From positions 32,001 through 96,000 of the forward strand of contig VENI01000008.1 of NCBI GenBank assembly GCA_009711615.1: DNA of 64,000 bases, written 5' to 3'. Positions 1 through 64,000 of the stretch are shown in pieces. How positions within the stretch are numbered: the first letter of the stretch is position 1; each line of letters begins with the position of its first letter. The stretch is from Bacillota bacterium (lineage in GTDB: Bacteria; Bacillota; Desulfotomaculia; Desulfotomaculales; Desulfohalotomaculaceae). Below the pieces are notes generated by a model. That model saw nothing but the letters and a program-made list of their open reading frames with translations. It was not told where the DNA came from and did no database searches. Both the position numbers and the translations under genes were made by a program.

Positions 1-1
1 T

Positions 2-148
2 CTGGATAATGAGGAATTAATTTATACCGGAACCATCGGCCTCATTAAAGCCATAAAAACTTATAATAAGGATGTTGATATCAGCTTTTCAGAATACACT
101 AGTGCTATCATAGAAAAAGAACTTTTAAAACTAAAAAAAGCACAGTAA
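2..148 (+). CDS. C-terminal end of a sigma-70 region 2-like protein (partial)
   Basis: The frame is open from the window edge to a TAA and encodes 48 residues. The stretch TGTIGLIKAIKTYNKD followed by FSEYTSAIIEKEL resembles sigma-70 region 2 of the SigE/SigK type (GTIGLIKA...FATYASRCIENEIL). Sigma factors normally continue with regions 3 and 4, but this frame stops about 20 residues later, so the gene is either a short region-2-only protein or a truncated sigma factor. The N-terminus lies outside the window. The family match is my reading of the motif; function is not established. Confidence 0.55.
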   Translation: MDNEELIYTGTIGLIKAIKTYNKDVDISFSEYTSAIIEKELLKLKKAQ

Positions 149-175
149 AACGCTACTAGCGAATTACTGTGCTTT
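137..175. terminator. Bidirectional hairpin terminator
   Basis: A 12-bp perfect inverted repeat (137-148 with 164-175, arm AAAGCACAGTAA) sits between two convergent genes. A- and T-rich flanks on either side fit an intrinsic terminator usable from both strands. Confidence 0.8.
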
Positions 176-196
176 CTAAAATCATTAGCAAGGAAG

Positions 197-1252
197 TTAC
201 GGCATAACAACTATATTAGTGGCCATTTTCCGTTGCCTACCATCTGATGGCCGGTTTAGTACTTCACCATTATAGATGAAAACACTTGAGCCGCCGCCAT
301 CAAGATTGTAGCCTTCTTTCACTCCCAACTCCAGCAGCTTAATCTGCAATCGTTCTAGAGTTACACCACTACTCCAATCATTTTGCCGGCCATCTACCAC
401 AATCATGATCAAATCACCATTGGCATATTCCCCAAGGATTGTGCGGGGTTGCTTTTCATGCTGCCATTTCTCTGGCAACGACATTGGTTTACCATCTTGC
501 ATTAATATTGGAACAAAGCTGACGCCCTGCCATAAATTTAATTGATTTAACTCTTCTTTTGTATTTACAATACCACCGGTTACATTACCGTTCCTTTGAA
601 TACCGGCAATAAAGATATCATCGTATGAAGGTTGAAAACCATTGCCACCATTACTCAGTTCACCATTTACAACGGTGTTAGCAATAGGTAGCGTATATTG
701 CTTTCCATTCTGCATCAGTTTGTAAAATCCACCGCCATTTATGGCCAGAATTCCTCCGGTACGCTTAATAGCCTCACTGGGGGTTTCACTTTCACCGAAT
801 TTATCTTTAGCTATTGCAACTTTAAAAGCTGTTGGGTCAAAGAGCTTCACCTTAGCAATATAGCCTCGGTAACCCAACTCATCCAATTTGAATACCTTAA
901 TTTCCGTTCTGTTGGATCGATGAGTTCTAATGGGTGGTCCCAGCATGGCCAATATCCGTTCCTCATAAATTTGGTCGGACAAATTCTTTTTCTGTTGACT
1001 TTCACTGGCCAGTTGGCGTAATATCTCCTCTTGCTTCTTATACTCACGCTCTTGTTCTTCAATATACTCTTTAACAAAAGCTACGTTTTTCTGCAATTCT
1101 GTAAAGTTATTTTCGGCTTTTGCTACCACCTTGTCCATTTCTTTGATAGGAATGGCTAATGCTTGGGATTTTTCGTCAAAATCACTTAAAGCAATACCTA
1201 TACCGATAAACGGTGCTATTAAAAAGATGAAAAAGAGGTTAATTAGCCGCAT
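197..1252 (-). CDS. Phosphodiester glycosidase (NAGPA/DUF2233) family membrane-anchored protein
   Basis: The 351-residue product starts with one membrane segment (about residues 4-22), then a coiled-coil-rich stretch (about 35-90), then a C-terminal phosphodiester glycosidase domain. The domain shows AINGGGFY near the middle and the family-typical NLDGGGSS plus a basic terminal block ending in TNIVVMP. Family members cleave or remodel phosphodiester-linked sugars in cell-surface polymers, so an extracytoplasmic cell-envelope role is inferred. A Shine-Dalgarno AAAGGAGG precedes the ATG inside the end of the upstream gene, with which it overlaps by 14 bases, so the two are translationally coupled. 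The substrate cannot be read from sequence. Confidence 0.85.
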   Translation of the reverse strand: MRLINLFFIFLIAPFIGIGIALSDFDEKSQALAIPIKEMDKVVAKAENNFTELQKNVAFVKEYIEEQEREYKKQEEILRQLASESQQKKNLSDQIYEERILAMLGPPIRTHRSNRTEIKVFKLDELGYRGYIAKVKLFDPTAFKVAIAKDKFGESETPSEAIKRTGGILAINGGGFYKLMQNGKQYTLPIANTVVNGELSNGGNGFQPSYDDIFIAGIQRNGNVTGGIVNTKEELNQLNLWQGVSFVPILMQDGKPMSLPEKWQHEKQPRTILGEYANGDLIMIVVDGRQNDWSSGVTLERLQIKLLELGVKEGYNLDGGGSSVFIYNGEVLNRPSDGRQRKMATNIVVMP

Positions 1253-1664
1253 CAGGAGCCTCCTTTAAAATCCTTAGGCTTCTTTCTAAGTCTTTTAACT
1301 GGTTATTCAATTTGTTTATTTTATCGTTAAGCTCCTGTTGAGTGTCATCAGAACTAGACAAAGTTTGATCTGCATCTTTTAGTGCATTTTTTACTTCTTC
1401 CATTTCTACAGCAAGACTGCTTACACGGTCTTCCAATTTTTGAATGTTCATGGCATTGGTTTGCTGAACGTTATTAATTGACTGATCAAAATATTGCTTG
1501 GCATAATAATACCCGCCGTAGATCATACCTCCCCACAGGGAAATAATTATTATAACAGCTAGCACTGTCAACCATGGTGACCTTCTTGTTTTTTTACGTT
1601 TTGATTTGCTTCTAGATTCTTCTCTACCATTTATACCGTTTGCTTTTTCATCTAATTCGCTCAT
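1239..1664 (-). CDS. Small membrane protein with periplasmic coiled coil
   Basis: I chose the ATG at 1664 (MSELDEK, 141 aa) rather than the ORF start at 1700, because GAAAGGTG sits just upstream of it. The protein has a basic cytoplasmic N-terminus (SKSKRKKTRR), one transmembrane helix (about residues 35-55) and a long heptad-like coiled coil to the C-terminus. No enzymatic motif is seen. It overlaps the downstream glycosidase gene, whose product also has a membrane anchor plus coiled coil, so the two may form a membrane complex (inference). The family is not recognised. Confidence 0.7.
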   Translation of the reverse strand: MSELDEKANGINGREESRSKSKRKKTRRSPWLTVLAVIIIISLWGGMIYGGYYYAKQYFDQSINNVQQTNAMNIQKLEDRVSSLAVEMEEVKNALKDADQTLSSSDDTQQELNDKINKLNNQLKDLERSLRILKEAPDAAN

Positions 1665-1759
1665 TGTGACACACCTTTCAAAAAATATTGGGACAAACAT
1701 ACTCCAGTATTATTGACGTCCAACTCCCTGTAAATGTTTCATAAACTAACAAAAAACTA

Positions 1760-1786
1760 CAAAGACAGCCATTACGGCTGCCTTTG
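1760..1786 (-). terminator. Hairpin terminator after the DUF3243 gene
   Basis: The inverted repeat AAAG-a-CAGCC / GGCTG-c-CTTT lies 7 bases past the stop of the DUF3243 gene. On the minus strand it is followed by a T-rich run. Confidence 0.7.
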
Positions 1787-1792
1787 ACATAA

Positions 1793-2050
1793 TTAGTGCA
1801 ATGAATCTCGCTTGCTCATTTTCGCCATCATAGAAGCAAGGCTATGTTTTTCTTCTTCAGTACCGTTTTCCCAAAGTTCTTTTAACAGTCTCTGTTCTTT
1901 GTTTGCCGGGTCCAGGTTATTGGCTAAAAATTGACCAATACCAGTGGCAGTGTCTTCAATATTTTCGTAAGATAAACCTAACCTTTCCCCAATTTGTACC
2001 GCTTCACCTAAAACGTCTTTCCACTTATGCCAGTTTTGTCCTAACTCCAT
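1793..2050 (-). CDS. DUF3243 family protein (YmfJ-like)
   Basis: The 85-residue product has the DUF3243 pattern: a WHKWKDVLGEA start, an IGQFLANNLDPANKEQRLL core and an EEEKHSLASMMAKM end, close in layout to Bacillus YmfJ. The start is taken as the ATG at 2050, because the upstream GTG of the longer frame lies inside the GGAGGTG Shine-Dalgarno. The family is a small all-helical protein of Firmicutes with no agreed biochemical role. The gene appears monocistronic, with hairpins on both sides. Confidence 0.88.
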   Translation of the reverse strand: MELGQNWHKWKDVLGEAVQIGERLGLSYENIEDTATGIGQFLANNLDPANKEQRLLKELWENGTEEEKHSLASMMAKMSKRDSLH

Positions 2051-2104
2051 TATAATCACCTCCGATTTTATTATTTCAAGTTTTTCAGAGTTAATTCATA
2101 AATA

Positions 2105-2130
2105 AAAGCGCAGCTTTTCAGCTGCGCTTT
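2105..2130 (-). terminator. Strong intrinsic hairpin
   Basis: A perfect 10-bp stem (AAAGCGCAGC / GCTGCGCTTT) has a 6-base loop. On the minus strand it is followed by TTTATT. It is probably a second stop for transcripts coming from the thioredoxin side. Confidence 0.75.
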
Positions 2131-2231
2131 AAATTGAGTACTACAATTTGTTTTTCATTTGTCAGGTTCCACAGTATAAGTGGGAATAAAACTATTTATT
2201 TCAAAATAAATTTCTTCAATACCTATAGCCC

Positions 2232-2264
2232 TTAAAGAGGCCCGAAATAATCGAACCTCTTTAA
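2232..2264 (-). terminator. Hairpin just after trxA
   Basis: A perfect 9-bp repeat (TTAAAGAGG / CCTCTTTAA) starts 3 bases after the thioredoxin stop. The loop is 15 bases and there is no long T run, so termination may be partial, which fits the second hairpin at 2105-2130. Confidence 0.55.
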
Positions 2265-2267
2265 TGT

Positions 2268-2585
2268 TTAAAGCAGGGCTTTTAGTTTCTTTTCTAATTC
2301 AGGCTTGGCAGTAAAACCAACCACTTGATCAACCTTTTGACCACCTTTAAAGAATACTAGGTTAGGTATACTCATTACCTGAAACTTCTTGGCCAGCGAC
2401 TGGTTATTATCCACGTTTACTTTACATATCTTTGCTTTGCCTTGATATTCTTCTGTCAGTTGGTCTAATATAGGGGCTATGCTGCGACATGGCCCGCACC
2501 AACTGGCCCAAAAGTCAACCAATACAGGGATATCTGAATTTAACACTTCTGCTTCAAAACTACTTTCATTTATCTCTACTGCCAT
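2268..2585 (-). CDS. trxA: Thioredoxin
   Basis: The 105-residue protein has the classic thioredoxin layout and active site WCGPC at residues 29-33 (Cys30, Cys33), preceded by VDFWASW. The cis-proline segment MSIPNLVFF and the C-terminal GG...VVGF region are present. It reduces protein disulfides in the cytoplasm using electrons from thioredoxin reductase. A GGAGG Shine-Dalgarno precedes the ATG. No reductase gene is adjacent. The length and motif leave little doubt about the family. Confidence 0.97.
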   Translation of the reverse strand: MAVEINESSFEAEVLNSDIPVLVDFWASWCGPCRSIAPILDQLTEEYQGKAKICKVNVDNNQSLAKKFQVMSIPNLVFFKGGQKVDQVVGFTAKPELEKKLKALL

Positions 2586-2780
2586 TTTTTCGCCTCCTAT
2601 GCAATGTTTTCTCTATTTATAATGATAACAGAATTTTGCATAAGAGGCTATAATTTATTTGCAAATTTTTCTTATAATACAGTTTTATAGTAATCTATCC
2701 ATGCATCATGACATTTTCCTACAAACATTGATTTTATTTTCATAGCAGGATAGGTTTTAGCCTTATCCTAAAAATATATA

Positions 2781-2803
2781 AAAGGAGGCCACCGGCCTCC
2801 TTT
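2781..2803 (-). terminator. Terminator of the FmdB-like gene
   Basis: The 10-bp perfect stem AAAGGAGGCC / GGCCTCCTTT with a 3-base loop lies 11 bases beyond the zinc-ribbon gene. Confidence 0.8.
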
Positions 2804-2813
2804 GCTATACTGC

Positions 2814-2990
2814 TCATCCGCCCCCTTGGTTGTCACCACAGGAATTACCTTTTGTAAAAAAACCTGACATCAATTGCTGAATGTTATCACAATCACATTC
2901 AGGACATTTCACCTTATCTTTCTCTGATATTGAAACCATCACGGTAAATTTTTCACCACAATCTTTACACTTGAAGTCGTATATAGGCAA
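2814..2990 (-). CDS. FmdB-family zinc ribbon protein
   Basis: The 58-residue protein begins MPIYDFKC and carries CKDCG (N-terminal knuckle) and CPECDC (second knuckle), the two CxxC pairs of FmdB/CxxC_CxxC_SSSS zinc ribbons. A glycine-rich tail follows. I place the start at a TTG (2990), not the upstream GTG: the TTG gives the family's usual MPIY start and has GGTGAGGTG six bases upstream. Regulatory roles are proposed for some family members, but its function here is unknown. Confidence 0.85.
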   Translation of the reverse strand: MPIYDFKCKDCGEKFTVMVSISEKDKVKCPECDCDNIQQLMSGFFTKGNSCGDNQGGG

Positions 2991-3018
2991 GCATATCACC
3001 TCACCTTTAATACTTCTT

Positions 3019-3786
3019 TTAACTTAATTCTGATTTCTTAAACAGCTGAATGAAATTTAAGATAAATTGCAGTTCCTTCTCATTCAAATTACAAATCATG
3101 CTTAGAATTGACTGTACATTAGGGTGTACCAGAAGTTCCCGCAGTTCCGGGTTCATTAAATTGATCATTTGATCAACGGCTCCGGGTTCCATAATGAAAT
3201 AACACGGTGAAACACCCATTACTTCTGCCAACTTTTCCAGCGTCTTTAAAGAAGGTTGCACTTTTCCCTGTTCTATTTGGCCAATTAGACCAGCAGTTAC
3301 ACTGGCCAAGTTTGCCAACTGAGCTTGGGTTAATCCATATTCTTCCCGCAGTGATCTTAGTTTATGACCCAGCGTACCTTCGTGCCCCATCAGAGCAGAT
3401 GTTGGTATGTTTAATCCCTCTGAAACACGTTTTAATGTACTTAAGGCGGGATAAACGGTACCCCGTTCTATTTCACTTAGATAGGACAGAGAAATTCCCA
3501 CATTATCTGCCAGGTCTTGCAGTGACAAGTCCTTTTCATTGCGGATAATACGAATTTTTTCACCTAAGGATAGACCTGTATCTGTTACTTCCCCTTCAAT
3601 CAATTGTGTTTTAGGAACGTTCAAAGCAGTGGCCAGCTTTTCTATTGTCTTTAATGACGGGCGTTTTGACCCTCTTTCAATTTCGCTTAAATAGGATAAT
3701 GACAATTTTGCCCGCTTCGCCAAATCCTGCAGAGTATATCCTCGTTCTTCCCGTAGTGAACGTATACGTTCTCCCCTAACAATCAT
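3019..3786 (-). CDS. Transcriptional regulator with three tandem XRE/HTH_3 domains
   Basis: The 255-residue protein contains three successive Cro/CI-type helix-turn-helix modules, at about residues 3-58, 70-126 and 138-193. Each has the LS(L)SYLSEIERG or TAGLIGQIEQG recognition pattern. A helical C-terminal tail of about 60 residues may mediate dimerisation. The first two modules are near copies of each other (SLSYLSEIERGS / SLSYLSEIERGT), which suggests internal duplication. The ATG at 3786 has GAGGTG upstream; the longer GTG start overlaps that site. A spaced inverted repeat (3814-3886) lies just upstream and may be its own operator. The target regulon is unknown. Confidence 0.88.
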   Translation of the reverse strand: MIVRGERIRSLREERGYTLQDLAKRAKLSLSYLSEIERGSKRPSLKTIEKLATALNVPKTQLIEGEVTDTGLSLGEKIRIIRNEKDLSLQDLADNVGISLSYLSEIERGTVYPALSTLKRVSEGLNIPTSALMGHEGTLGHKLRSLREEYGLTQAQLANLASVTAGLIGQIEQGKVQPSLKTLEKLAEVMGVSPCYFIMEPGAVDQMINLMNPELRELLVHPNVQSILSMICNLNEKELQFILNFIQLFKKSELS

Positions 3787-3813
3787 ATCCACACCTCGTT
3801 TGTGAACTATTTA

Positions 3814-3886
3814 ACTAGATAGATCACACTATTTCTAATTATCTCTAAAGTTATACTATTATTCTACTATATCACCACTATCTAGT
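3814..3886. promoter_or_regulatory. Spaced inverted repeat upstream of the triple-HTH regulator
   Basis: ACTAGATAG (3814-3822) and its exact complement CTATCTAGT (3878-3886) flank the AT-rich promoter region of the regulator; the second arm overlaps the stop codon of the upstream penicillin-binding protein gene. Centre-to-centre spacing is about six helical turns. This arrangement would suit cooperative or looping binding by a multi-HTH protein. The operator role is inferred. Confidence 0.4.
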
Positions 3887-5588
3887 CAACGGAGTTCGGG
3901 GGCAATATTTGTTCCATAATTTTTTCAAAGACCGGCGCTGCCGTTTCACCTCCGCTGATTCCCTGCTCCACCAGAACTGTTACAACATAACGTGGATTCT
4001 GTGTTGGCGCATATCCAGAAAACCAGGCATTAACCTTTTCTTGTCCCGCCACTTCTGCAGATCCTGTTTTTCCAGCACTACCATAACTGGTAACCTTAGC
4101 CTTTTTCCCCACCCCATCCTGAACCACTAAAGTGAGTAGCTCACTAACTTGATGAGCAGTTTCTTTAGAAATAACCTTATGACTGCTACCTGGGATAAAG
4201 CGATTAATAATGGTACCATCTGTTTTTCGTAGTTCTCTGACCAACCTTGGTGGGATATAAATACCATCATTAATAATAGTATTCATCATAGTAGTTATTT
4301 GAACAGGGGTTGACATTACTGGGCCTTGGCCAATACTGCTGTTAACCAAGTTATATCCCTGTCCAATAGAATTTAGGTCTTGGCGGTTATCTATCGGTAC
4401 TGGATATCCAATAACCTCCTGATTATCCATACCAAACCTGCGGGCATAGTCAATTAATTTTTCAGCACCCAGCTTTAAACCGAGCTCAGCAAAAACAGGG
4501 TTGCAAGATTGGGCAAAGGCTTCGGAAAATGATATCGATCCATGTCCTATATGGTTCCAACACCTTATCAAAGGATCATTTGCACCTTCACAAATAAAGG
4601 TGGTGTTATAATTAACCAACCCTTCTTCCAATGCTGCCGCAGCAACTATAACTTTAAATATTGACCCCGGTTGATATAGCGAAGTACCGTGATCGATAAA
4701 GGTATAGCTTGAATCCGTCTGCAGGACTTCCGATACCTCTTCCGGATGAAAATTAGGACGACTGGCCATAGCTACTATGTCACCGGTATGTACATCCATT
4801 ACCACCACAGCGCCCCGCTGCACTTGTTCATCCATTATTTGCTCCACTTTTTGCTGTACTTGACGGTCAATTGTGGTAACCACATGCTGACGGCCGGGAT
4901 CAGTTCTGTTGGTCTGTAATTTTATGCCCATGCCTTCTAGAAATGATCCAGCTGCATCGGCAAAGGCCCGTACCAATCGCTCCGATTGAGTAGCTTTTAA
5001 CTGCTGCTCATAATATTTTTCCAAGCCCATTGCACCAATCATGTCGTTAAGCTGATATGTTTTACCTGAATCTTCCGACAGTTTTTCCATAAGTTGTTGG
5101 GAAGATATGCTCCCCAGGTGCCCAACAACATGAGTAGCTAGTGGCTGATTGTAATAACGTTGCTGTACAGGTAGAACCATAACCCCCCGTTGCTTTGCTT
5201 CCTTGATTTGCCTCACCTGTTCCATACGCAGGGGATATGGAAGAATACCACTACCTTTAGAAAAATGTTTAATTAGTTCTTCCGTATTATGCCCCAATAT
5301 ATCTGCCAATGTTTCAGCGGATTTTTGAGGGTCCTCTAACAAACTAGGGAAAACCACCACTTTCTGCGGCATGCCCGTACCAGTTAATGATTTCAAATTG
5401 CGATCTAGGATATCCCCCCGAGGAATATCCTCTAACACCACTTTCATCGATCGTTGCTCCAATGCTCTATGAGCATATTCAGAGCCATGTGCCAGTTGTA
5501 TATCCACCAACCTGGCCATTATGGGAATGAAAAGTATCAGAAATAAATAAAAAGTTAGCACCATTCTTTTTTGGCGTAAAACGTCCAT
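3882..5588 (-). CDS. Class B penicillin-binding protein (peptidoglycan D,D-transpeptidase)
   Basis: The 568-residue protein has one N-terminal membrane segment, a PBP-dimer domain (about 50-230) and a transpeptidase domain. The three catalytic motifs are visible: SxxK in PGSIFKV (serine about 306), SxN as SCN (about 359) and KTG in GKTGSAEVAG (about 505). It cross-links peptidoglycan outside the membrane. The ATG at 5588 follows GGAAGGTG and is preferred to the longer start at 5609. Its neighbour MltG cuts nascent glycan strands, so the cluster is a cell-wall locus. Subtype (elongation, division or sporulation) is not resolved. Confidence 0.9.
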   Translation of the reverse strand: MDVLRQKRMVLTFYLFLILFIPIMARLVDIQLAHGSEYAHRALEQRSMKVVLEDIPRGDILDRNLKSLTGTGMPQKVVVFPSLLEDPQKSAETLADILGHNTEELIKHFSKGSGILPYPLRMEQVRQIKEAKQRGVMVLPVQQRYYNQPLATHVVGHLGSISSQQLMEKLSEDSGKTYQLNDMIGAMGLEKYYEQQLKATQSERLVRAFADAAGSFLEGMGIKLQTNRTDPGRQHVVTTIDRQVQQKVEQIMDEQVQRGAVVVMDVHTGDIVAMASRPNFHPEEVSEVLQTDSSYTFIDHGTSLYQPGSIFKVIVAAAALEEGLVNYNTTFICEGANDPLIRCWNHIGHGSISFSEAFAQSCNPVFAELGLKLGAEKLIDYARRFGMDNQEVIGYPVPIDNRQDLNSIGQGYNLVNSSIGQGPVMSTPVQITTMMNTIINDGIYIPPRLVRELRKTDGTIINRFIPGSSHKVISKETAHQVSELLTLVVQDGVGKKAKVTSYGSAGKTGSAEVAGQEKVNAWFSGYAPTQNPRYVVTVLVEQGISGGETAAPVFEKIMEQILPPNSVD

Positions 5589-5653
5589 AGTATCACCTTC
5601 CAGTACCATTTAATAGCTTTATCACTGGAAGGAATATTTATACTTTCAAATTG

Positions 5654-6874
5654 TTATTTTTTAACAACTAAACGCAACATGCTCCATTCCTCCACTAACG
5701 GCATCGGTAATTTTATTCTCTGTTGTGGGTGGGGAGCATTGGGCTGGGCTTGATCTTTTTCGTTATAAATTTCTTTTATAATAACTGTAAAGTTTTCACC
5801 CTGGGGTTGAAGCACCTCCACTTTGTCTCCCACTGCAAAGTTATTGCGTTGCTCTACCAAAGCCATGCCAGTACTGTGATCATAATCTCTCACCACACCC
5901 ACAAAGCGGTAATCTCTGCGGTATTGGGAAGATTTATCTGACTGTGCCTCTCCGCCAGGTTGGCCCAAAATAAAACCAGTGGTATAGTCACGATGGCTTA
6001 CTTTTGAAATTTCATCCAGCCATTTTGGATCAAAAGTATAATTCTTAGGATCATCAAAATAGCTGTCAATGGCCTGGCGATAGCTTTTCACCACTGTGGT
6101 TACGTAATGAACACTTTTCATACGTCCTTCAATTTTAAGGCTTTTCACCCCCGCCTTTATCAATTCCGGTATATGCTCAATTAGAGACAGATCACGGGAA
6201 CTCATAAAGTACGTACCCCTATCTTCTTCCTCCACCGGGAAGTACTGGTCAGGGCGTTTTTGTTCCACTAAATTATATTTCCAACGGCATGGCTGAGCGC
6301 AATCACCCCGGTTAGCATCCCTCCCGGTCATGTAATTGCTTAACAAACAACGTCCGGAATATGCCATGCACATGGCGCCGTGAATAAACACTTCCAGTTC
6401 CACATTCACTTTTTCAGCTATCTCACTTATTTCTGGCAACGACAATTCCCTGGCCAGCACGATACGTTTAACACCCTGCTGTTGCCAGAAAGCAGCACTG
6501 AGGTAGTTAGTAGTATTGGCCTGGGTGCTTAAATGAATAGGTAGTTCGGGAGCAGCCTTTCGTAATATACTAATTACACCAGGGTCAGAAGCAATAACCC
6601 CGTCCACCCCTGCATGCTGCAATTGCTTAAAATACTCCGGCAAGCCCTCAACATCCTGGTTGTGGGCAAATATGTTAACAGCTGTAAATACCTTGGCACC
6701 ATGTCGGTGGGCAAAATCTACACCTGCACTCAGTTCTTCCGGACCAAAATTACTTGCTCCAGCCCGAAGGCTGAACTGTTTACCTCCCAAGTATACGGCA
6801 TCAGCGCCGTATACTATGGCTGATTTTAGTTTTTCCAAGTCCCCGGCTGGGGCTAAAAGTTCTGGTTTCTGCAA
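5654..6874 (-). CDS. Peptidase U32 family protein (TrhP/YrrO/RlhA-like, tRNA or rRNA hydroxylation)
   Basis: The 406-residue protein begins with the U32 hallmark ELLAPAGDLEKLKSAI...GADAVYLGG and contains four cysteines between about residues 168 and 195 (HGAMC...GRC...GDCAQPC), the expected iron-sulfur or metal site. The C-terminal beta-barrel extension (FVGVVRDYD to the end) is typical of members linked to 5-hydroxyuridine formation in tRNA. It starts at TTG with GGAGTG upstream, 15 bases after mltG. The same pairing is found in Bacillus (yrrL near yrrN/yrrO). The exact RNA target is not readable. Confidence 0.88.
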   Translation of the reverse strand: MQKPELLAPAGDLEKLKSAIVYGADAVYLGGKQFSLRAGASNFGPEELSAGVDFAHRHGAKVFTAVNIFAHNQDVEGLPEYFKQLQHAGVDGVIASDPGVISILRKAAPELPIHLSTQANTTNYLSAAFWQQQGVKRIVLARELSLPEISEIAEKVNVELEVFIHGAMCMAYSGRCLLSNYMTGRDANRGDCAQPCRWKYNLVEQKRPDQYFPVEEEDRGTYFMSSRDLSLIEHIPELIKAGVKSLKIEGRMKSVHYVTTVVKSYRQAIDSYFDDPKNYTFDPKWLDEISKVSHRDYTTGFILGQPGGEAQSDKSSQYRRDYRFVGVVRDYDHSTGMALVEQRNNFAVGDKVEVLQPQGENFTVIIKEIYNEKDQAQPNAPHPQQRIKLPMPLVEEWSMLRLVVKK

Positions 6875-6889
6875 CTAATTCACTCCATT

Positions 6890-7897
6890 TTACTGGTACT
6901 TGACGGCCTTTCGAATGTGTTCAGTCAATGTTCTAGAGAAGGCATGAGACCCATCTGGCTTGGCCACATAATAGAGATAATCGCTATCCTCCGGTTCCAC
7001 CGCCGCTTTTAATGATGCCGACCCGGGGCTTGCTATCGGACCTGGCGGAAGCGAGGACACCTGGTATGTATTATATGGTGAATCCACTTCCAAGTCTTTA
7101 TTCAGTACCATTTCTTTGTGTTTTCCTAAAGCATAAAGCACCGTGGCATCTATCTGCAACGGCATACCTTTTTCCAAGCGATTTTGTATCACCCCAGAAA
7201 TAAGTGGGCGATCTTTATCTGAAAGTGCTTCTTTCTCTATCATTGCAGCTATGGTCACCGCCTGATGCACATTTAAGTTCATTTGTTTAGCTTTTGATTC
7301 AAAATCTATTTTCTCCAATTCCTGCATGAAACGTTCTAACATCATGTATATAATATCCTGTTCAGTACTCTGCTTGGTTACCTTATAGGTGTCAGGAAAA
7401 AGATATCCCTCCAAGAGATATTTTGTACCGGACTGTTGATTTAAAAACGGGTATTGGTAGTCATCTCCCTCTCTAGATAGTTGTAGAAACTTCTCTTTTT
7501 TACCAAACCCCTCATCTTCCAAAAGTTGGGCTATTTGTTCCACTGTGTAACCCTCTGGTATGGTAAATGTATAAAACACCTGATTGCCGCTGGTGAGGGT
7601 TTTTAATATTTCCGGAGTGGACATGGAAGCAGCAAGCTGATATTCCCCGGTTTGTATTTTTGAATCCCAACCTTTATAACGGGAATATAAGCGGAATACC
7701 AGGGCATTCTTAATAAGACCCTTCTCTTCCAGCACCGCTGCCACAGTACCACTGGTGCTGTTTTGTGGTATCTCTATTATTGCCGGCGGTTGCTCATCTG
7801 CAGACACAGGAGCCAATAAAGACAGGCCGTAGAAGTACCCGAACAAAGCAATTATTAGAAGAATAAGTAGGGGCGCCAACCACATTATACGTTTCAA
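6890..7897 (-). CDS. mltG: Endolytic murein transglycosylase MltG (YceG-like)
   Basis: The 335-residue protein has an N-terminal membrane helix, a LysM-like region, and the YceG catalytic domain with EGYLFPDTY, MIEKEA (catalytic Glu about residue 219) and the SPYNTY...LPPGPIASPG signature. MltG cleaves nascent peptidoglycan at the membrane and limits glycan chain length. It starts at TTG with GGGAGA upstream. It leads an apparent operon with the U32 gene and is followed by the transpeptidase gene. Confidence 0.95.
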   Translation of the reverse strand: MKRIMWLAPLLILLIIALFGYFYGLSLLAPVSADEQPPAIIEIPQNSTSGTVAAVLEEKGLIKNALVFRLYSRYKGWDSKIQTGEYQLAASMSTPEILKTLTSGNQVFYTFTIPEGYTVEQIAQLLEDEGFGKKEKFLQLSREGDDYQYPFLNQQSGTKYLLEGYLFPDTYKVTKQSTEQDIIYMMLERFMQELEKIDFESKAKQMNLNVHQAVTIAAMIEKEALSDKDRPLISGVIQNRLEKGMPLQIDATVLYALGKHKEMVLNKDLEVDSPYNTYQVSSLPPGPIASPGSASLKAAVEPEDSDYLYYVAKPDGSHAFSRTLTEHIRKAVKYQ

Positions 7898-8079
7898 GTA
7901 AATCTCTCCCCTTAATATTAATTCGCCCCAATTATACCATTATTCAACAATTTATTCTATCAACTTTTGTCTTAATACCGTAAAGGTTTTACACTCCAAT
8001 AGCCTTCAATTTAGCATCTTTAGTTTAATGGGCTATTGTTTACCACTATAATTACGTTGATAAGTTATTACATTTAAAA

Positions 8080-8105
8080 AGCCTCTCCTAAAAACAGAAG
8101 AGGCT
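8080..8105 (-). terminator. Terminator of the P-loop GTPase gene
   Basis: AGCCTCT / AGAGGCT form a 7-bp stem 48 bases past the stop. On the minus strand a TTTTTAAATG tail follows. Confidence 0.6.
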
Positions 8106-8152
8106 AACAATCCATAAATATTTTGTAATCTATATCGTACAAATGCAGTATC

Positions 8153-8893
8153 TTAATGCTTTTTATTAATATCCTGCTGCTGCTCAGCCTTATCTAACAA
8201 GATTAGTGGATCTACCATCAGCTTTAAGATTTCATCTGTTACCAGTTCCATATGAACACCCTGGGTTGCCACCACAGGAATAATGGGCTTGTATGGGTAG
8301 ATACGCTTTAAAAGTTTTACCGTGGTAGAAGTAACATCCCTTGGTGCTTCATCAATTTTAGTTACTACAATTATATCAGCTTCATCCAGTAAAATATTTT
8401 TGGATTCCATCAAAATCTCACCCTTAATATGAGCCGGAATAACTGTTAGCAGAATATCTGCCAATTTTCGGGATTCCTCTGACTTATATCCATCGTTTAT
8501 ACCCACTGCCTCCACTAAGAATACATTGGGACGATCAGCAGCACCGGGAATATCCCGCTGAGATAGGCTACCCAATTCCAACACCGATCGCACCTTGTTA
8601 AGGTCTTCCAGTGCCCTACGGGCATTTTTAATAAGTTTATTCTTTTCCTCTAGCTTGTTCAGTGTATCTCGAATAACCCTTTCAATATCTTCAACTACAT
8701 CCCAACCGGGTTCTGGCACAGCAATATGCAGATAGTTCACATCTATCCCTTTGTGTAAGTAGGGCTTCTCATCCTGGGCTCCAGAACCCACCGCCATAGG
8801 CTGATACCCTTTGTTCTTTAAACCTTTATAGACCTCACCCAAAATGGTACTTTTGCCAGCATCATTTCTCCCAGCAATTACTATTTTTTTCAA
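8153..8893 (-). CDS. P-loop GTPase-like protein of unclear family
   Basis: The 246-residue protein has a Walker A/G1 motif GRNDAGKST at residues 8-16 and a TKID motif (about 179-182) matching the G4 specificity motif of GTPases. DEADIIVVTK precedes it. The layout resembles SIMIBI-class metal-insertion or maturation GTPases (HypB/UreG/CobW-like), but no metal-binding histidine or cysteine run is seen. I favour a TTG start at 8893 because GAGGGGGG lies 8 bases upstream; the ATG at 8923 lacks a good site. No partner enzyme is adjacent, so the client is unknown. Confidence 0.65.
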   Translation of the reverse strand: MKKIVIAGRNDAGKSTILGEVYKGLKNKGYQPMAVGSGAQDEKPYLHKGIDVNYLHIAVPEPGWDVVEDIERVIRDTLNKLEEKNKLIKNARRALEDLNKVRSVLELGSLSQRDIPGAADRPNVFLVEAVGINDGYKSEESRKLADILLTVIPAHIKGEILMESKNILLDEADIIVVTKIDEAPRDVTSTTVKLLKRIYPYKPIIPVVATQGVHMELVTDEILKLMVDPLILLDKAEQQQDINKKH

Positions 8894-9014
8894 AATTGGT
8901 CCCCCCTCACCATTTTTATGCATACCAGTTTGCTAATTTATATGCTGGCAATTCATTTATTATGGGAGAAATACAAAAAAACATCCTTATTTTAATAGAA
9001 ATAAACCGGCTAGG

Positions 9015-9182
9015 TTAATATACGGGTACACAAATTTCACATGGATTCGTCATTAAATAAATGGTTAAATTCTGCCCATTTTTTAATTCTTCCATTGTTT
9101 GAACATTGTTAGTTCCATAAGGGCCAGTCTGCCTTATGTAAACAATCCGATATGCTGATATTTTTTCGATCATTATATCCAT
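9015..9182 (-). pseudogene. Frameshifted GyrI-like / AraC effector-binding domain relic
   Basis: From an ATG at 9182 the frame reads EKISAYRIVYIRQTGPYG then NVQTMEELK, the start of the GyrI-like small-molecule-binding domain. After a run of six A (around 9079-9084) the family continuation KWAEFNHLFND is found only one base out of frame; that frame then meets a TGA. The translated frame ends VCVPVY at 9015. One lost A and an early stop therefore break the gene. AAGGAGG lies 15 bases before the ATG, an unusually long spacing. It is too short and damaged to be functional. Confidence 0.7.
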
Positions 9183-9382
9183 AATTTATTTTCTTTGCCT
9201 CCTTAAAGAATAAATAACTTCCTCATTACAAGTTACTATGCTTTAACACAGAAAGCAAAATTTTCTAGAATGTTTAAATTCTGTTTATTATTAGTTAAGC
9301 AGAAAACTAACGAACAATTTTCATGGGCCTTATCCAGAGCGTAGTGGAACCTTAAATCCCATGGTAGGCGTTGGACCATCCT

Positions 9383-9928
9383 CTACTCACAAAATATGCT
9401 TTTACGATTTAATTTAACTTCTGAATATTTTATTGTAATTAATAATTCCTCTATAGCAGCAATAAAGACAAATACCAATGGAATCAATATAATAATATTA
9501 CTCTGTTTAAATAAAAGAACAACAGGCAAAAAATATAACAAAGCACCTGATGCCTTGTTCGCTATGGTATGTACAAATACAAATTTATTATATTTTAATT
9601 TAGTTATTAACAAATTTAATAAACGAATAATGATTATCCCTAATATTATCACCTTATAATTCACTGGAATAATTGAAGAATATAATTTTAAAAATATAAA
9701 AACTAGTATTACATAAAAGATAAAATCGGCAAATGAATCTAATTTTGCACCTAACTCACTTTCTAACTTAAATTTTCTTGCTATGAAACCATCAAGTATA
9801 TCGGTTAAACCTATCACAAAGTAAAGAAAAACAAAGCCAATCCGATTATTGATAAATAATATTAATAAAACAGAACATATAATTCTTAGTACAGAAAGTA
9901 TATTTGGAATATATCTATTCAATTTCAT
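9383..9928 (-). CDS. CDP-alcohol phosphatidyltransferase family protein
   Basis: The 181-residue, strongly hydrophobic protein has about six membrane segments and the family catalytic motif DGxxARx8GxxxDxxxD at residues 46-68 (DGFIAR...G...D...D). It transfers a phosphatidyl group from a CDP-lipid to an alcohol in the membrane; whether the product is PGP, PS, PI or another lipid is not clear. The coding sequence is far more AT-rich than its flanks, which suggests acquisition from elsewhere. AAAGGAG lies close to the ATG. No operon partner is visible. Confidence 0.85.
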   Translation of the reverse strand: MKLNRYIPNILSVLRIICSVLLILFINNRIGFVFLYFVIGLTDILDGFIARKFKLESELGAKLDSFADFIFYVILVFIFLKLYSSIIPVNYKVIILGIIIIRLLNLLITKLKYNKFVFVHTIANKASGALLYFLPVVLLFKQSNIIILIPLVFVFIAAIEELLITIKYSEVKLNRKSIFCE

Positions 9929-10494
9929 TTCTCCTTTTCTACTAATAGAATTTGTATGGTCTTTCGCCTAATGTTCCGTGTTCCAGACGTTTCTGAGTCG
10001 GAACCCAAAGGAATACATCTTGGTATGCTTTGCACCCGACGAGGAAATGTGGAGCGATGGCTTGACCACAAAAACCTCCTACAGCACCCTTGCTGGGACA
10101 TATTGTTACCTGAATTGCAACATATCTATACCAGTTCATTAAGCAATGCAATATTCTAAATTTAGTAAGCATTTAATTTCTTTCTCGTCTCGATTCTAAC
10201 TTCCCCTAATAGACATTAACGACCTAGTTAAACTATGAAACCAACCCCGCCTTGAGAACGGAAGTTTTGGTGTTACTTAATTAATCTGTTAGATTTATCC
10301 AAATAGGTTGAACCTATGATGAAAAATTCTATTTTTGCATCTACTACTCCTGTATAAGGAGTACGTTATTTAAATGCGCTGTTTATGTTATCTTTTATCA
10401 GAAAATACCCTAACAGGCAGGATTTCCCTGACTAGTTGGATAATATTATATTTAGTTAACTACATATAAAATTTTTAAATAACGGGGGATAGTT
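9929..10494. other. Unassigned region between the phosphatidyltransferase and SLH genes
   Basis: About 565 bases hold no convincing gene. Bases 9957-10100 are GC-richer than their surroundings, and frames of about 65-75 codons are open on both strands, but neither matches a family I recognise. The last 60 bases are AT-rich and contain the likely promoter and the GGGGGAT Shine-Dalgarno of the SLH gene. Confidence 0.3.
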
Positions 10495-12270
10495 ATGAAA
10501 AAAGCTAATAAAGTTACGTTAATATTACTTACTTTAACCTTACTTTTAACTGCATTTACAACCATTGGGGCAGCACAACCATTTTTCCCAGATGTAAAAG
10601 ATCATTGGGGTAAAAAAAGTATTGAAAAGATGGCCACTGCAGGAATAATTAACGGATATCCCAACGGTACCTTTAAGCCAAATGATCCGGTGATGAGGTT
10701 ACATACCATTTATATGCTGGCCAGAGTAAAAGAACTCGATGACAAAGTCAATGATTATAACTTGAGCGATTTTGATTACCAGTTCCCTCCTAACATCCAA
10801 GATGCCACCCAGAAAAAATATCTGGCAGTGGCGGTGGAGGAGGGTTGGCTATTAGGTAGTGGATTAAAGTATTTTAATCCCAGAGAAAATGCTACCAGAC
10901 AGGAAGTAGCCAGTTTCATCGCATTAGCCTTTAATTTAAGAGGGGATTTTAACAGCCTGCCTTTTACAGATAAAAATAATATCAGCACTAGATCTAGAAG
11001 TTATGTGGCAGGGGTTTACGAAGCAGGTATCCTACAAGGCAGAACACCAACTACCTTTGCACCCCAGGAGAAGGTAAAACGTGCAGAATTGGCAATAATT
11101 CTTGATAGAGTAATAGATCAGGGATTAGCAGATCAAGATTATGACTACCAATATAATAATGAAGACAACAACAGCAACGATTACTCGGACACAGGATATT
11201 TTGGGAAAATCAAGGAGTTAACCATGGACTCTATAAAAGTTGACCTGTTGGACGATGATGATACTGAAACTTACGATTTAAGTGATGATGTCCGGTTCTA
11301 TGATGAAGATGAGGATGAAACTTCATTATTGTCTTTCAGTGAAGACGATTATATTAGGTTTACCCTATCAGGGGGAGATGCAGAATCAATTTACATGATG
11401 GAGGATATTGACAGCATTACTGGGAAGATTATTGATCTTGAAGATGATGAAATCACTGTTGCTAAGAATAGTAGTAAAGATATAGATTTAGATGTGGACG
11501 ACGACTCCATCATAGTGGTTGATGAAGACGGTGACGCTTACGATTACGATGACCTGGAAAAAGGTTACAAAGTGGAAGTAACATACAGCGAGGATGAAGC
11601 AATTAAAATTAGGGTTCTTGATGAAGAAATTGATAACCTCATTGGTACCATTTACAGCTTAAGAAATGATGAAGATGACGAGGACGACTGGGAACTTGAG
11701 TTATTAGACATTTATGGTGACCGGGTAGACTATGACGTAGATGAAGATGTGGATGTTTATGACTATGACGGAGACAAACTTGATTTTTGGGATCTAGACG
11801 ACGACGACCGCGACTATGCGGTATTACATTTAAACAGGCGTAACGACGTGGAAGAGATCGCCTTGGCTGAAACCATCGAAGGTGTCATTGAAGACTTGGA
11901 TGATGATGACATCGAAGTGGACGGAGCAACATTTGATTTAAGTAGTGATATTGATATTGAGAACTACTTAATTGGAAGCGAAGTACGGATTTATGTGCAT
12001 GACGATGAGGTATTAGTAATAGAGGTTAAAGAAGATGAAGACAACATTACTGTTCCCGGTAAAGTTGATGATATTGATGATGATCACTGGGAAATAACCA
12101 TTGAACAGGACAGTGATAACGAATTCACCTTTGAAGTGGATGATGATGTAGACATTATTGATGATGAAGACGGTGATAACCTAGATTTTGATGACATTGA
12201 CGATGGCTGGGAAGTTGAACTGGAACTTGACGATGGTGTCGTTACTGAAATAACAGTCATTGAAAAATAA
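10495..12270 (+). CDS. SLH-domain surface protein with a highly acidic repeat region
   Basis: The 591-residue protein has a signal peptide (about 1-27, ending GAA) and three S-layer homology modules, at about 30-80, 95-145 and 155-200 (FFPDVKDHWGKKSIEKM; NGYPNGTFKPND; AEQ/QGRTPTTFAP-type ends). SLH modules bind pyruvylated secondary cell-wall polymers. The rest, about 215-591, is dominated by Asp and Glu with repeated units such as DDDIEVDG and DDDVDIID, arranged as short beta-like repeats. It would be anchored on the cell wall, with possible calcium or cation binding (inference). GGGGGAT precedes the ATG. Confidence 0.85.
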   Translation: MKKANKVTLILLTLTLLLTAFTTIGAAQPFFPDVKDHWGKKSIEKMATAGIINGYPNGTFKPNDPVMRLHTIYMLARVKELDDKVNDYNLSDFDYQFPPNIQDATQKKYLAVAVEEGWLLGSGLKYFNPRENATRQEVASFIALAFNLRGDFNSLPFTDKNNISTRSRSYVAGVYEAGILQGRTPTTFAPQEKVKRAELAIILDRVIDQGLADQDYDYQYNNEDNNSNDYSDTGYFGKIKELTMDSIKVDLLDDDDTETYDLSDDVRFYDEDEDETSLLSFSEDDYIRFTLSGGDAESIYMMEDIDSITGKIIDLEDDEITVAKNSSKDIDLDVDDDSIIVVDEDGDAYDYDDLEKGYKVEVTYSEDEAIKIRVLDEEIDNLIGTIYSLRNDEDDEDDWELELLDIYGDRVDYDVDEDVDVYDYDGDKLDFWDLDDDDRDYAVLHLNRRNDVEEIALAETIEGVIEDLDDDDIEVDGATFDLSSDIDIENYLIGSEVRIYVHDDEVLVIEVKEDEDNITVPGKVDDIDDDHWEITIEQDSDNEFTFEVDDDVDIIDDEDGDNLDFDDIDDGWEVELELDDGVVTEITVIEK

Positions 12271-12278
12271 TACGCCTT

Positions 12279-12306
12279 ACCACCGCCTTAATGGGCGGTG
12301 GTTTTA
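12279..12306 (+). terminator. Terminator of the SLH gene
   Basis: ACCACCGCC / GGCGGTGGT form a 9-bp perfect stem with a short loop, followed by TTTTATTT, 8 bases past the stop. Confidence 0.88.
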
Positions 12307-12573
12307 TTTAAGTAAAAAAATTATAAATATAACTATAGATACTTTTAAAATTTGTGACAAAAAAATACGGCTCTTAACATCCCTTTCGTTAATTTCAATT
12401 AAGTGATTGATATGGGTTATATGAGATATCTGCATCCGATTGATAGCCTGCTGGTTATCAAATGTTTCGGTATAATTGCTATTTAACCTAGAGTCAATTA
12501 AGTAGAGAAGAGTGGAATAAATTGTGCTACCTATAAGTATTACAATTAAAAGCCAACCCAACATTTCCAACAC
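12304..12573 (-). CDS. Small two-helix membrane protein of unknown function
   Basis: The product of about 89 residues has hydrophobic segments at both ends (LGWLLIVILIGSTIY and VSIVIFIIFLLK) around a polar, histidine-containing middle (ISHITHINH). I prefer a GTG start at 12573, since AAAGGAG (12584-12590) lies at a proper distance; the ATG at 12594 precedes that site. The stop overlaps the terminator of the convergent SLH gene. No family is recognised. Confidence 0.5.
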   Translation of the reverse strand: MLEMLGWLLIVILIGSTIYSTLLYLIDSRLNSNYTETFDNQQAINRMQISHITHINHLIEINERDVKSRIFLSQILKVSIVIFIIFLLK

Positions 12574-12664
12574 CTTAATCATCTCCTTTATCATATTACA
12601 ACTAACTATACATTCTCCAAAAATTGGAAATACCTTCTATCGAATAACAACTAATAAAATCGAA

Positions 12665-12696
12665 AAAAGCAAGGTGCTATCTGCCACCTTGCTTTT
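12665..12696 (-). terminator. Terminator of the PsbP/DUF1795-like gene
   Basis: A 12-bp perfect stem (AAAAGCAAGGTG / CACCTTGCTTTT) lies 5 bases past the stop, with T-rich flanks. Confidence 0.88.
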
Positions 12697-12700
12697 ACTA

Positions 12701-13258
12701 CTAGTATTTTACCGTTAACGAGGAGACTAGTTCATTAAAGACCTCCTCATCATTTTCTGACCAGTTACCTTCTTTAACAAATAAGCTAATCCGGTAGATG
12801 CATTTGTCACGTACAAAGAAAAATTCCTTTGCAACCACCTGATCTTTTGCACTTCTTTCATAACTTACCAAGTAACCCTCTTTAGTGCCCAACTGGCACG
12901 GTTTCATGTTTAAATTCTTAACTAGGTCAACGTCGGCAGGGCTATTTAAGCTTTCTTTTAAAAATTTCTCCAAGGGTTTTGAGGCTGCCCAGATTTGTAC
13001 AAAGCCATGACTGCGACCACCGGGGTCAATATAGGTAACATGATGCAGAATTTCTTTACCTTCAACCTCCTCTTTACTTACCTGCCAACCATCCGGACAA
13101 GTAAATTCCAGTGCATAATCGCTATAGTGCTGATCATCGGCAGTGGCCAGTGCAAATAATGCTGTGTTAGGAGTCAAGTTATATGAACTGCTGTACCAGT
13201 AAAACCCACCGGCAATCAAGCAAAGTAAAAACAATCCTTCTAAAAAGCGTTTAAACAA
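12701..13258 (-). CDS. Membrane-anchored protein with PsbP/DUF1795-like domain
   Basis: The 185-residue protein has an N-terminal membrane helix (about 5-25) and an outside domain starting YALEFTCPDGWQVSKE. That pattern of a hydrophobic strand, a proline-glycine-tryptophan turn, and later FFFVRDKCIYRISLFV resembles PsbP-like/DUF1795 folds found in many Firmicutes lipoproteins. Two cysteines are present in the external domain. It starts at TTG with GGGGGT upstream. It is probably single-gene, framed by two terminators. The role is unknown. Confidence 0.55.
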   Translation of the reverse strand: MFKRFLEGLFLLCLIAGGFYWYSSSYNLTPNTALFALATADDQHYSDYALEFTCPDGWQVSKEEVEGKEILHHVTYIDPGGRSHGFVQIWAASKPLEKFLKESLNSPADVDLVKNLNMKPCQLGTKEGYLVSYERSAKDQVVAKEFFFVRDKCIYRISLFVKEGNWSENDEEVFNELVSSLTVKY

Positions 13259-13361
13259 AATAATACCCCCAATGCCTTTTGTATTAAATCTTATGATTTA
13301 CCATTGCCATGTAGTACCATTTTTTAGAATTTTTTGGATATATTCTTTTATGCAAAAAAAA

Positions 13362-13385
13362 TAAGCCGGGCGTTTACCCGGCTTA
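13362..13385 (-). terminator. Terminator of the Na/Pi cotransporter gene
   Basis: The 9-bp perfect stem TAAGCCGGG / CCCGGCTTA lies 2 bases past the stop and is followed by a long T run on the minus strand. Confidence 0.92.
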
Positions 13386-13387
13386 CT

Positions 13388-15076
13388 CTAGTCTTCTTTT
13401 GTTTTTACTGGACATGCATTGGGGCCATAAATTAACTCAACTTCATCCTGCCAGGTGCAGGACACCTCATCAGTGAGTGACATGGCAATGTTATTTAAGT
13501 GCTCAGCCATTCTTAAGTAGGAGTTAATCACATCCAAGAAAATGGAACTGGTATTTTCGGTATCTTTACCACCAATCTGCATTCTGGCAAAGTGACTCAT
13601 TCTAAATCTAAACTCCAAGTCCACAATCTCATCATGATGGCTCTTAGCTTTTTCGGCCAGGTAACAGCTATTATTTACAACAGCTGTATTTACAACATGC
13701 AACATTTCAACCAGCTTATTCTGCATCATAGTTATCTCACGTTGTCCATCTGAAGAAAAGTCACCGTTATTAGCGTACTTGCTTTCTGCAAGATAGACAA
13801 TATTCTTTTCTATAACATCACCAATGTGCTCATAATCCTTAACAATGGTTATTAACCCCATACAGCGGTTAAACTCCTCCCTTGAAAGGGATTTTCGCAT
13901 AATTTTAGTTAAATATTGGTTGGTGGCTTCAGTTAATTCATCCACCGAGTCTTCCTGCTGTAACATGTTTTCTGCTGAACCTGGATCATATTGCTTAAAC
14001 AGTTCATCACATTTAGACACCATCTCGGTAACAATATCCGAAATGCGAAAAATTTCTTTTGATGCCATACCAATGGCAATAGAAGGACTGGACAACATCG
14101 ATTCATCTAAGTATTTAGGTTTAACTATTCCGTTAGGATTTTCTTTTTCTGGTACTATTCTCTCTAAAAACTTAGCGAACTGTGCAGTAAAGGGTAAGAA
14201 AAGTAAAGCAATTACCACATTAAAAATTGTATGGGCGTTGGCCACTTGGAACCCTGGGGAACCAGGTGTTACCCAACTAACTAAATCAGAAAAAAGACTT
14301 ACAAATGGCACAAAAATTAATACACCAACCAACTTAAACAAAAAGTGAGCTGTGGCCACTCGCTGGGATTCACGGGTGGACCCTAAACTGGACAGCATCG
14401 CTGTAAATGAAGTGCCGATATTTGCACCAAACAGCAGGTAAATGGCTGAGGCAATAGGAATCATCCCTTCCATTGATAAAACCATTATGATACCTATTGT
14501 AGCTGCACTGCTGTGTACCAAAAATGTAAATATCGCTGCCAGTACAATGGCCAGTACCGGAAAATCACTTATATTTAGTAACATATCTTTAAAAAATGGG
14601 GATTCCCTCAATGGATGCATGGTGTCAGACATAATTTTCAAACCTAAGAAAAGTAATCCGAAACCAATAAGTGCCTGGCCTATTCTTTTATATTTTTCTT
14701 TTTTTGAAAAGAAAATGATAGTCGCCCCAACCCCCACAATGGGCAAGGCTATTTCTGTCACTTTCAACGCCATTAACTGAGCTGTTACAGTAGTACCAAT
14801 ATCTGCACCAAGAATCATCGCCAAAGTCTGCCTCAGTGATATAATAGATGCACTGGTTAGCCCCACTAAAATAACAGTGGTAGCTGTACTGCTTTGGAAG
14901 ATTATCGTTACCACAGCACCAGCAAGCATACCAACCACTCTATTTTTAGTAAGTGTACTTAATGCTGTTCGTAATTTTTGGCCGGCAATTTTTTGTAATC
15001 CCTCACTCATAATGTACATTCCATAGAGCAACAGACCCATCCCGCCAATTAAATTTAATGTTACATCTGTCCACAT
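13388..15076 (-). CDS. Na/Pi cotransporter family protein with C-terminal PhoU-like domain
   Basis: The 562-residue protein has 8-9 membrane segments in two halves, each containing the PNaS-family QSSTA-type motif (FQSSTATTVIL in the first, VHSSAATIGII in the second). A cytoplasmic helical PhoU-like domain runs from about residue 335 to the end. Such proteins couple phosphate or another anion to sodium, or act in phosphate export. The start is taken as the ATG at 15076, just before WTDVTLNLIGG. The gene is monocistronic with its own terminator. Confidence 0.9.
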   Translation of the reverse strand: MWTDVTLNLIGGMGLLLYGMYIMSEGLQKIAGQKLRTALSTLTKNRVVGMLAGAVVTIIFQSSTATTVILVGLTSASIISLRQTLAMILGADIGTTVTAQLMALKVTEIALPIVGVGATIIFFSKKEKYKRIGQALIGFGLLFLGLKIMSDTMHPLRESPFFKDMLLNISDFPVLAIVLAAIFTFLVHSSAATIGIIMVLSMEGMIPIASAIYLLFGANIGTSFTAMLSSLGSTRESQRVATAHFLFKLVGVLIFVPFVSLFSDLVSWVTPGSPGFQVANAHTIFNVVIALLFLPFTAQFAKFLERIVPEKENPNGIVKPKYLDESMLSSPSIAIGMASKEIFRISDIVTEMVSKCDELFKQYDPGSAENMLQQEDSVDELTEATNQYLTKIMRKSLSREEFNRCMGLITIVKDYEHIGDVIEKNIVYLAESKYANNGDFSSDGQREITMMQNKLVEMLHVVNTAVVNNSCYLAEKAKSHHDEIVDLEFRFRMSHFARMQIGGKDTENTSSIFLDVINSYLRMAEHLNNIAMSLTDEVSCTWQDEVELIYGPNACPVKTKED

Positions 15077-15328
15077 AAATATCATCACCATTCAGAGAAA
15101 AAATATTTAACTAATTAGCTTGTTTAATATTTCACTAGCATATTTATAAAAAAAATTAATCCATTTTTATTATACATGAGCATTTATAATCAGTAAAGCG
15201 AAGCCAGTTACAGGAAAGGCAAACCTTTTACATATTACTAATAACTAAGTAACTTTTTATACCATATATAGAACTACATTTCAAGGGATTTTTCTTTAAC
15301 GTTCAAAAAAGCACGTTAAAAAGAAAAG

Positions 15329-15354
15329 CCTCCGTACTTTTTGTTGTACGGAGG
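15329..15354 (-). terminator. Isolated terminator-like hairpin
   Basis: The 9-bp perfect stem CCTCCGTAC / GTACGGAGG is followed on the minus strand by CTTTTCTTTTT. No minus-strand gene lies between it and the plus-strand YkgJ gene, so it may end an unannotated small RNA or leader made from 15360-15580. The remainder of 15077-15585 holds promoter-like AT-rich sequence and no ORF that I can support. Confidence 0.55.
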
Positions 15355-15585
15355 AAATAAGAATTAGGGTGATAATGTTCTCGTGGAGAGAAAAGAATCG
15401 TGTCAATGTTATTTTGTCACAACCAGGGCATTCCTTTCAGTCAGCTAGATGACAATCATTAAGTTAATTTTCGAAATTATTTTAAAATGATTCATTCCAC
15501 TGATACTATCGCCAACTAAAGTATAATTTGTTATAATTGAAAAGTGAAATAATTAACTAAATACCTAACAAGGAGTTGACAGTAT

Positions 15586-16329
15586 ATGCTGCCATCCGTT
15601 GAACTTTATAATGCTTTGAATAAAGCCCAGGGAAACAATATGCTGGCAGAACTGCAGCAAATTTATGACAAACTTCCCCAAACAACATGCAACAATTGTG
15701 CTTCCTGTTGTAATTGGGGTAGTCCCCCAGCTTTCTTTATTGAGTACTTAAACATGTATAAGTATGTACGGGACAACATGAAAGAACAATGGGGAGAAGT
15801 GTTAACCAGGAGTGCCGAATATTTTTATCTTGAACTGGTAGATGTTAACCAAAAGTGTCCCTTTGTAGGACCTGACAACCGTTGCTCAATATATCAAGTG
15901 CGTCCATTAAGTTGCCGAATATATGGTCTTTTGGCTAAAAGTGATTTTGAAAAAGGTGACCTAAATCAAGGATTGAAATTTATCGCTAGTAAGTTATGGG
16001 ATGAGTATCAAATAAAAGTACCAAGTGAAATTGCCAATAGCGAATTAAAATGGTGCGGTAATGTTAAAAATCCAACTGGCAAACATTTAAAAATGGATGT
16101 ACTGGTAAGCGCAACCAGTGAAGTGGCCAAGATAGATGCTCGTTTCTTTCCGGAAAATTTAGTAGACCAAGAAGGAACTTCCCTTCCCTACCCAGTGCAT
16201 TTAATGAACACCGTACTGGGGGATGGTGCCAGGGCTCGCAAAATTAAAATTATGAAGGAGTTTGCTGACCAAGGCACTAAGACAATGCTTGCACCCATCC
16301 TAAAAAAAGCAAATAATTTTGAGTTTTAA
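15586..16329 (+). CDS. YkgJ-family cysteine cluster protein
   Basis: The 247-residue protein has the cysteine signature CNNCASCC near residue 36 and a second group CPFVGPDNRCSIYQVRPLSC near residue 95-115. This is the pattern of YkgJ/Fe-S-type zinc or iron chelating domains (CxxCxxCC...C...C...RPxxCR). The metal-binding role is predicted for the family; the substrate is unknown. AAGGAG precedes the ATG by about 10 bases. It converges on ychF with a shared terminator. Confidence 0.8.
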   Translation: MLPSVELYNALNKAQGNNMLAELQQIYDKLPQTTCNNCASCCNWGSPPAFFIEYLNMYKYVRDNMKEQWGEVLTRSAEYFYLELVDVNQKCPFVGPDNRCSIYQVRPLSCRIYGLLAKSDFEKGDLNQGLKFIASKLWDEYQIKVPSEIANSELKWCGNVKNPTGKHLKMDVLVSATSEVAKIDARFFPENLVDQEGTSLPYPVHLMNTVLGDGARARKIKIMKEFADQGTKTMLAPILKKANNFEF

Positions 16330-16348
16330 TATTGAGTGTTTATATTAA

Positions 16349-16375
16349 AAGGCCGGGCTCTATTAGCCCGGCCTT
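16349..16375. terminator. Bidirectional terminator between ykgJ-like gene and ychF
   Basis: The 10-bp perfect stem AAGGCCGGGC / GCCCGGCCTT with a 7-base loop has T runs on both strands. It separates two convergent genes and overlaps almost to the stop of ychF. Confidence 0.92.
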
Positions 16376-16379
16376 ATTT

Positions 16380-17480
16380 TTATACATTAAAACGGAAATT
16401 AATAATGTCTCCATCTTCTACAATATATTCTTTTCCTTCTAAGTGATATTTACCTTCATCTTTCAGCTTTGACATGCTGCCGTACTCTACTAAGTCTTCA
16501 TATTTTACCACTTCCGCTCGTATAAAGCCCCGTTCTATGTCCGAATGAATTTTACCGGCTGCTTTTTTGGCATTGCTACCCCGACGAATGGTCCAGGCTT
16601 TGACCTCATCTTCACCACAAGTAAAGAAGGGGATTAGGCCCAAGAAATCATATGAAGCTTTAGCCAACCTGTCCACACCGGAAATTGAGATCCCCAGGTC
16701 TTCCATGAACATTTCTCGGTCCTCTGAGGGCAGCTGGCTGATTTCCATTTCTATTTTCGCACATATGGTTAGTACGGGTATATTACGCTCTTTTGCCCAG
16801 GCTTCAATATCTGCTTTACCGGGATAATCATTATTTTTAAACTGCTCTTCATCAATGTTAATCACTAGCATTATGGGGATTTCGGTAAAGAAATTGTAGT
16901 GTTGCAACATTTCCTTTTCGTCTTCAGAAATCTCTACAGCAGTAAGAGGTATTTCGTTCTCCAGTGCATCCAGTAATTTTTTCAACAATTCCATTTCTTG
17001 TTGCTGTTCTTTTTTTATTTTTTTGCCACTTTGAATGCGTTCTATACGCTTATCCAATAGTTCCATATCAGCAAAAAGTAGTTCTGTACTAATTGTTTCT
17101 ATATCCCTCATCGGGTCAACATTGTCTTCAGCATGGGCAACTTCTGAGTTGTCAAAAGCCCTCACCACATGCACCAGCATGTCTACATTGCGGATATCAC
17201 TTAAAAACTTGTTGCCAACACCCTGTCCCTGGCTGGCACCCCTTACCAACCCCGGCATATCACTGATTTGAATTTGGGCATAATTTGTTTTACGTGGATT
17301 AAACATATCTGACAAAAAGTCAATGCGTTTATCCGGCACTCTGGCCACACCGACATTAGTTTCAGTTTTGCCGGTTAAAAAATTTGATGTTTCTAACTGA
17401 GAATTGGTAAGTAAATTAAATAGTGTAGTTTTACCGACCAATGGTAATCCTATTAAACCAGTAGTTAAATTCAATCTCAT
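16380..17480 (-). CDS. ychF: Redox-regulated ATPase YchF (Obg-like)
   Basis: The 366-residue protein shows the YchF layout: P-loop GLPLVGKTT (residues 11-19), NVGVARVPD, switch region DMPGLVRGASQGQGVGNKFL, and a C-terminal TGS domain (AWTIRRGS...HSDIERGFIRAEV...DGDIINFRF). YchF prefers ATP over GTP and binds ribosomes, with links to oxidative stress. The P-loop has Leu-Val and Thr-Thr where the usual form is NVGKST, a mild variant. The ATG at 17480 follows AAGGGAG. The stop adjoins the shared terminator. Confidence 0.93.
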   Translation of the reverse strand: MRLNLTTGLIGLPLVGKTTLFNLLTNSQLETSNFLTGKTETNVGVARVPDKRIDFLSDMFNPRKTNYAQIQISDMPGLVRGASQGQGVGNKFLSDIRNVDMLVHVVRAFDNSEVAHAEDNVDPMRDIETISTELLFADMELLDKRIERIQSGKKIKKEQQQEMELLKKLLDALENEIPLTAVEISEDEKEMLQHYNFFTEIPIMLVINIDEEQFKNNDYPGKADIEAWAKERNIPVLTICAKIEMEISQLPSEDREMFMEDLGISISGVDRLAKASYDFLGLIPFFTCGEDEVKAWTIRRGSNAKKAAGKIHSDIERGFIRAEVVKYEDLVEYGSMSKLKDEGKYHLEGKEYIVEDGDIINFRFNV

Positions 17481-17598
17481 CACACTCCCTTGACAATTTT
17501 AGCAAAAAAACCCTACTTCCACAAGCAGAATGCTGATGTGAACTGTCAGATATGATAAAATTAAAAGGGAAATAAACTATATTTAGGCAGGTGTAGGC

Positions 17599-18594
17599 AT
17601 GCCCGACATATGGACTCATATTATCGCTGGCCAGGAAACTGCTGCCAAGCTAGATAATCCTTTTTGGCAACAGCAGATCGAAAAACACAAAGATGTATAC
17701 AGGTTAGGTTGTCAAGGACCTGATTTCTTTTATTATCATAACTTCTGGCCTTGGTTAAAAGATAAGAGTGGTGACTTTTATGGCAATGCTATACACAAAG
17801 AAAAATGTGGTCAGTTCTATCAAGAAATCATTAAGTATGTTAAAAAAATAGACAACCCCATAGAGCGGAATATAATCATCGTATATCTAATGGGATTAAT
17901 CACCCACTGGACAGTAGATAGGTCCACCCACCCATACATTTATTACATTGCAGGCATAGAAAAGCATAATCAGGTTCCCATTGGTAGTCATAAATTAATT
18001 GAAGCTTCAATAGATACAATACTGGCCCATAAAAAATTAAATTTAGATACCCGAAAAGCACCATTGTCTTCTTATCTTTATGTAGGAGAGCATCTGCCAG
18101 AAATAATTATAGACATGTACATTAGTGTCCTGACAAAACTATATTTAGTTAACGCCCCCAGATTGCCTACACCAGAATTGATTGATAAAAGTTACCGGGA
18201 TATGATAAAGGCAGTAAAACTTTTTCATGATCCTTACAGCTTAAAACTTATCATTTTTAAAGTGTTTGATTTTGTCACAAAACGCAAGATTAACTCAAGT
18301 GCTTATATTTATCGCAGCTTTGATGAGCTTAAAAAAGATTATTTAAATGAGAATCATAATAAATGGTGTCATCCCTGTTCAAAAACAGAATGCTACAATT
18401 ACAGTTTTTGGGACCTGCTAGACACTGCCTGTAGTGATGCTTGCAACTTAATATCTTTTTCAGTAGATTACCTTGAACATGACAACTATAGGCATCCCAT
18501 TGAAGACATTTTCCCGGACGTTTCCTTTGATACTGGTAAAAACACCAAGGATAAGCGCCCCTTACAATACAGCCAACCACTAAATGTTAAATAG
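17599..18594 (+). CDS. Zinc-dependent phospholipase C family protein
   Basis: The 331-residue protein begins MPDIWTHIIAG and shows the zinc-ligand pattern of bacterial phospholipase C/S1-P1-like domains: WTH near the start, GCQGPDFFYYH, HKEKCG, LMGLITHWTVDRSTHPYI and a later GSHKLIEASID. No signal peptide is seen, unlike secreted toxins, so it is probably a cytoplasmic family member found widely in Clostridia. It is followed after 12 bases by a plsC-like acyltransferase, so a phospholipid turnover role is plausible (inference). Confidence 0.85.
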   Translation: MPDIWTHIIAGQETAAKLDNPFWQQQIEKHKDVYRLGCQGPDFFYYHNFWPWLKDKSGDFYGNAIHKEKCGQFYQEIIKYVKKIDNPIERNIIIVYLMGLITHWTVDRSTHPYIYYIAGIEKHNQVPIGSHKLIEASIDTILAHKKLNLDTRKAPLSSYLYVGEHLPEIIIDMYISVLTKLYLVNAPRLPTPELIDKSYRDMIKAVKLFHDPYSLKLIIFKVFDFVTKRKINSSAYIYRSFDELKKDYLNENHNKWCHPCSKTECYNYSFWDLLDTACSDACNLISFSVDYLEHDNYRHPIEDIFPDVSFDTGKNTKDKRPLQYSQPLNVK

Positions 18595-18606
18595 GAGGAA
18601 AATTCA

Positions 18607-19320
18607 TTGATAAGAACAATTATCTTTTTTTCTTACTTCTGGTTGTATAAAGTTTATTCACTAACACTTTTACCAAAAGTTAATGGATTGATTAAAAGAG
18701 GCAGAGAAGAAGAAGGAGATCAGTTAATTAATCAAATAGCTCAAAAATGGGCACAATCTTTGATTAAAATCACAGGAAGTACTGTAGAAGTGAACGGGAC
18801 AGAAAATATTCCCGAAGGCAATGTTTTATTTGTTAGTAACCATCAAGGTAATTTTGATATTCCTTTACTAATTGGTTATATAGATAAACCCAAAGGTTTT
18901 ATAGCTAAAACTGAACTTAAAAAACTCCCAATTATAAATACTTGGATGGAAAAGATCCACTGCGTTTTCATTGATCGTTCAAATTTAAGGCAATCTATGA
19001 AAGCGATGATAGAAAGTGTAAAGCTTTTGAAAAGCGGAAAAAATATGGTGCTCTTCCCCGAGGGCACAAGAAGCAAGGGCAGTAATGTGAGGGAGTTTAA
19101 GGCCGCTGGCATAAAAGTGGCCCTTAAATCACAGGTTCCAATTGTACCGGTTACCATTGATGGTTCTTTTAAGATTATGGAAGAGAACAAATTTATTAAG
19201 CCGGCTCATGTTAAAATAACCATCTCAGAACCTATCTACACCACTGAATTGGCCAAAGAAGAAAAAGATCAACTTCATGAAAAGCTACAAAAAATAATAT
19301 CCGATAACATAAAAAACTAA
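18607..19320 (+). CDS. plsC: 1-acylglycerol-3-phosphate O-acyltransferase (PlsC-like)
   Basis: The 237-residue protein carries the acyltransferase motifs: NHQGNFD (variant of NHxxxxD) at about residue 78-84, FIDRSN, and FPEGTRS at about 147-153, followed by VPIVPV. It acylates lysophosphatidic acid at the membrane, a core phospholipid step. It starts at TTG, with TAGGAGG overlapping the stop of the upstream phospholipase-like gene, so the two form an operon. A strong terminator follows immediately. Confidence 0.9.
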   Translation: MIRTIIFFSYFWLYKVYSLTLLPKVNGLIKRGREEEGDQLINQIAQKWAQSLIKITGSTVEVNGTENIPEGNVLFVSNHQGNFDIPLLIGYIDKPKGFIAKTELKKLPIINTWMEKIHCVFIDRSNLRQSMKAMIESVKLLKSGKNMVLFPEGTRSKGSNVREFKAAGIKVALKSQVPIVPVTIDGSFKIMEENKFIKPAHVKITISEPIYTTELAKEEKDQLHEKLQKIISDNIKN

Positions 19321-19347
19321 TCCTCACCATTGAGGATTAGTTTTTTT
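19317..19347. terminator. Bidirectional terminator between plsC and hsp20
   Basis: The 9-bp stem CTAATCCTC / GAGGATTAG is followed by a T run on the plus strand and overlaps the ends of both convergent genes. Confidence 0.9.
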
Positions 19348-19774
19348 AGTTAAATTCAATATCAATTCCCTTTTTGGGTTCCGGTTGCACTTTTGTTAAG
19401 CGAACCTCAAGCACTCCATTTTTATACTTAGCTCGGGCATTATCTGTTACTGGAGAAGGCAACCTAATGGTTCGTTGAAACTGACCTTGGTAGCGTTCAC
19501 GGCGGTGCAATTCTTCCTCTTTCACTTCATGAACTTTGTTAATAACTCCACTGATAGTTAAAATATTATCTTCCACGTTCACATAGATATCTTCCTTGTT
19601 TTCTATTCCAGGAATTTCACAGGAAGCCACCACTTCATTTTCTGTCTCATAAACATCTACCCGCGGGCCCGAAAGTTCTTGACTGACATATTTGGGGAAC
19701 TCAGTGAAAAATTTGTCCAAGTCTCTTTTTAGGTTATCTAACTTGGGAAAAGCATCGTTTCGAATAATAGACAT
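19346..19774 (-). CDS. Hsp20/alpha-crystallin family small heat shock protein
   Basis: The 142-residue protein has an alpha-crystallin domain from about residue 38 to 130, with VDVYETENEVVASCEIPGI, DILTISG-type strand and the C-terminal GVLEVRLTK motif. It would hold unfolded proteins in the cytoplasm. GGAGGTG precedes the ATG. No CIRCE or other heat-shock operator could be recognised in the short upstream region. Confidence 0.93.
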   Translation of the reverse strand: MSIIRNDAFPKLDNLKRDLDKFFTEFPKYVSQELSGPRVDVYETENEVVASCEIPGIENKEDIYVNVEDNILTISGVINKVHEVKEEELHRRERYQGQFQRTIRLPSPVTDNARAKYKNGVLEVRLTKVQPEPKKGIDIEFN

Positions 19775-19807
19775 TTTTTACACCTCCAGAAAAAATCGTC
19801 AAAGATA

Positions 19808-20054
19808 TTATTCTTCATAAATCATTTTTCTAGTCATCCCACCATCAATAACCAAGTTTTCTCCGTTTATAAGCTACAATACCACCCTTAGATGCTGCAG
19901 ATGCTTCTATATCCGGTTCAGACATCAGCGCTCGTGTAGAAGCAATATTGACAATAGAGCCATCACCATGTTTTCTCATTATTTTGGCAGCTTCCCGGGC
20001 ACACAAAAAAAACACCCCGCAGGTTATGGTTTCTAATCCCGCCCGAAAGCATGC
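19808..20054 (-). pseudogene. Short-chain dehydrogenase (SDR) remnant
   Basis: One frame reads [18 protein letters not shown] then [17 protein letters not shown] and [11 protein letters not shown], the central SDR region leading to the catalytic Tyr/Lys loop, where the usual YxxSK Tyr is replaced by AASK. The typical SDR end [12 protein letters not shown] follows in another frame and stops at 19808. The Rossmann N-terminus and about 50 middle residues are missing. This is a deleted and frameshifted SDR gene between hsp20 and an aminotransferase gene. Confidence 0.8.
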
Positions 20055-20067
20055 TTTAACTTATTCA

Positions 20068-21258
20068 TCAAATCTTCACTAACTTGCGCAAAATATCTGC
20101 TAGACATTGAAGTCCTTTTACAATCCTATCCTCCGGCATGTTAGAGAAATTAATTCTGAAGGTGTTTTCATTACCACCATTGGGGAAAAATGAACCGCCA
20201 GGAACAAAAGCAACATTATCTTCCAAGCTTTTTTCCAATACGTCTCTTGCACTAATATTAACGGGGATTTTCACCCAAGCAAACAAACCGCCCTGTGGTT
20301 TGGTGAAGGTTACGCCTTCGGGAAACTCGTTCTCCATTGTTTTAATCGCCAAATCCCTGCGCTGCCTATATACTTCACGTATTTTAGTGATATGTTCATC
20401 TATGTCATACAATTCTAGGTATTTAGCTATTACCATCTGTGCAATGGTATTACACTGCAAATCCGCCCCTTGTTTAACCAGCACATATTTTTCGATTACT
20501 CGTTCATCTCCGGCCACCCATCCAATTCGATAACCGGGACAGAATATTTTGGAAAAGCTCCCCAAGCACAGGACACATCCTACTTGATCAAAGTATTTCA
20601 ATGACGGGAGAGTCTCCCCTTCAAATCTAATCTCACCATAAGGGTTATCTTCAATAACCATAACTTGGTGTCTCATTGCAGCCTTTACAAGTTGTTCTCT
20701 TCTTTCAAGACTCCATGTTCTACCCGTTGGGTTCTGGAACTCAGGAATAACGTATATTATTTTGGCCCTTTTCGTACTTTCAAGGATTCTTTCAAGTTCA
20801 TCGGGTATCATACCATCATCATCTGTGGGCACTTCAATAAAATTACATCCATATGCTTTAAAGGCATTAATTGCAGCAAGATATGTGGGACTTTCACACA
20901 ACACCACATCTCCCTCATCCAGGAACACCTTTCCTGATAAATCCAGAGCTTGCTGTGAGCCATGGGTTAAAAGAATGTTATCCAATTCAAAATTAGTACC
21001 TAACCTTGAATTCATTCTATTTGCAGCCCACTCCCTCAGAGGATTATAACCCTCTGTGGTAGTATATTGTAGAGCCTTAGTACCTTCTTCCTCAAGGACA
21101 ATCCTGTTGACCCTTTTAATTTCCTCCACCGGAAAAAGTTCCGGTGCCGGCAGACCGCCCGCAAATGAAATCACTTCAGGTTTTTCTGTCACCTTTAAAA
21201 TCTCTCTTATATCCGAAGCTTTTAAGTGGGCCATCCTTTTAGCAAACTGAAATTTCAT
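20068..21258 (-). CDS. PLP-dependent class I/II aminotransferase
   Basis: The 396-residue fold-type I enzyme has the motifs FAGGLPAPELFP near the N-terminus, NPTGRTWS and the PLP-lysine segment GSFSKIFCPGYRIGW. The layout matches the 2-aminoadipate/aromatic aminotransferases of the MocR-like group. The neighbouring upstream gene encodes a GntR-MocR regulator with a similar domain, so the pair probably arose by duplication and may act on one amino acid (inference). GGAGGTG precedes the ATG. Substrate is not readable. Confidence 0.9.
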   Translation of the reverse strand: MKFQFAKRMAHLKASDIREILKVTEKPEVISFAGGLPAPELFPVEEIKRVNRIVLEEEGTKALQYTTTEGYNPLREWAANRMNSRLGTNFELDNILLTHGSQQALDLSGKVFLDEGDVVLCESPTYLAAINAFKAYGCNFIEVPTDDDGMIPDELERILESTKRAKIIYVIPEFQNPTGRTWSLERREQLVKAAMRHQVMVIEDNPYGEIRFEGETLPSLKYFDQVGCVLCLGSFSKIFCPGYRIGWVAGDERVIEKYVLVKQGADLQCNTIAQMVIAKYLELYDIDEHITKIREVYRQRRDLAIKTMENEFPEGVTFTKPQGGLFAWVKIPVNISARDVLEKSLEDNVAFVPGGSFFPNGGNENTFRINFSNMPEDRIVKGLQCLADILRKLVKI

Positions 21259-21287
21259 ACAAACACCTCCAAAATATTGAGGTTATA

Positions 21288-22802
21288 TTAAACAATAGGG
21301 GTAGATTCTATATCTGTTGAGACATACTCATCTGAATCCTTAACCAACTCTTTTATAGCCATACATAACCTTTTTACCCCTTCATTAATGTCCTTTAATA
21401 CTGCAAAAGTAAAATTCAACCGAATAAAGTCATCACCCTTGCCCGTGGTAAAAAAAGGCGTTCCCGGTAGAAAAGCAACCTTATGTTCTGCCGCTTTTAA
21501 CATAAGCTTTGAGGCCGATACCCCTGCCGGAAGTTTACACCATATATAGTAACCACCTCGGGGTCTGTTCCAAATCATATCTGAGGGAGCATATTTTGAT
21601 AAAGCGTTATACATAGCATCCCTTCTTACTTTGTAATCTTTACAAACCTTGGGTACATGTGCTTCAAATCCCCCACCACTTATAAACCTTTCAATGATCC
21701 ATTGGGATAAACTGTTTGAATGTAAATCCATTATCTGTTTTACCGCCACAAATCTTTTTACAATCTTTTTATGGGCCACCATCCAGCCCAACCTCAACCC
21801 TGGATATACATTCTTTGAAAATGTACCTAAGTAAAGAACATATCCGTCATTATCCATTGACTTAAGTGTAGGCAGGGGCTGACCCTCATAACAAAGATCC
21901 CCATAAGCATCGTCCTCAATTATGAGAACCCTGTATTTATATGCAAGTTCTACAAGTCGTTTTCTTCTATCGAGGTCCATTTCAGTACCAGAGGGATTTT
22001 GAAAGGTTGGCATTGTATATATTAACTTTGGCCTATACCTTTGCAAAAGCTGTTCAAGTACATCTACTCTCATCCCTTTTTCATCAATTGGAACGCCCAT
22101 TACTCTGGCACCAATTGTTCTAAAGGCTTGGATTGCCTGAAAAAATGAAGGTTCTTCTACAACAACTATATCTCCAGGATCAAGAATTACCCTGGCAGCC
22201 AAATCAATTCCCTGCTGTGATCCTGAAAGCAGCATCACCTCATCATATTGGCAATAAACTCCCCTTTTATGCATCAGGCCACACACTGCCTTACGAAGAG
22301 ATGTAAAGCCCTCTATGGGAGTATGTAATAATGCCTTATAATCCTTTTGATCAATTAATTCATGTTCGATTCCTTCTAACACTTGTATTGGCCCAGTTTC
22401 CGGTGAAGCTATTCCAGTGGCAAAGGAAATTACATCTTTCCTGCCGGCTAAAACCATCAAGTCCTTAACCATAACAGAGTCAAAATTACTTGAATACTGA
22501 CTAAAAATCTGATTCCAGCTAGGTTCCTGCGATGTGATATTATTTGTGTTAAATTCTTCCTCAGAAAGTGAAAGTACAATAGTTCCTTTTCCTACATGAG
22601 AACCCACCAATCCCTCTGCCTTCAACTCCCTATAGGCATTTAATACTGTAGTTCTGTTGACACCAAGACGTTCAGCTAATTTTCTTTCCGGTGGCAAACG
22701 ATAACCAGGCAGTAACTCCCCCACTAAAACTTGACGTCGTATCTGCTCAAAAATCTGTATATATACAGGTGTTTTGGCCCCTCTATTTACTACTACTTTC
22801 AT
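21288..22802 (-). CDS. MocR-family transcriptional regulator (GntR wHTH plus aminotransferase domain)
   Basis: The 504-residue protein has an N-terminal GntR winged helix (TPVYIQIFEQIRRQVLVG...LPPERKLAERLGVNRTTV) and a full aminotransferase-like domain with NPSGTEMD and GTFSKNVYPGLRLGW (PLP lysine). MocR proteins sense PLP or an amino-acid aldimine and regulate adjacent metabolic genes. It lies 29 bases upstream of an aminotransferase gene. A perfect 18-bp palindrome lies just upstream of its Shine-Dalgarno (GGAG) and is a likely autoregulatory site. The ligand is unknown. Confidence 0.92.
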   Translation of the reverse strand: MKVVVNRGAKTPVYIQIFEQIRRQVLVGELLPGYRLPPERKLAERLGVNRTTVLNAYRELKAEGLVGSHVGKGTIVLSLSEEEFNTNNITSQEPSWNQIFSQYSSNFDSVMVKDLMVLAGRKDVISFATGIASPETGPIQVLEGIEHELIDQKDYKALLHTPIEGFTSLRKAVCGLMHKRGVYCQYDEVMLLSGSQQGIDLAARVILDPGDIVVVEEPSFFQAIQAFRTIGARVMGVPIDEKGMRVDVLEQLLQRYRPKLIYTMPTFQNPSGTEMDLDRRKRLVELAYKYRVLIIEDDAYGDLCYEGQPLPTLKSMDNDGYVLYLGTFSKNVYPGLRLGWMVAHKKIVKRFVAVKQIMDLHSNSLSQWIIERFISGGGFEAHVPKVCKDYKVRRDAMYNALSKYAPSDMIWNRPRGGYYIWCKLPAGVSASKLMLKAAEHKVAFLPGTPFFTTGKGDDFIRLNFTFAVLKDINEGVKRLCMAIKELVKDSDEYVSTDIESTPIV

Positions 22803-22814
22803 TCCAAATCACTC

Positions 22815-22832
22815 CATTGGATTAATCCAATG
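22815..22832. promoter_or_regulatory. 18-bp perfect palindrome, probable MocR operator
   Basis: CATTGGATTAATCCAATG is a perfect palindrome located 12 bases upstream of the MocR start codon, in the intergenic region shared with the divergent cupin gene. GntR-type regulators commonly bind such dyads. Binding is inferred. Confidence 0.6.
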
Positions 22833-23011
22833 TTATTGTATTAACAATTATCTCCAAAGACAACAACCAATTCTGATATTTTTTAGTCAGCCAATCTTAG
22901 TATTAAATACACCAAGGATACTTTTGTATGAGATTAAGCATAATCTTTCAAGAATACACCAGATAAACCTGTTATAATTAAAGAATATCTAATATTGGAA
23001 GGGAGAACCGC

Positions 23012-23371
23012 ATGGATAAAGTTAATCTTGTTGACAAATTTGCATTAATTACAGACTACTGGAAGCCAAAAATTGCCGGTGAATTAAATGATTCCTATAT
23101 TAAGTTAGCCAAATTAAAGGGAGAGTTTGTCTGGCACCATCATGAGAAGGAAGATGAAATGTTCTTAGTTGTAAAGGGTAGATTACTGATCAAACTAAGG
23201 GATAGGGATATTTGCCTAGAAGAAGGGGAATTTTTTATCATACCCAGAGGAGTTGAACACCTGCCAGTGGCAGAAGAAGAAGTGCACGCACTATTACTAG
23301 AACCCAAGTCCACACTAAATACCGGCAATGTAGAAAACGAGAGAACAGTAAGCAAGTTAAAGTTTATCTAA
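23012..23371 (+). CDS. Cupin-domain protein
   Basis: The 119-residue single-domain cupin has the first motif WHHHEKEDEMFLVVKG and the second motif EGEFFIIPRGVEHLPVA, with metal-ligand histidines and glutamate in place. It is divergent from the MocR gene and may share its regulation. A TATAAT (about 22973) and GGAAGGGAG precede the ATG. Enzyme or binding role cannot be told from sequence. Confidence 0.85.
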   Translation: MDKVNLVDKFALITDYWKPKIAGELNDSYIKLAKLKGEFVWHHHEKEDEMFLVVKGRLLIKLRDRDICLEEGEFFIIPRGVEHLPVAEEEVHALLLEPKSTLNTGNVENERTVSKLKFI

Positions 23372-23384
23372 CCAAGAAACAGCG

Positions 23385-23410
23385 GGGACAAGGTCCCTCC
23401 CCCTTGTCCC
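23385..23410 (+). terminator. Hairpin after the cupin gene
   Basis: GGGACAAGG / CCTTGTCCC form a 9-bp perfect stem 14 bases past the stop. The T run is weak, so termination may be partial. Confidence 0.5.
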
Positions 23411-23618
23411 TCATATAATTGATAGTTTTTATCCTAAATTTATAATGAAATTTAAATTATATAATAATATAGTTACAGTTACTTAACAATATTCCTATAC
23501 CCAAGAAGGATTTGATAGGCAGAAGATATTTCACAATAATAATATTAAAAACCTAACCTATTAACAGGAAAGGCTTTTTGCATGCTATTTACCAATGGAG
23601 TTCCATTGGCATACATAT

Positions 23619-24809
23619 TTAGTAAACAGCAATTAATCCCGAATTATCCCCGGTAATGCATCGACCGCCCTCTGGGGTAACTAAAAATGTGTTTTCAATA
23701 CCCACCATTCCAATGTCTTTAATCCCCTTTTTAGGCTCAAGGGCAAAAACCATTCCTTCCTGTAACGGTTCAGAAAATCCTTCAGCAATTACCGGCATTT
23801 CATCAATCAACAGACCAATACCGTGGCCCAAAAATTTCACCCGACGATTACCAAATCCCATAAAATTATCGAGAAACTCAGTACTCAAACTATTCATTAT
23901 GTTTTTATAAATTTCTGTTGGAATAGCACCTGGTTTCAGCATCTCTGCAATCTTATTTTGTATATCAACACATTTATTATGTTCATCAATAACTTCTTTG
24001 GGGAGGGGTTCACCGAACATGTAGGTCATAGTTTTATCAGTATGATAGCCATCCACCCCGCATCCTACATCAATAAACACCAGATCACCTTTTTTTAATT
24101 TGCGTTCATGACTCCCCAGCAATGGTACTGCGGGACTCATCCCATAACTGCCACCGGGTCCATTAAAATATGTGGGATAAATAGAACTCTCGCCAAAGCT
24201 GATGTGTCCTATAACCATTTCGGTATCAAACATTGCAAAACGGGCTATACCATGGTGCCCCTGCTCTATCATTACAGAAAATAGTTGACTGGCTAACTCC
24301 GCCTCGCTCATACCTTCCCTTAATATATTTGGCACTATGTCTTCCAGTACCCGCTGATGAATTTTACCTGATTCCTGCATTAGGGACAGTTCATATGGAC
24401 TTTTAACCGCCCTTACTGCTGCTATCTGTGTATCAATTGACTTAACGTCAGTAAAGGGGAAATATTTTTTCAAACGCTGAAACAACGCCAGCGGCACCAC
24501 TTCAGTCTCCAGATATACAGCACTGGGAAACTTTTCAAAGGTTGCTGCCGCTTCACGGAAACTATTCATCGGTTTAATGTTAGGAAATAATGACTCATCC
24601 AGTGCACGTTCATAACTACGACGCACCCAATATACTGCCTCGTTGTACCGATGGATAAGCAGCATGCCATCTTGCATTGTGCCAGTAAAGTAATAAATAT
24701 TAATTTTACTAAAAATAACTGCAATTTCCCAGTTAGGATTTGAAACTTCCATTTGGGATCTGAAACGTTTTATCCGAGTTTGCAACTCACTTAAAGGTAC
24801 CTTTTTCAT
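23619..24809 (-). CDS. M24 family metallopeptidase (Xaa-Pro aminopeptidase-like)
   Basis: The 396-residue protein has a creatinase N-terminal domain (about 10-145) and a pita-bread catalytic domain with metal ligands in [33 protein letters not shown] and GIENTFLV. It removes N-terminal residues before proline or acts on a related peptide. I prefer the ATG at 24809, because the TTG at 24830 overlaps the AGGAG Shine-Dalgarno. The same strand carries aminotransferase and nitroreductase genes but no clear operon. Confidence 0.9.
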
Positions 24810-24893
24810 TTTTCTAATACTCCTACTCAAAGCTATTCATCTTCCTTCTTAAGACTTCGCTGTAACTGTACATCATTTTCTAATTACTTCTGT

Positions 24894-25412
24894 TTATTCC
24901 CGATATCCTTCCCAGCTAACAATTTCATCAATATTTTTTCTCTTCTTCTCTTGTTCACTTTCTTCAACCGGATATCCCAATGGAAGTAGAGCAACAACCT
25001 CTAAATTCCTTGGCAGGCCCAATATTTCATGGCACCGTTCTGCATCAAATGCACAAACCCAACATGTACCAAGCCCTATATCAACTGCTGCCAGAGTCAT
25101 GTGATCAACAGCAATGGCAACATCAATATCACAGTGATCCTTACCATCCTTCCTCTTCCATGACTTAGAATGGTCTCCGCATGCCACTATAATAACCGGC
25201 GCATCCTTAAGCCATTTTACCGGGTACAACTCTGCAACTTTATTTTTAATATTTTCATCAGTAAGTACAATGAAGTGCAACGGTTGATAGTTAACAGCAG
25301 AAGGTGCAATCCGACCGGCCTCCAGTACTTGAAGAATTTTTTCCTTTTCTATCCCCATATCTTTAAACTTTCTAACAGAATACCTTTTCTTTGCGATATC
25401 AATAAATACCAC
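24894..25412 (-). CDS. Nitroreductase family protein
   Basis: The 172-residue protein has the nitroreductase start IAKKRYSVRKFKD, the central APSAVNYQPLHFIVL and the C-terminal GLPRNLEVVALLPLGYPVEE. These proteins bind FMN as dimers and reduce nitro compounds, quinones or related substrates. It starts at GTG, with GGGAGG upstream. The substrate is unknown. Confidence 0.92.
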   Translation of the reverse strand: MVFIDIAKKRYSVRKFKDMGIEKEKILQVLEAGRIAPSAVNYQPLHFIVLTDENIKNKVAELYPVKWLKDAPVIIVACGDHSKSWKRKDGKDHCDIDVAIAVDHMTLAAVDIGLGTCWVCAFDAERCHEILGLPRNLEVVALLPLGYPVEESEQEKKRKNIDEIVSWEGYRE

Positions 25413-25473
25413 ATGAATTCCTCCCTTAAATACTTTTCCATAGTATATCCATTTTACTTCTTCACTTTATATA

Positions 25474-25668
25474 TTATTTTATAATCTCCTGAACTCTTCC
25501 GATCTGTCCATCGACGAGTCTTACTTTAATTCCTCTAGGATGTTTAGGTGAGTTCGTAAGAATATCTTTAACAATTCCACGGGTCCTTTTTCCCGTTCTT
25601 TGATCTTTTTTTAAAACAATATCCACAGTTATTCCTGCATAAATATTTTTCCTGTTCTGACCTTCCAT
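25474..25668 (-). CDS. ywbE: YwbE family protein
   Basis: The 64-residue protein matches YwbE: GQNRKNIYAGITVDIVLKKD, GIVKDILTNSPKHPRG and KVRLVDGQIGRVQEI. The family is small and its function is not established; the KOW-like strand-rich fold suggests RNA binding. The ATG at 25668 follows AAAGGTG. It lies 38 bases after a DEAD-box helicase gene, consistent with an RNA-related operon. A broken second copy lies at 31428-31612. Confidence 0.88.
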   Translation of the reverse strand: MEGQNRKNIYAGITVDIVLKKDQRTGKRTRGIVKDILTNSPKHPRGIKVRLVDGQIGRVQEIIK

Positions 25669-25706
25669 AACACCTTTCCCTTTCTTGAGCATGCTTTTAT
25701 AGACAA

Positions 25707-26876
25707 TTATTTTAAATTCTTTTTAGTGGGCGGCCTATTTCCTGAAACAATAGCACCTTTAAATACGCCTCTTTTATCTATTTTGATATTAAGCTGTTTC
25801 TCAAATCTTTTAATTATTGATATTTCTCTTTCAGTAACAATGGACACAGCCGTGCCCTCCTGGCCACTTCTACCAGTTCTACCAGCCCTATTTAAATATT
25901 CCTTCGAATCCTCAGGTAAATCTAAATTAAATACATGGGTTACTCCCTTTATATCTAGACCTCTGGCAGCTATATCTGAAGCTACTAAAAGCTGAGTTCC
26001 TTCACCTCTAAAACCCTCTAAAGCCCTTTGTCGCTCTTCTTTGGACACTCTACCCAATATTTTGTAAGCCTTATAGTGATGATAATTGAGTTTCTCTGTT
26101 GATCTTTCGATTTCCTCAACATTATTAATAAATACAATAGCTTTTTGTAAATTAAAAGCAGAAATCAATTTTCTTAAAGTTTCAAGCTTATCTCTTTGAC
26201 TCTTGGCAATGACATAAATATGATTAATGTCTGAATTAACCAAACTTGTTTCTTTAGTTTTTACAACTTCTGCGTCAAGCATTAACTCCTTTGCTACCGC
26301 CAGTGCTTTATTATTAATATGTGCTGCAAAAACCATCAATTGCCTATCCCTCATGGTAGCTTTAATAATCGCTTTTACTCTATTAACATCATTTTTATCT
26401 AAAAGTCTGTCTCCCTCGTCTATGACGATGGTCTTAATGGTATGGGCAGTTATCTTCTTCTTACTTATGAGTTCTTGTATTCTTCCTACGGAACCTACAA
26501 TAATATGGGGCTTCTCTTTTAGTGCTTTGACTTGTCTTGCTATATTTACATCCCCAATAATAGGCTGGGAAGTCACAGGCACCCCGGAATTTTCTGATAG
26601 TGTTTTAATTTCACTATTAATCTGCATAGCCAATTCGTGAGTTGGGACCAAAATAATTGCTTGCATTTCTCTTTTTTCACTATTGATCTTTTGAAAAAGC
26701 GGCAGCAAATAAGCCAATGTTTTGCCACTACCCGTTTGTGACTGCCCAATGAAGTCTTTATTTTTTAGCAACAACGGTATTGCTTTCGCTTGAATCTCTG
26801 TAGGATGGATTATACCTGACTTTTTTAAGCCATCTATTAGATTTGAGTATAATCCTATTTCATTAAAAGTTATCAT
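25707..26876 (-). CDS. DEAD-box family RNA helicase (DEGD variant, YfmL-like)
   Basis: The 389-residue protein has the RecA1 Walker A GQSQTGSGKT (residues 44-53), Ia PTHELA, motif II DEGD (about 150) instead of DEAD, motif III AAH rather than SAT, and motif VI NRAGRTGRSG. A Q-motif-like PTEIQ lies near residue 25. Such shortened DEAD-box proteins remodel RNA or ribosome assembly intermediates. The ATG at 26876 follows GGGAGAT and is preferred to the ORF start at 26933. It forms an apparent operon with ywbE. Confidence 0.85.
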   Translation of the reverse strand: MITFNEIGLYSNLIDGLKKSGIIHPTEIQAKAIPLLLKNKDFIGQSQTGSGKTLAYLLPLFQKINSEKREMQAIILVPTHELAMQINSEIKTLSENSGVPVTSQPIIGDVNIARQVKALKEKPHIIVGSVGRIQELISKKKITAHTIKTIVIDEGDRLLDKNDVNRVKAIIKATMRDRQLMVFAAHINNKALAVAKELMLDAEVVKTKETSLVNSDINHIYVIAKSQRDKLETLRKLISAFNLQKAIVFINNVEEIERSTEKLNYHHYKAYKILGRVSKEERQRALEGFRGEGTQLLVASDIAARGLDIKGVTHVFNLDLPEDSKEYLNRAGRTGRSGQEGTAVSIVTEREISIIKRFEKQLNIKIDKRGVFKGAIVSGNRPPTKKNLK

Positions 26877-26992
26877 ATTATCTCCCGTATCATAAGAATT
26901 TGTATAATTACTCATTGCAAAAACCAATATCACTCTAATAAGTTCTTCTATAATATACCATATTTTAATTGCAACACAAGAACCATTCCTTC

Positions 26993-27094
26993 TTACATAT
27001 CATTTTCTAGCTGCTTCAAAAAATCATTTACTCTTTCATTGGTATGTAGCTCTACCCGTTCGGTACTCGGCGGTAGTAGTTCCTTTATATCCAT
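26993..27094 (-). CDS. Short ORF (33 aa), possible truncated gene
   Basis: The ATG at 27094 is preceded by an excellent Shine-Dalgarno AAGGAGGGG and encodes a protein starting MDIKELLPPSTERVELHT and ending FLKQLENDM. It is acidic and looks like the N-terminus of a larger protein. Downstream sequence shows no continuation in any frame. The rest of 26877-27350 holds no gene that I can support, only a small hairpin at about 27287-27319. Confidence 0.45.
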   Translation of the reverse strand: MDIKELLPPSTERVELHTNERVNDFLKQLENDM

Positions 27095-27353
27095 TATTCC
27101 CCTCCTTATCGCTATATCTTAAAACATATTATTTTACTTTTTGGGGGTTAAAAACACTCACTCTTTTAAAATATTTATATAATTTTTGAATGAATTTAGA
27201 TATTTTAACTTCGGACATTATTCCCTTTAGTCTTGATGCTCAAGGTGGAACGTTAGAAAACAACTCTGATAGAGGGGACTAACACCGAGTAAATCAGCGG
27301 ATTTTCCCTCCGTCTACTCGAACACTGTTAATGTCATCTTTTGGGAGGTTACA

Positions 27354-27400
27354 AATAAAAAGTATCCCTCAAGCAATTAGTTTGGGGGATACTTTTTATT
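27354..27400 (-). terminator. Strong terminator downstream of the flavoprotein gene
   Basis: A 15-bp perfect stem (arm 27354-27368, GTATCCC core, with 27386-27400) has AT-rich flanks on both strands. It is the only clear stop below the iron-sulfur flavoprotein gene. Confidence 0.85.
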
Positions 27401-27533
27401 TACTGCAGAATACTTCTTTATATTATTTTTACGCCAATGAGTTTCATAGCTTAAATGAATTATTTATTTAATAAAGTCTGAGTACTTTTTTAAATCTTAA
27501 GGACTTCTTTATGATTTTTTCTGCTACCATTCC

Positions 27534-28166
27534 TTATCTTCTATTCTTCAGAATTGATCCTAATATTTTGCCGACTTTGTAGGTCTGCTGTTTTGAATCA
27601 TCTTGGTCTTCAAAACAAAGTGGCAGATGCTTGTCTTCAATTTTTTCAAGAAATCCATGGTCCCTTACAACCTTTCCTACTCCACAGTGATGGCCAAATC
27701 CGCAAGAGTAACATTGGGAATATCCCCGAACTATTACTGAATCAACTACTACCATTTTATTTTCAAACATCATCTTTTCAATATAAGATTGGACGACATT
27801 ATCTCCTTTATAGGATGTACTGACTATTACTCCAAGCTTGCCTGCAAGGCCGAACCTCGCTTGGTGCCTGAAACTGTAGGTTCTTTCCATGCAAGCATGT
27901 CCAAGGGCATTTATCATTCCATAATAGTTAGGTGCACCAAATACAATGGCATCTGCCTTAAGCATTTTATCTCCTATTGTTAGCCAGTCGTCCTTTATTT
28001 TGCACACATTATCTGATGCGCACTGGAGGCAACTGATACAGCCACCTATCTTCTTTCCTGAAAGTGAAATAAATTCATATTCCAAACCCGAGGCTTCCAG
28101 TACTGCTTTAACTGCATCACATGTGATACCATTTTTTCTTCCGCTTCCACTTATTCCAAGTATCAT
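27534..28166 (-). CDS. Iron-sulfur flavoprotein (flavodoxin family)
   Basis: The 210-residue protein has a flavodoxin-like FMN-binding start MILGISGSGRKNG and a compact cysteine motif CISCLQC...C near residues 43-54, the four-cysteine pattern of Isf-type [4Fe-4S] flavoproteins. FGAPNYYGMI completes the FMN site. Additional cysteines lie in YSQCYSCGFGHHCGVG, which is unusual and may hold another metal. It probably moves electrons in anaerobic metabolism or oxygen defence. Confidence 0.82.
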   Translation of the reverse strand: MILGISGSGRKNGITCDAVKAVLEASGLEYEFISLSGKKIGGCISCLQCASDNVCKIKDDWLTIGDKMLKADAIVFGAPNYYGMINALGHACMERTYSFRHQARFGLAGKLGVIVSTSYKGDNVVQSYIEKMMFENKMVVVDSVIVRGYSQCYSCGFGHHCGVGKVVRDHGFLEKIEDKHLPLCFEDQDDSKQQTYKVGKILGSILKNRR

Positions 28167-28381
28167 AACATCACCTATCCTGTTTCTTGAATAACATCAA
28201 TTATACAACTTATAATTTAATTAGAAAATGCAAAAACAATGGTAATTCTGCACCTTATTGCAGACAAGTTAAGATAACACATTTAAAACCTATCTTACCG
28301 AGACCTATTTATCAACTTTTCATTTTTATTAAAAGAGATATATTGGCTGATCTGATTACATAATTTTAAAAGACCCAAAAA

Positions 28382-30379
28382 TCATTCTGGAACTTTAAAC
28401 CTGACATAAAAGGAGGTGCCTTTGGGGCTGGATTTAACTTCTATTTTTGCATTATGTCTTTTAGCGATACTATAACTAATTGCTAGCCCCAAACCAGTTC
28501 CATCAGGTTTTGTAGTAAAAAATGGAGTGCCTAATTTCTCAAGAAACTCCGATTCTATCCCATTGCCTTCATCCTGAACCAACAAAATCACCTCTTCATG
28601 ATCGGCAAAGGTTTTTATAGTTAAACATCCATAAGAAGGCATCGCTTCCAATCCGTTTCTGGTTAGATTCAATAAAAGTTGGCGAAGCTCCTTTTCATTT
28701 AAGAGAACATTAGGAACATCTGTTATTTGAATTTTCACATCTTTATTAGAATTTGTAGCATCTGCTTTAATTAGAGGATATATTGTTTCTAAGATTGAGT
28801 TCAAATTTTGAAGTTTTAAATTGTCTGCTTTATCCCTGGCTAATGATAAAAACTCATTAATAATTGAATTAGCCCTATCAAGTTCCTCTATCATTATTTC
28901 GTGGTATTCCTTATATTTAACATAATCTTCTTTACTCCCAATCATTTGTAAAAATCCACGGACAGTAGTCATAGGGTTTCTGACTTCATGCGCAATTCCA
29001 GCAGCCATTTCACCTATAAGACTAAGTCGATCAAGACGGGATATTTCTTTTTGAAAACGTTTAAGTTCAGTTATATCTATATTTATTGTTAAAACACACT
29101 TTTCGCCATCAAGATTAATTGCCACCCCGGATACTAATACTGTAAATATTTCTCCCGATTTTTTACAAGCCCTAGATTCAAAATTTTGTGCAAACCCTTT
29201 TTCCTCAATATCTTTTACGTAATTGGTACGGTCATCCATTTCCACCCATACTTTTATATCCTCTCCTGAATGTCCTATAATTTCATCACTAGAATACCCA
29301 TACATTTTAAGCCAGCTTTCATTTACTGCAATATACTTTTTAGTATCAAGAGCATATATTGACATAGAAACAGGACTATAATTAAATGCCTTAGAAAACC
29401 TTTCTTCAGACAAACGTAATGCTTCTTCCATTTTTTTACGTTCAGAAATATCTTTATAGTAAACTGATATTCCATCATTAGAAGGGTATACGTGTATCTC
29501 AACCCATTTATTTATAAAAATTCCTTTTCCTTCAGTATGAACTACAACACTGTCATTCATAGATTTAGAAAAAATCTTAAAGTAATCTGATTCAAAATAC
29601 GTGGGAAATTCATCCCAAATATTTTTGCCAATAACCTCTTTTCTGTTTCTCTTAAAGATTCTTTCTGCTTCCTGATTAAAGTAGGTAAACCTCCATTTAC
29701 TATCTAAAGCAAAAAAAGCATCTGTTATACTTTCAAGAATGTCAGTAACTTGTTGATTTGCTTTTATTAATTCTTTTTCAACCTTCTTGCGATCAGTTAT
29801 GTCCCTATTAATAGTTAAAATTAACTTTTCACCTTTATACTCAAATAAAACCCCTTTAATATCCACATTAAAAGCAGTACCATCTTTACGAATGTCTACT
29901 GTTTCAGCTCGAAAATAACCTTTTTCCTGCATATCCTTTTTGAATTGCTTGAACAGATAGTGGTAATCAGGATGTACCATATCTTTAGCATTATGCTTTA
30001 AAAATTCCTCATAAGTATATCCATACATTTTGTTTGCCTGTGGATTTGCTTCTTTTATGTTCGTATCTAAGTCAAGTATAATAAACCCATCCATAGCTGT
30101 ATTTATAATACCTTTATAGAAAGCTTCACTCTCATGTAGAGTTTTCTCTGCCAATTTACATTCAGCAATTTCAAATTTAAGCTGTTGATTCGTCTTTTCT
30201 AATTTACTACGCTCAATCACCATCTCTTTAATATGCTTACGATAATTAATTAATTCTACTTCTGCTTGTTTACTCTTCTTATCCATAACCCTAAGGTATT
30301 CTTTCATTACAGTATTTTCTTCTCGTAATTTTATAAGCTCGTTTATTAATTGTTTCTTTGTTTTCTCCCCATCCCTCAT
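28382..30379 (-). CDS. Soluble multi-PAS sensor histidine kinase
   Basis: The 665-residue protein has an N-terminal coiled coil (about 10-85), three PAS domains (about 85-205, 205-320 and 325-445), a HisKA domain with H-box IAHEVRNPMTTVRGFLQ (His about 464) and a HATPase with NLTRNGLEAM, DEGNGIE and GTGLGLAISYS. No membrane segment is seen, so it senses an intracellular signal. The H-box strongly resembles Spo0F-directed sporulation kinases (KinA/KinE type). No response regulator is adjacent. Involvement in sporulation phosphorelay is inferred. Confidence 0.88.
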   Translation of the reverse strand: MRDGEKTKKQLINELIKLREENTVMKEYLRVMDKKSKQAEVELINYRKHIKEMVIERSKLEKTNQQLKFEIAECKLAEKTLHESEAFYKGIINTAMDGFIILDLDTNIKEANPQANKMYGYTYEEFLKHNAKDMVHPDYHYLFKQFKKDMQEKGYFRAETVDIRKDGTAFNVDIKGVLFEYKGEKLILTINRDITDRKKVEKELIKANQQVTDILESITDAFFALDSKWRFTYFNQEAERIFKRNRKEVIGKNIWDEFPTYFESDYFKIFSKSMNDSVVVHTEGKGIFINKWVEIHVYPSNDGISVYYKDISERKKMEEALRLSEERFSKAFNYSPVSMSIYALDTKKYIAVNESWLKMYGYSSDEIIGHSGEDIKVWVEMDDRTNYVKDIEEKGFAQNFESRACKKSGEIFTVLVSGVAINLDGEKCVLTINIDITELKRFQKEISRLDRLSLIGEMAAGIAHEVRNPMTTVRGFLQMIGSKEDYVKYKEYHEIMIEELDRANSIINEFLSLARDKADNLKLQNLNSILETIYPLIKADATNSNKDVKIQITDVPNVLLNEKELRQLLLNLTRNGLEAMPSYGCLTIKTFADHEEVILLVQDEGNGIESEFLEKLGTPFFTTKPDGTGLGLAISYSIAKRHNAKIEVKSSPKGTSFYVRFKVPE

Positions 30380-30560
30380 TATTAATTACCCCCAAAAAAC
30401 ACAAAAAATGTCAACGGTTCATCTATTTACAAACATTTTGACAACAAAATTATACATGGGGTATTAAATGACCTTCAGGAATTTTGAGTATTAATGTCGA
30501 ATACCTTCTTTTTATATTTATTACACACTCCACATATGTATTGTTAAAAAGATAATTGTA

Positions 30561-30664
30561 GAGGCGGCCATGCCCAGTGCGGTCATTACCACCATTTACG
30601 CCCTCCAATATGACAGTCAGCCAGAGCTGTGGTGATTACCCTGGCCAGCATCTACCCATATTAA
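30561..30664 (+). pseudogene. Fragment of an AEC (auxin efflux carrier) family transporter
   Basis: The frame reads EAAMPSAVITTIYALQYDS then PEL, and after a one-base shift VVITLASIYPY, matching the last two helices of AEC permeases. No membrane N-terminal part is present. The surrounding 30380-30774 holds only this fragment and a short methyltransferase-like C-terminal relic (30509-30545). Confidence 0.55.
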
Positions 30665-30774
30665 AAAGCACCCACCTCCCAGCAGATGCTTTACCATTAA
30701 CACTTTATTTTTTAAGCCTCCAATTCACTTCATTTTTATAAAAATAGTAAGGGTCAATGCAAATTTTTATTTCA

Positions 30775-31428
30775 CTAAAGATATTTGCTTCCTTCTCTTA
30801 CGCTAAGAGGGCTAAGTGTATTACTTTCGATAAATTCCTTTACCCATATCTTATTCGTTTTAGAATACTCTCTTAAAGCCCAACCAATAGCCTTATTAAT
30901 AAAAAATTCCTTGCTTTCACTATTTTGTTTAATAATTAAACCAAGCAATGCTGCATCAGTTTTTCCTTTGTATCTTAATTGATACAAAATTGAGGTTCTA
31001 ATAAGCCAAACATTATCACTTTCAGCCCATTTCAACATATGGCTGTTGATAAGTTCCGGATGTTTAAGGCATAAAACTCCTGTGATATTTCCGGCTAGAA
31101 TGTCAACAGTGTCCCACCAGGACTTATTAATTATTAAACTTCTAACATTATCAATATCATTTTTTTGTAAACAATCTTTTAACGCAAGCAAATAATCAAC
31201 TGCTAAATACTGAAACTCACGTTCTGGCATATTCCATAACTTATTAATAAGATCCCAATCAATTGATCTTTGTTTCTTCGCTGCTTTAATAAATTCTTTT
31301 TCAAGTTTTGCTCTTAGGGGCTTAGGAATTCCCAAAAATGAAAAATTGTTTTTCATGTAAGCAGCCATCTTAACGGCTTTTTCTTGATCCTTATTTTCTA
31401 AAAATGAATTAATCAGCTTATTATACAT
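30775..31428 (-). CDS. DNA alkylation repair protein (AlkD-like HEAT-repeat glycosylase)
   Basis: The 217-residue protein is all-helical, with the AlkD-family pattern FLGIPKPLRAKLEKEF near residue 30, REFQYLAVDYL, SWWDTVDIL and FINKAIGWALREYSK near the end. AlkD-type enzymes remove bulky cationic alkylated bases from DNA. The start codon overlaps the stop of a broken ywbE copy (TAATG), so it may once have been translationally coupled to it. No SOS or Ada operator is recognised. Confidence 0.88.
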   Translation of the reverse strand: MYNKLINSFLENKDQEKAVKMAAYMKNNFSFLGIPKPLRAKLEKEFIKAAKKQRSIDWDLINKLWNMPEREFQYLAVDYLLALKDCLQKNDIDNVRSLIINKSWWDTVDILAGNITGVLCLKHPELINSHMLKWAESDNVWLIRTSILYQLRYKGKTDAALLGLIIKQNSESKEFFINKAIGWALREYSKTNKIWVKEFIESNTLSPLSVREGSKYL

Positions 31429-31612
31429 TATTTTATAATCTCCTGGACTCTTCCAATCTGTCCATCGACGAGTATTACTTTAATTCCTCTAGGATGTTTC
31501 GGAGACTTTGTAAGAATATCCTTAACAATTTCCCGTGTCCTTTTACCCGTCCGTTGGTCTTTTTTAAAAACAATATCTACAGTTAAATATTATCCCTGTT
31601 TTGACCTTCCAT
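31428..31612 (-). pseudogene. Second ywbE copy with a 10-bp deletion
   Basis: The sequence is highly similar to the intact ywbE at 25474-25668, base for base over almost the whole length. A 10-bp deletion after GQNRDNI shifts the frame to an immediate TAA; the remainder reads TVDIVFKKDQRTGKRT and KHPRGIKV, then GQIGRVQEIIK, in the restored frame. The stop overlaps the start of the AlkD-like gene. Confidence 0.9.
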
Positions 31613-31625
31613 AAAACACCTAACC

Positions 31626-31654
31626 CTTTCTATCCTTACCACGCACTCCACATG
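31626..31654. repeat. 29-bp dispersed repeat, copy 1
   Basis: A 29-bp segment (core TATCCTTACCACGCACTCCA) is identical to 37750-37778. On the minus strand it reads HVECVVRIER, which resembles the C-terminal end of RlmD/RumA-type 23S rRNA uracil methyltransferases. Confidence 0.6.
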
Positions 31655-31674
31655 TGCACCAGGGGGATGCAGGA

Positions 31675-31932
31675 TTGAAAGAGATTCTAAAACCAACTTT
31701 TATCAATAACAAAATAAAAAAATTGGCTAACATTTACCCTTTTTTAAGACTCATGGTCTATGTTTCGTTACTAGAGGCTATTATATTTACTTCTTGCATA
31801 CTGTTGTTGTCAAAGTTTGAAAACTTGTCTATCAATGAATCTATTTACTTAACTATCATTACTGTGTTTACAGTAGGTTACGGTGTATGCCTTTGCTTGG
31901 GCTTGGCTTTAAGATCCAGCAGTGAGCCATGA
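31675..31932 (+). pseudogene. Truncated two-helix potassium channel fragment
   Basis: From a TTG at 31675 (AGGGGG upstream) the frame gives 85 residues with two hydrophobic segments and ITVFTVGYG, the potassium-channel selectivity filter. The expected GD and the second pore helix region are replaced by VCLCLGLALRSSSEP and a stop. The pore is therefore broken after the filter. Bases 31933-32141 hold no recognisable gene. Confidence 0.55.
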
Positions 31933-32141
31933 ATCTATTAAGTTAACATAAGGAACCAACTTACGGAGTTTATGCTTGCCTGGATTAAATTAATTGATTT
32001 GCCGGCTATAGTCCATTGTAGTATTTTTGTGTTATCTATAGTTAGCATTATATAACTCACCAATATTGGAAAATTATTGCTTTGCCCTGAATATGATTTT
32101 ATTAAATTACTTGTTTTTGTTAATAATCTTGATCTGATAAA

Positions 32142-33608
32142 TTAATCATACATGGTAAATCCAGAGAAGTTTTCAAAAGTAACATCTTTATCATTTACCC
32201 ATCCATCAGTATTATCCTCCGCTTTCATATATATCCATTCTTTATTGTCTGTCAAACTGAGCATTACTTTTTGTCCTGGTTTGATTGTAACACTTTGAGA
32301 ATTTGAATCTTTTTCAGTATAAGCTTTAACATTTTTTAATACAGTCAACTCACTTTTTGTTATGTAATCCATATCATATATTTCGCAACTGTCTACAAGA
32401 GATTTATGTGTGGAGTAATATATGAAATCACTTCTCCCAAACCATGTCTGTGTACCTATTGACAATCTCACAGGTGCGTTTATGCCCTGCCCTTCTTTCA
32501 AGACTGCCTTTTCGTTAAAATCAATAATGTTATTTTCATTATAATCAGCAGGTGGTACAATGATACCTGGCACTATACCGGCACTTACCAATTCCTTTGT
32601 GCCCATTGGTTCAATTATTGAAAACAAGGTAGTAGCAGGGTCACTGCTTGGACCATAATCCAGAACTCCAATCATATACATCTGCAGATCATATTTGTCC
32701 ACATATTTTATTATAATAAAATGCTCTTTTTCCGCACTTTCCATAGGAATGCTAATTGGATTATATCCGTCAACTAAAAGCTTGCCATTTACAGTATCAT
32801 ATTTAATTATTTCCTTGGTTCCATCGTTATCAAGGTCAAAATTTACCTCTCTATCAGCTTTGAATTTAAAATAATTCGAACCCTTAACGGTACCATCAAA
32901 TTCAATTAGCGTATCTGAAGAATCATCCGGCTGGGAGTTGTCGGAGGAAGCTGGTGTTTCTTCCCAGTAACCAACTACTTCAGTAATGTCACATTCCCAA
33001 ACACTTTCTGTATATTTTTCTGCATAAAAGGCATAACTATCTATTGCCACTTCAACATTAAATACTGCACCGTTCTTCACTTGAGCTATAATGTTCTCGC
33101 CGATTAATTGCTGCAATCTGTCAAGTAATTTGCCGCGTACTAAAAATGTACCTGTTGGAGGATTAATAGTATACTCGTCATCAAATTTGAATGTCACAGC
33201 AGTTGGTATAGCAGATTCCTCACCAACATTTAAAACAATATCTCCATAGTATTCAGTATCATAGTATAAGCTACCCTGTACGGTGTACTCACCATTAAAC
33301 TTTATTGCAAGCCCATCACCTTCCACATAATAAAGCTTGGATATTGTGAGTCCATCAATTACATCTCCCACTTTTAAATCAGAGGCTTTAACAGTATTGT
33401 CTGACCCGGTATTGAAAGCGGTTGTTTCATCTTTGCTTTCAGTTTTGGAATCAGTATCAGTTTGTTTTTCAGTAGCTAAATGTTCATCTTCTTCACTCTT
33501 TTCTTGTTTCAGTCGTGCCTCCTCCTCTGATTTTGGGGCTGTTTCGGAGCAACCTACAAAAGCTAATAGCAGTAGCATTGCTAACAAAAGCCCTAATATT
33601 CTTTTCAT
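32142..33608 (-). CDS. Lipoprotein with C-terminal SH3-like domain
   Basis: The 488-residue protein has a lipoprotein signal with lipobox LAFVGC at about 16-21, then a Glu/Lys/Thr-rich linker (about 25-75). The middle is a beta-rich region with internal EFDGTVKGSNYFKF...VNFDLDNDGTKEI, the FG-GAP/EF-hand-like DxDxDG pattern. The end contains an SH3b-like segment (KPGQKVMLSLTDNKEWIYMK...GWVNDKDV). It is anchored outside the membrane. It is divergent from another lipoprotein of similar style. Function unknown. Confidence 0.75.
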   Translation of the reverse strand: MKRILGLLLAMLLLLAFVGCSETAPKSEEEARLKQEKSEEDEHLATEKQTDTDSKTESKDETTAFNTGSDNTVKASDLKVGDVIDGLTISKLYYVEGDGLAIKFNGEYTVQGSLYYDTEYYGDIVLNVGEESAIPTAVTFKFDDEYTINPPTGTFLVRGKLLDRLQQLIGENIIAQVKNGAVFNVEVAIDSYAFYAEKYTESVWECDITEVVGYWEETPASSDNSQPDDSSDTLIEFDGTVKGSNYFKFKADREVNFDLDNDGTKEIIKYDTVNGKLLVDGYNPISIPMESAEKEHFIIIKYVDKYDLQMYMIGVLDYGPSSDPATTLFSIIEPMGTKELVSAGIVPGIIVPPADYNENNIIDFNEKAVLKEGQGINAPVRLSIGTQTWFGRSDFIYYSTHKSLVDSCEIYDMDYITKSELTVLKNVKAYTEKDSNSQSVTIKPGQKVMLSLTDNKEWIYMKAEDNTDGWVNDKDVTFENFSGFTMYD

Positions 33609-34227
33609 GCAACATCACCATCCTTTATAGTCTTTTTGTTTTTATTAAGTGAGTCAATCAAGACAGATTTAGTTAAAAAAATTCAGTTGATTCTGATGGA
33701 ACTTTACCTAGAACATCAAAACCACCTTTGATATTACAAGGTTAATTATATAACTAGATAATTTAGAAACATCAATTTGGGATAAAATCATCTCAAATTT
33801 GTTTCTTGTTGAAATTCCATGATTTCGTCAAAGGAAATTAGAGTCATTTGTCGAATATACAGTCGAATATACATTAAATGGTTTTACTCCCATCAGATGG
33901 TTTTATTCGAACTTAATTAATTTCGACAAGTTGGTTTGAATCCTATTTTTGTATTAAGAAAATTCAGATAAATCAACTGACACGAAATATGCTCATTTTT
34001 TCTTTTATCTTTAATTTTTTCAAGTCGGAATTTGTTAGAATAAGGTGTGTTAAGTTCTCACTAAAAAATGATCATAATAAATAGAGTGTTACTCTTGGTA
34101 TGAGAATCATGTAAGCCTAGAATTCAGATTTATCTAGAATTATAAGCGAAAATGGATTTTCTTGTCAAATAATGTTTTATTAGGAACACTTTATATAACA
34201 TATAGAAAATATAATAGGAGGTTTATC
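33609..34227. other. Long AT-rich intergenic region between two divergent lipoprotein genes
   Basis: About 620 bases hold no gene that I can support. A short tandem repeat of GTCGAATATAC occurs at 33850-33860 and 33862-33872, followed by two similar ATGGTTTTA...(C/T)C units. It is probably promoter and regulatory DNA for both genes. Confidence 0.35.
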
Positions 34228-35400
34228 ATGAAAAAAATATTTAGCATTATACTGTTACTATCACTGGTAATTGGGATTGCAGGATGCTCTTCAGCAACAA
34301 CAACTCCGAAATCAGAGTCCGAAATGGAGGCTAAAGAGCAAGAACAAGAGATCGCAACTTCTACTCAAAACGAACATGCACAAAAACCTGACATCTATAA
34401 TATGGACAGTGTATATGAGTTTATAAAATCAAATTATTCACAGTACACGCAAGAGGATATGGACAAGTGGACAGTACAATACCTTGATGTTACAGGGGAC
34501 AACGTTGACGAAGTACTATTTACTACTACATATGGAGATGGAAAACTACAAAGTGCTATTGTCATAACCGCTGAAGAAGGTGGATACAGAGAAATTTCCA
34601 GGAATATTCCCCTTGCAAAGTATGAAAACGCCATGGAAATGAGAGATGGTTTTCTGGTACATACAACAAAAATAGGGGGAACTGGGGCCTATCAATACTA
34701 CATGAATTTATACAGCTATGATGGAACATATCTTATAGCAGCAAGGCAAGACATTAAAATAAAAGAGATTGTTAACGCCCTTTCGGAAAACTATGAAATA
34801 ACCAGTAATATAGATGGAAATCTTAAGGATTTCACAATAACATACACTAAGAAGGACCTTGATACTGAGAAAGAAGAAATTATTTCCAAGGACAGATATA
34901 TATTCAACGATAGCTATAAGATTGACAAAACCCCTATAAGTCTCTCAAACATTGATTATAATAATCAAGATACGGGGGCTTCGTCTGCCGCCCATACCCA
35001 GAGCAAGACTGCCTTTTATTCTGAAACAATAAATGGAGAGCATATTAACTATGATGATTACACAATAGTTGTGGTACCAAGATACTCCGGTAACAACCTT
35101 GATTCACTTGGAAATAAAACGGTCAGGGTTGTAGAAGATGGTGAAATAGTTACCTTTGCTGTTTTCGGGACACTAAGAAACGTCACGATGTTTAATATTT
35201 TAAATATGGGTGAAGAAGGAACTCCAAAACATGTGGGAGATATATCAGACAGTAATGTTACAATTATATGTAGTCTTCCCTCTGACACGTCAGCACTAAA
35301 GGTAAGAGGTTTTGCCAGAGTAGGGCAAGAGGAGCAGATTATAGAGTTTACTATTGATGATGTACGTGAAAAAAGTGAATATAATATAATCAAGTATTAA
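34228..35400 (+). CDS. Lipoprotein of unknown function
   Basis: I take the ATG at 34228, where AGGAGG lies at the right distance and the product (390 aa) begins with a proper lipoprotein signal (MKKIFSIILLLSLVIG, lipobox IAGC). The N-terminal domain includes YLDVTGDNVDEVLFTTTYGDG, a DxTGDNxDE calcium-like loop of FG-GAP/VCBS type. The second half reads as a beta-rich domain. It pairs with the divergent lipoprotein at 32142-33608, which has a similar DxDxDG loop. Extracytoplasmic. Confidence 0.75.
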   Translation: MKKIFSIILLLSLVIGIAGCSSATTTPKSESEMEAKEQEQEIATSTQNEHAQKPDIYNMDSVYEFIKSNYSQYTQEDMDKWTVQYLDVTGDNVDEVLFTTTYGDGKLQSAIVITAEEGGYREISRNIPLAKYENAMEMRDGFLVHTTKIGGTGAYQYYMNLYSYDGTYLIAARQDIKIKEIVNALSENYEITSNIDGNLKDFTITYTKKDLDTEKEEIISKDRYIFNDSYKIDKTPISLSNIDYNNQDTGASSAAHTQSKTAFYSETINGEHINYDDYTIVVVPRYSGNNLDSLGNKTVRVVEDGEIVTFAVFGTLRNVTMFNILNMGEEGTPKHVGDISDSNVTIICSLPSDTSALKVRGFARVGQEEQIIEFTIDDVREKSEYNIIKY

Positions 35401-35460
35401 ACACCTGTTAGAAGACATATTATTAAACAGTTATATAGAGTAAGAAGGATTGCCCATTAG

Positions 35461-35507
35461 AAAGAGGGTGTCGCAAAACTACTTTGAAGTAGCTTGCGGC
35501 ATCTTTT
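35461..35507. terminator. Compound hairpin after the lipoprotein gene
   Basis: GGGTGTCGCAA and TTGCGGCATC form an imperfect outer stem around the perfect inner stem CTACTT / AAGTAG. T-rich sequence follows. It could be a terminator or the end of a degenerate mobile element. Confidence 0.55.
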
Positions 35508-35625
35508 CTTCTTCGTTTCCTCTGATTAGCGGTAATGCGTAAAATTTTGTATTCTGTTGCTTAGCAATTTATCCCCTTCAAATGGGGCAAAATTTTTCAA
35601 ATTAAAACAGCCTTGCAGGTTTTCT

Positions 35626-35673
35626 AACACCCCAGCATTGTGCTAAACTTTTAGCACAATGTTCCGGGGTGTT
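35626..35673. repeat. Large hairpin before the DUF6431 relic
   Basis: Two nested perfect stems (AACACCCC / GGGGTGTT outside, CATTGTGCTAA / TTAGCACAATG inside) make a 48-base structure. It precedes the DUF6431 pseudogene and may be part of the same element, or a terminator. Confidence 0.6.
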
Positions 35674-35696
35674 TCGTTATAATATTTGGTCACGAT

Positions 35697-36225
35697 TTTG
35701 GTATTTCAGTAAAGGAGTATGCTGAGCGTGGTATAGCTAATGATTTTCCCGATGTTAACCGGTACCCTCATTGTAAAGCTATGATAAAATTTAATCGACA
35801 TGGTTTCTTCTGGCGTAATGCTATTGAGGGATGAAACCTGCTATAGAATACCTGTTTTGCCGGTTACTATGCCCTTCTTGTGAAAAAACCTTATCGATAT
35901 TACCAGATTTTTTACTTCCGTACTTCCAACATACTCTAAGCAATGTTATTGATAACCTCAAAGATAGTTTTGTTAACAAGGCAATCCACTGTTATCAGTT
36001 AACACAGTTCTACCGGAAACGGTTTTGAAGCAGCTAAATCAGGTAGAGATGTTTTTCCGGGCGGAAGGATTCGATGGTATGTTACCTCGGGATAAAATTG
36101 AAAAAGCCATAAAGTTATTGCAAATGATCTCGGCTTTGGAGAAAGCACCCTTCATCAGAAGGTGGAGAGGTCAGTTCGCAAGTAGCTTTATGGCAAATAT
36201 TTGTATAAATAACTATTGTTTATAG
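35697..36225 (+). pseudogene. DUF6431-domain protein remnant
   Basis: Three successive frames encode the parts of a DUF6431-type protein. First come VKEYAERGIANDFPDVNR, then PHC...RHGFFWRNAI (first zinc knuckle, whose leading Cys is replaced by Tyr) ending in TGA. Next is CPSCEKTLSILPDFLLPY in the following frame, ending in TGA. Last is a helical C-terminal part starting LKQLNQVEMFF. At least two frame changes break it. Such proteins are found in mobile-element-like contexts. Bases 36226-36433 hold no complete gene. Confidence 0.7.
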
Positions 36226-36433
36226 ATAAAAAATTTAATTTAATAGCTATACAATCCCAATTATACCTTAATATAAAAAATATTCAAATATTCTGAGTAT
36301 AATTTATAAACAAAAAGCACCTACCAATTGGCAGGGCTAATAATTGACATCAAATCCCTTGTAGGGCTTTCTTCATCGCTTCCAAAGGGTATAGCTGTGG
36401 TTATCCTTTTATCAATTAAGTTTATCGTTCCAA

Positions 36434-37009
36434 TTATTTAATGTCTTCAGTAATGTCCATAATTTTTAACTGAAACTGAAATCCTTCATATGAATTCAGC
36501 ATCCTGCCAAACTCTTCCCAAGTGAACTCCTTGCCGTCTATCACTAGTTTTGGAGTATCATTATCTTCGTTGTACTCAAATCTTCCCGTAACTTCACTAT
36601 CTTTGATAGAAATAGTCTTACCTCCATAGGGCGAAAAACTTTTTTTCAAATATCTTTTGAATATTGTCTTTTTGACCTTTGTTTTCAGCTTTTCTAACAA
36701 AAGTTGTTGGTCACAATCTACACCATCCATTACAGCTACGGTAAAACCAGGGCTACCATCTTTAGTAACTTCATTTGCTTCATATCCAATCCCCATAGGG
36801 CTTACTCTTCTTTGAACGTTAAAGATATGCTTTTTACCTCGTATCCCTGAAAACTCATAAATCCCTGGCTGGAAAGAACTAAGTTCTATCCCCATATAAT
36901 TTGCCGTAAAATTATTATTACATTCCATACAGATATGGATAGTTTTATTTTCAGAAATTGTTAAATGAACTTGTATATCATTTTTCCGACACAGCTCACA
37001 GAAACTCAT
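36434..37009 (-). CDS. Hypothetical zinc-finger-like protein
   Basis: The 191-residue protein starts with a zinc-knuckle pair (CELC at residues 4-7 and CMEC at about 27-30). It ends in a segment DGKEFTWEEFGRMLNSYEGF followed by QFQLKIMD, a pattern seen in small Firmicutes proteins that carry a CxxC...CxxC motif. The middle is basic (KLKTKVKKTIFKRYLKK). GGGAG lies upstream of the ATG. I cannot name the family with confidence. It sits alone in a decay zone and looks intact. Confidence 0.6.
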   Translation of the reverse strand: MSFCELCRKNDIQVHLTISENKTIHICMECNNNFTANYMGIELSSFQPGIYEFSGIRGKKHIFNVQRRVSPMGIGYEANEVTKDGSPGFTVAVMDGVDCDQQLLLEKLKTKVKKTIFKRYLKKSFSPYGGKTISIKDSEVTGRFEYNEDNDTPKLVIDGKEFTWEEFGRMLNSYEGFQFQLKIMDITEDIK

Positions 37010-37079
37010 TTTTTCTCTACACTCCCACTAGCTATTCATGCCAAGTCTAGCAACAGAATTAAAATTTCCTTCTTGTAGT

Positions 37080-37686
37080 TTATTTTTGTGAATCAAGAAT
37101 AAACATAGATACATCATGTCCCATGAATATTTTACTTCCAGTATAAAAAGTTTTGGACTGAATATCCCTGTATCCTATTTTAGTCATAATGTCGGCTAAC
37201 TTTACCTGATCAAATCCGTTATGAACCATATCTGAGACTATCTCTTCATTTTTATTAAAATCTACGATTAGTAAATGTGATGTCCTCCGACATTTAGAAC
37301 ATCATATAATCTTGCTAAAACTAATTCAACATTATTAATATGGAGTAGAACCTGAGCCATAAAAATATAATCAGTATTTATATTCGGTAGACTATCTTTT
37401 TCAAAGTCAAAGCATAATGTATCTGCATTCTGTATATTAGAACGAGAAATTTTTTGCTTTATTTGATGAATCATGTTTTGTGATTATCCAAAAACAGTAT
37501 TGATTGAAAATCATTCAATAAGTTCATGCCGACAAGCCCTGTTCTACATCCAAAATCAATGGCATTCAGGTTTTTAGCATTAACTAAATATTCACGAATA
37601 GCATCTGATGATAACTTTGCAATTTAGACCCTTTCAGGAGTGTCATATGTATTAGCTATCATTTCAAACTTATCCGTATTTCCCAT
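37080..37686 (-). pseudogene. Class I SAM-dependent methyltransferase, broken by a stop and two frameshifts
   Basis: From an ATG at 37686 (GAGAGGTAATA upstream) the frame reads MGNTDKFEMIANTYDTPERV then TAA, continuing IAKLSSDAIREYLVN and the SAM-binding NAIDFGCRTGLVGMNLL. A frameshift leads to an ORF with FMAQVLLHINNVELV and YDVLNVGG. A second frameshift leads to LIVDFNKNEEIVSDMVH and a proper C-terminus ending at 37080. All parts together make a complete Methyltransf_25-type protein of about 200 residues. Confidence 0.88.
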
Positions 37687-37749
37687 TATTACCTCTCCAA
37701 TCTGTCTTAATCTAAAATCCTAAAAGAGTTTATTTATTGGTTACACCTT

Positions 37750-37895
37750 CTTTCTATCCTTACCACGCACTCCACATGGCTCGTGAGGACAGCATTGATG
37801 TCTTGGACCGATATTTGAACCTTCCGTTCGCGGGAACATATCAATCAGTTTTTTAATGCTTTTGGGGCACCCGGGGTATGGGAGAACATATCCAC
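37750..37895 (-). pseudogene. Fragments resembling the C-terminus of an RlmD/RumA-type RNA methyltransferase
   Basis: The minus strand reads GITGVDMFSHTPGAP, then in another frame LIDMFPRTEG, then in another SHVECVVRIERR. RlmD/RumA-type methyltransferases end in a VDMFPxTxHVE(C/T)VV pattern, so these look like two overlapping degraded copies. The last part (37750-37778) is the 29-bp repeat shared with 31626-31654. The assignment is by motif only. Confidence 0.45.
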
Positions 37896-37924
37896 CCCGG
37901 TAATACCTGGATTTTTATTTATTT

Positions 37925-39523
37925 TTATTCTTGTTTAAACTCGAGTTTACCCTTCAAAACTTCCGGTACATGTTTTGAAGAAATTTCATATTCAATATAT
38001 GGTGGAGTATCCTTAAACATAAGTACAGAAGGAAATGCCATAGTTGTGTTATGCTTTAAATACTCTATATGAAATGTCAAAATATCATTTTCTTCGTTTT
38101 CAAAAACCCTATACAGAAAAAGGGATTCTAAAGACTTTCGATAATCTTCTTTATCACTTTCATACTCTTCCGAGGCACTAATTTGATTTAACGGATTAAT
38201 CATCCCCATATCTTTATAAGATGGTGGTTGTATAGGATAATACCCATATTTTTCAACAGTGTCGCTCTCTTGTATTGAAAATACAAAATCGGTAAATTTC
38301 ATCTCTAATAATTCTTCTATTATATTTATACCCGGATACGGTAAATCCGAATGCTTTAAGATGCGACCTTTGGGGATTATTAGTTTAACGTCAATGTCCT
38401 CATCATAAGAATTGCCGACATTTGAAATTGCAAGTTTTGCAACGCTAATTACATCAATGTAACTAAAGTAGTCAATGTACTCATTGTAAGCTTTAACATC
38501 CCAATATAACTCTTCTAATAATGTATATCGTTCTTTTTCTTCCTCCGTTCCCTCAAATGAAGGACCACTATTACCAAAAGGATTTTTAAACTGTAAAATT
38601 TGCTTTTTCAAGTCGCCCACATTCCAGAAATCATCATCAAGTTTAATTTCATTTTTTTCAGCAAAATCTTTAATAGTACTTTTCCAATTATCACTAATAT
38701 CTGCATCTTTCATAGTTTCCGACACCATGTTAATGTTGCCCATTAGCTTTTGGATATCAATATTCTTCAGATAATTAGGGGGTTCCTTAAGTGTATCCTC
38801 AGGCCCCTTTGGATCATCTACTACCCGAGCCGGTAAACCTATATTTTTTAGTACTTGTATTTTTTTAATAATATCTTCTTTTTTATCATCAATAAACTTA
38901 CTGTCACACAAATTATTCTTGTACAAAGAATAATCTTTTTTTGCTAATGCATTTATATCTCTTACTTTCAAAATAGGATTTAACTTTTCATTTGTTGCGC
39001 CTTTCTCACCAGAGATCAGTGGTAAAAAATGTAGTGCAAGATGATTTGTAAACTGGCGTTGAAGTTCATGCTTGTCCTTAATTACAGCATAAACTCCTCT
39101 ATCTTTATACTTCTCCCTAAAATCCAAAACTCTTTGGTACTGATTCATATCGACTTTTGAGGGGTTAATTGGAGCATCTAAAAAGTACATAAATACTTGT
39201 TTGCCAACTGATAACATTTCTTCAATTTCTTCTTCTGTGCCTGAACCATACTTATCCGTTGGAGTACCAAATTTTGTCCAAAAAATTGCAATTGCCGCAT
39301 CACAATCTCTAACAAATTGTTTATTCAACAATTCTTGAGGTTTATCACCAGATTGAGGATAACTATCCGTGGACCAATGCTTAGTAACCACTTCAATATT
39401 ATTGATCACACCAAACACCCTGTTAAAACTTTCAACACTTTCTTTTATTACATCCAAATAGTCTAAGACATCTCCAGGACAAGAAATTAATAAATCATAA
39501 GCAGTAATTCCTTTTCTTGGCAT
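37925..39523 (-). CDS. DUF4062-domain protein of a defence-type locus
   Basis: The 532-residue protein begins with a DUF4062 domain (about residues 7-130): AYDLLISCPGDVLDYLDVIK, then HWSTDSYPQSGDKPQE, DAAIAIFWTKFGTPT and GTEEEIEEML. DUF4062 often forms the N-terminus of STAND/NLR-like or other immune-type proteins and is thought to have a TIR-like/nucleotide-binding fold. The middle is helical. The C-terminal part (about 340-500) includes LAISNVGNSYDEDIDVKLIIPKG, a beta-sandwich-like region. The ATG at 39523 follows AAGGAGGTG; the longer start has no site. It is the last gene of the run. Confidence 0.7.
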   Translation of the reverse strand: MPRKGITAYDLLISCPGDVLDYLDVIKESVESFNRVFGVINNIEVVTKHWSTDSYPQSGDKPQELLNKQFVRDCDAAIAIFWTKFGTPTDKYGSGTEEEIEEMLSVGKQVFMYFLDAPINPSKVDMNQYQRVLDFREKYKDRGVYAVIKDKHELQRQFTNHLALHFLPLISGEKGATNEKLNPILKVRDINALAKKDYSLYKNNLCDSKFIDDKKEDIIKKIQVLKNIGLPARVVDDPKGPEDTLKEPPNYLKNIDIQKLMGNINMVSETMKDADISDNWKSTIKDFAEKNEIKLDDDFWNVGDLKKQILQFKNPFGNSGPSFEGTEEEKERYTLLEELYWDVKAYNEYIDYFSYIDVISVAKLAISNVGNSYDEDIDVKLIIPKGRILKHSDLPYPGINIIEELLEMKFTDFVFSIQESDTVEKYGYYPIQPPSYKDMGMINPLNQISASEEYESDKEDYRKSLESLFLYRVFENEENDILTFHIEYLKHNTTMAFPSVLMFKDTPPYIEYEISSKHVPEVLKGKLEFKQE

Positions 39524-39577
39524 GCAACCCACCTCCTTTGATTTCCATTTGTTATATTGAATTCTCAAGATTATCTA

Positions 39578-40416
39578 TTATTTATTCTTAATTGAAGGCA
39601 ACACAGTATCCAGATACTCCTGCCAATATCCTTCATCGTCGCCTTCCATATCATTAAGCCAATAATACATAAACAGAATTTCAAGTTCTTGCTTTCTTCC
39701 TTTTATGAATGGTTTCTTCGGCATTTTTCTATATAAAGGGTTGAGATTAAATAGATTGCTTTTCTGCTTATAATCATAGTCGTACTTCCTAAAGGAATAC
39801 TGGCTCTTCTTCCTATGAGACGCGGGCCACATATCTTCATTATCATAAAATCTGTTAATCCAATTATAGGCAAATGCAGCAAGGTTTACATGGTTTTTAG
39901 TCTAGGTTTTTTCAAGCCAATCACTAATCTCTTCAGAAATTGTTGGCACACCAAAGTCAAAATGTTTTTGGCTTTGTACCCTATGATAGTCTTTGATAAA
40001 GAGGAAAAGCATTTCAGTCTGCTCTTTAAGAAATGGTATTTTTTAATAAGTTTAGTATAGCATTCATATGAGAGACTTCTGAATTCACTGTCAGTATTAT
40101 ATAGAAAAAACAGCTCATCCTCCTTCAACATATTACCAATATACTTGTGGACCTGCTTTCCATATTCGTCATACATACTAACTGCCCAATCTCTCACTTC
40201 AGGCTCATAATCTTGGAGCTGCTTTCGATATTTCTCCAATTTTTCATTTTGTAGCACTGTTTTTTCTTCGGCCTCAGTAATATTCAGATAGTTGTTAAAG
40301 TACTCAAATACATAATCAACACAGGATTTCATGTTTTGAGTCCGTTCATCTAGGTCAAACTCATTGAGCTTATCTTCTTTTTTTCTGCGAGCGATATACT
40401 CCTCAATTGTAAGCAT
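39578..40416 (-). pseudogene. Unknown protein gene with one frameshift and one amber codon
   Basis: Two ORFs here are halves of one gene. From the ATG at 40416 the frame is good to about residue 125. At a run of six T (40039-40044, six A on the coding strand) the sense frame shifts by one: the other frame continues PFLKEQTEMLFLFIKDYHR and GVPTISEEISDWLEKT, meets TAG (39902-39904), then continues TKNHVNLAAFAYNWINRFY into the ORF ending at 39578. The full product would be about 279 residues, helical and charged, with no family recognised. It lies between the two large helicase-locus genes. Confidence 0.82.
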
Positions 40417-40514
40417 ATGAACACCTCAATTTTTCTCTTTTAACGGTTCTTTTAGTTAACCATATCAAGAGCGCCTGTAAATCTTATCACCTGCATTAAG
40501 TTAATGGCAGAAAA

Positions 40515-43500
40515 TCAACTATTTTTTAACCATGTTTGAATTTTACTCTCTATTAATGTTGCATCCAAACTTCCGTCTAATCCATCCTCGGTAATTATCA
40601 AATTCCCAAGAGTTTCTGAAATTCTCACACTTTCATAGTTTGCTCGCTTTTCGTCCCAACGCTTTTTATATGATTTATCACTTAGCATTCCAAGATGCTC
40701 TAAATAAGCAGTTTTGCCCTTGTAGCGTAGAGTAAAATCAGGAATATAGGTTTTACCACTAACATTTAATGGTTCTTCATAGAAATACTCAATATTAAAC
40801 TTATCGAGAATATTAGCCACAATTACTTCGGACTTTGATCTAACCATTTCACCACGAATCGTTTTATGGATTAGTTTTTCTTCAAAGTACCGTTTTTGTT
40901 TACTAAACTCTATCTCAATGATGTTTGGAACTTCAAATAAGTCTGTATATCGTTGTTTGGTATCCGAATACCAGTCATTTGCATACTGAACTAATTCTTG
41001 AATTGACAAATCACTTAATACAATTAGTTTTTCTCTTTGGCGGGATAACGCAGTATACAAAAGTTCTTTTGTAACAAATGAACTTTTACCATTTATGACT
41101 ACTATGGTTTTGCCAAAGCTAGAACCCTGTGATTTGTGAACAGTAAGAGCATAAGCAAGTTCTAGCTTAGAATCGCTATTATCACCACCAAAATCAGCTT
41201 TAGTATATGAAAATACTTTTCCCTCAAATGAGCCAAAACGGAATTTATACCAACTAGTATTCTTATCATTTTTGCCATAGTGGCTTGGGTAATCCACCAT
41301 GATACCAATTTCACCATTTGCAATATATGCTTTTCCCGATGAACCATCCCAGTAATCCTTCTCACCATTTACATTAGATATGACTTTATCTCCGTAAACA
41401 ATATTTTGAACAGATTGAGGACTGTTTTTTGACCATGTATATGCATTCCATTTCTCGACAATGTCTTGACGATATTTTCCGTGAAGTTGATTATTCAAAT
41501 AATAGCTTCCTGCACCAATAAATTTTGTTGGAGATAGAATTTGCCAGTCTTCTATATGTTTACTAGTTGGATAATTTGTATATTTGTCTACAATAGCTCC
41601 CAAACTTTTATTAAACCCATCAATATCATCTTCATTAGTCATATTTGTAATTTCCACCAATTCTTCAAAGAACACTTTTTCTAACTCGTCTAAATCGGTG
41701 TATTGAATATATTTAAGACGATTATCTGTTTCATTGTTTTGTATACGGTAAATTACATCTTTATCGACTGAATCCGAATTAGAGAATATTTGAGCAAATG
41801 ATAAATCATCACCACCTGAACCTTGTCTCATCTCAATTTTCAATGTTGCAACCTTTTCAGGATATGAACCCTCTAAATAATTAATCAAATCGACAAATGG
41901 GCGTCCTGCTCCTATTGGAGGTAATTGATTTGGATCTCCTATAAAGATGATTCTTTCAGCATGAGAATCAACAAGCTTTAGTATGCCAGCAAACATATCT
42001 TCAGTCAGCATTGAACTTTCATCGATAATAACTGTTTTGGCAATACTCGAACTAGGTTGGCTTGGCATCTTATAAGCCATTGTGTTCCAACTGAAACCTT
42101 TTGAACGAGTTAAAAATTGTGCCACAGTCATAAACTCAGCATTAACACTATTCTTCTTAAATGAATTCTCAAGTTGAACTCTTGCTTTCCCAGTAGGGGT
42201 TAATGCTAATACACCACCAGCTCTAATTTCTTTTGAAGATGCAAAAATCCCCAATGCTGATGTTTTACCCGTCCCTGCTCTTCCCAATAGGACAGATATC
42301 TTAGATGATTCGAGAATCCTTAACGCTATCGCCTTTTCATCACGAGCCAGTTCATCGTTTTCTTCATTATTTTCTTGAAGTGCTCCAAATTGGTCGTCAA
42401 TAATTTTTCTCCAGTTTTGTTCACTTGATAAACTAGTTCCTAAACGGCTACTTACTATATCGACTACCACTTGTTTATAATCTTGATATTCTTTCAGCTT
42501 GATGTAAGTATTTTCCACATCAACGTGCAATTCACCTTCCTGCAAGAACTCTAGAACACCTTCGATCTTTTCTGTTTGAAAATCTGTTTTATTATCTAAT
42601 GGTAATTTGTTAATTTCTTCAACAATTTGATCATAGCTGAGTAAAGTATGGCCTTGATTTGCCGCTTGAACTAAAACAAATATCACCATAGCTCTAAATC
42701 GGCGTTTATCACTATCAGTTCTCATTTTGGTTGGTTTCTTAAGAGGATACTTATTTTCCACCAACGGATTCACAAACATTGCATTGTCGATTTGAGAAAT
42801 AGTAACTTGATGAATGTCCTTTTCTTTTCGTGTAAGTTCATATAAGAGGTATGGGTTTTCAACAATTTCATCTGCATAATTTTTCAGGTTACCCCAAGCA
42901 TAAATAGCTTGTTCAACAGAAAGATTCAATCGAGACAAAAGTTCAAAGAATTGAGTTTTGTTTTCATTTCTTAATAAACCAGTAAACTCATCCTCTTTGT
43001 CAGCTAAGCTGTCATCCAGTTTCACGTTGCCAGTTTCTTTCTCCCCTGAAAAATATAACTTCAATTCAGAAATCAAGTCGTTTTCAGAAGTATCAACATG
43101 ATGAGCAACATCGAAACCATATCGAACACCGAAAGCTGATAAAATTGAACCTAATCCTGGGAAAATACCACGTTGATTCCAAACGCTTTTTAATTGATTA
43201 GCAACATATTCAAGTTGAACATTAACCCATTCATGATTGGCTTCTTTTAGCTTGAGTTTAGCTATATTTTTCAATGCAATTTTCGCTTGATTTAGAACAT
43301 CAATAGCAGCATCGTAGCTGACCCATTCAGCTGCATATGAAAATTCCGATCTAAAACCTGCCGCTTCAAACAATGTGACACTCGATACATCAAAATCAGG
43401 ATGCTTTTTTACATGATCGGAAATTTCATGATATGGCATTAAAAAGCCATATTTGCCATCAACTCTTATTGAATGAGCTGCATTTGTCTCCCAAATGTAG

Positions 43501-44168
43501 TTTTTTTCGTCACTGCTTCCATCAGACTCATACTCATGAGTTTCTACATTTGATACTATATTTCCTATTCCTGCAATTACACGCCGATTATCTTCGATAA
43601 ATGGAACTTGTTTGTAATATGGAAATATCAATGAATTGTGTGGACTAATTCCGGAAAAGAAATAGTCGAAAATTCCTTTTTGAGATTCTCCATGCGATAC
43701 CCACGAGCTTGACCAGCTCAGCATTTGTTCTGTTTTTTCTAAGTCAAAATAAAAATTGTAATACCTTTGTTTTTCATTGGCATTATCCTTTAAAGTCCAT
43801 GAAAAGGGGCGCAATAAAAATGAATAAGGGTTCATCACAAAAGTTGTTTCTTCGAAATGCTTGAACTTAGCATTTCCTTTTTTATATGGATGGTTCATTT
43901 TAAGATAAAGCTTGGTATCACTCATGAACGCAGCGTTCTCTGTAATCCAGTTTTGCATTTTTACTGGTCCTACTTGTTTGTAACTTTTACCTTTATTTGT
44001 TTCCTCAAACTCCAAGTCCCGTGAGGATGCAATGTTGGGGATTACTTGAGCAGCTACATTATACCTAGGATTATTGTCAATTCGCCCAGTATAATCGTTA
44101 TCCTTCCATGGAATTCTTGTTGAAAAGTGTTGTACATAGTTTATTTGTGGATTAACTTTCTTACACAT
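40515..44168 (-). CDS. RecD-like SF1 helicase with C-terminal PD-(D/E)XK-like nuclease domain
   Basis: The 1217-residue protein has a long N-terminal region (1-600) of unknown fold. The helicase core follows: Walker A GRAGTGKT (about 629-636), motif II IIDESSM (about 712), GDPNQLPPIGAGRPF (about 743), the motif V-like VHKSQGSSFGKT (about 1010) and YTALSRQREKL. The AAA_30/UvrD_C_2 order is that of RecD/TraA helicases. From about 1100 a nuclease-like domain follows: RSKSEVIVANIL, then YEEP, YIPDFTLRY and AYLEHLGM, fitting E-D-ExK of PD-(D/E)XK. It probably acts on DNA ends as a helicase-nuclease. The ORF is intact. Its start lies 14 bases after a broken ORF. Confidence 0.85.
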   Translation of the reverse strand: MCKKVNPQINYVQHFSTRIPWKDNDYTGRIDNNPRYNVAAQVIPNIASSRDLEFEETNKGKSYKQVGPVKMQNWITENAAFMSDTKLYLKMNHPYKKGNAKFKHFEETTFVMNPYSFLLRPFSWTLKDNANEKQRYYNFYFDLEKTEQMLSWSSSWVSHGESQKGIFDYFFSGISPHNSLIFPYYKQVPFIEDNRRVIAGIGNIVSNVETHEYESDGSSDEKNYIWETNAAHSIRVDGKYGFLMPYHEISDHVKKHPDFDVSSVTLFEAAGFRSEFSYAAEWVSYDAAIDVLNQAKIALKNIAKLKLKEANHEWVNVQLEYVANQLKSVWNQRGIFPGLGSILSAFGVRYGFDVAHHVDTSENDLISELKLYFSGEKETGNVKLDDSLADKEDEFTGLLRNENKTQFFELLSRLNLSVEQAIYAWGNLKNYADEIVENPYLLYELTRKEKDIHQVTISQIDNAMFVNPLVENKYPLKKPTKMRTDSDKRRFRAMVIFVLVQAANQGHTLLSYDQIVEEINKLPLDNKTDFQTEKIEGVLEFLQEGELHVDVENTYIKLKEYQDYKQVVVDIVSSRLGTSLSSEQNWRKIIDDQFGALQENNEENDELARDEKAIALRILESSKISVLLGRAGTGKTSALGIFASSKEIRAGGVLALTPTGKARVQLENSFKKNSVNAEFMTVAQFLTRSKGFSWNTMAYKMPSQPSSSIAKTVIIDESSMLTEDMFAGILKLVDSHAERIIFIGDPNQLPPIGAGRPFVDLINYLEGSYPEKVATLKIEMRQGSGGDDLSFAQIFSNSDSVDKDVIYRIQNNETDNRLKYIQYTDLDELEKVFFEELVEITNMTNEDDIDGFNKSLGAIVDKYTNYPTSKHIEDWQILSPTKFIGAGSYYLNNQLHGKYRQDIVEKWNAYTWSKNSPQSVQNIVYGDKVISNVNGEKDYWDGSSGKAYIANGEIGIMVDYPSHYGKNDKNTSWYKFRFGSFEGKVFSYTKADFGGDNSDSKLELAYALTVHKSQGSSFGKTIVVINGKSSFVTKELLYTALSRQREKLIVLSDLSIQELVQYANDWYSDTKQRYTDLFEVPNIIEIEFSKQKRYFEEKLIHKTIRGEMVRSKSEVIVANILDKFNIEYFYEEPLNVSGKTYIPDFTLRYKGKTAYLEHLGMLSDKSYKKRWDEKRANYESVRISETLGNLIITEDGLDGSLDATLIESKIQTWLKNS

Positions 44169-44181
44169 TAGCCCTCTCCTC

Positions 44182-44582
44182 CTAAACCTCTATTACGTAA
44201 TACCTGCTATTACTATAAACTGGTCTCCAGGAAAACTCGTAATTACCTCTTAATGTAATAGAGTTTTTACCTTTCAGAGGCCCTGTTGGTTTGAAAATTT
44301 GACCATAAACTGCATATTTTTTTTGAAAATACTTATAAATGCCTTATTTGTTGCGTCCTTCGTAAAAGGGTCTATCTGATACAAAAAAGGTAATATCTAA
44401 CTTGCTGCCTATTATTTTGGAAATAATAAAATTTCCGCTTTGATACCTTGTCCCACTTCTGTTTTCAATAAGAATAAAGACATTTTCTGAATGCCACAAC
44501 ATAGGTATGCCTCTTTTATTTGCTTGACAAATAGAAACATACCTACGTATAAATTCGGGATACGTCGAAATTACCTGCTACT
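44182..44582 (-). pseudogene. Hypothetical ORF with an in-frame stop, upstream of the RecD-like gene
   Basis: A single minus-strand frame is protein-like throughout: PEFIRRYVSICQANKRGIPM, then ENVFILIENRSG, RPFYEGRNK, TAA, then GIYKYFQKKYAVYGQIFKP and SWRPVYSNSRYYVIEV. No start codon is obvious at the upstream edge. It ends 14 bases before the RecD-like gene. The protein (about 130 residues) is not recognised; it is read here as a gene of the locus with a nonsense mutation. Confidence 0.6.
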
Positions 44583-44586
44583 TCCG

Positions 44587-44861
44587 TTATTCTAGGTTTA
44601 ATATCTTCTGGATATCTAGGTTCTTATTATGTATATCAAACTTATTTTTCCTAACAAAAACATATCCCTTGCCACGTAGGGATTTAACTTGTATCTCACG
44701 AAAACGTTTATTTTTATCTTTTACAACGAAATCCACACCGTGGTCGTCTACTTCCGAGGTATAAACATCTAATCCATTCAAGCAAATTCCATTTTGGCAA
44801 AATACTCAGCATATTTACCTAGTTTTAGGTTATTAAGTTTTGTCCAATCCAAGTTTGGCAT
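44587..44861 (-). pseudogene. Small PD-(D/E)XK-type nuclease gene broken by one frameshift
   Basis: From an ATG at 44861 (AAGGAG upstream) the frame reads MPNLDWTKLNNLKLGKYAEY then KMEFA and TGA. One base out of frame it goes on NGLDVYTSEVDDHGVDFVVK, REIQVKSLRGKGYVFVRKNK and stops at 44587. The order GKYAEYFAKMEF...DDHGVDFVV...EIQVKS is the E-D-ExK layout of DUF4365-like/PD-(D/E)XK nucleases. One missing base near GAATTTGC explains the break. The expected C-terminus may also be missing, so it is probably inactive here. Confidence 0.75.
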
Positions 44862-44922
44862 AGTCTTAAATCTCCTTAATCGAGGATTTAATTTTTAAAA
44901 ATTTATTGCCTTCCTTTTGCCA

Positions 44923-47900
44923 TTATTCATGTATCTGAACATCGACAGCATTGTCTTCACTTCTAACTTCATATCGTTTTTCAGGCTTTCTATATACATT
45001 GACCAACTGATGACTTGTTGAAAACGAATTATCCTCAAGATAACTGTTGCTTCCGAAAATCATTTCTTCGATATACCGCGATTCTCGCTCAATCCAATCT
45101 GGCTGTTTCTTGCATAATTTTTCGATTCTTTTTATCATTGTGAGATTGCTAACATTTTCAGTAGAATCGTCCGGCATAATTATAAACAAATAATCTCTAG
45201 CACGACTAATAGAGACATTTACGATGTTAAGTTTATTGAGAAACATATCCTTTGAAGTCGATATTGACGGTGGCGGGTTGAATAGTGCGATAATAATGTC
45301 GCATTCATCACCTTGGAATCCGTGAATAGTCCCTACTTGAACATCAACATTCTTAGGGATCGTGAAAGAGGCCATTAACTTATCTATCAAGTCAGACTGA
45401 GCACGATACGGCGCAATCAAGCCTATACGAAAATACTCATCTCCATTTGCCATTTCAAGGAGAGAAGACATGTACTTTACGAACTCAAATGCAAAAAGTG
45501 CGGAATACACCTGATAATTACTCTTGCTTTGTAGACGTTTCGGACGATAAATGCTCTCGTATTTACTTACAGGAAATTTTATGATATTTAATGGCTTTAT
45601 ATCAATGAAGTCTTCAATAAGTAATGGTCGTCTATTATCTGTTGTACGGTTATGATGTAACACACCGCCATATGCAAACTGGCTGAACACTTCGCCAATT
45701 TCGGGAATGCTTCTATATTGAGTGGTCAGGAGTTCGACCTGGTACTGGTAGGGAATCGTTAAAGGTTGGGTAAACGATTTGAGTTCCACCATAGTGTAGA
45801 TGTTTTCGTTTTTCCAGATGTCTACGGTGGTAATCGGCTCTATCTGGAATGGGTCTCCCGCGATGATGAACTTCTTAGGTGTCTTCTTGTAAATTGGGAA
45901 AATGATATTGACCAGCGGAATCATAGACGCTTCGTCAATGATGATATAGTCCCACATTAGCGCACTCAAATGAAGCCTCGTGTTTTCGTCCGGCAGGAAG
46001 TAATCATAGGGGAAACGGGCAATTGTCGTAACCGTCACATTTCTTGGGAAAGTTCGAATATCAAAAGTCTTATCACTGAAAACCCCGCTCTGTTCAATGA
46101 TGCTGTCGTTAGTTGCCCCGAAGCGGACAAGCCAGTTAGTGTAACTGTGGTCTGCTCCCATGCTCTCCATAAGACGGCGTACAAGTACATCCGCCGCTTT
46201 GTTTGTCGGGGTCAAGACAAGAACTTTCAAATCCTCGTCTTCCAGCATAATGGGGAGAATAACCTCTCTCGCCAGATGAGTTGTTTTGCCGGTTCCGGGG
46301 GGGCCAAAAACGAACTCGATATTTTCGCATAGGTTGCTCTGCATATCGTAGTCGTCATCGAAATCCAGTTTATTAAATGCTTTCCGCAGTTCCTCCATTA
46401 GGAATACGGGGTTTTTTGCCTCTATTCTTGCTTCTTTGACGAGTGATAAATCCACCCCGTCTATGTTCGCGTTTGTCCTCAGTTTCGCCCTTAATGTGTA
46501 TGATTTTACGTTAACAACTTCAACTGCGACTTTTACCATCGACTGATTTGCAAAATGCAATTCAAGTGGAATATCCGCAAGGTCTTCCATAGACTGGGGG
46601 ATATAGCGGTTTGGATGCTTCAAGATAAGGGTTCGTGACGTGCCTTCCTCACGTTCTACCTTTGAGAAAGATATGGAAATCTCCCTACTGTTGGCGTTAT
46701 TCTCACCGCTGTTCAGAGATTCCATTTCAAGTAAAGCCTTGAACCACCCATAAGAATACTTGTCTGCATTGAGAGCTTGTTGAGTTAAATCTTCAAGATA
46801 AGCAATTTCTCTAATTTCCCGTTCACTTCGTTCTTTTGCTTGTTCAATTTTCCTACTGAAATCAACCGATGGCTTTAAATAATCATCCTCGTCGGCAACG
46901 GATGAACTTTCTTTGTCATCGGCTGGAGTGCCCGTTTTCTGTTTAGGTGCGGAAGTTGCTCTCTTGGAAATTTCCTTTGCGACGCGAGAAACAGATGGGT
47001 TGACAGTGGTAGCTTGATCATCCAGCATATCATCACTATCGTCCTCATCATTATTGCCCGCACATTTTTTGGCACGATATTCTTCAGCAGCCCGCGCCAG
47101 CACTTGCGGCGGTACATCCGTATAGGCATCAGCAAACTCTATTTTTGCCCGTTGCTCGTCGGTTAAATAGTCGTCGTCCTCATTTTCATCGATTTCTTCC
47201 AATATGCCTAAAAAATGGATTAGTTCTTTGGCTTCGTCACTCGAAGTGTCATATTGCTGAGAAATCGTTTGCAGAGTCAAATTGTCTGCAGAAACAAATT
47301 CGTCATCAATGTTCAATAGCCACGGTTTTGTGCGTAGTCGCCGTGCTTCAAACGATTCAAACAATTCACTTTCATAACGACGATAGAAATATTCATAAGT
47401 CCCGTATATTACATCCTTAAAGTGTTTCCAGCGTGAACATTTAGAAGATATTATCTTCAACAATTGATTCCATAGGGCAACGGATGTTTTGGGGGTCACA
47501 TTATTAATTACTTGTTTGCTCCCGTCAATATAGCGGTCTGTCCACTCCCGTGTATGCATATTGTAATACGCGGGCTGATTCCATTCATATGACGGTTTAA
47601 GCTTATATGCTTGTTCCTCGGTTAATTTTCGTTCGATAATAATTGTTTCTTTTTTTACGCCAAGTTCAGTCAGAAAACTCTCTAAGTAAGTAATATCTTT
47701 CTCATCAACAATGGACATATACTCAGCTAAATCAACAAATCGGGTATCTGGCTTCGGCTCGAAGTATTTCTTCATATCTTCCATAGGCCAGTAGAGGTCG
47801 CTCGCTTTCCCACGATAAACCGTGTCATCTTCAGCAGATCTATAGCTAACGAATTCGCAATCCCTAATTAAATCTATGTAGTCCTCGATCTCTGACTGCG

Positions 47901-49716
47901 GACACTCTTTATAATACTTAAAGAAGTTTCGAAAATGCGGGTCGGTATAAATCTCTTTAGCATCCTGATATTGCGGCAGAATAATATTGTAAATCTCATC
48001 TCGTAGCGAAGGTTCCTTTATACCTAGTCGTTGAATTAACTCGACCGTGTCTTCCTTATCTAAGAGAGCTTCATTAATGGTTTCGTAGCCGCTGACATCT
48101 TCAGAGGGAAGGAACAGTATGGCTTGTCCATTATCGTCAAAAGCGGCAAAAGCCCTATTGTCTTGATTTAGGAAAACCGGCTTGGTCTTTATTAGTTTTG
48201 TCCGGACATCCGTGCCAGAAACCCATTTGTAAAAGCTGTGTAACCAGTCAATTGTCTGTGCTTCAATGAATGTTGATGAAACACCACTTTTAGAGGTTCC
48301 GTCTTGATAAGTCCAACCTTCAAGAATATCTTCTTCGTTTAACCAAGCATTAGTAATTGAATCAATATATTCAGTAAGTGCTTTGTTCTTACGTAAAGTT
48401 TCCTGCCGACCAAAAGATGTGAAAACCCATTTGGCGTTCTCGTCTTCGCACAATGTAGCCAACTGCTTATTTGAAAATACCTCGGCAATTTGAGGAACGA
48501 ACGCCCAGTATGCATTTTGCATTGATATAAATCCATCAAAAGCTGGTAACAAGTCCTCGTTACTCATCTTTCCCAGAATAGCTGTATAAAATGGCTTGAA
48601 TGAAATTTTCCTTTTGTCGTTCACATCGCCAAAAGTTCCTTCGTCATAAGGAATAATGTCAAATATCTCATCATTAATAAGTGGATAACCATTTGCTTGA
48701 CCAATATCTCTAAGATAAACAAGACTATCCGCCGCCAAAGCAGACAATAATTCAATCATATCTTTATTATGCTGAACAGCTGCCCGGATACCCTCGCGGC
48801 TGTCAGTAAGCAAGAACGGTGCGTGAATAATGAAGTTCAGACCGGTTACCTCTTTTGTCGGGAAGAAGCAAAAGGCTGAATGGTGTTCTGCGGTCAGATT
48901 TCCTTTTTCATCGAGAAAGAAACCGACTGAATATCTATGTCCATTACCGTCTTTGCGTGAAAACAACCACAGCCTATCGTCATAGATTTCATCACCATCA
49001 TTTTGCGTAAGGCAAATAAGCTCCCCAACTGTTAAGCCGAATTGCTGCTTTTGCTCTATGAATTTACCGTATAATCCCAATGCGCCAGGGATTTCTAGCG
49101 AAATATTCTCAAGATGTGACAAAAACAAAAGCGGGTAATCTAACGAACGAAGTTTCTCAGAAATATCCTCATATGCCTCCGCTGCAATTCGCTCTGTGTG
49201 GTCAAACGGAAAAACAAATAATGTTTCGTCTGTTTTCCTGCCAAAAAAATCTTCACTAATTTTTGTCGGTACGATAAAACGATCTATTTTAAAAAAGATG
49301 TTCGGGTCATAAATATGCGGTGTTGATGTGTATTGAAACACCGACTTAAATCCAACACCAAATTTACCTATTGAGGCTTCACGTTTATTAGAGTTAGCAA
49401 TTGACGTTATTGCGTTAATATCGCCTAACGCATTGTTTGCGGAATCTTCTGCTTCAGTTGCTGGATTGGATATAGAAAATCGCCGTGATCCGTTATGCGC
49501 AAAGATTAATTTATCTTTATGCAACACAAAGCGAGCCGATGTTGCTTTTGCATCATCAGCGTTTTGGAGCAACTCATATATAAAGTGCGCTTGGTCGGAA
49601 TACTTCTCAACAACACTGTTCTTTACTCCGCGCAATGCAGGATCATCTAGAGCGTCAGCAAGACGCTCTCTGTGATTTGATAATTCGACAAAATAAATCT
49701 CTTCCTGAGTGTTCAT
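44923..49716 (-). CDS. Giant sacsin/HSP90-like ATPase fused to an SF1 helicase
   Basis: The 1597-residue protein has two ATPase parts. The N-terminal GHKL/sacsin-like domain shows ELLQNADDA (48-56) and GKFGVGFKSVFQY (117-129), with LTDSREGI later. A long helical middle includes an acidic, disordered segment (about 860-960). The C-terminal DNA2/UPF1-like SF1 helicase has Walker A GPPGTGKT (about 1136), IIDEASMIPL (about 1257), GDPFQIEPI (about 1285), HGFQGDECD (about 1462) and SISRARDYLFI (about 1500). The combination suits an ATP-driven sensor-remodeller acting on nucleic acid. GGGGGAAG precedes the ATG. It is the first and largest gene of the run and is intact. Confidence 0.85.
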   Translation of the reverse strand: MNTQEEIYFVELSNHRERLADALDDPALRGVKNSVVEKYSDQAHFIYELLQNADDAKATSARFVLHKDKLIFAHNGSRRFSISNPATEAEDSANNALGDINAITSIANSNKREASIGKFGVGFKSVFQYTSTPHIYDPNIFFKIDRFIVPTKISEDFFGRKTDETLFVFPFDHTERIAAEAYEDISEKLRSLDYPLLFLSHLENISLEIPGALGLYGKFIEQKQQFGLTVGELICLTQNDGDEIYDDRLWLFSRKDGNGHRYSVGFFLDEKGNLTAEHHSAFCFFPTKEVTGLNFIIHAPFLLTDSREGIRAAVQHNKDMIELLSALAADSLVYLRDIGQANGYPLINDEIFDIIPYDEGTFGDVNDKRKISFKPFYTAILGKMSNEDLLPAFDGFISMQNAYWAFVPQIAEVFSNKQLATLCEDENAKWVFTSFGRQETLRKNKALTEYIDSITNAWLNEEDILEGWTYQDGTSKSGVSSTFIEAQTIDWLHSFYKWVSGTDVRTKLIKTKPVFLNQDNRAFAAFDDNGQAILFLPSEDVSGYETINEALLDKEDTVELIQRLGIKEPSLRDEIYNIILPQYQDAKEIYTDPHFRNFFKYYKECPQSEIEDYIDLIRDCEFVSYRSAEDDTVYRGKASDLYWPMEDMKKYFEPKPDTRFVDLAEYMSIVDEKDITYLESFLTELGVKKETIIIERKLTEEQAYKLKPSYEWNQPAYYNMHTREWTDRYIDGSKQVINNVTPKTSVALWNQLLKIISSKCSRWKHFKDVIYGTYEYFYRRYESELFESFEARRLRTKPWLLNIDDEFVSADNLTLQTISQQYDTSSDEAKELIHFLGILEEIDENEDDDYLTDEQRAKIEFADAYTDVPPQVLARAAEEYRAKKCAGNNDEDDSDDMLDDQATTVNPSVSRVAKEISKRATSAPKQKTGTPADDKESSSVADEDDYLKPSVDFSRKIEQAKERSEREIREIAYLEDLTQQALNADKYSYGWFKALLEMESLNSGENNANSREISISFSKVEREEGTSRTLILKHPNRYIPQSMEDLADIPLELHFANQSMVKVAVEVVNVKSYTLRAKLRTNANIDGVDLSLVKEARIEAKNPVFLMEELRKAFNKLDFDDDYDMQSNLCENIEFVFGPPGTGKTTHLAREVILPIMLEDEDLKVLVLTPTNKAADVLVRRLMESMGADHSYTNWLVRFGATNDSIIEQSGVFSDKTFDIRTFPRNVTVTTIARFPYDYFLPDENTRLHLSALMWDYIIIDEASMIPLVNIIFPIYKKTPKKFIIAGDPFQIEPITTVDIWKNENIYTMVELKSFTQPLTIPYQYQVELLTTQYRSIPEIGEVFSQFAYGGVLHHNRTTDNRRPLLIEDFIDIKPLNIIKFPVSKYESIYRPKRLQSKSNYQVYSALFAFEFVKYMSSLLEMANGDEYFRIGLIAPYRAQSDLIDKLMASFTIPKNVDVQVGTIHGFQGDECDIIIALFNPPPSISTSKDMFLNKLNIVNVSISRARDYLFIIMPDDSTENVSNLTMIKRIEKLCKKQPDWIERESRYIEEMIFGSNSYLEDNSFSTSHQLVNVYRKPEKRYEVRSEDNAVDVQIHE

Positions 49717-49986
49717 TGATACTTCCCCCTAAATCAATTACAGAGTTTATCGTTAACATTGGCAGATAAGGTGGCTATCATCGAATAAGGTCGCGAGGTA
49801 AATAAGCTGATTCCTCGATTATTCATGTTTTAAAAAATATGGATGCATCTGACTAATTAAATAAATACACCCATATTATACTATATTAAAGTATTCAATT
49901 TCATTATTAAAACCTATGTTATAACATCTCTCAAAACTAAATGCCAGATTTCAAAGGAAATTTTTTTACTGCTCATTAACCTTTTT

Positions 49987-50568
49987 TTAACTATATCTTT
50001 TTTCTGTGACTGACTCACTTACCATGCAGTACATTTTCTCTACACCATTTTTTGAAGCTTCAAAGTTATATGCATTATCCATGCTGATTCCAATGCTACC
50101 CGCCTCTTTTGCAGCATCAATGTTTGCACCAAGGAAGATAAACTCCCAACCATATTTCTCCTGCTGGTGTATTATAAGCTCTTTTACTTTCTCGCAGGAG
50201 AATTCCCGACTGGCATTTTCCAAACCGTCTGTTGTGATAACGAATATAATCTTACTCGGCCTTTTATCCTCACTTGTTTTTGAAAACCTATAACCCATAT
50301 CTAAAATAGTCTTTCCCACTGCATCTAACAGGGCTGTACACCCTCTTACAAAATACTCCTTATCAGTCAATCTTGCTTTCCTTGCATCAAGCCCATTCCA
50401 TAATATCTCATACTGATTATCAAATAGGACTGCTGTAACATTTGTTTCTCCTAATTGGCTCTGTTTCTCTATAAAAGCATTAAATCCACCAATGGTATCG
50501 CTTTCAAGACCTTTCATAGACCCGCTCCGGTCAAGCAGGAAAACAATTTCTGTTAATTTCCTATTCAT
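49987..50568 (-). CDS. von Willebrand factor A domain protein
   Basis: The 193-residue protein is a single vWA domain with the MIDAS motif LDRSGSMKG (residues 12-20), the GCTALLDAVG segment carrying the third ligand and ITTDGLENAS near residue 110. It has no signal or membrane segment, so it is cytoplasmic. Such stand-alone vWA proteins work with AAA+ ATPases or in stress (Ter-like) clusters. AAAGGA precedes the ATG. It is divergent, with a 96-base gap, from a HTH-protein gene; the two are probably one module. Function unknown. Confidence 0.85.
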   Translation of the reverse strand: MNRKLTEIVFLLDRSGSMKGLESDTIGGFNAFIEKQSQLGETNVTAVLFDNQYEILWNGLDARKARLTDKEYFVRGCTALLDAVGKTILDMGYRFSKTSEDKRPSKIIFVITTDGLENASREFSCEKVKELIIHQQEKYGWEFIFLGANIDAAKEAGSIGISMDNAYNFEASKNGVEKMYCMVSESVTEKRYS

Positions 50569-50664
50569 TCATATCATCCTTTCGAATTAGTTGATGATAT
50601 AATATTAACTGGGATTTACTTGGAATTGGTCGCCCCATAAGCGACATTTTGGGGGTTGGGCATT

Positions 50665-51171
50665 ATGCTTGAAAAAAAGCTGTTAATAGAATTACAGGAA
50701 TATGTAGAAAGAAACTTATTCAGGTTAAATTTTTCTTTTTGTGAATCCCCAAAATATTCAGAAGAAGAGCTTTGTATAGATGCACTTCCTATGGAAATGG
50801 AAGCTTTTATTAAAAAGAAACGTAAGCCAACCTTTAGTCAGGTGCTGTTTAGTTTCATTGATAAAAAAGGGGCAAGTGACTCGGATATTTATAAAAGAGC
50901 CGGAATCGACCGCAGACACTTTTCCAAAATACGTTCCAACCCAGATTATAGGCCGGGGAAAAATACTACTATTGCACTGGCTATGGCCCTTGAACTTAAC
51001 AAAAATCAAACCGATCAGCTATTAAGTACTGCTGGCTACTCCTTGTCTGAAAGCGATACCTTCGATTTGGTTATTCGTTTCTGTCTAGAGAAAAAAATAT
51101 ATTCTATGCATGATGTTAATCAGGCTTTGGATTACTTTAGTCTAAAGCCCTTGGCGGGAGTGATAGAATAA
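50665..51171 (+). CDS. HTH (XRE-like) protein paired with the vWA gene
   Basis: The 168-residue protein has a central helix-turn-helix region (SFIDKKGASDSDIYKRAGID, then FSKIRSN...TTIALAMALELN) in the style of lambda-repressor-like domains. N- and C-terminal helical parts (VNQALDYFSLKPL) flank it. The ATG at 50665 is preferred over an upstream TTG because GGGGGT lies at a proper distance. Divergent position to the vWA gene suggests that it regulates that gene or works with its product (inference). Confidence 0.65.
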   Translation: MLEKKLLIELQEYVERNLFRLNFSFCESPKYSEEELCIDALPMEMEAFIKKKRKPTFSQVLFSFIDKKGASDSDIYKRAGIDRRHFSKIRSNPDYRPGKNTTIALAMALELNKNQTDQLLSTAGYSLSESDTFDLVIRFCLEKKIYSMHDVNQALDYFSLKPLAGVIE

Positions 51172-51178
51172 AAAATAA

Positions 51179-51212
51179 GCCGACCAAGGTGAACACAAAC
51201 ACCTCAGTCGGC
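51179..51212. terminator. Bidirectional terminator
   Basis: The stem GCCGAC / GTCGGC with an inner GTG / CAC pairing lies between convergent genes (HTH gene and serine recombinase), with A and T runs outside. Confidence 0.7.
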
Positions 51213-51224
51213 CTATATTTTGAC

Positions 51225-52637
51225 TTATTTAATTTGACATTCAATCTCCGTCCCATCCAGTAATGAAAATATGGCCTTACCATCTTCAAACACCGTTATC
51301 TTCTCAACCAGTGCAAAATACAAATCCAAATTAAACTCTGTTATTGGCGTGGCTTTCCTGATAATTTCAATAAAATGGTTTGCTTTATATCTTTCTAGTA
51401 GGTTTTCACTGTTTAGTTTATCTTTCCATTTTTCCATAAAGTAATCTTTATTTTCGAGTATAGCATTAAAAGTGTTTACGAAAGCCTGGTATAAAATTTT
51501 ATCAGCCACATGTTTGTTGTCACAGCACTTTTTTCCTTTAGCGATGTACTTTTTGTTACACCGCCATACAATTTTTCTAAACCTGTCATCGTTAGAATTC
51601 CATACTTTTCTGCCAAAGATGCTGCCGCATTTCCCGCATATCACCCTGCCTGCAAAAGGATTATCTACTGTAGCATAATCTACTTTTTTAATGTCATGTT
51701 CCTCTGCAAAGGCTCTTCTTCTCTCCATTTCAAGCTGGACCGCTTCCCACATGTCCTTATCGATAATGGCCGGGTGGCTCTCTTCTACATAATACCGGGG
51801 AATCTGCCCTGTGTTTACCACTCGTTTCTTTGTCAGAAAATCTACCGTGTAGGTTTTTTGAAGAAGGGCATCGCCTTTATATTTTTCATTTTGAAGCATA
51901 TTTCTAATGCTGCTTTCATACCACTTTGCTTTCCCGTTCCAGTTTGGTACCCCTTCTGCCTCTAACTCCCTGGCTATCCTGTTTGGTCCCTTGCCATCAA
52001 GGTAATCCTTATATATCCTTCTGACTATCTTGGCCTGTTGTTCATTAATAACAAGGTCCCCATCCTCATCCTTGTCGTAACCCAGAAACTTAGTATGATT
52101 GACAGCAACCTTGCCCTGCTCAAATCGCCTTCTAATTCCCCATGTGGAGTTCTCAGAAATTGATCGGCTCTCATCTTGAGCGAGGCTGGAAAGAATGCTT
52201 AGCAGGACTTCCCCTTTACTATCTAAGGTGTTAATATTTTCTTTTTCAAAAACGACCCCAATGCCTAAGTCTTTAAGCTGCCGGACATAATTTAAGCAGT
52301 CTAAGGTGTTTCTTGCAAACCTTGATATGGATTTAGTAATAATCATATCAATTTTTCCGGTCTTACAGTCCTCAATCATTTTATTGAACTGCTCTCTCTT
52401 CTTAGTGTTGGTACCAGAGATACCCTCATCTGCATAAATGCCAGCATATTCATAATCAGGATGGTTAGAAATGTAACCAGTATAATATTTAACCTGTGCT
52501 TCATAACTTGATAACTGTTCTAACTGGTCTGTCGAAACCCGGCAATAGGCCGCCATCTTCTTTTTCTGTGGTTTTAACCTTTCCGCGGTGCTCTGATTGT
52601 TTACCCTTGCGGGTATAACTGTAATGTTTTTTGCCAT
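51225..52637 (-). CDS. Large serine recombinase (integrase/resolvase family)
   Basis: The 470-residue protein has a resolvase domain with YCRVSTDQLEQ (catalytic Ser of the CRVS motif, about residue 35), TKSISRFARNT, then the Recombinase domain (KFLGYDKDEDGDLVINEQQA) and a zinc ribbon (CGKCG...C...C). A coiled segment follows. It performs site-specific integration or excision without a host recombinase. AAGGAGG precedes the ATG. The gene start overlaps the end of the preceding recombinase ORF. Intact. Confidence 0.93.
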   Translation of the reverse strand: MAKNITVIPARVNNQSTAERLKPQKKKMAAYCRVSTDQLEQLSSYEAQVKYYTGYISNHPDYEYAGIYADEGISGTNTKKREQFNKMIEDCKTGKIDMIITKSISRFARNTLDCLNYVRQLKDLGIGVVFEKENINTLDSKGEVLLSILSSLAQDESRSISENSTWGIRRRFEQGKVAVNHTKFLGYDKDEDGDLVINEQQAKIVRRIYKDYLDGKGPNRIARELEAEGVPNWNGKAKWYESSIRNMLQNEKYKGDALLQKTYTVDFLTKKRVVNTGQIPRYYVEESHPAIIDKDMWEAVQLEMERRRAFAEEHDIKKVDYATVDNPFAGRVICGKCGSIFGRKVWNSNDDRFRKIVWRCNKKYIAKGKKCCDNKHVADKILYQAFVNTFNAILENKDYFMEKWKDKLNSENLLERYKANHFIEIIRKATPITEFNLDLYFALVEKITVFEDGKAIFSLLDGTEIECQIK

Positions 52638-53777
52638 CCTTTCTAACCTCCTTTATAATGGTTTCTTCCTTTATATTCAGCCTGCTAACCACTTCATCAT
52701 CTATACTAGTTCCTGCGCAGGCACATTTTCCATTTTTAATATAGTTACTGCATTGCCATACTATTTTTTTGTAGGAAAGTTTACTGTTCCAAGTCCTGCG
52801 TCTTAATGTAGCACCACATTTACCGCAGTAAAGCATTCCCGTTAGAGGGTATCGATTAAGGTGTTTCCTTTGATGCCTTTCGCTTCAGCTCTTAATTTCA
52901 TTTCCACACTAACTGCTTCCCACATTTCCTTTGTAACAATTGGTTGATGGTTATCTTCTATATAATAGCTTTCTACTTGACCGTTGTTTGGTACTGTCCC
53001 TTTCTTTAAATGATCCGGAGTATAATACTTTTGCAGTATGGCATCTCCTTTATATTTTTCGTTCTTAAGAATGTTCAAGACTGTGCTTTCATGCCATCTG
53101 CCCCCTGCAACAGTCGATATTCCATCTGCATTCAATTCCTTGGCTATGGTAAATACCCCTTTGCCCTCTAGATAATCATTAAAAATTCTTTTAACTACTT
53201 TTGCTTGGTTTTGGTTTATAACCAAATTACCGTTATCGTCCTTATCGTAGCCCAGAAACCTTGTGGTGTTAATTATCAACTCCCCTCGCTCAAATTTCTT
53301 TTTTACCCTCCATTTGAGGTTGTCACTGACATTTTTACTTTCTTCCTGGGCAAAAGAAGAGAGGACGGTAAGCATTAACTCACCGTCCCCTGATAAGGTA
53401 TTTATATTTTCTTTTTCAAATCTTACTTCAACACCTATTTCTCTTAGTTCCCTAACTGTTTGTAGCATAATCGCTGTGTTTCTGGCAAACCTTGAGATAG
53501 ATTTTGTAATAATCAAATCAATGTCACCTTGCCTTGCCAGTTCTAGCATTCGTTTAAACCATGGTCTATTTTCAATGGTTCCACTAATGCCTCGATCGGC
53601 AAACACACCAGCAAACTCATATTCAGGATTTGCTTTGATGTATCTCTCGTAATAGCTTATCTGGTTTTCTAGTGATTCACCTTGCTTTTCATGTTCACTG
53701 GAAACTCTGGCATAGGCGCATACTCTTTTCTTTGTTTCCTTGGTTTCTTCTGTTGGCGCTATGATTCTAACCCGCAT
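52501..53777 (-). pseudogene. Second large serine recombinase, frameshifted in the zinc-ribbon linker
   Basis: The ATG at 53777 with AAGGAGGG upstream gives MRVRIIAPTEETKETKKRV, then YARVSSEHEKQGE (catalytic Ser), TKSISRFARN, the Recombinase domain with FLGYDKDDNGNLVINQNQ. The frame stops at 52842, just after KGNTLIDTL. One base out of frame, RYPLTGMLYCGKCGATLRRR, the expected zinc ribbon, continues to 52501. A one-base indel near 52850 splits the gene. Its 3' end overlaps the downstream recombinase. The catalytic part is complete; the DNA-binding end is detached. Confidence 0.85.
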
Positions 53778-54826
53778 TAAGGCCCTCCTTTCTATCAATT
53801 TGGTAGTAACATATATCACTCTAAAGGCCTTTATAGTCAAGTTAATAGAGCCGTTTATTCGAACTTTATATACATCAAAACCCGCTTTTTTAAGTTTTTT
53901 AAGTGTTGCCTCCGCATTCTCTTTTTTAGAAAGAGCCCCCACCTGAACCCGGTAATATTTCTTTATTTCAGCGGGTTTTTCGGGTGAGGGTGAAATAACA
54001 GCAAGAATATCCTTATCAACCCAAGTCATAATCCCGGCTGCCTCTTCACCTGTTTTCTTATCAACCTTTTTTCCCAGCAGGACACATTGTTTGCCACCTT
54101 TAATGACAGGTTTTTCTCTAAAGCGTAATTCGGTCACCTTATGAAATGTATCCCTTTTCACCCATGCAGGAATGATAGGCCCTCCGGGATAATACTTATC
54201 TGCACTAAGTTTTATTGCCACTACGTCACCAACTGCAATGTCATTTACTTCAGCTGCTTGGCTGTTTCCCTTATTCAGTTCTGCTTTAACAGCTGTCCGG
54301 AAAGTATCCATATTCTCTCCATGCTTTGGAAACCAGTGCAGCACGTCAGCGTGGTTACTGGCAATTCCCCTTTTATGGCCTTCACTATGGCAGATGATAT
54401 CTCTTTCACTCAGTCCAAACTTCTGACAAAGCATCACACAAAGCTCAATAGCATTCTGCCATGTTTTTCTAAAGTAGGCTTCCTGTTCTGCCACGTCATA
54501 CCCCACCATATTGGCTCCAGTGGAATAAGAAAACCCACTTGGCTCACAGAGTTCAAAGCCAATGTGGGTATTGTTTGCATTACCTCCAGCGTGCCAGCCT
54601 CGGTGATTCCATGGGAGGTACTGATAAACCCCTTCATCATCAACAAAGGCATGAACGCACACCTGCCGGTTTATCTCACCGGCTTTATAAGATTTATTCC
54701 AGCGATTAAACCACTCTGCCGTCATTACACCTGGAGTTGCAGTTGAGTGCACCATAATGCCTTGGGGGTTGATCTTCCTTCCTGGTAGCAATCATTATTG
54801 GTCATATATTTTGCGGTTAGTTTCAT
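53778..54826 (-). pseudogene. Phage N-acetylmuramoyl-L-alanine amidase (endolysin), frameshifted and fused to the recombinase frame
   Basis: An amidase_2 domain is clear: GIMVHSTATPGV, VHAFVDDEGVYQYLPW, WHAGGNANNTHIGFELCEP and ICHSEGHKRGIASNHADVLHWF. Then come an SH3-like region and a SPOR-like end (YYRVQVGALSKKENAEATL). The natural start is the ATG at 54826 (MKLTAKYMTNNDCYQ, GAGGAG upstream, inside the holin gene), but the frame shifts before GRKINPQ. Its 3' end has no stop before the recombinase start, so the long ORF is an artificial fusion. The lysin is probably inactive. Confidence 0.85.
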
Positions 54827-55235
54827 CTTTTTTCTCCTCTGCTTTACCATTAAACTGGGCCAACACATCGGTTAGCTTTTTAGGAATAGGTAGGCCAATT
54901 CTACTTGCATTTTCAATAATGCTGATACCTTCATTGGACAAATAGAAAAAGATGACTGCTGTGCGAATAGCACTGCCGTCACCTATTATCCGGCTATCTA
55001 TGATATGGGCCACCCCGACAAGGGTAAAAATAAGTACCTTTTTAAAGATACCTCTAGCACCAATGTCGCTGGAAAGTCTTTTATCAATGATTGCAACCAT
55101 AACCCCTGTTACGTAATCCACAACCACAAAGGTTATAAGGGCGTATAAAAAGCCATCATAACCGCCGAAAAACCAACCCAACCAACCACCCACCGCAGCA
55201 ATAGCCATCTGTAAATAAGACCATATTTCTCTCAT
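54795..55235 (-). CDS. Phage holin family protein
   Basis: The 146-residue protein has three to four membrane helices, begins MREIWSYLQMAIAAVGGWLG and contains YALITFVVVDYVTGVMVA and IFKKVLIFTLVGVAHIID, the toxin-secretion/phage-lysis holin (Holin_4_1/phi29-type) pattern. It ends in a charged tail (KAEEKKDE). Holins time phage lysis by making holes in the membrane. GAGGAAG precedes the ATG. Its end overlaps the lysin start, as in a lysis cassette. Confidence 0.9.
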   Translation of the reverse strand: MREIWSYLQMAIAAVGGWLGWFFGGYDGFLYALITFVVVDYVTGVMVAIIDKRLSSDIGARGIFKKVLIFTLVGVAHIIDSRIIGDGSAIRTAVIFFYLSNEGISIIENASRIGLPIPKKLTDVLAQFNGKAEEKKDETNRKIYDQ

Positions 55236-55275
55236 TTTACTTCCTCACTTTCATTTATCATTAGATCTATATAAA

Positions 55276-55326
55276 AAAGACGCCAGTGATTATAAAGCCG
55301 GTAGGCTCAAATCACATAGCGTCTTT
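55276..55326. terminator. Hairpin between the membrane gene and the holin gene
   Basis: AAAGACGC / GCGTCTTT form an 8-bp outer stem with a further GATT / AATC pairing inside. It ends the moron-type gene block upstream of the lysis cassette. Confidence 0.6.
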
Positions 55327-55388
55327 ATTTTCTTCATTTTTATCTCAATTGTTGAAATATTCTATTACACGTTTTATAGAAAATCAAA

Positions 55389-55856
55389 TCAACTAATTGA
55401 GTGACTATCTTCAGATTTCCCACTATGCTTATAAAAGCTCGTAATAACCACATACCCAAATATTAGTTGAAAGATAAGTATAAAATTAGTTCCATATTTT
55501 ATCAATGTGCTCAGAATAGGATCAACCAAAAATACTTTTTGCAAAAATTGATTATTACTAAATCCTAAAAAATATGTAAGTGAGAAATATAATGATGGTA
55601 GTCCCATTATAGTTATCTTGGGTAAATTAATTTTCCAGGTTCCATCTTTTTTCACTTCACTAATTAAATGTTCTAGACCTAGAATTAAACCTATACCTAC
55701 ATTAATAAACATAGCGATAGTTAAAAAGTATAAATTGATACGAAATGTTTCATTAAAATCTGCTTTTAATTGTGTAGCAACATACTCCTTTGACAATACC
55801 AAAATAATTATTAGTACCGTGTAAATAGTATACTTTAACCATCCTTTTTTCTTCAT
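55389..55856 (-). CDS. Four-helix membrane protein, paralogue of the one at 57163-57600
   Basis: The 155-residue protein (ATG at 55856, AAGGGGG upstream) has four predicted membrane helices. A motif DGTWKINLPKITIMGLPSLYFS closely resembles SGQWYLDWVKLLGVGLPSLYIT in the gene at 57163-57600, so the two are paralogues. Location in the prophage moron region suggests a phage-borne cargo gene. No catalytic motif is seen. Function unknown. Confidence 0.65.
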   Translation of the reverse strand: MKKKGWLKYTIYTVLIIILVLSKEYVATQLKADFNETFRINLYFLTIAMFINVGIGLILGLEHLISEVKKDGTWKINLPKITIMGLPSLYFSLTYFLGFSNNQFLQKVFLVDPILSTLIKYGTNFILIFQLIFGYVVITSFYKHSGKSEDSHSIS

Positions 55857-55973
55857 AACTTCCCCCTTAATAAAATAATGCATCTTTTATCAAATGCGCA
55901 TTAGATACTATAGGTTATTATTAGACTGTACTGCTCCTAGGTATATAAAGAACATTATAGAAAGGCACCAACA

Positions 55974-56957
55974 TTAATGGTTTACTACTGTATCAACATC
56001 AACTACCCACCAAGACCCTCTATCAATAACTAAATAATATTTCTGTTCTGATTCAGCAATAAACTTATCATCATCTTCTTTTCCAAAACTGACGATAACA
56101 GAAAAGACCTTATCGAAGGTACTATGTTTACCTTCAAATTTTGTGCCTGAAACATCAAAAGCACTGTATTTGTCCTTAATTTTGTTCAACAAAAAAGTGT
56201 CTTTCACTTCAGGATGTATATAGTCTGATGGATTGTTTTCTTGGTCTATTAAATTATTAATGAAGTGCCGCATAAAACGATAGGGAAATTCCATATCATC
56301 GTATCTAGGTTCACGATTAAAGAAGGTATATTTTTTTACTTTCCATTGAGGTTTTACTTCGATTTCTTGGGTTTTTCCAGTTTCTTTATCTTTTAGTTAA
56401 ATTGTAAATCTCTTTATATCTAAAGAACTATAATCATTGGCTCTTACCTCAATTAGAGATACTTTACTGATGCTCCTAGAACTTAAGCGTTGCCCATTAA
56501 CAAGTTCATTTCCAGATTCGTCAAAAATTTCAACAGGGTAATCTGGTCTACTCCAATCGAACTCAGTATACATTACGCCTGAAACTCTAAGTGTACTTGT
56601 ATCGCTATAGTGAATTTCGTAAGGGGTACTGTAAAAATAACAAACATTAAGAAAAGGAAAATATAGTGATTGAGGTAATTTGTTTGCAATTGCAATTTGC
56701 CAATCGTATAAACCTAGCCTATTGATGCTGGAAGTAAGATTTTGAAGTTTAGCCTCTTCTACATAAAAAAATGAATTACCTACTTTTAATTCTTTATCAA
56801 TTGTAAATGTTTTTAATGAGTAGCAATGTTGCTTGTAATAATAAGCTGAAATGATTAACCAAATAACTAAAAGACAACAAAATATTTTAATAAATGTTTT
56901 GATGTTAAATCTCTTTGCTTTTACCACACTTTCTTCAGTTGAATTGATAGTACCCAT
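55974..56957 (-). pseudogene. Membrane-anchored protein gene interrupted by a single in-frame stop
   Basis: The ATG at 56957 (GAGGAGG upstream) opens a frame with one membrane helix (about 20-42) and an outside domain (VGNSFFYVEEAKLQ...FTI). It meets TAA at 56397-56399, then continues in the same frame with LKDKETGKTQEIEVKPQWK and the ORF at 55974-56294. The whole product would be about 326 residues. An AAA-to-TAA change would account for the break. The protein family is not recognised. It sits among small phage membrane genes. Confidence 0.85.
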
Positions 56958-56972
56958 TATAGACCTCCTCAG

Positions 56973-57131
56973 CTACCTTCTTTTTTCTACGAAAAGTAAT
57001 ATTAGAGTAGCAAGTGGTCCCAAAATTAAGGATATTAAAAACCAATTAAAACCGCTTCTGTTTTTACCTTGAGCTAACCCAGCATTTATTAATGATAAAG
57101 TTCCCCAACCTGCATAAAAATCACTACTCAT
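56973..57131 (-). CDS. Small two-helix membrane protein (52 aa)
   Basis: A 52-residue ORF begins MSSDFYAGWGTLSLINAG and ends LIL...LLFVEKRR, with two hydrophobic segments around a basic loop (QGKNRSGFNW). GAGGTG lies upstream of the ATG. It precedes the interrupted gene by 15 bases in the same orientation, suggesting an operon. It is missed by length cut-offs. Similar to small phage-borne membrane proteins; function unknown. Confidence 0.65.
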   Translation of the reverse strand: MSSDFYAGWGTLSLINAGLAQGKNRSGFNWFLISLILGPLATLILLFVEKRR

Positions 57132-57162
57132 TTTATACACCTCTTAAATGTTTTATTTTTTC

Positions 57163-57600
57163 TTAAGTGCTTTTCTTCTTTATAGCTGTTAGAAGTGTGT
57201 GACCAAAGATTAAGCCAAACATAGTTATAGGTATTTCAGAGATGCTTAATAATCTATGGCCGGGCCAGAAAAACAAGTTAGGTAGTAAATTACCTAACGT
57301 AAAATAGATCAGCACGTTGAAAGTAATATAAAGAGAGGGCAGGCCAACCCCTAATAGTTTTACCCAGTCTAAATACCACTGGCCCGACTTCCTCACGGTG
57401 CAGATGAACAAAGGTAGTGCCAATAACATCCCTAATACTACAGGGTATGTTGCCATATAAAGCATTATCAGCTTAGCGTTAAAACTACCAATCATCTGAC
57501 GTTCTAAATATTGCTGATAGATAAGACTCCAATAAAACACTAAGCCAAAGAAAATCATATACAAAAAATAACCTAGTAAGCGTTTTATAGTGTTATTCAA
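57163..57600 (-). CDS. Four-helix membrane protein (paralogue of 55389-55856)
   Basis: I prefer a TTG start at 57600, with AGGGGTG at the right distance, giving 145 residues (LNNTIKRLLGYF...). The protein has four membrane helices and the shared motif GLPSLYITFN. Upstream, the same frame is open through 57763 and reads LFDIAIAALGHLGLTLFAIV, a further hydrophobic segment that may be another small gene without a clear start. Function unknown. Confidence 0.6.
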   Translation of the reverse strand: MNNTIKRLLGYFLYMIFFGLVFYWSLIYQQYLERQMIGSFNAKLIMLYMATYPVVLGMLLALPLFICTVRKSGQWYLDWVKLLGVGLPSLYITFNVLIYFTLGNLLPNLFFWPGHRLLSISEIPITMFGLIFGHTLLTAIKKKST

Positions 57601-57762
57601 ACAATCACCCCTCTTAGCAAAACTATTCACTAGTAATTTAATAATTCCTTTTGCATTAGAGGAAAAATACCCGCTACAGATCAAACAACTTACAATGGCA
57701 AACAGGGTTAAACCCAGGTGACCAAGCGCTGCAATGGCAATATCAAATAATTACCTATATCA

Positions 57763-58824
57763 TTAATAAGGTGCGTAGTGAACACAGTTATTTCCTTTGA
57801 CATAAAAACCATCATCAGGTACATAAATGGCACCTCCAAAACTCTGATTGGAAGTAAGGCCGGACTGCTCTACACCCTCCCATGTCAAACCATCTTCAGA
57901 TACATAAAGCATTCCTTCATTAAATAAAGCATATTTACCCCAGCTCTCCATCCAAATAATATTTTGAGGATTGGGGGTGTTGTTGCTATCTAAATCTCCT
58001 ACATAGGACAGGTTTGTTTCTGTTACCTGAGTGGCATCATCGTTTATAACACAAAGGTTAACATGAAAAGTTCCGTCTATATATCGCCACTTCATCACAA
58101 AGAGCTTTTCGTGAACCGATTTTAAATATATATAAGACGTTTCGTCCTGATCCTCAGGTATGGTGATAGTCCAGACACCGGGACTTGAGGGATTTGCCTT
58201 AGCAATTTCTGTGTCGCTACTAGTAATGCCTACAAATAACCCCTTATGAGCGGTTAGGGAACTAAAAACCGGTACTGATGAACCGTCAGAGCCTACCAGA
58301 ACCCAGGCAGTCCTTTCTGTTAAAGAATCATAACTGTAATAAAGGGGTGACTTGTAATACCAAAAACTCACAATACCACACCCCGCCCCCGCATCATAGG
58401 CTCCAACGGTCATGGCATTCTGTGCATTTTCACAGTAGCCGCCATTATGCCAAGTGATGCCATCAAAGGAAGCGATAATATTGGAAAACCCAGTAATCTT
58501 GGCTAAGAACACGCCATCTCCTGCCCAGAGGATTTGCGGTTCGCCATAGCTCCACCAGGGAACATCAGCAATTGTCCACTGCCCTGTGGTTTTATCAAAG
58601 TAAGACATATAAGGGGTCTTGGCATAATAGACAGCAATTTGAGCCTGGCCATTATCATAAACACTAATCTGCCTCTCGCTATTGTAGGAAGAATAGCCAA
58701 AGTCGTAATAATAAAGTTTTTGCCAATTAAGAGAAGGTATCTCAAATAAACGTTTAAGATTCCCTCTACCCCCAAAGGCTGTCCATATGGCCAGAGGGTT
58801 ATTGAATCCTTTATCATAACTCAT
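57763..58824 (-). CDS. Phage tail-fibre or adhesin-like protein
   Basis: The 353-residue protein is rich in aromatic residues and repeats beta-strand units such as WTIADVPWWSYGEP, SFDGITWHNGG and YVSEDGLTWEGVEQ. The last two fit the sialidase/BNR-like (S/D-x-D-G-x-T-W) repeat. A beta-propeller is likely. It lies directly downstream of the tail endopeptidase gene, in the usual place for a receptor-binding or fibre protein. GGAG precedes the ATG. Confidence 0.65.
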   Translation of the reverse strand: MSYDKGFNNPLAIWTAFGGRGNLKRLFEIPSLNWQKLYYYDFGYSSYNSERQISVYDNGQAQIAVYYAKTPYMSYFDKTTGQWTIADVPWWSYGEPQILWAGDGVFLAKITGFSNIIASFDGITWHNGGYCENAQNAMTVGAYDAGAGCGIVSFWYYKSPLYYSYDSLTERTAWVLVGSDGSSVPVFSSLTAHKGLFVGITSSDTEIAKANPSSPGVWTITIPEDQDETSYIYLKSVHEKLFVMKWRYIDGTFHVNLCVINDDATQVTETNLSYVGDLDSNNTPNPQNIIWMESWGKYALFNEGMLYVSEDGLTWEGVEQSGLTSNQSFGGAIYVPDDGFYVKGNNCVHYAPY

Positions 58825-58838
58825 AATTAAACTCCTTA

Positions 58839-60008
58839 TTAAACCTTATCTATTGCAGTAATTCTGCCATTGCTATCTGTGGTATAGTTATAAACTGCGT
58901 TGGTGCCGTCCACATAGGTAACTTCAAAGCTATTTGAACCCACTAAAAGATTGGAAACTTCCTTTAACAGCAGCTCTGAAGTGATGTTCTCCAGTTGAAT
59001 GCTGGTAATCTTGCCATTACTATCACTGGTATAGCTATACTGAGCACTGTATTGGGTAATCGAATCCTTCTCCACCTCATAAGTAACATTGATAAAACCG
59101 TTTTCAATGGAGAGATTAGAAACCACAGCATATGCTATCTCCATCTGATCCATCTGATATTGAAGATTGCCAACGGAGTAATCAACTTCAGTAAGGGACT
59201 CATCAACTTTGCTAAGGGATTTCTCCACAGTAGTCATAGAGCTTTCAATCCGATAAAAGGTGTCTGAAATACTGGGTTTGTATTTGCCTACTTCCACTCG
59301 AATGTTATAGCGGTAAAAAGGGTTGTACTCCAGGGAAATTATCCGGGTTTTTACATCAATACCCAGGGGCTTAAAAACAATATGTACGTTATCTCCCACC
59401 ATGAGGTTTAAGAGCTTGAAAAAAGAGATGTCATAAGATGAAGAGTTTTCTCTGGAGTCATAGGATACCGCCACGTTGGTAACGTTTTTGGTGTCCATCA
59501 CCTTTTTATAGTTACTACTGCCCCGGTGGCTTCGAATATTTATCTTATAGCCGTCATATTCTAACTCCCCGCCTAGAATGGCAATAAACTGCATTAATGC
59601 CGATCGTCTCGTAACCTCCTGATTAATCTTCATGGTAGTACTTTCGGTATACTCCACTACCCCCACCGCAAAGGGGGTTTCAGCTAGGATCAGAGTTAAT
59701 CCGTCTGCAGGGTTTCCTTTGAAATCAAAATCGTTAATGTTATACATATCATCATTCAAGGTATAAGATATGTGCTCGCAAATGACAGAACAGATCGGAA
59801 GGCTACCCTGAAGCGATTTCTTAATCTGCACAATTTTAAAATACTGCCCATTAAGCTTCACTAGTTGTTTGGTCTTTAAGGCCAGGGCAGACTTTGCCAG
59901 CACCGTAAAGGATAAGGTAAACTCGCCCTCTAGGGTTTCTCTAGCATTGGCCGTCATCACTTTACGGATGGTTTGAATTAGAGTATTACCTGCATAAATT
60001 TCTATCAT
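58839..60008 (-). CDS. Phage tail protein (prophage endopeptidase tail family)
   Basis: The 389-residue protein has the baseplate/Tal-like layout: beta-rich N-terminal rings (NARETLEGEFTLSFTV, VKLNGQYFKIVQIKK, CEHISYTLNDDMYNI), a domain with LGGELEYDGYKINI and a C-terminal coiled coil (TTVEKSLSKVDESLTEVDYSV) followed by two small beta-repeats containing SDSNGKITSI and SDSNGRITAI. It is a tail-tip protein that binds the tape measure. AAGGAGG precedes the ATG. Confidence 0.9.
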   Translation of the reverse strand: MIEIYAGNTLIQTIRKVMTANARETLEGEFTLSFTVLAKSALALKTKQLVKLNGQYFKIVQIKKSLQGSLPICSVICEHISYTLNDDMYNINDFDFKGNPADGLTLILAETPFAVGVVEYTESTTMKINQEVTRRSALMQFIAILGGELEYDGYKINIRSHRGSSNYKKVMDTKNVTNVAVSYDSRENSSSYDISFFKLLNLMVGDNVHIVFKPLGIDVKTRIISLEYNPFYRYNIRVEVGKYKPSISDTFYRIESSMTTVEKSLSKVDESLTEVDYSVGNLQYQMDQMEIAYAVVSNLSIENGFINVTYEVEKDSITQYSAQYSYTSDSNGKITSIQLENITSELLLKEVSNLLVGSNSFEVTYVDGTNAVYNYTTDSNGRITAIDKV

Positions 60009-60039
60009 GGCTTATCTGCCCTCCTTGTTAGTTAACTGT

Positions 60040-61653
60040 TTAAGACCCAGCAACACCTAAGTTTCTAACTGTCACCGTGTTTTGGTTCCACTGTAGCTGG
60101 GCAATAATCCGGGTCAGCACCGTACCATCAATGGTTAAAGGTATGGTCACATTAAGTCCCGCATCTTCAGTTCCTTTGGTATCAGTGCTTACCTGACTGT
60201 TCAGGTCAAGGTCAAAGTCAGTGGGTATTGCTCCTTCCATATCTTTTTCTACACCCCGCATGGCACTACTAAAGCCTTCACCGATCCCTTGACCCATGTT
60301 CTCACCAATCCCGGCAAAGACCTTCGAGGGCGAGCGAATACCAAGGCCACCTTTGACACTGCTGACAATACCGCCTACGAAGTCGTTGACTTTTCTCTGT
60401 AACCAGCTAATCATTGAAGCGATACCATCCCAAAGCCCTAATACAATGTTTTTGCCTACTTCAACGATTGAATAAGCCGCTTTCCCAACACCTATAACGA
60501 TGGCAGCAACAATCTGGGGGAGTTGGGCCACAAGCTGTGGGATTGCTTGAATAATTCCCGCAGCAAGCTGAATGATAAGCTTTATTACCATCTCAGTAAT
60601 CTGTGGCAGACTAGCGGCAATAAAGTTAATAATTGAGCTAATGATGGTCGGCAAAGCCTCCATAAGTTTTGGCAGTGCATTTAAGATTCCCATTGCCAGG
60701 CCTTCGATAATTTTAAAGGCCGCACCTAGAATCATGTCCAAATTACTTATGATTACGTCCACTATTAAAGTCAGTGTTTCCACAATAGCTGGAATAAGCT
60801 CCGGTAATGCCTCACCTATACCGGTGGCCAAGGTTACAATAATCATTAGAGCTGCTTCTACCAGTGCAGGCAAGTTATCAATAATACCATCCACCAAAGC
60901 AATAACAAGGTGTAACGCTCCTTCTGTAATTTGAGGAAGGGCAGCGATTAAACTATCCAGTAGGGTCATAACAATCTGCATGGCAGAATCAATAATTACC
61001 GGGAGGTTGTCGACTACGGCCCCTGCGATGGACGTCACAATTTGAAGGCCTAAGGTGACAAACTGCGCAGTTGTTCCGTGATGATAGTTGTGATACCACC
61101 CACCGTCTTGCCAATGATGTCAGAGATTTTATCAAAATCTCCGTCTGCAGCATTGATGCCGTTGGAGAGTTCGGAAAACAGATCGGTAATTCCAGCAGAC
61201 ACTTCACTCACCGCAGGTAAAAATACACCTTGCAGGGATCGCTTCACACCCTCAAACCCATCGGTCAGATTGTTATATTTAACCTCTGTAATTTGCGATA
61301 GGGCATCACTACTGGCCAAGGTACTGTCTTTCATACTAGCAAGCACAGGTAAAACATTGGCCTCTAAATCCTCAAACTGGGTTCCAAAGAGTTGTACCCC
61401 AATGGTATTTTTAAGCAGCGGATCTTCAATTTCTTGCAGTCTTTCAATGACGTTATAAAAGGCATCGTTTGCCATCTCTCCGCCTTGGGAAAACTGTCTT
61501 GTCATCTCTTCAGCACTTAACCCTAGTGCAGTAAAAGCCTCTATGCTGGTTTTGCTGCCGTCTTTTGCCAAAAAGTACCCCTTACTCCATTGGGGGTCCT
61601 TCCATTTTGCGTTGGCAAGTGAGTTTACCACTGTCTCCCAAGTAACCAGCCAC
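60040..61653 (-). pseudogene. Phage tail tape-measure protein, frameshifted and truncated by an insertion
   Basis: Two frames form one tape-measure C-terminal half. The first (61631-61050) reads KWKDPQWSKGYFLAKDGSKT and QGGEMANDAFYNVIERLQE. A one-base loss near 61066 shifts it: ITEQL joins AQFVTLGLQIVTSIAG in the next frame. The second frame continues with repeated hydrophobic units (VDNLPVIIDS, IDNLPALVEA) and GIRSPSKVFAGIGENMGQG, the typical tape-measure end. The N-terminal half is replaced at about 61653 by other DNA. The gene cannot make a full tail. Confidence 0.88.
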
Positions 61654-61654
61654 G

Positions 61655-61808
61655 ACCGCTTTGTGCGACCAGCATGGCTGGTTGGTTAATTGGCTATTCG
61701 ACAATCATCGACGTAATGCGGGTGGTACCCGGAGCTTTCTTTCGACTCACCCAAAGGTAGAAGCGGTTCGGTCTCGCAATGATTAAATTAACAATTTATA
61801 CAGAAAGC
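61655..61808. other. Unassigned segment between the tape-measure break and the IS21 left end
   Basis: About 150 bases contain a perfect short hairpin (CCAGC / GCTGG) and begin, on the plus strand, GTGCGACCAGCATGGCTGG, a start resembling group II intron 5' ends (GTGCG...). No reverse transcriptase is present. The match is only to the first bases and is weak evidence. Confidence 0.25.
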
Positions 61809-61932
61809 TGTAAGTGGTAAACTAAAAGGGACAAATTTTGGCCATTAAAAACGGACGATTATTTCCAGTTCACATACCACTTTTCTTAGTTAACTGGTAT
61901 ATTTATCAGGTAACGTGAGAGGAGTGAATAAA

Positions 61933-63474
61933 ATGGTGAGGTGGAAAATGTATAGCGAAATTCTTCGACTTAAAAACTTGGGATTTAATAAATCACAAGT
62001 AGCAAGGCAACTAGGTATTAATGTAAAAACGGTAAGTAAGTACTGGGATGTTGATGCCGAAGGTTTTTCCAATGTTTTGCAAAGTGTTGGTGACCGGTCA
62101 AAGAAACTAGATAAGTACAATGATGTTATCCTTGGGTGGCTACGAGAATTCCCAGACATCAGTAGTGCCCAGGTGATGGACTGGCTTAAGGAACACTACA
62201 AGGTAACTGATTGTAGAGGGCGTACTGTCCGGCGCTATGTATCACGACTTCGAAAGAAACACAACATCCATAAAAAACAAGCTAGCAGGCAGTACCAAGC
62301 AGTGGTTGATCCGCCGATGGGTAAACAGATGCAAATTGATTTTGGAGAAACAACAGTGCGGAAGTCCACAGGTGGATATATTAAAATTTACGGCATGGGC
62401 GTAGTGCTTTCACACTCTAGATACAAATACGCAGAGTGGTCAGATAAGCCACTTACCTCAGCCACTTTTATTCAAATGTTGGGACGCTGTTTTGACTACA
62501 TTGGTGGCGTTCCTGAAGAGTTGGTCTTTGATCAAGATAAGATAATTGCAGTCAGCGAAAACCATGGTGATATTATCTACACCTTTGAATTCGAAAAGTT
62601 TAAGCAGGCTATGGGTTTTAAGGCATGGCTTTGTAGAAAAAGCGACCCTGAGAGTAAAGGCCGAGTTGAAGCAGTTGTAAAGTATATGAAGCGTAATTTT
62701 GCCGCTAACCGTCTGTTCATAGATCTTAAAATATGGAATCGGAGTTGTGAAGATTGGCTGGAACGAACAGCAAATACTAAGCGTCATGGCACAACAAAAA
62801 AGATACCAGCAGAGGTGTTTCTCTTGGAAAAGCAGCACCTCAAACCAGTACCTTATACAAATAATATACCTAAGGATATTGTAACAAGAGCGGTAAGAAA
62901 AGACAATACTATCCTTTACAAGAGCAACCGTTACTCCGTACCGGTTGGCACATACAAACAGGGCATAGAATTAGAGCTAGAAATAGAGGACAATTGCATT
63001 ATCCTCTATCATCTCTTTACCAACCAAATTGTAGCTAAACATAAAATTAGTTTGGAGAAAGGTGCGTTAATTCAAAACAACAATCATCTCAGAGATAACA
63101 GCAAAAAAATAGATGAGCTTTACCAAACAACTCTAGAGAACCTGGGTGGAGGTGGCAATGCCGCTGAGTTTCTTAAAGCCATCCGTCGGGAGAAAACCAG
63201 ATATGTACGTGATCAGTTTGGGGTAATGAATGAGGTGGCAAAAGTTTACCCTAAACCTATTGTGAAAAAGTCCATCGCCTATTGTCTAGAGATGAGTCTT
63301 TACAGTGCTGTGGATTGCCGTTGTGCAGCAGAATATTTTCTTAGCCAACAAGAAACATCTGTTGATATGTCAATATTAGATAATCCAAATTCATGGCCAC
63401 AATACCTCAAGGTAAAAGCTGAGCAGAGAAGCATCACTGCATACTCCAGACTCTTGGGAGGTGCCAAACATTGA
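61933..63474 (+). CDS. istA: IS21-family transposase IstA
   Basis: The 513-residue protein has an N-terminal HTH (NLGFNKSQVARQLGINVKTV), an rve/DDE catalytic core with QIDFGE (Asp about 135), VFDQDK (Asp about 198) and SKGRVEAVVKYMK (Glu about 244), and a C-terminal DNA-binding part. It catalyses cut-and-join of the element. I prefer the ATG at 61933, with GAGAGGAG upstream, to the GTG at 61915. Intact. Confidence 0.95.
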   Translation: MVRWKMYSEILRLKNLGFNKSQVARQLGINVKTVSKYWDVDAEGFSNVLQSVGDRSKKLDKYNDVILGWLREFPDISSAQVMDWLKEHYKVTDCRGRTVRRYVSRLRKKHNIHKKQASRQYQAVVDPPMGKQMQIDFGETTVRKSTGGYIKIYGMGVVLSHSRYKYAEWSDKPLTSATFIQMLGRCFDYIGGVPEELVFDQDKIIAVSENHGDIIYTFEFEKFKQAMGFKAWLCRKSDPESKGRVEAVVKYMKRNFAANRLFIDLKIWNRSCEDWLERTANTKRHGTTKKIPAEVFLLEKQHLKPVPYTNNIPKDIVTRAVRKDNTILYKSNRYSVPVGTYKQGIELELEIEDNCIILYHLFTNQIVAKHKISLEKGALIQNNNHLRDNSKKIDELYQTTLENLGGGGNAAEFLKAIRREKTRYVRDQFGVMNEVAKVYPKPIVKKSIAYCLEMSLYSAVDCRCAAEYFLSQQETSVDMSILDNPNSWPQYLKVKAEQRSITAYSRLLGGAKH

Positions 63475-64000
63475 ATAACACCAAGACCCAAGAGGTTAAG
63501 ACACTGCTAGGCACATTGCGCCTCAATAGCATCAATGATCAATTGGATGAGTTATTGATAACTGCAATTAAAGAAGATACAACCTGCGTGGAGTTTTTGC
63601 ATCTTGCTCTACAAAAAGAAGTAGACGCTAGAAATGCCAAATCACGGGCTCAAAGATTAAAACGTGCTGCGTTTCCTTATCACAAAACTATTGATGACTT
63701 TGACTTTGGGTTTCAAACATCCGTAACACGGCGCCAGATACAGCAACTGATGGACATGCACTGGATAGAAAAGGCTTTTAATTTACTTTTTCTTGGCCCA
63801 CCAGGAATTGGAAAGTCGCACATTAGTATCGGGTTGGGTATCCAAGCTGTGGAACTGGGGTACCGTGTTATCTTCATATCGATGGATGAACTGATAAAGA
63901 CACTAAAAACAGAGGCGATATCAGCAAAGAGTAAACGGCAGCTAAAGAACATTATGAACTGCTCTTTGTTGATCGTAGACGAAGTAGGTTTTTTGCCCAT
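63471..64000 (+). CDS. istB: IS21-family helper ATPase IstB (partial)
   Basis: The frame starts at a TTG that overlaps the istA stop (TTGA), with GGGAGGTG upstream, and is open to the window edge (176 codons). It has the AAA+ Walker A GPPGIGKSH (about residue 109-117) and Walker B LLIVDEVGF near the edge. IstB helps select target DNA and stimulates IstA. The N-terminal helical part (LRLNSINDQLDELLITAI) is typical. Confidence 0.95.
   Translation, partial: MNNTKTQEVKTLLGTLRLNSINDQLDELLITAIKEDTTCVEFLHLALQKEVDARNAKSRAQRLKRAAFPYHKTIDDFDFGFQTSVTRRQIQQLMDMHWIEKAFNLLFLGPPGIGKSHISIGLGIQAVELGYRVIFISMDELIKTLKTEAISAKSKRQLKNIMNCSLLIVDEVGFLP

What the first reader, a model, noticed from the sequence alone, without database searches (positions are those of the whole stretch)
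37925..49716. Candidate undescribed defence-type locus: sacsin-helicase, RecD-nuclease, DUF4062 and small ORFs
The sequence shows same-strand genes for a GHKL/sacsin-like ATPase fused to an SF1 helicase, a small PD-(D/E)XK-type nuclease, a second small ORF, a RecD-like helicase with a C-terminal nuclease-like domain, a helical ORF of about 279 aa and a DUF4062 protein. Two large ATPases with nuclease domains and an immune-type module, next to a prophage, fit known defence-island logic. I do not recognise this gene combination as a named system. Co-function is inferred from strand, order and short gaps.
Basis: partly seen in the sequence, partly recalled or inferred. Interest (0 to 1): 0.85.

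Follow-up and report, generated by a model that had tools for sequence, protein, structure and literature searches.

The report
Paired helicase ATPases near restriction systems

Summary
The genes are present, but the six-gene "system" dissolves. Two ORFs are broken: the small PD-(D/E)XK-like gene is frameshifted, and the ~279-aa helical gene has a frameshift and a stop. The DUF4062 protein never accompanied the others elsewhere. DUF4062 is now described as a stand-alone TIR-like NADase defence, Swarozyc (PMC13174449). What remains is a pair of intact genes: a sacsin-GHKL ATPase fused to a UPF1-like SF1 helicase (Sacs), and a RecD2-like helicase with a C-terminal PD-(D/E)XK-type nuclease. PADLOC already lists the latter as candidate PDC-S68.

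The pair recurs on one strand in five further loci (Clostridium, two unnamed Firmicutes, Hymenobacter, an IMG/VR contig), in both gene orders; two more RecD loci carry a different GHKL/sacsin partner. The RecD tree forces at least five gains or losses of the partnership. RecD also lies beside type I R-M, DISARM, BREX or MADS genes, and Sacs is the third gene of type III R-M operons in four lineages. Against that, most copies of either gene lack the other, and enrichment over other restriction loci is modest (p about 0.02-0.07).

Best reading: modular accessory motors of modification-based restriction, here beside a decayed prophage. No function was tested.

The parts
44923..49716 (-). Sacs-SF1: sacsin-type GHKL ATPase (about aa 30-420, Pfam SACS, NF047352) fused to a UPF1/IGHMBP2-like SF1 helicase (about aa 1100-1540); intact, 1597 aa
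   Evidence: Walker A GPPGTGKT, DEASM, GDPFQIEP, GTIHGFQGDECD and the GHKL motifs ELLQNADDA / IGKFGVGFK conserved in 7 relatives
44587..44861 (-). remnant of a small PD-(D/E)XK/Mrr-like nuclease gene; longest open fragment 44587-44781 (64 aa), frameshifted at both ends
   Evidence: weak Pfam matches, E about 0.05
40515..44168 (-). RecD-nuclease (PADLOC PDC-S68): N-terminal about 480 aa of unknown function, RecD2-like SF1B helicase (about aa 485-1055), C-terminal PD-(D/E)XK-type nuclease (about aa 1090-1217, motif RSKSE..PDFT..EHLG); intact, 1217 aa
   Evidence: AlphaFold pLDDT 78, pTM 0.78; best PDB match RecD2 3gpl, TM 0.75 by target
39578..40416 (-). pseudogene of a helical protein; pieces 39886-40416 and 39578-39832, separated by a frameshift and an in-frame stop
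   Evidence: continuous 549-aa relative on Cohnella herbarum plasmid
37925..39523 (-). DUF4062 (TIR-like, Swarozyc-type) protein, 532 aa, conserved GSGTEEEIEEM with Glu97; ATG start at 39523 preceded by AAAGGAGG
   Evidence: DUF4062 function from PMC13174449
51225..52637 (-). serine recombinase of the adjacent prophage (context: cargo position)
   Evidence: relatives in the same order in L088 and L203
52842..54791 (-). one ORF joining an amidase-SPOR endolysin with a second serine recombinase (prophage lysis/recombinase end, context)

Best explanation
The Sacs-SF1 and RecD-nuclease genes are a modular, recurrently assembled pair of anti-phage motor proteins. Both often travel with DNA-modification-based restriction systems. 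Proposed mechanism: self DNA is marked by a resident methyltransferase system (type I or III R-M, DISARM, BREX). DNA ends, gaps or single-stranded DNA made by restriction, or present in replicating phage DNA, are entered by the RecD2-like 5'-3' helicase and cut by its C-terminal PD-(D/E)XK nuclease. Sacs-SF1 uses its sacsin/GHKL ATPase as an ATP-driven clamp or remodeller (by analogy with MutL, MORC and Hsp90) and its UPF1-like helicase to strip or unwind nucleic acid, licensing or extending the nuclease. Shown here: domains, intact motifs, recurrent adjacency, repeated independent pairing, R-M neighbourhoods. Inferred: defence function, dependence on methylation, direct interaction and the order of events. 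The neighbouring DUF4062 gene is a separate Swarozyc-type NADase acting by abortive infection, also inferred from family membership.
For: The pair is adjacent or in one operon, same strand, in the window, L032 Clostridium sp. BSD9I1 (137 bp gap), L051/G115 (31 bp), L087/G533 (51 bp), L099 IMG/VR (4-bp overlap) and L066 Hymenobacter plasmid (with Mod and Res between), in both orders. RecD has a different GHKL/sacsin partner in L091 (Tiamat-like, 2e-98) and L064. On the RecD tree the six pairings need at least 5 gains/losses; the window's Sacs is closest to G533's (73%) although G533's RecD is only about 37% identical to the window's, so partners are re-assorted. Sacs loci found without using RecD: 3 of 10 carry RecD, against 5 of 397 genomes (p=0.0006) and 0 of 23 type I R-M loci (p=0.02). 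Sacs follows type III Mod-Res in L065, L066, L170, L173; RecD adjoins HsdR, DISARM-type, BREX or MADS genes in about 11 of 31 loci.
Against: Most copies of each gene lack the other (23 of 28 RecD-found loci have no GHKL neighbour; 7 of 10 Sacs loci lack RecD), so neither needs the other. Against type I R-M loci as background the enrichment is marginal: GHKL near RecD 5/28 versus 1/23, p=0.20; RecD near Sacs 3/10 versus 1/24 if G115's own R-M locus is kept in the control, p=0.07. In the window the two genes are 754 bp apart with a gene remnant between, and the nearest R-M (HsdMSR) is about 16 kb from Sacs, beyond a prophage fragment and an IS. No activity was measured.
Confidence: 0.5

Rival explanations
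1. No functional link: a defence island in which three independent one-gene defences (PDC-S68 RecD-nuclease, a sacsin-helicase, a Swarozyc-type DUF4062 NADase) accumulated beside a prophage and a type I R-M.
For: Each gene is found without the others in most loci; PADLOC models PDC-S68 on its own; enrichment over type I R-M loci is marginal.
Against: Operon-like spacing (-4 to 137 bp) in four loci, both orders, and at least five gains or losses of the pairing on the RecD tree; RecD also pairs with two other GHKL types.
Confidence: 0.38
2. The first reader's single multi-gene system of all six ORFs, including DUF4062 and the small ORFs.
For: Same strand and order in the window only.
Against: Two ORFs are pseudogenes; DUF4062 relatives stand alone (Aerococcus L067, prophage L203) and no other Sacs-RecD locus carries DUF4062 or the helical ORF.
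Confidence: 0.03
3. Prophage cargo that has become inert: the whole stretch is decaying together with the defective prophage and has no present function.
For: Two broken genes in the run, an IS21-type element inside the tail gene, other genomes carry different cargo at the same recombinase-proximal position (L088, L203).
Against: The three large genes (1597, 1217, 532 aa) remain fully open with all motifs intact, and the window RecD is 94-95% identical to copies in other Firmicutes.
Confidence: 0.09

Closest known systems
PADLOC PDC-S68 (phage defence candidate, PDLC05065)
   Same: The window RecD-nuclease matches it end to end (aa 10-1214 of 1217 to 3-1219/1221, E=0).
   Different: PADLOC gives no description; its recurrent GHKL/sacsin partner and R-M neighbours are not part of that entry. 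No paper in the library names it.
RecD2 / RecD (SF1B DNA helicases)
   Same: Helicase core and fold (3gpl TM 0.75; RecD of RecBCD).
   Different: Far below the RecD2 curated cut-off (168.7 vs 500 bits); extra N-terminal about 480 aa and a C-terminal PD-(D/E)XK-type nuclease.
Mokosh (MkoA/MkoC) helicases
   Same: C-terminal UPF1-like SF1 helicase (MkoA E=1e-32, MkoC 3e-20).
   Different: Only the helicase part matches; no kinase or phospholipase D domain detected; sacsin GHKL at the N-terminus instead.
Tiamat (TmtA)
   Same: N-terminal GHKL/sacsin part aa 39-844 matches TmtA 38-844/1302 (E=2e-38).
   Different: Carries an SF1 helicase at the C-terminus; the rest of TmtA does not match.
MORC/paraMORC GHKL ATPases in R-M operons (Iyer et al. 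2008, PMC2292703)
   Same: GHKL ATPase + helicase + PD-(D/E)XK nuclease + methyltransferase gene neighbourhoods, including type III-like systems, with GHKL families replacing each other.
   Different: Those are MORC/MutL-like GHKL-S5 proteins with SF2 helicases; here the GHKL is sacsin-type, fused to SF1, and the nuclease is on a RecD2-like SF1 helicase.
Swarozyc (DUF4062 TIR-like NADase; PMC13174449)
   Same: DUF4062 protein: TIR-like domain with a conserved Glu in a GSGTEEE motif, C-terminal auxiliary region, defence-island and prophage setting.
   Different: The auxiliary region could not be compared with the KpSwz portal-binding HTH/winged domain (AlphaFold pLDDT 39).

Membership tests
PADLOC PDC-S68 | full-length profile match | tested here: met
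   E=0, 1421 bits, aa 10-1214 of 1217
PADLOC PDC-S68 | anti-phage activity | not testable with these tools
   no experiment; no paper naming it found
RecD2 (TIGR01448 equivalog) | score above the curated cut-off | tested here: not met
   168.7 bits against 500
Swarozyc (DUF4062) | DUF4062 / TIR-like domain | tested here: met
   PDC-S60 N-terminal part 1.4e-27; Pfam DUF4062 E=0.002 (18.7 bits, below gathering 24.7); many DUF4062-annotated tblastn hits
Swarozyc (DUF4062) | conserved catalytic Glu | tested here: met
   Glu97-99 in GSGTEEEIE invariant in the three relatives; which Glu corresponds to KpSwz E97 rests on motif position, KpSwz itself was not aligned
Swarozyc (DUF4062) | portal-binding C-terminal HTH/winged auxiliary domain | tested here: inconclusive
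   C-terminal part present, but model pLDDT 39 with only 2 sequences
Mokosh | SF1 helicase plus kinase (type I) or PLD (type II) domain | tested here: not met
   helicase only; no kinase or PLD domain found. The definition is from general knowledge
Tiamat | TmtA full-length match | tested here: not met
   only aa 39-844 match; C-terminal half is an SF1 helicase
MORC/paraMORC R-M systems | GHKL-helicase-nuclease-methyltransferase gene neighbourhood | tested here: inconclusive
   met in relatives; in the window the nearest methyltransferase (HsdM) is about 16 kb from Sacs
MORC/paraMORC R-M systems | MORC-specific S5 motif / MutL-like GHKL-S5 family | not tested
   the GHKL matches sacsin models (Pfam SACS, NF047352; PDB sacsin 5v47), no MORC model appeared
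Type I or III restriction-modification | own methyltransferase and restriction subunit | tested here: not met
   neither gene matches such subunits; they are neighbours of R-M in relatives

The most novel reading that the evidence does not exclude
A general accessory machine: a GHKL/sacsin ATPase plus a RecD-type helicase-nuclease (often with a DrmD-like SNF2 helicase) that plugs into many modification-based defences (type I and III R-M, DISARM, BREX, MADS), with three or more distinct GHKL partner families exchanging places.
Probability: 0.3. Interest if true: 0.75.

Novelty: new variant of a known kind. Interest (0 to 1): 0.5.

Why it matters
Many R-M, DISARM and BREX loci carry unexplained extra ATPases. 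If the sacsin-helicase and RecD-nuclease are exchangeable accessories of such systems, this would explain how restriction is followed by degradation or enforcement, link a eukaryotic-type chaperone ATPase (sacsin) to DNA restriction, and turn a listed single-gene candidate (PDC-S68) into a testable two-component module. It also shows that the DUF4062 gene next door belongs to another, recently described abortive-infection family.

Tried and rejected
The six-gene system was rejected (pseudogenes, no co-occurrence). AlphaFold of the DUF4062 protein failed (pLDDT 39, two sequences), so its auxiliary domain was not compared. Prophage attachment sites: no direct repeat of 16 bases or more between the cargo side and the far side; boundary undecided. 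IMG/VR scans with single DUF4062 and Sacs sequences found nothing; alignments worked better. The small PD-(D/E)XK remnant had no tblastn match in the related loci and only sub-threshold Pfam matches. Literature: no open-licence paper linking bacterial sacsin proteins to SF1 helicase defence was found; most subscription papers were not searchable. No Sacs match in 349 genomes of the class of Halobacillus, where RecD copies exist, so RecD there does without it; that search had no positive control.
Full report
**Observation.** The run 37925-49716 lies on the minus strand. In transcription order it holds: Sacs-SF1 (44923-49716, 1597 aa); a remnant of a small PD-(D/E)XK-like gene (44587-44861); RecD-nuclease (40515-44168, 1217 aa); a broken helical gene (39578-40416); and DUF4062 (37925-39523, 532 aa from its ATG). 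The three large genes are open. The two small ones are not: frame translation shows the nuclease piece leaving its frame on both sides, and the helical gene split by a frameshift and a stop. A relative of the helical gene on a Cohnella plasmid is a continuous 549-aa protein.

**Domains.** Sacs: a sacsin GHKL ATPase (Pfam SACS 3e-17; NCBIfam 'sacsin N-terminal ATP-binding-like' 73 bits against a cut-off of 50; solved sacsin 5v47) followed by a UPF1/SEN1/IGHMBP2-like SF1 helicase. RecD: an SF1B helicase most like RecD2 and RecD by sequence and by predicted fold, far below the RecD2 curated cut-off. Its C-terminus carries an E..PDFT..EH motif in an alpha-beta-beta-beta-alpha-beta arrangement; its key acidic positions are conserved in 17 relatives. 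PADLOC matches RecD end to end as PDC-S68 and Sacs only in parts to Tiamat (GHKL part) and Mokosh (helicase part).

**Do the families co-occur?** RecD and Sacs were searched separately. They are neighbours in L032 (Clostridium sp. BSD9I1; Sacs then RecD, 137 bp), L051 (G115; HsdSR, YgjP, RecD, Sacs, 31 bp; this RecD copy carries one in-frame stop), L087 (G533; DrmD-like, RecD, Sacs, 51 bp), L099 (IMG/VR; overlap of 4 bp) and L066 (Hymenobacter plasmid; RecD, hypothetical, Mod, Res, Sacs). RecD has another GHKL-type partner in L091 (Tiamat-like) and L064 (sacsin-like), both with a DrmD-like SNF2 helicase.

**Is that more than chance?** Of ten full-length Sacs loci found without using RecD (G115, G428, G203, G533, G1086, L065, L066, L170, L171, L173), three carry RecD. 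RecD occurs in only 5 of 397 sampled phylum genomes (p=0.0006), and in 0 of 23 type I R-M loci used as a defence-island control (p=0.02; 0.07 if G115's own R-M locus is counted in the control). In the other direction, 5 of 28 RecD-found loci have an adjacent GHKL gene, against 1 of 23 control R-M loci (p=0.20) and 0 of 67 ordinary RecD-like loci (p=0.002). The link is therefore clear against the genome background and only suggestive against a defence-island background.

**Repeated assembly.** On a RecD tree the six Sacs pairings need at least five gains or losses on well-supported branches, and on the Sacs tree at least four; shuffled labels give similar numbers, so the pairing is scattered over the tree, not inherited as a block. 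The window Sacs is nearest to G533's (73%), while the two RecDs are about 37% identical; conversely the window RecD is 94% identical to that of Clostridium BSD9I1, whose Sacs is 54% identical. Partners have been exchanged.

**Wider context.** Sacs-SF1 is the third gene of type III R-M operons in L065, L066, L170/L172 and L173. RecD adjoins type I HsdR (L051, L090, L095, L101), DISARM (L034; DrmD-like in L064, L087, L091), BREX BrxC/PglX (L060) and MADS-like genes (L094). The theme, a GHKL ATPase, a helicase, a nuclease and a methyltransferase, recalls the MORC/paraMORC R-M operons of Iyer et al. (PMC2292703), with different protein families. I found no open-licence paper that describes the sacsin-SF1 or the RecD partner.

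**DUF4062.** A 2026 preprint (PMC13174449) shows that DUF4062 proteins are TIR-like NADases, the tested Klebsiella one being activated by phage portal protein (Swarozyc). The window protein keeps the acidic GSGTEEE motif and is 59% and 56% identical over its length to stand-alone copies in Aerococcus (L067) and in an IMG/VR prophage (L203). No other Sacs-RecD locus has it. It is best treated as a separate gene; its auxiliary domain could not be compared.

**Genomic setting.** To the right lie a prophage recombinase/lysis/tail remnant, an IS21-type element and a type I HsdMSR set, then trmA-like and other housekeeping genes. Two other prophages with the same lysis-tandem-recombinase end carry different defence genes at the same position: UvrD plus a sacsin protein and a further ORF (L088), and DUF4062 (L203). 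The stretch is thus probably cargo of a prophage end; the exact boundary was not found.

**Mechanism.** I commit, at about even odds, to accessory motors of modification-dependent restriction: the RecD helicase-nuclease degrades DNA entered at ends or single-stranded regions, with Sacs-SF1 as ATP-driven remodeller. Only the anatomy and the gene-neighbourhood facts are shown; function, interaction and methylation dependence are inference.

Noticed in passing
L065, L066, L170, L172, L173: Sacs-SF1 is the gene directly after type III R-M Mod-Res genes in Chryseobacterium, Hymenobacter and IMG/VR contigs.
   Followed up: partly
L062 (Vibrio fluvialis plasmid NZ_AP028130.1, 39500-43153): RecD-nuclease 84% identical to the Firmicutes one on a gammaproteobacterial plasmid, next to a qnr gene: transfer between phyla.
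   Followed up: no
window 51225-54791; L088 3452-6017; L203 3107-6663: Tandem serine recombinases after a holin-amidase module, each followed by different defence cargo (Sacs/RecD/DUF4062; UvrD-sacsin plus a further ORF; DUF4062): a cargo hotspot of this prophage type.
   Followed up: partly
window 52842-54791: A single ORF joins an amidase-SPOR endolysin to a serine recombinase, apparently a fusion in the decaying prophage.
   Followed up: no
window 61050-64000: IS21-type istAB element interrupts the prophage tail gene.
   Followed up: no
L200 1589-7479 (G000:C10:97589-103479): Type I HsdM-HsdS-HsdR on the same strand just beyond the IS element, about 16 kb upstream of Sacs at its near edge.
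   Followed up: partly
L051 3826-4488; L091 1025-1840: YgjP-type metallopeptidase lies between HsdR and the RecD/GHKL genes in two unrelated loci.
   Followed up: no
L033 3036-7759, L035 5997-9910, L053 558-4084: Conserved three-gene set ending in an AAA+ ATPase next to RecD in two Paenibacillus genomes (the RecD largely deleted in one) and near a Sacs fragment in G127; unidentified.
   Followed up: partly
L092, L097, L098, L100: RecD-nuclease at the end of phage-tail-like gene modules in related IMG/VR contigs, so it is also carried by phages or phage-like elements.
   Followed up: no
window 36434-37009: 191-aa protein combining DUF7685, DUF7686 and DUF7713.
   Followed up: no

Follow-up and report, generated by a model that had tools for sequence, protein, structure and literature searches.

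One gene in the window, by which we mean the whole stretch of 64,000 nucleotides analysed here, encodes a sacsin-type GHKL ATPase and a UPF1-like SF1 helicase in a single conserved chain. Both predicted ATPase modules have their key residues intact, and copies of the gene lie in restriction and defence loci. We suggest, with a probability of about 0.4, that the fusion is a defence accessory that works together with restriction and that its SF1 motor is controlled, on restriction-attacked DNA, by an ATP-gated clamp. We prefer this reading to a chance joining because the fusion recurs in the anti-virus gene clusters of distant bacteria, often behind a restriction enzyme. For the protein itself we infer that it is an active ATPase, that it dimerises, that its substrate is DNA and not RNA, and that it is physically linked to restriction enzymes.

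Gene and domain layout

An earlier note on this DNA had described one uninterrupted chain of 1597 aa; its coordinates and length proved exact and the frame is open, with no internal stop. The note did not give the strand, which is minus, the gene reading from 49716 to 44923, and the plus strand of the same interval has stops throughout. The start ATG lies at 49716, and AGGGGGAAG just 5′ of it is a plausible ribosome-binding site. The motifs ELLQNADDA and GKFGVGFKSVF, noted before as N-terminal, are found at residues 48-56 and 117-127, and the proposed acidic linker between the halves was located as well, with 29 D/E versus 16 K/R. The idea of two independent ATPase modules is borne out by profiles, residue conservation and fold comparison of low-to-moderate-confidence models. 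The middle region has no Pfam domain in a Pfam profile search. Features are collected in Table 1.

Table 1. Positions of the fusion gene, its parts and two neighbouring genes in the window
Feature	Position	Strand	Basis
Whole fusion gene, 1597 aa	44923..49716	-	Intact frame; AGGGGGAAG before ATG; single copy in source genome
Predicted sacsin/Hsp90-type GHKL ATPase with Hsp90-middle-like strand and arginine loop, residues 1-345	48682..49716	-	SACS, P_loop_sacsin, sacsin SR1 fold match, invariant catalytic residues
Middle region, residues 346-845	47182..48681	-	Collinear with PADLOC TmtA (profile over 39-844)
Acidic, poorly conserved linker, residues 846-960	46837..47181	-	D/E excess; 26% mean identity across copies
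Putative stalk helix and beta barrel before RecA1, UPF1 1B-like, residues 961-1115	46372..46836	-	Weak model; 54% mean identity
UPF1/SEN1-like SF1 helicase core, residues 1116-1530	45127..46371	-	AAA_11/AAA_12, profile and fold matches, invariant motifs
Conserved C-terminal tail, residues 1531-1597	44926..45126	-	Own profile hits family members only, among the loci fetched
RecD-like helicase with C-terminal PD-(D/E)xK-like motif, PADLOC PDC-S68, 1217 aa	40515..44168	-	PDLC05065, 1421 bits
VWA-like protein, 193 aa, upstream neighbour, putative system role	49987..50568	-	VWA E=3e-4, below curated cut-off

The N-terminal ATPase

The N-terminus matches Pfam SACS above its cut-off (E=3e-17) and NCBIfam P_loop_sacsin with 73 bits (cut-off 50), and solved sacsin SR1 domains match the N-terminal half by sequence. 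For an AlphaFold2 model of residues 1-850, built from six sequences (mean pLDDT 67), VIA-align ranks human sacsin SR1 first (Z 11.9, rmsd 3.2, 144 aligned), ahead of the ATPase regions of Hsp90 and GyrB. Foldseek places the Hsp90 N-domain first (E about 1e-3), and searching a viral structure library yielded nothing beyond general GHKL matches. Structure prediction thus recovers the GHKL fold that had been proposed from the motifs.

The positions listed for Hsp90 (E33, N37, D40, G118, G121, G123, F124 and T171; PMC9880540) have as their counterparts E48, N52, D55, G117, G120, G122, F123 and T165 of the fusion, each of which is invariant in 12 of 12 full-length copies. The catalytic arginine, R380 in Hsp90 and R474 in sacsin, sits in a loop that connects a strand to a long helix (PMC9880540). 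Its candidate counterpart is R307, likewise invariant in all 12, which the model places in a strand-loop-long helix topology (loop pLDDT <50); the pairing of G117, T165 and R307 with Hsp90 positions is our own, by motif order and topology. From motifs and modelled fold, we assign residues 1-345 as a sacsin/Hsp90-type GHKL ATPase, in which the Bergerat motifs E-N-D and GxFGxGF and the motif IV Thr are present.

The C-terminal helicase

Pfam AAA_12 (E=4e-23) and AAA_11 (E=4e-15) match the C-terminal half, which carries SF1 motifs I (GPPGTGKT, residues 1138-1145), Ia (TPTNKA), II (DEAS, 1261-1264), III (GDPxQ, 1287-1291), IV (QYR, 1333-1335), V (VGTIHGFQGDE, 1461-1471) and VI (NVSISRA, 1500-1506). 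The key residues of all these motifs are invariant across the 12 full-length copies. Over both ATPase and helicase, 22 of the 24 listed positions are invariant in every copy, A56 and G76 being the two that vary. The description of this half as DNA2/UPF1-like holds for the complete motif set but needs adjustment in its affinity, which is closer to UPF1, SEN1 and senataxin than to DNA2. The top profile and fold matches are SEN1, senataxin, UPF1, IGHMBP2 (SMUBP-2), ZNFX1 and Aquarius; a DNA2-type helicase is less likely, the UPF1/SEN1 matches being stronger and no DNA2 nuclease domain having been found in the chain. In a weak model of residues 935-1597 (mean pLDDT 52), RecA1 is preceded by a long helix, a beta barrel and a further helix, which may be the order expected of a UPF1-like stalk and 1B domain. 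When the C-terminal tail of about 65 residues was used as a profile, nothing outside the family was matched among the fetched loci.

UPF1-like helicases often have RNA as their substrate, and among the nearest solved helicases RNA helicases prevail (SEN1, senataxin, UPF1 and ZNFX1). The leading alternative, conceivable if unlikely, is therefore that the fusion is a guard or abortive-infection sensor, whose GHKL half senses a phage protein or the inhibition of restriction and activates the UPF1-like half on RNA or ribosomes, upon which the infected cell stops. Coupling to restriction-modification (R-M) genes would be compatible with a guarding of restriction, of which PrrC is an example. However, ssDNA is also a substrate of UPF1-like helicases, and an RNase or other toxic domain was recognised neither in the fusion chain nor as a constant partner at the loci with annotated neighbours. 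The UPF1-like CnuH helicases of CoCoNuT systems, whose predicted target is RNA (PMC11090510), again speak for such a sensor.

Recurrence and origin of the fusion

Eleven other full-length copies, with 32-75% identity and the same domain order, were found in other bacteria, on Bacteroidota plasmids and on viral contigs. The closest is that of Bacillus massilionigeriensis (L040, 75%), followed by those of genomes G102, G415, G190 and G508 (63-67%), the viral-collection contigs L071-L074 (45-56%), a Chryseobacterium plasmid (39%) and a Hymenobacter plasmid (32%). These copies rule out a chance fusion, a frameshift or a misassembly. The search for the same fusion also disposes of the notion that the two domains are always separate genes in relatives: full-length relatives carry both in one gene, and only distant relatives have one half alone or with another partner.

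The identity matrices of the N-domain and the SF1 domain are strongly correlated (Mantel r 0.94, p 0.0001). Because divergence in the two domains is matched in this way, the family fits one old fusion that would have been inherited as a unit.

Within the phylum, full copies are present in 3 of 397 other sampled genomes and fragments in two; none of the 112 other genomes of the class has a full copy. The fragments are from the helicase part (L036 9907-10572 and L037 3920-4417; 76-81% identical) and are apparently decaying copies. In sister genomes, the genes that flank the fusion site fall on different contigs. A scan of viral contigs returned four copies with the family alignment as query and none with the window protein alone.

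SF1 helicases and GHKL ATPases are also known for quality control, as with MutL and UvrD or with UPF1, and the fusion could in principle be a housekeeping factor for DNA or RNA that is unrelated to phages. The patchy distribution just described, together with the copies on plasmids and viral-collection contigs and the defence genes that adjoin them, already disfavours such a role, which we regard as very improbable.

Neighbourhoods and the association with restriction

Neighbours could be read at 10 separate loci, with the near-identical L071 and L073 treated as one locus and L023 left out for its short contig. A DNA methyltransferase or R-M system adjoins or lies near the fusion in six of the 10, and none is nearby in the other four. 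At four separate loci (L032, L033, L071/L073 and L074) the fusion is directly downstream of type III Mod-Res genes on the same strand, the gap from Res to fusion being at most 146 bases; in L074 the arrangement includes a 4-base overlap. One extra gene stands between Mod and Res in L032 and L074, and the Res of L071 was recognised through Pfam ResIII. Each of the four Mod genes falls into a different PADLOC subfamily, and the link of the fusion is therefore with restriction as such and not with a particular enzyme.

The remaining loci are more varied. In L035 type I HsdS-HsdR genes and a YgjP-like gene lie close to the fusion, in L034 it is convergent with an adjoining Hma-like methyltransferase and SNF2 gene, in L085 a GajB-like helicase is near, and in L072 only a polymerase and a transposase are visible around it. 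No Mod, Res or other R-M gene was recognised beside the fusion among its neighbours in the window. The recurrence in restriction and defence loci is suggestive, these being raw counts in a setting where defence genes cluster in general.

A second recurrent neighbour is the RecD-like PDC-S68 protein, whose C-terminal SE...PDF...EHxG is invariant in eight proteins. It adjoins the fusion in the window, L040 and L035, where it reads as two frames with one TGA inside, and is four genes upstream in L033. The adjacency is suggestive because PDC-S68 is uncommon (6 of 396 genomes), again with the reservation that defence genes cluster. The PDC-S68 protein of the window is 84% identical to a copy on an IncC plasmid of Vibrio fluvialis (L089 15001-18654), which suggests that the gene moved recently between distant bacteria. 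That PDC-S68 is an obligate partner is not supported: no sacsin-helicase fusion adjoins the Vibrio copy, and several fusion loci have no PDC-S68. Assignment of the VWA-like gene to a TerY-P module was dropped, no kinase or phosphatase being recognised beside it.

Other genes of the window may be noted. In the same block as the defence genes are a 547-aa protein with weak DUF4062 and partial PADLOC PDC-S60 matches (37925-39568, minus) and, adjoining them, a DUF7685-DUF7686-DUF7713 protein (36434-37009, minus). A 519-aa protein with weak Mu-type transposase and TnsD matches is at 61915-63474, plus. The defence genes come directly past the recombinase end of a prophage-like block (51225-60008, minus) with a tail endopeptidase, an endolysin and two serine recombinases. 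In one 649-aa frame of this block (52842-54791, minus), an amidase endolysin and a SPOR domain are joined to a serine recombinase of which only the N-terminal two-thirds is present. Since endolysin and recombinase ('DNA invertase') are separate, adjacent genes in related gut phages, the frame looks like an in-frame joining at the prophage end.

Comparison with known systems

Among the closest known defence proteins is TmtA of Tiamat, in which a sacsin-type GHKL ATPase likewise precedes a long middle region. Its PADLOC profile (PDLC03972, E=1.8e-38) is collinear with fusion residues 39-844, with no alignment past 844. Unlike Tiamat, the fusion continues into an acidic linker and a UPF1-like SF1 helicase; a Pfam search of the window protein found no NOV_C, and with this C-terminal feature absent we do not file the fusion as Tiamat. 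Among the matches to the last part of the TmtA profile is the NOV_C region of the G110 protein, and the fusion family looks like a member of the same ATPase class with a helicase in the place of NOV_C.

Bacterial sacsin-type NOV_C (DUF3883) proteins share this N-terminal ATPase class but have NOV_C at the C-terminus and no helicase; among the phylum-sample proteins fetched, those of G110, G480, G195 and G284 end in this way. The G110 protein comes directly after HsdR and a YgjP-size gene. In L075 (2060-11685) an 1872-aa sacsin-NOV_C protein comes after type I R-M genes and a YgjP-size gene, the same gene order as in L035, where the fusion comes after PDC-S68.

The TmtA collinearity, the alternation of NOV_C and helicase, and the copies with no adjoining R-M gene, that of the window included, would all suit a stand-alone Tiamat-like defence protein with an exchanged C-terminal effector, the restriction genes being mere co-residents of a defence island. 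We consider this rather unlikely, given the close same-strand placement after Mod-Res at four separate loci and the overlapping genes of L074.

The occurrence of GHKL proteins alongside helicases and nucleases in R-M loci has been described before (PMC2292703). MORC and paraMORC systems couple a GHKL ATPase to helicases and nucleases in restriction loci, but with other GHKL families and a separate SF2 helicase instead of a fused SF1 (PMC2292703). CnuH of CoCoNuT is a UPF1-like helicase with stalk and OB-fold serving as a restriction-system module; it differs in having SmpB-like and RNase-like domains fused to it, in its McrBC-type partner proteins and in the lack of a GHKL ATPase (PMC11090510). 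VcSduA, a Shedu protein with GHKL, joins an N-terminal GHKL ATPase to a nucleic-acid enzyme in one defence protein, the enzyme being a PD-(D/E)xK nuclease and not a helicase (PMC12137116). Mokosh (PADLOC MkoA/MkoC) shares the UPF1-like SF1 core, but the match is confined to the helicase (residues 1254-1521 or 1430-1513) and is not full length, the GHKL half is unrelated to the MkoA match, and no MkoB-type partner was recognised at the window locus. We found no publication on a sacsin-type GHKL-SF1 fusion in a search that had most subscription papers and the restriction-enzyme databases outside its scope.

Possible mechanism and significance

GHKL ATPases are ATP-driven dimer clamps, and MutL cooperates with the SF1 helicase UvrD. 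In the restriction accessory that we propose, the sacsin-type half would be an ATP-operated clamp or switch, probably an ATP-dependent dimer as in MutL, gyrase and Hsp90, and the UPF1-like half a translocating motor. The trigger would be the cleavage of unmodified phage DNA by a restriction system, or the stalling of such a system on it. The clamp would then load the motor onto the exposed DNA, and the motor would unwind the attacked DNA or strip its proteins, with the outcome that phage repair, replication or expression fails; the DNA might be finished off by the nucleases of adjoining genes, e.g., Res or PDC-S68. More specifically, and only tentatively, the fusion may represent a new class of restriction accessory: a GHKL clamp and SF1 motor in one chain that would have arisen when a sacsin-type ATPase exchanged its NOV_C end for a helicase, and that would serve type III (and some type I) restriction systems as a third functional component, so that one local cut would lead to phage DNA being processively destroyed or else silenced. 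The role suggested in the earlier note, in sensing or remodelling protein-nucleic acid complexes, would also be possible.

Finally, we note that sacsin-type ATPases keep turning up in the defence loci of bacteria with no function assigned to them, and that even for human sacsin the ATPase cycle is disputed (PMC9880540). Should the helicase prove to be gated by ATP at the GHKL site, the bacterial fusion would reveal what this class of ATPase does. If the proposal is true, type III restriction operons can include a built-in motor that acts around cleavage.
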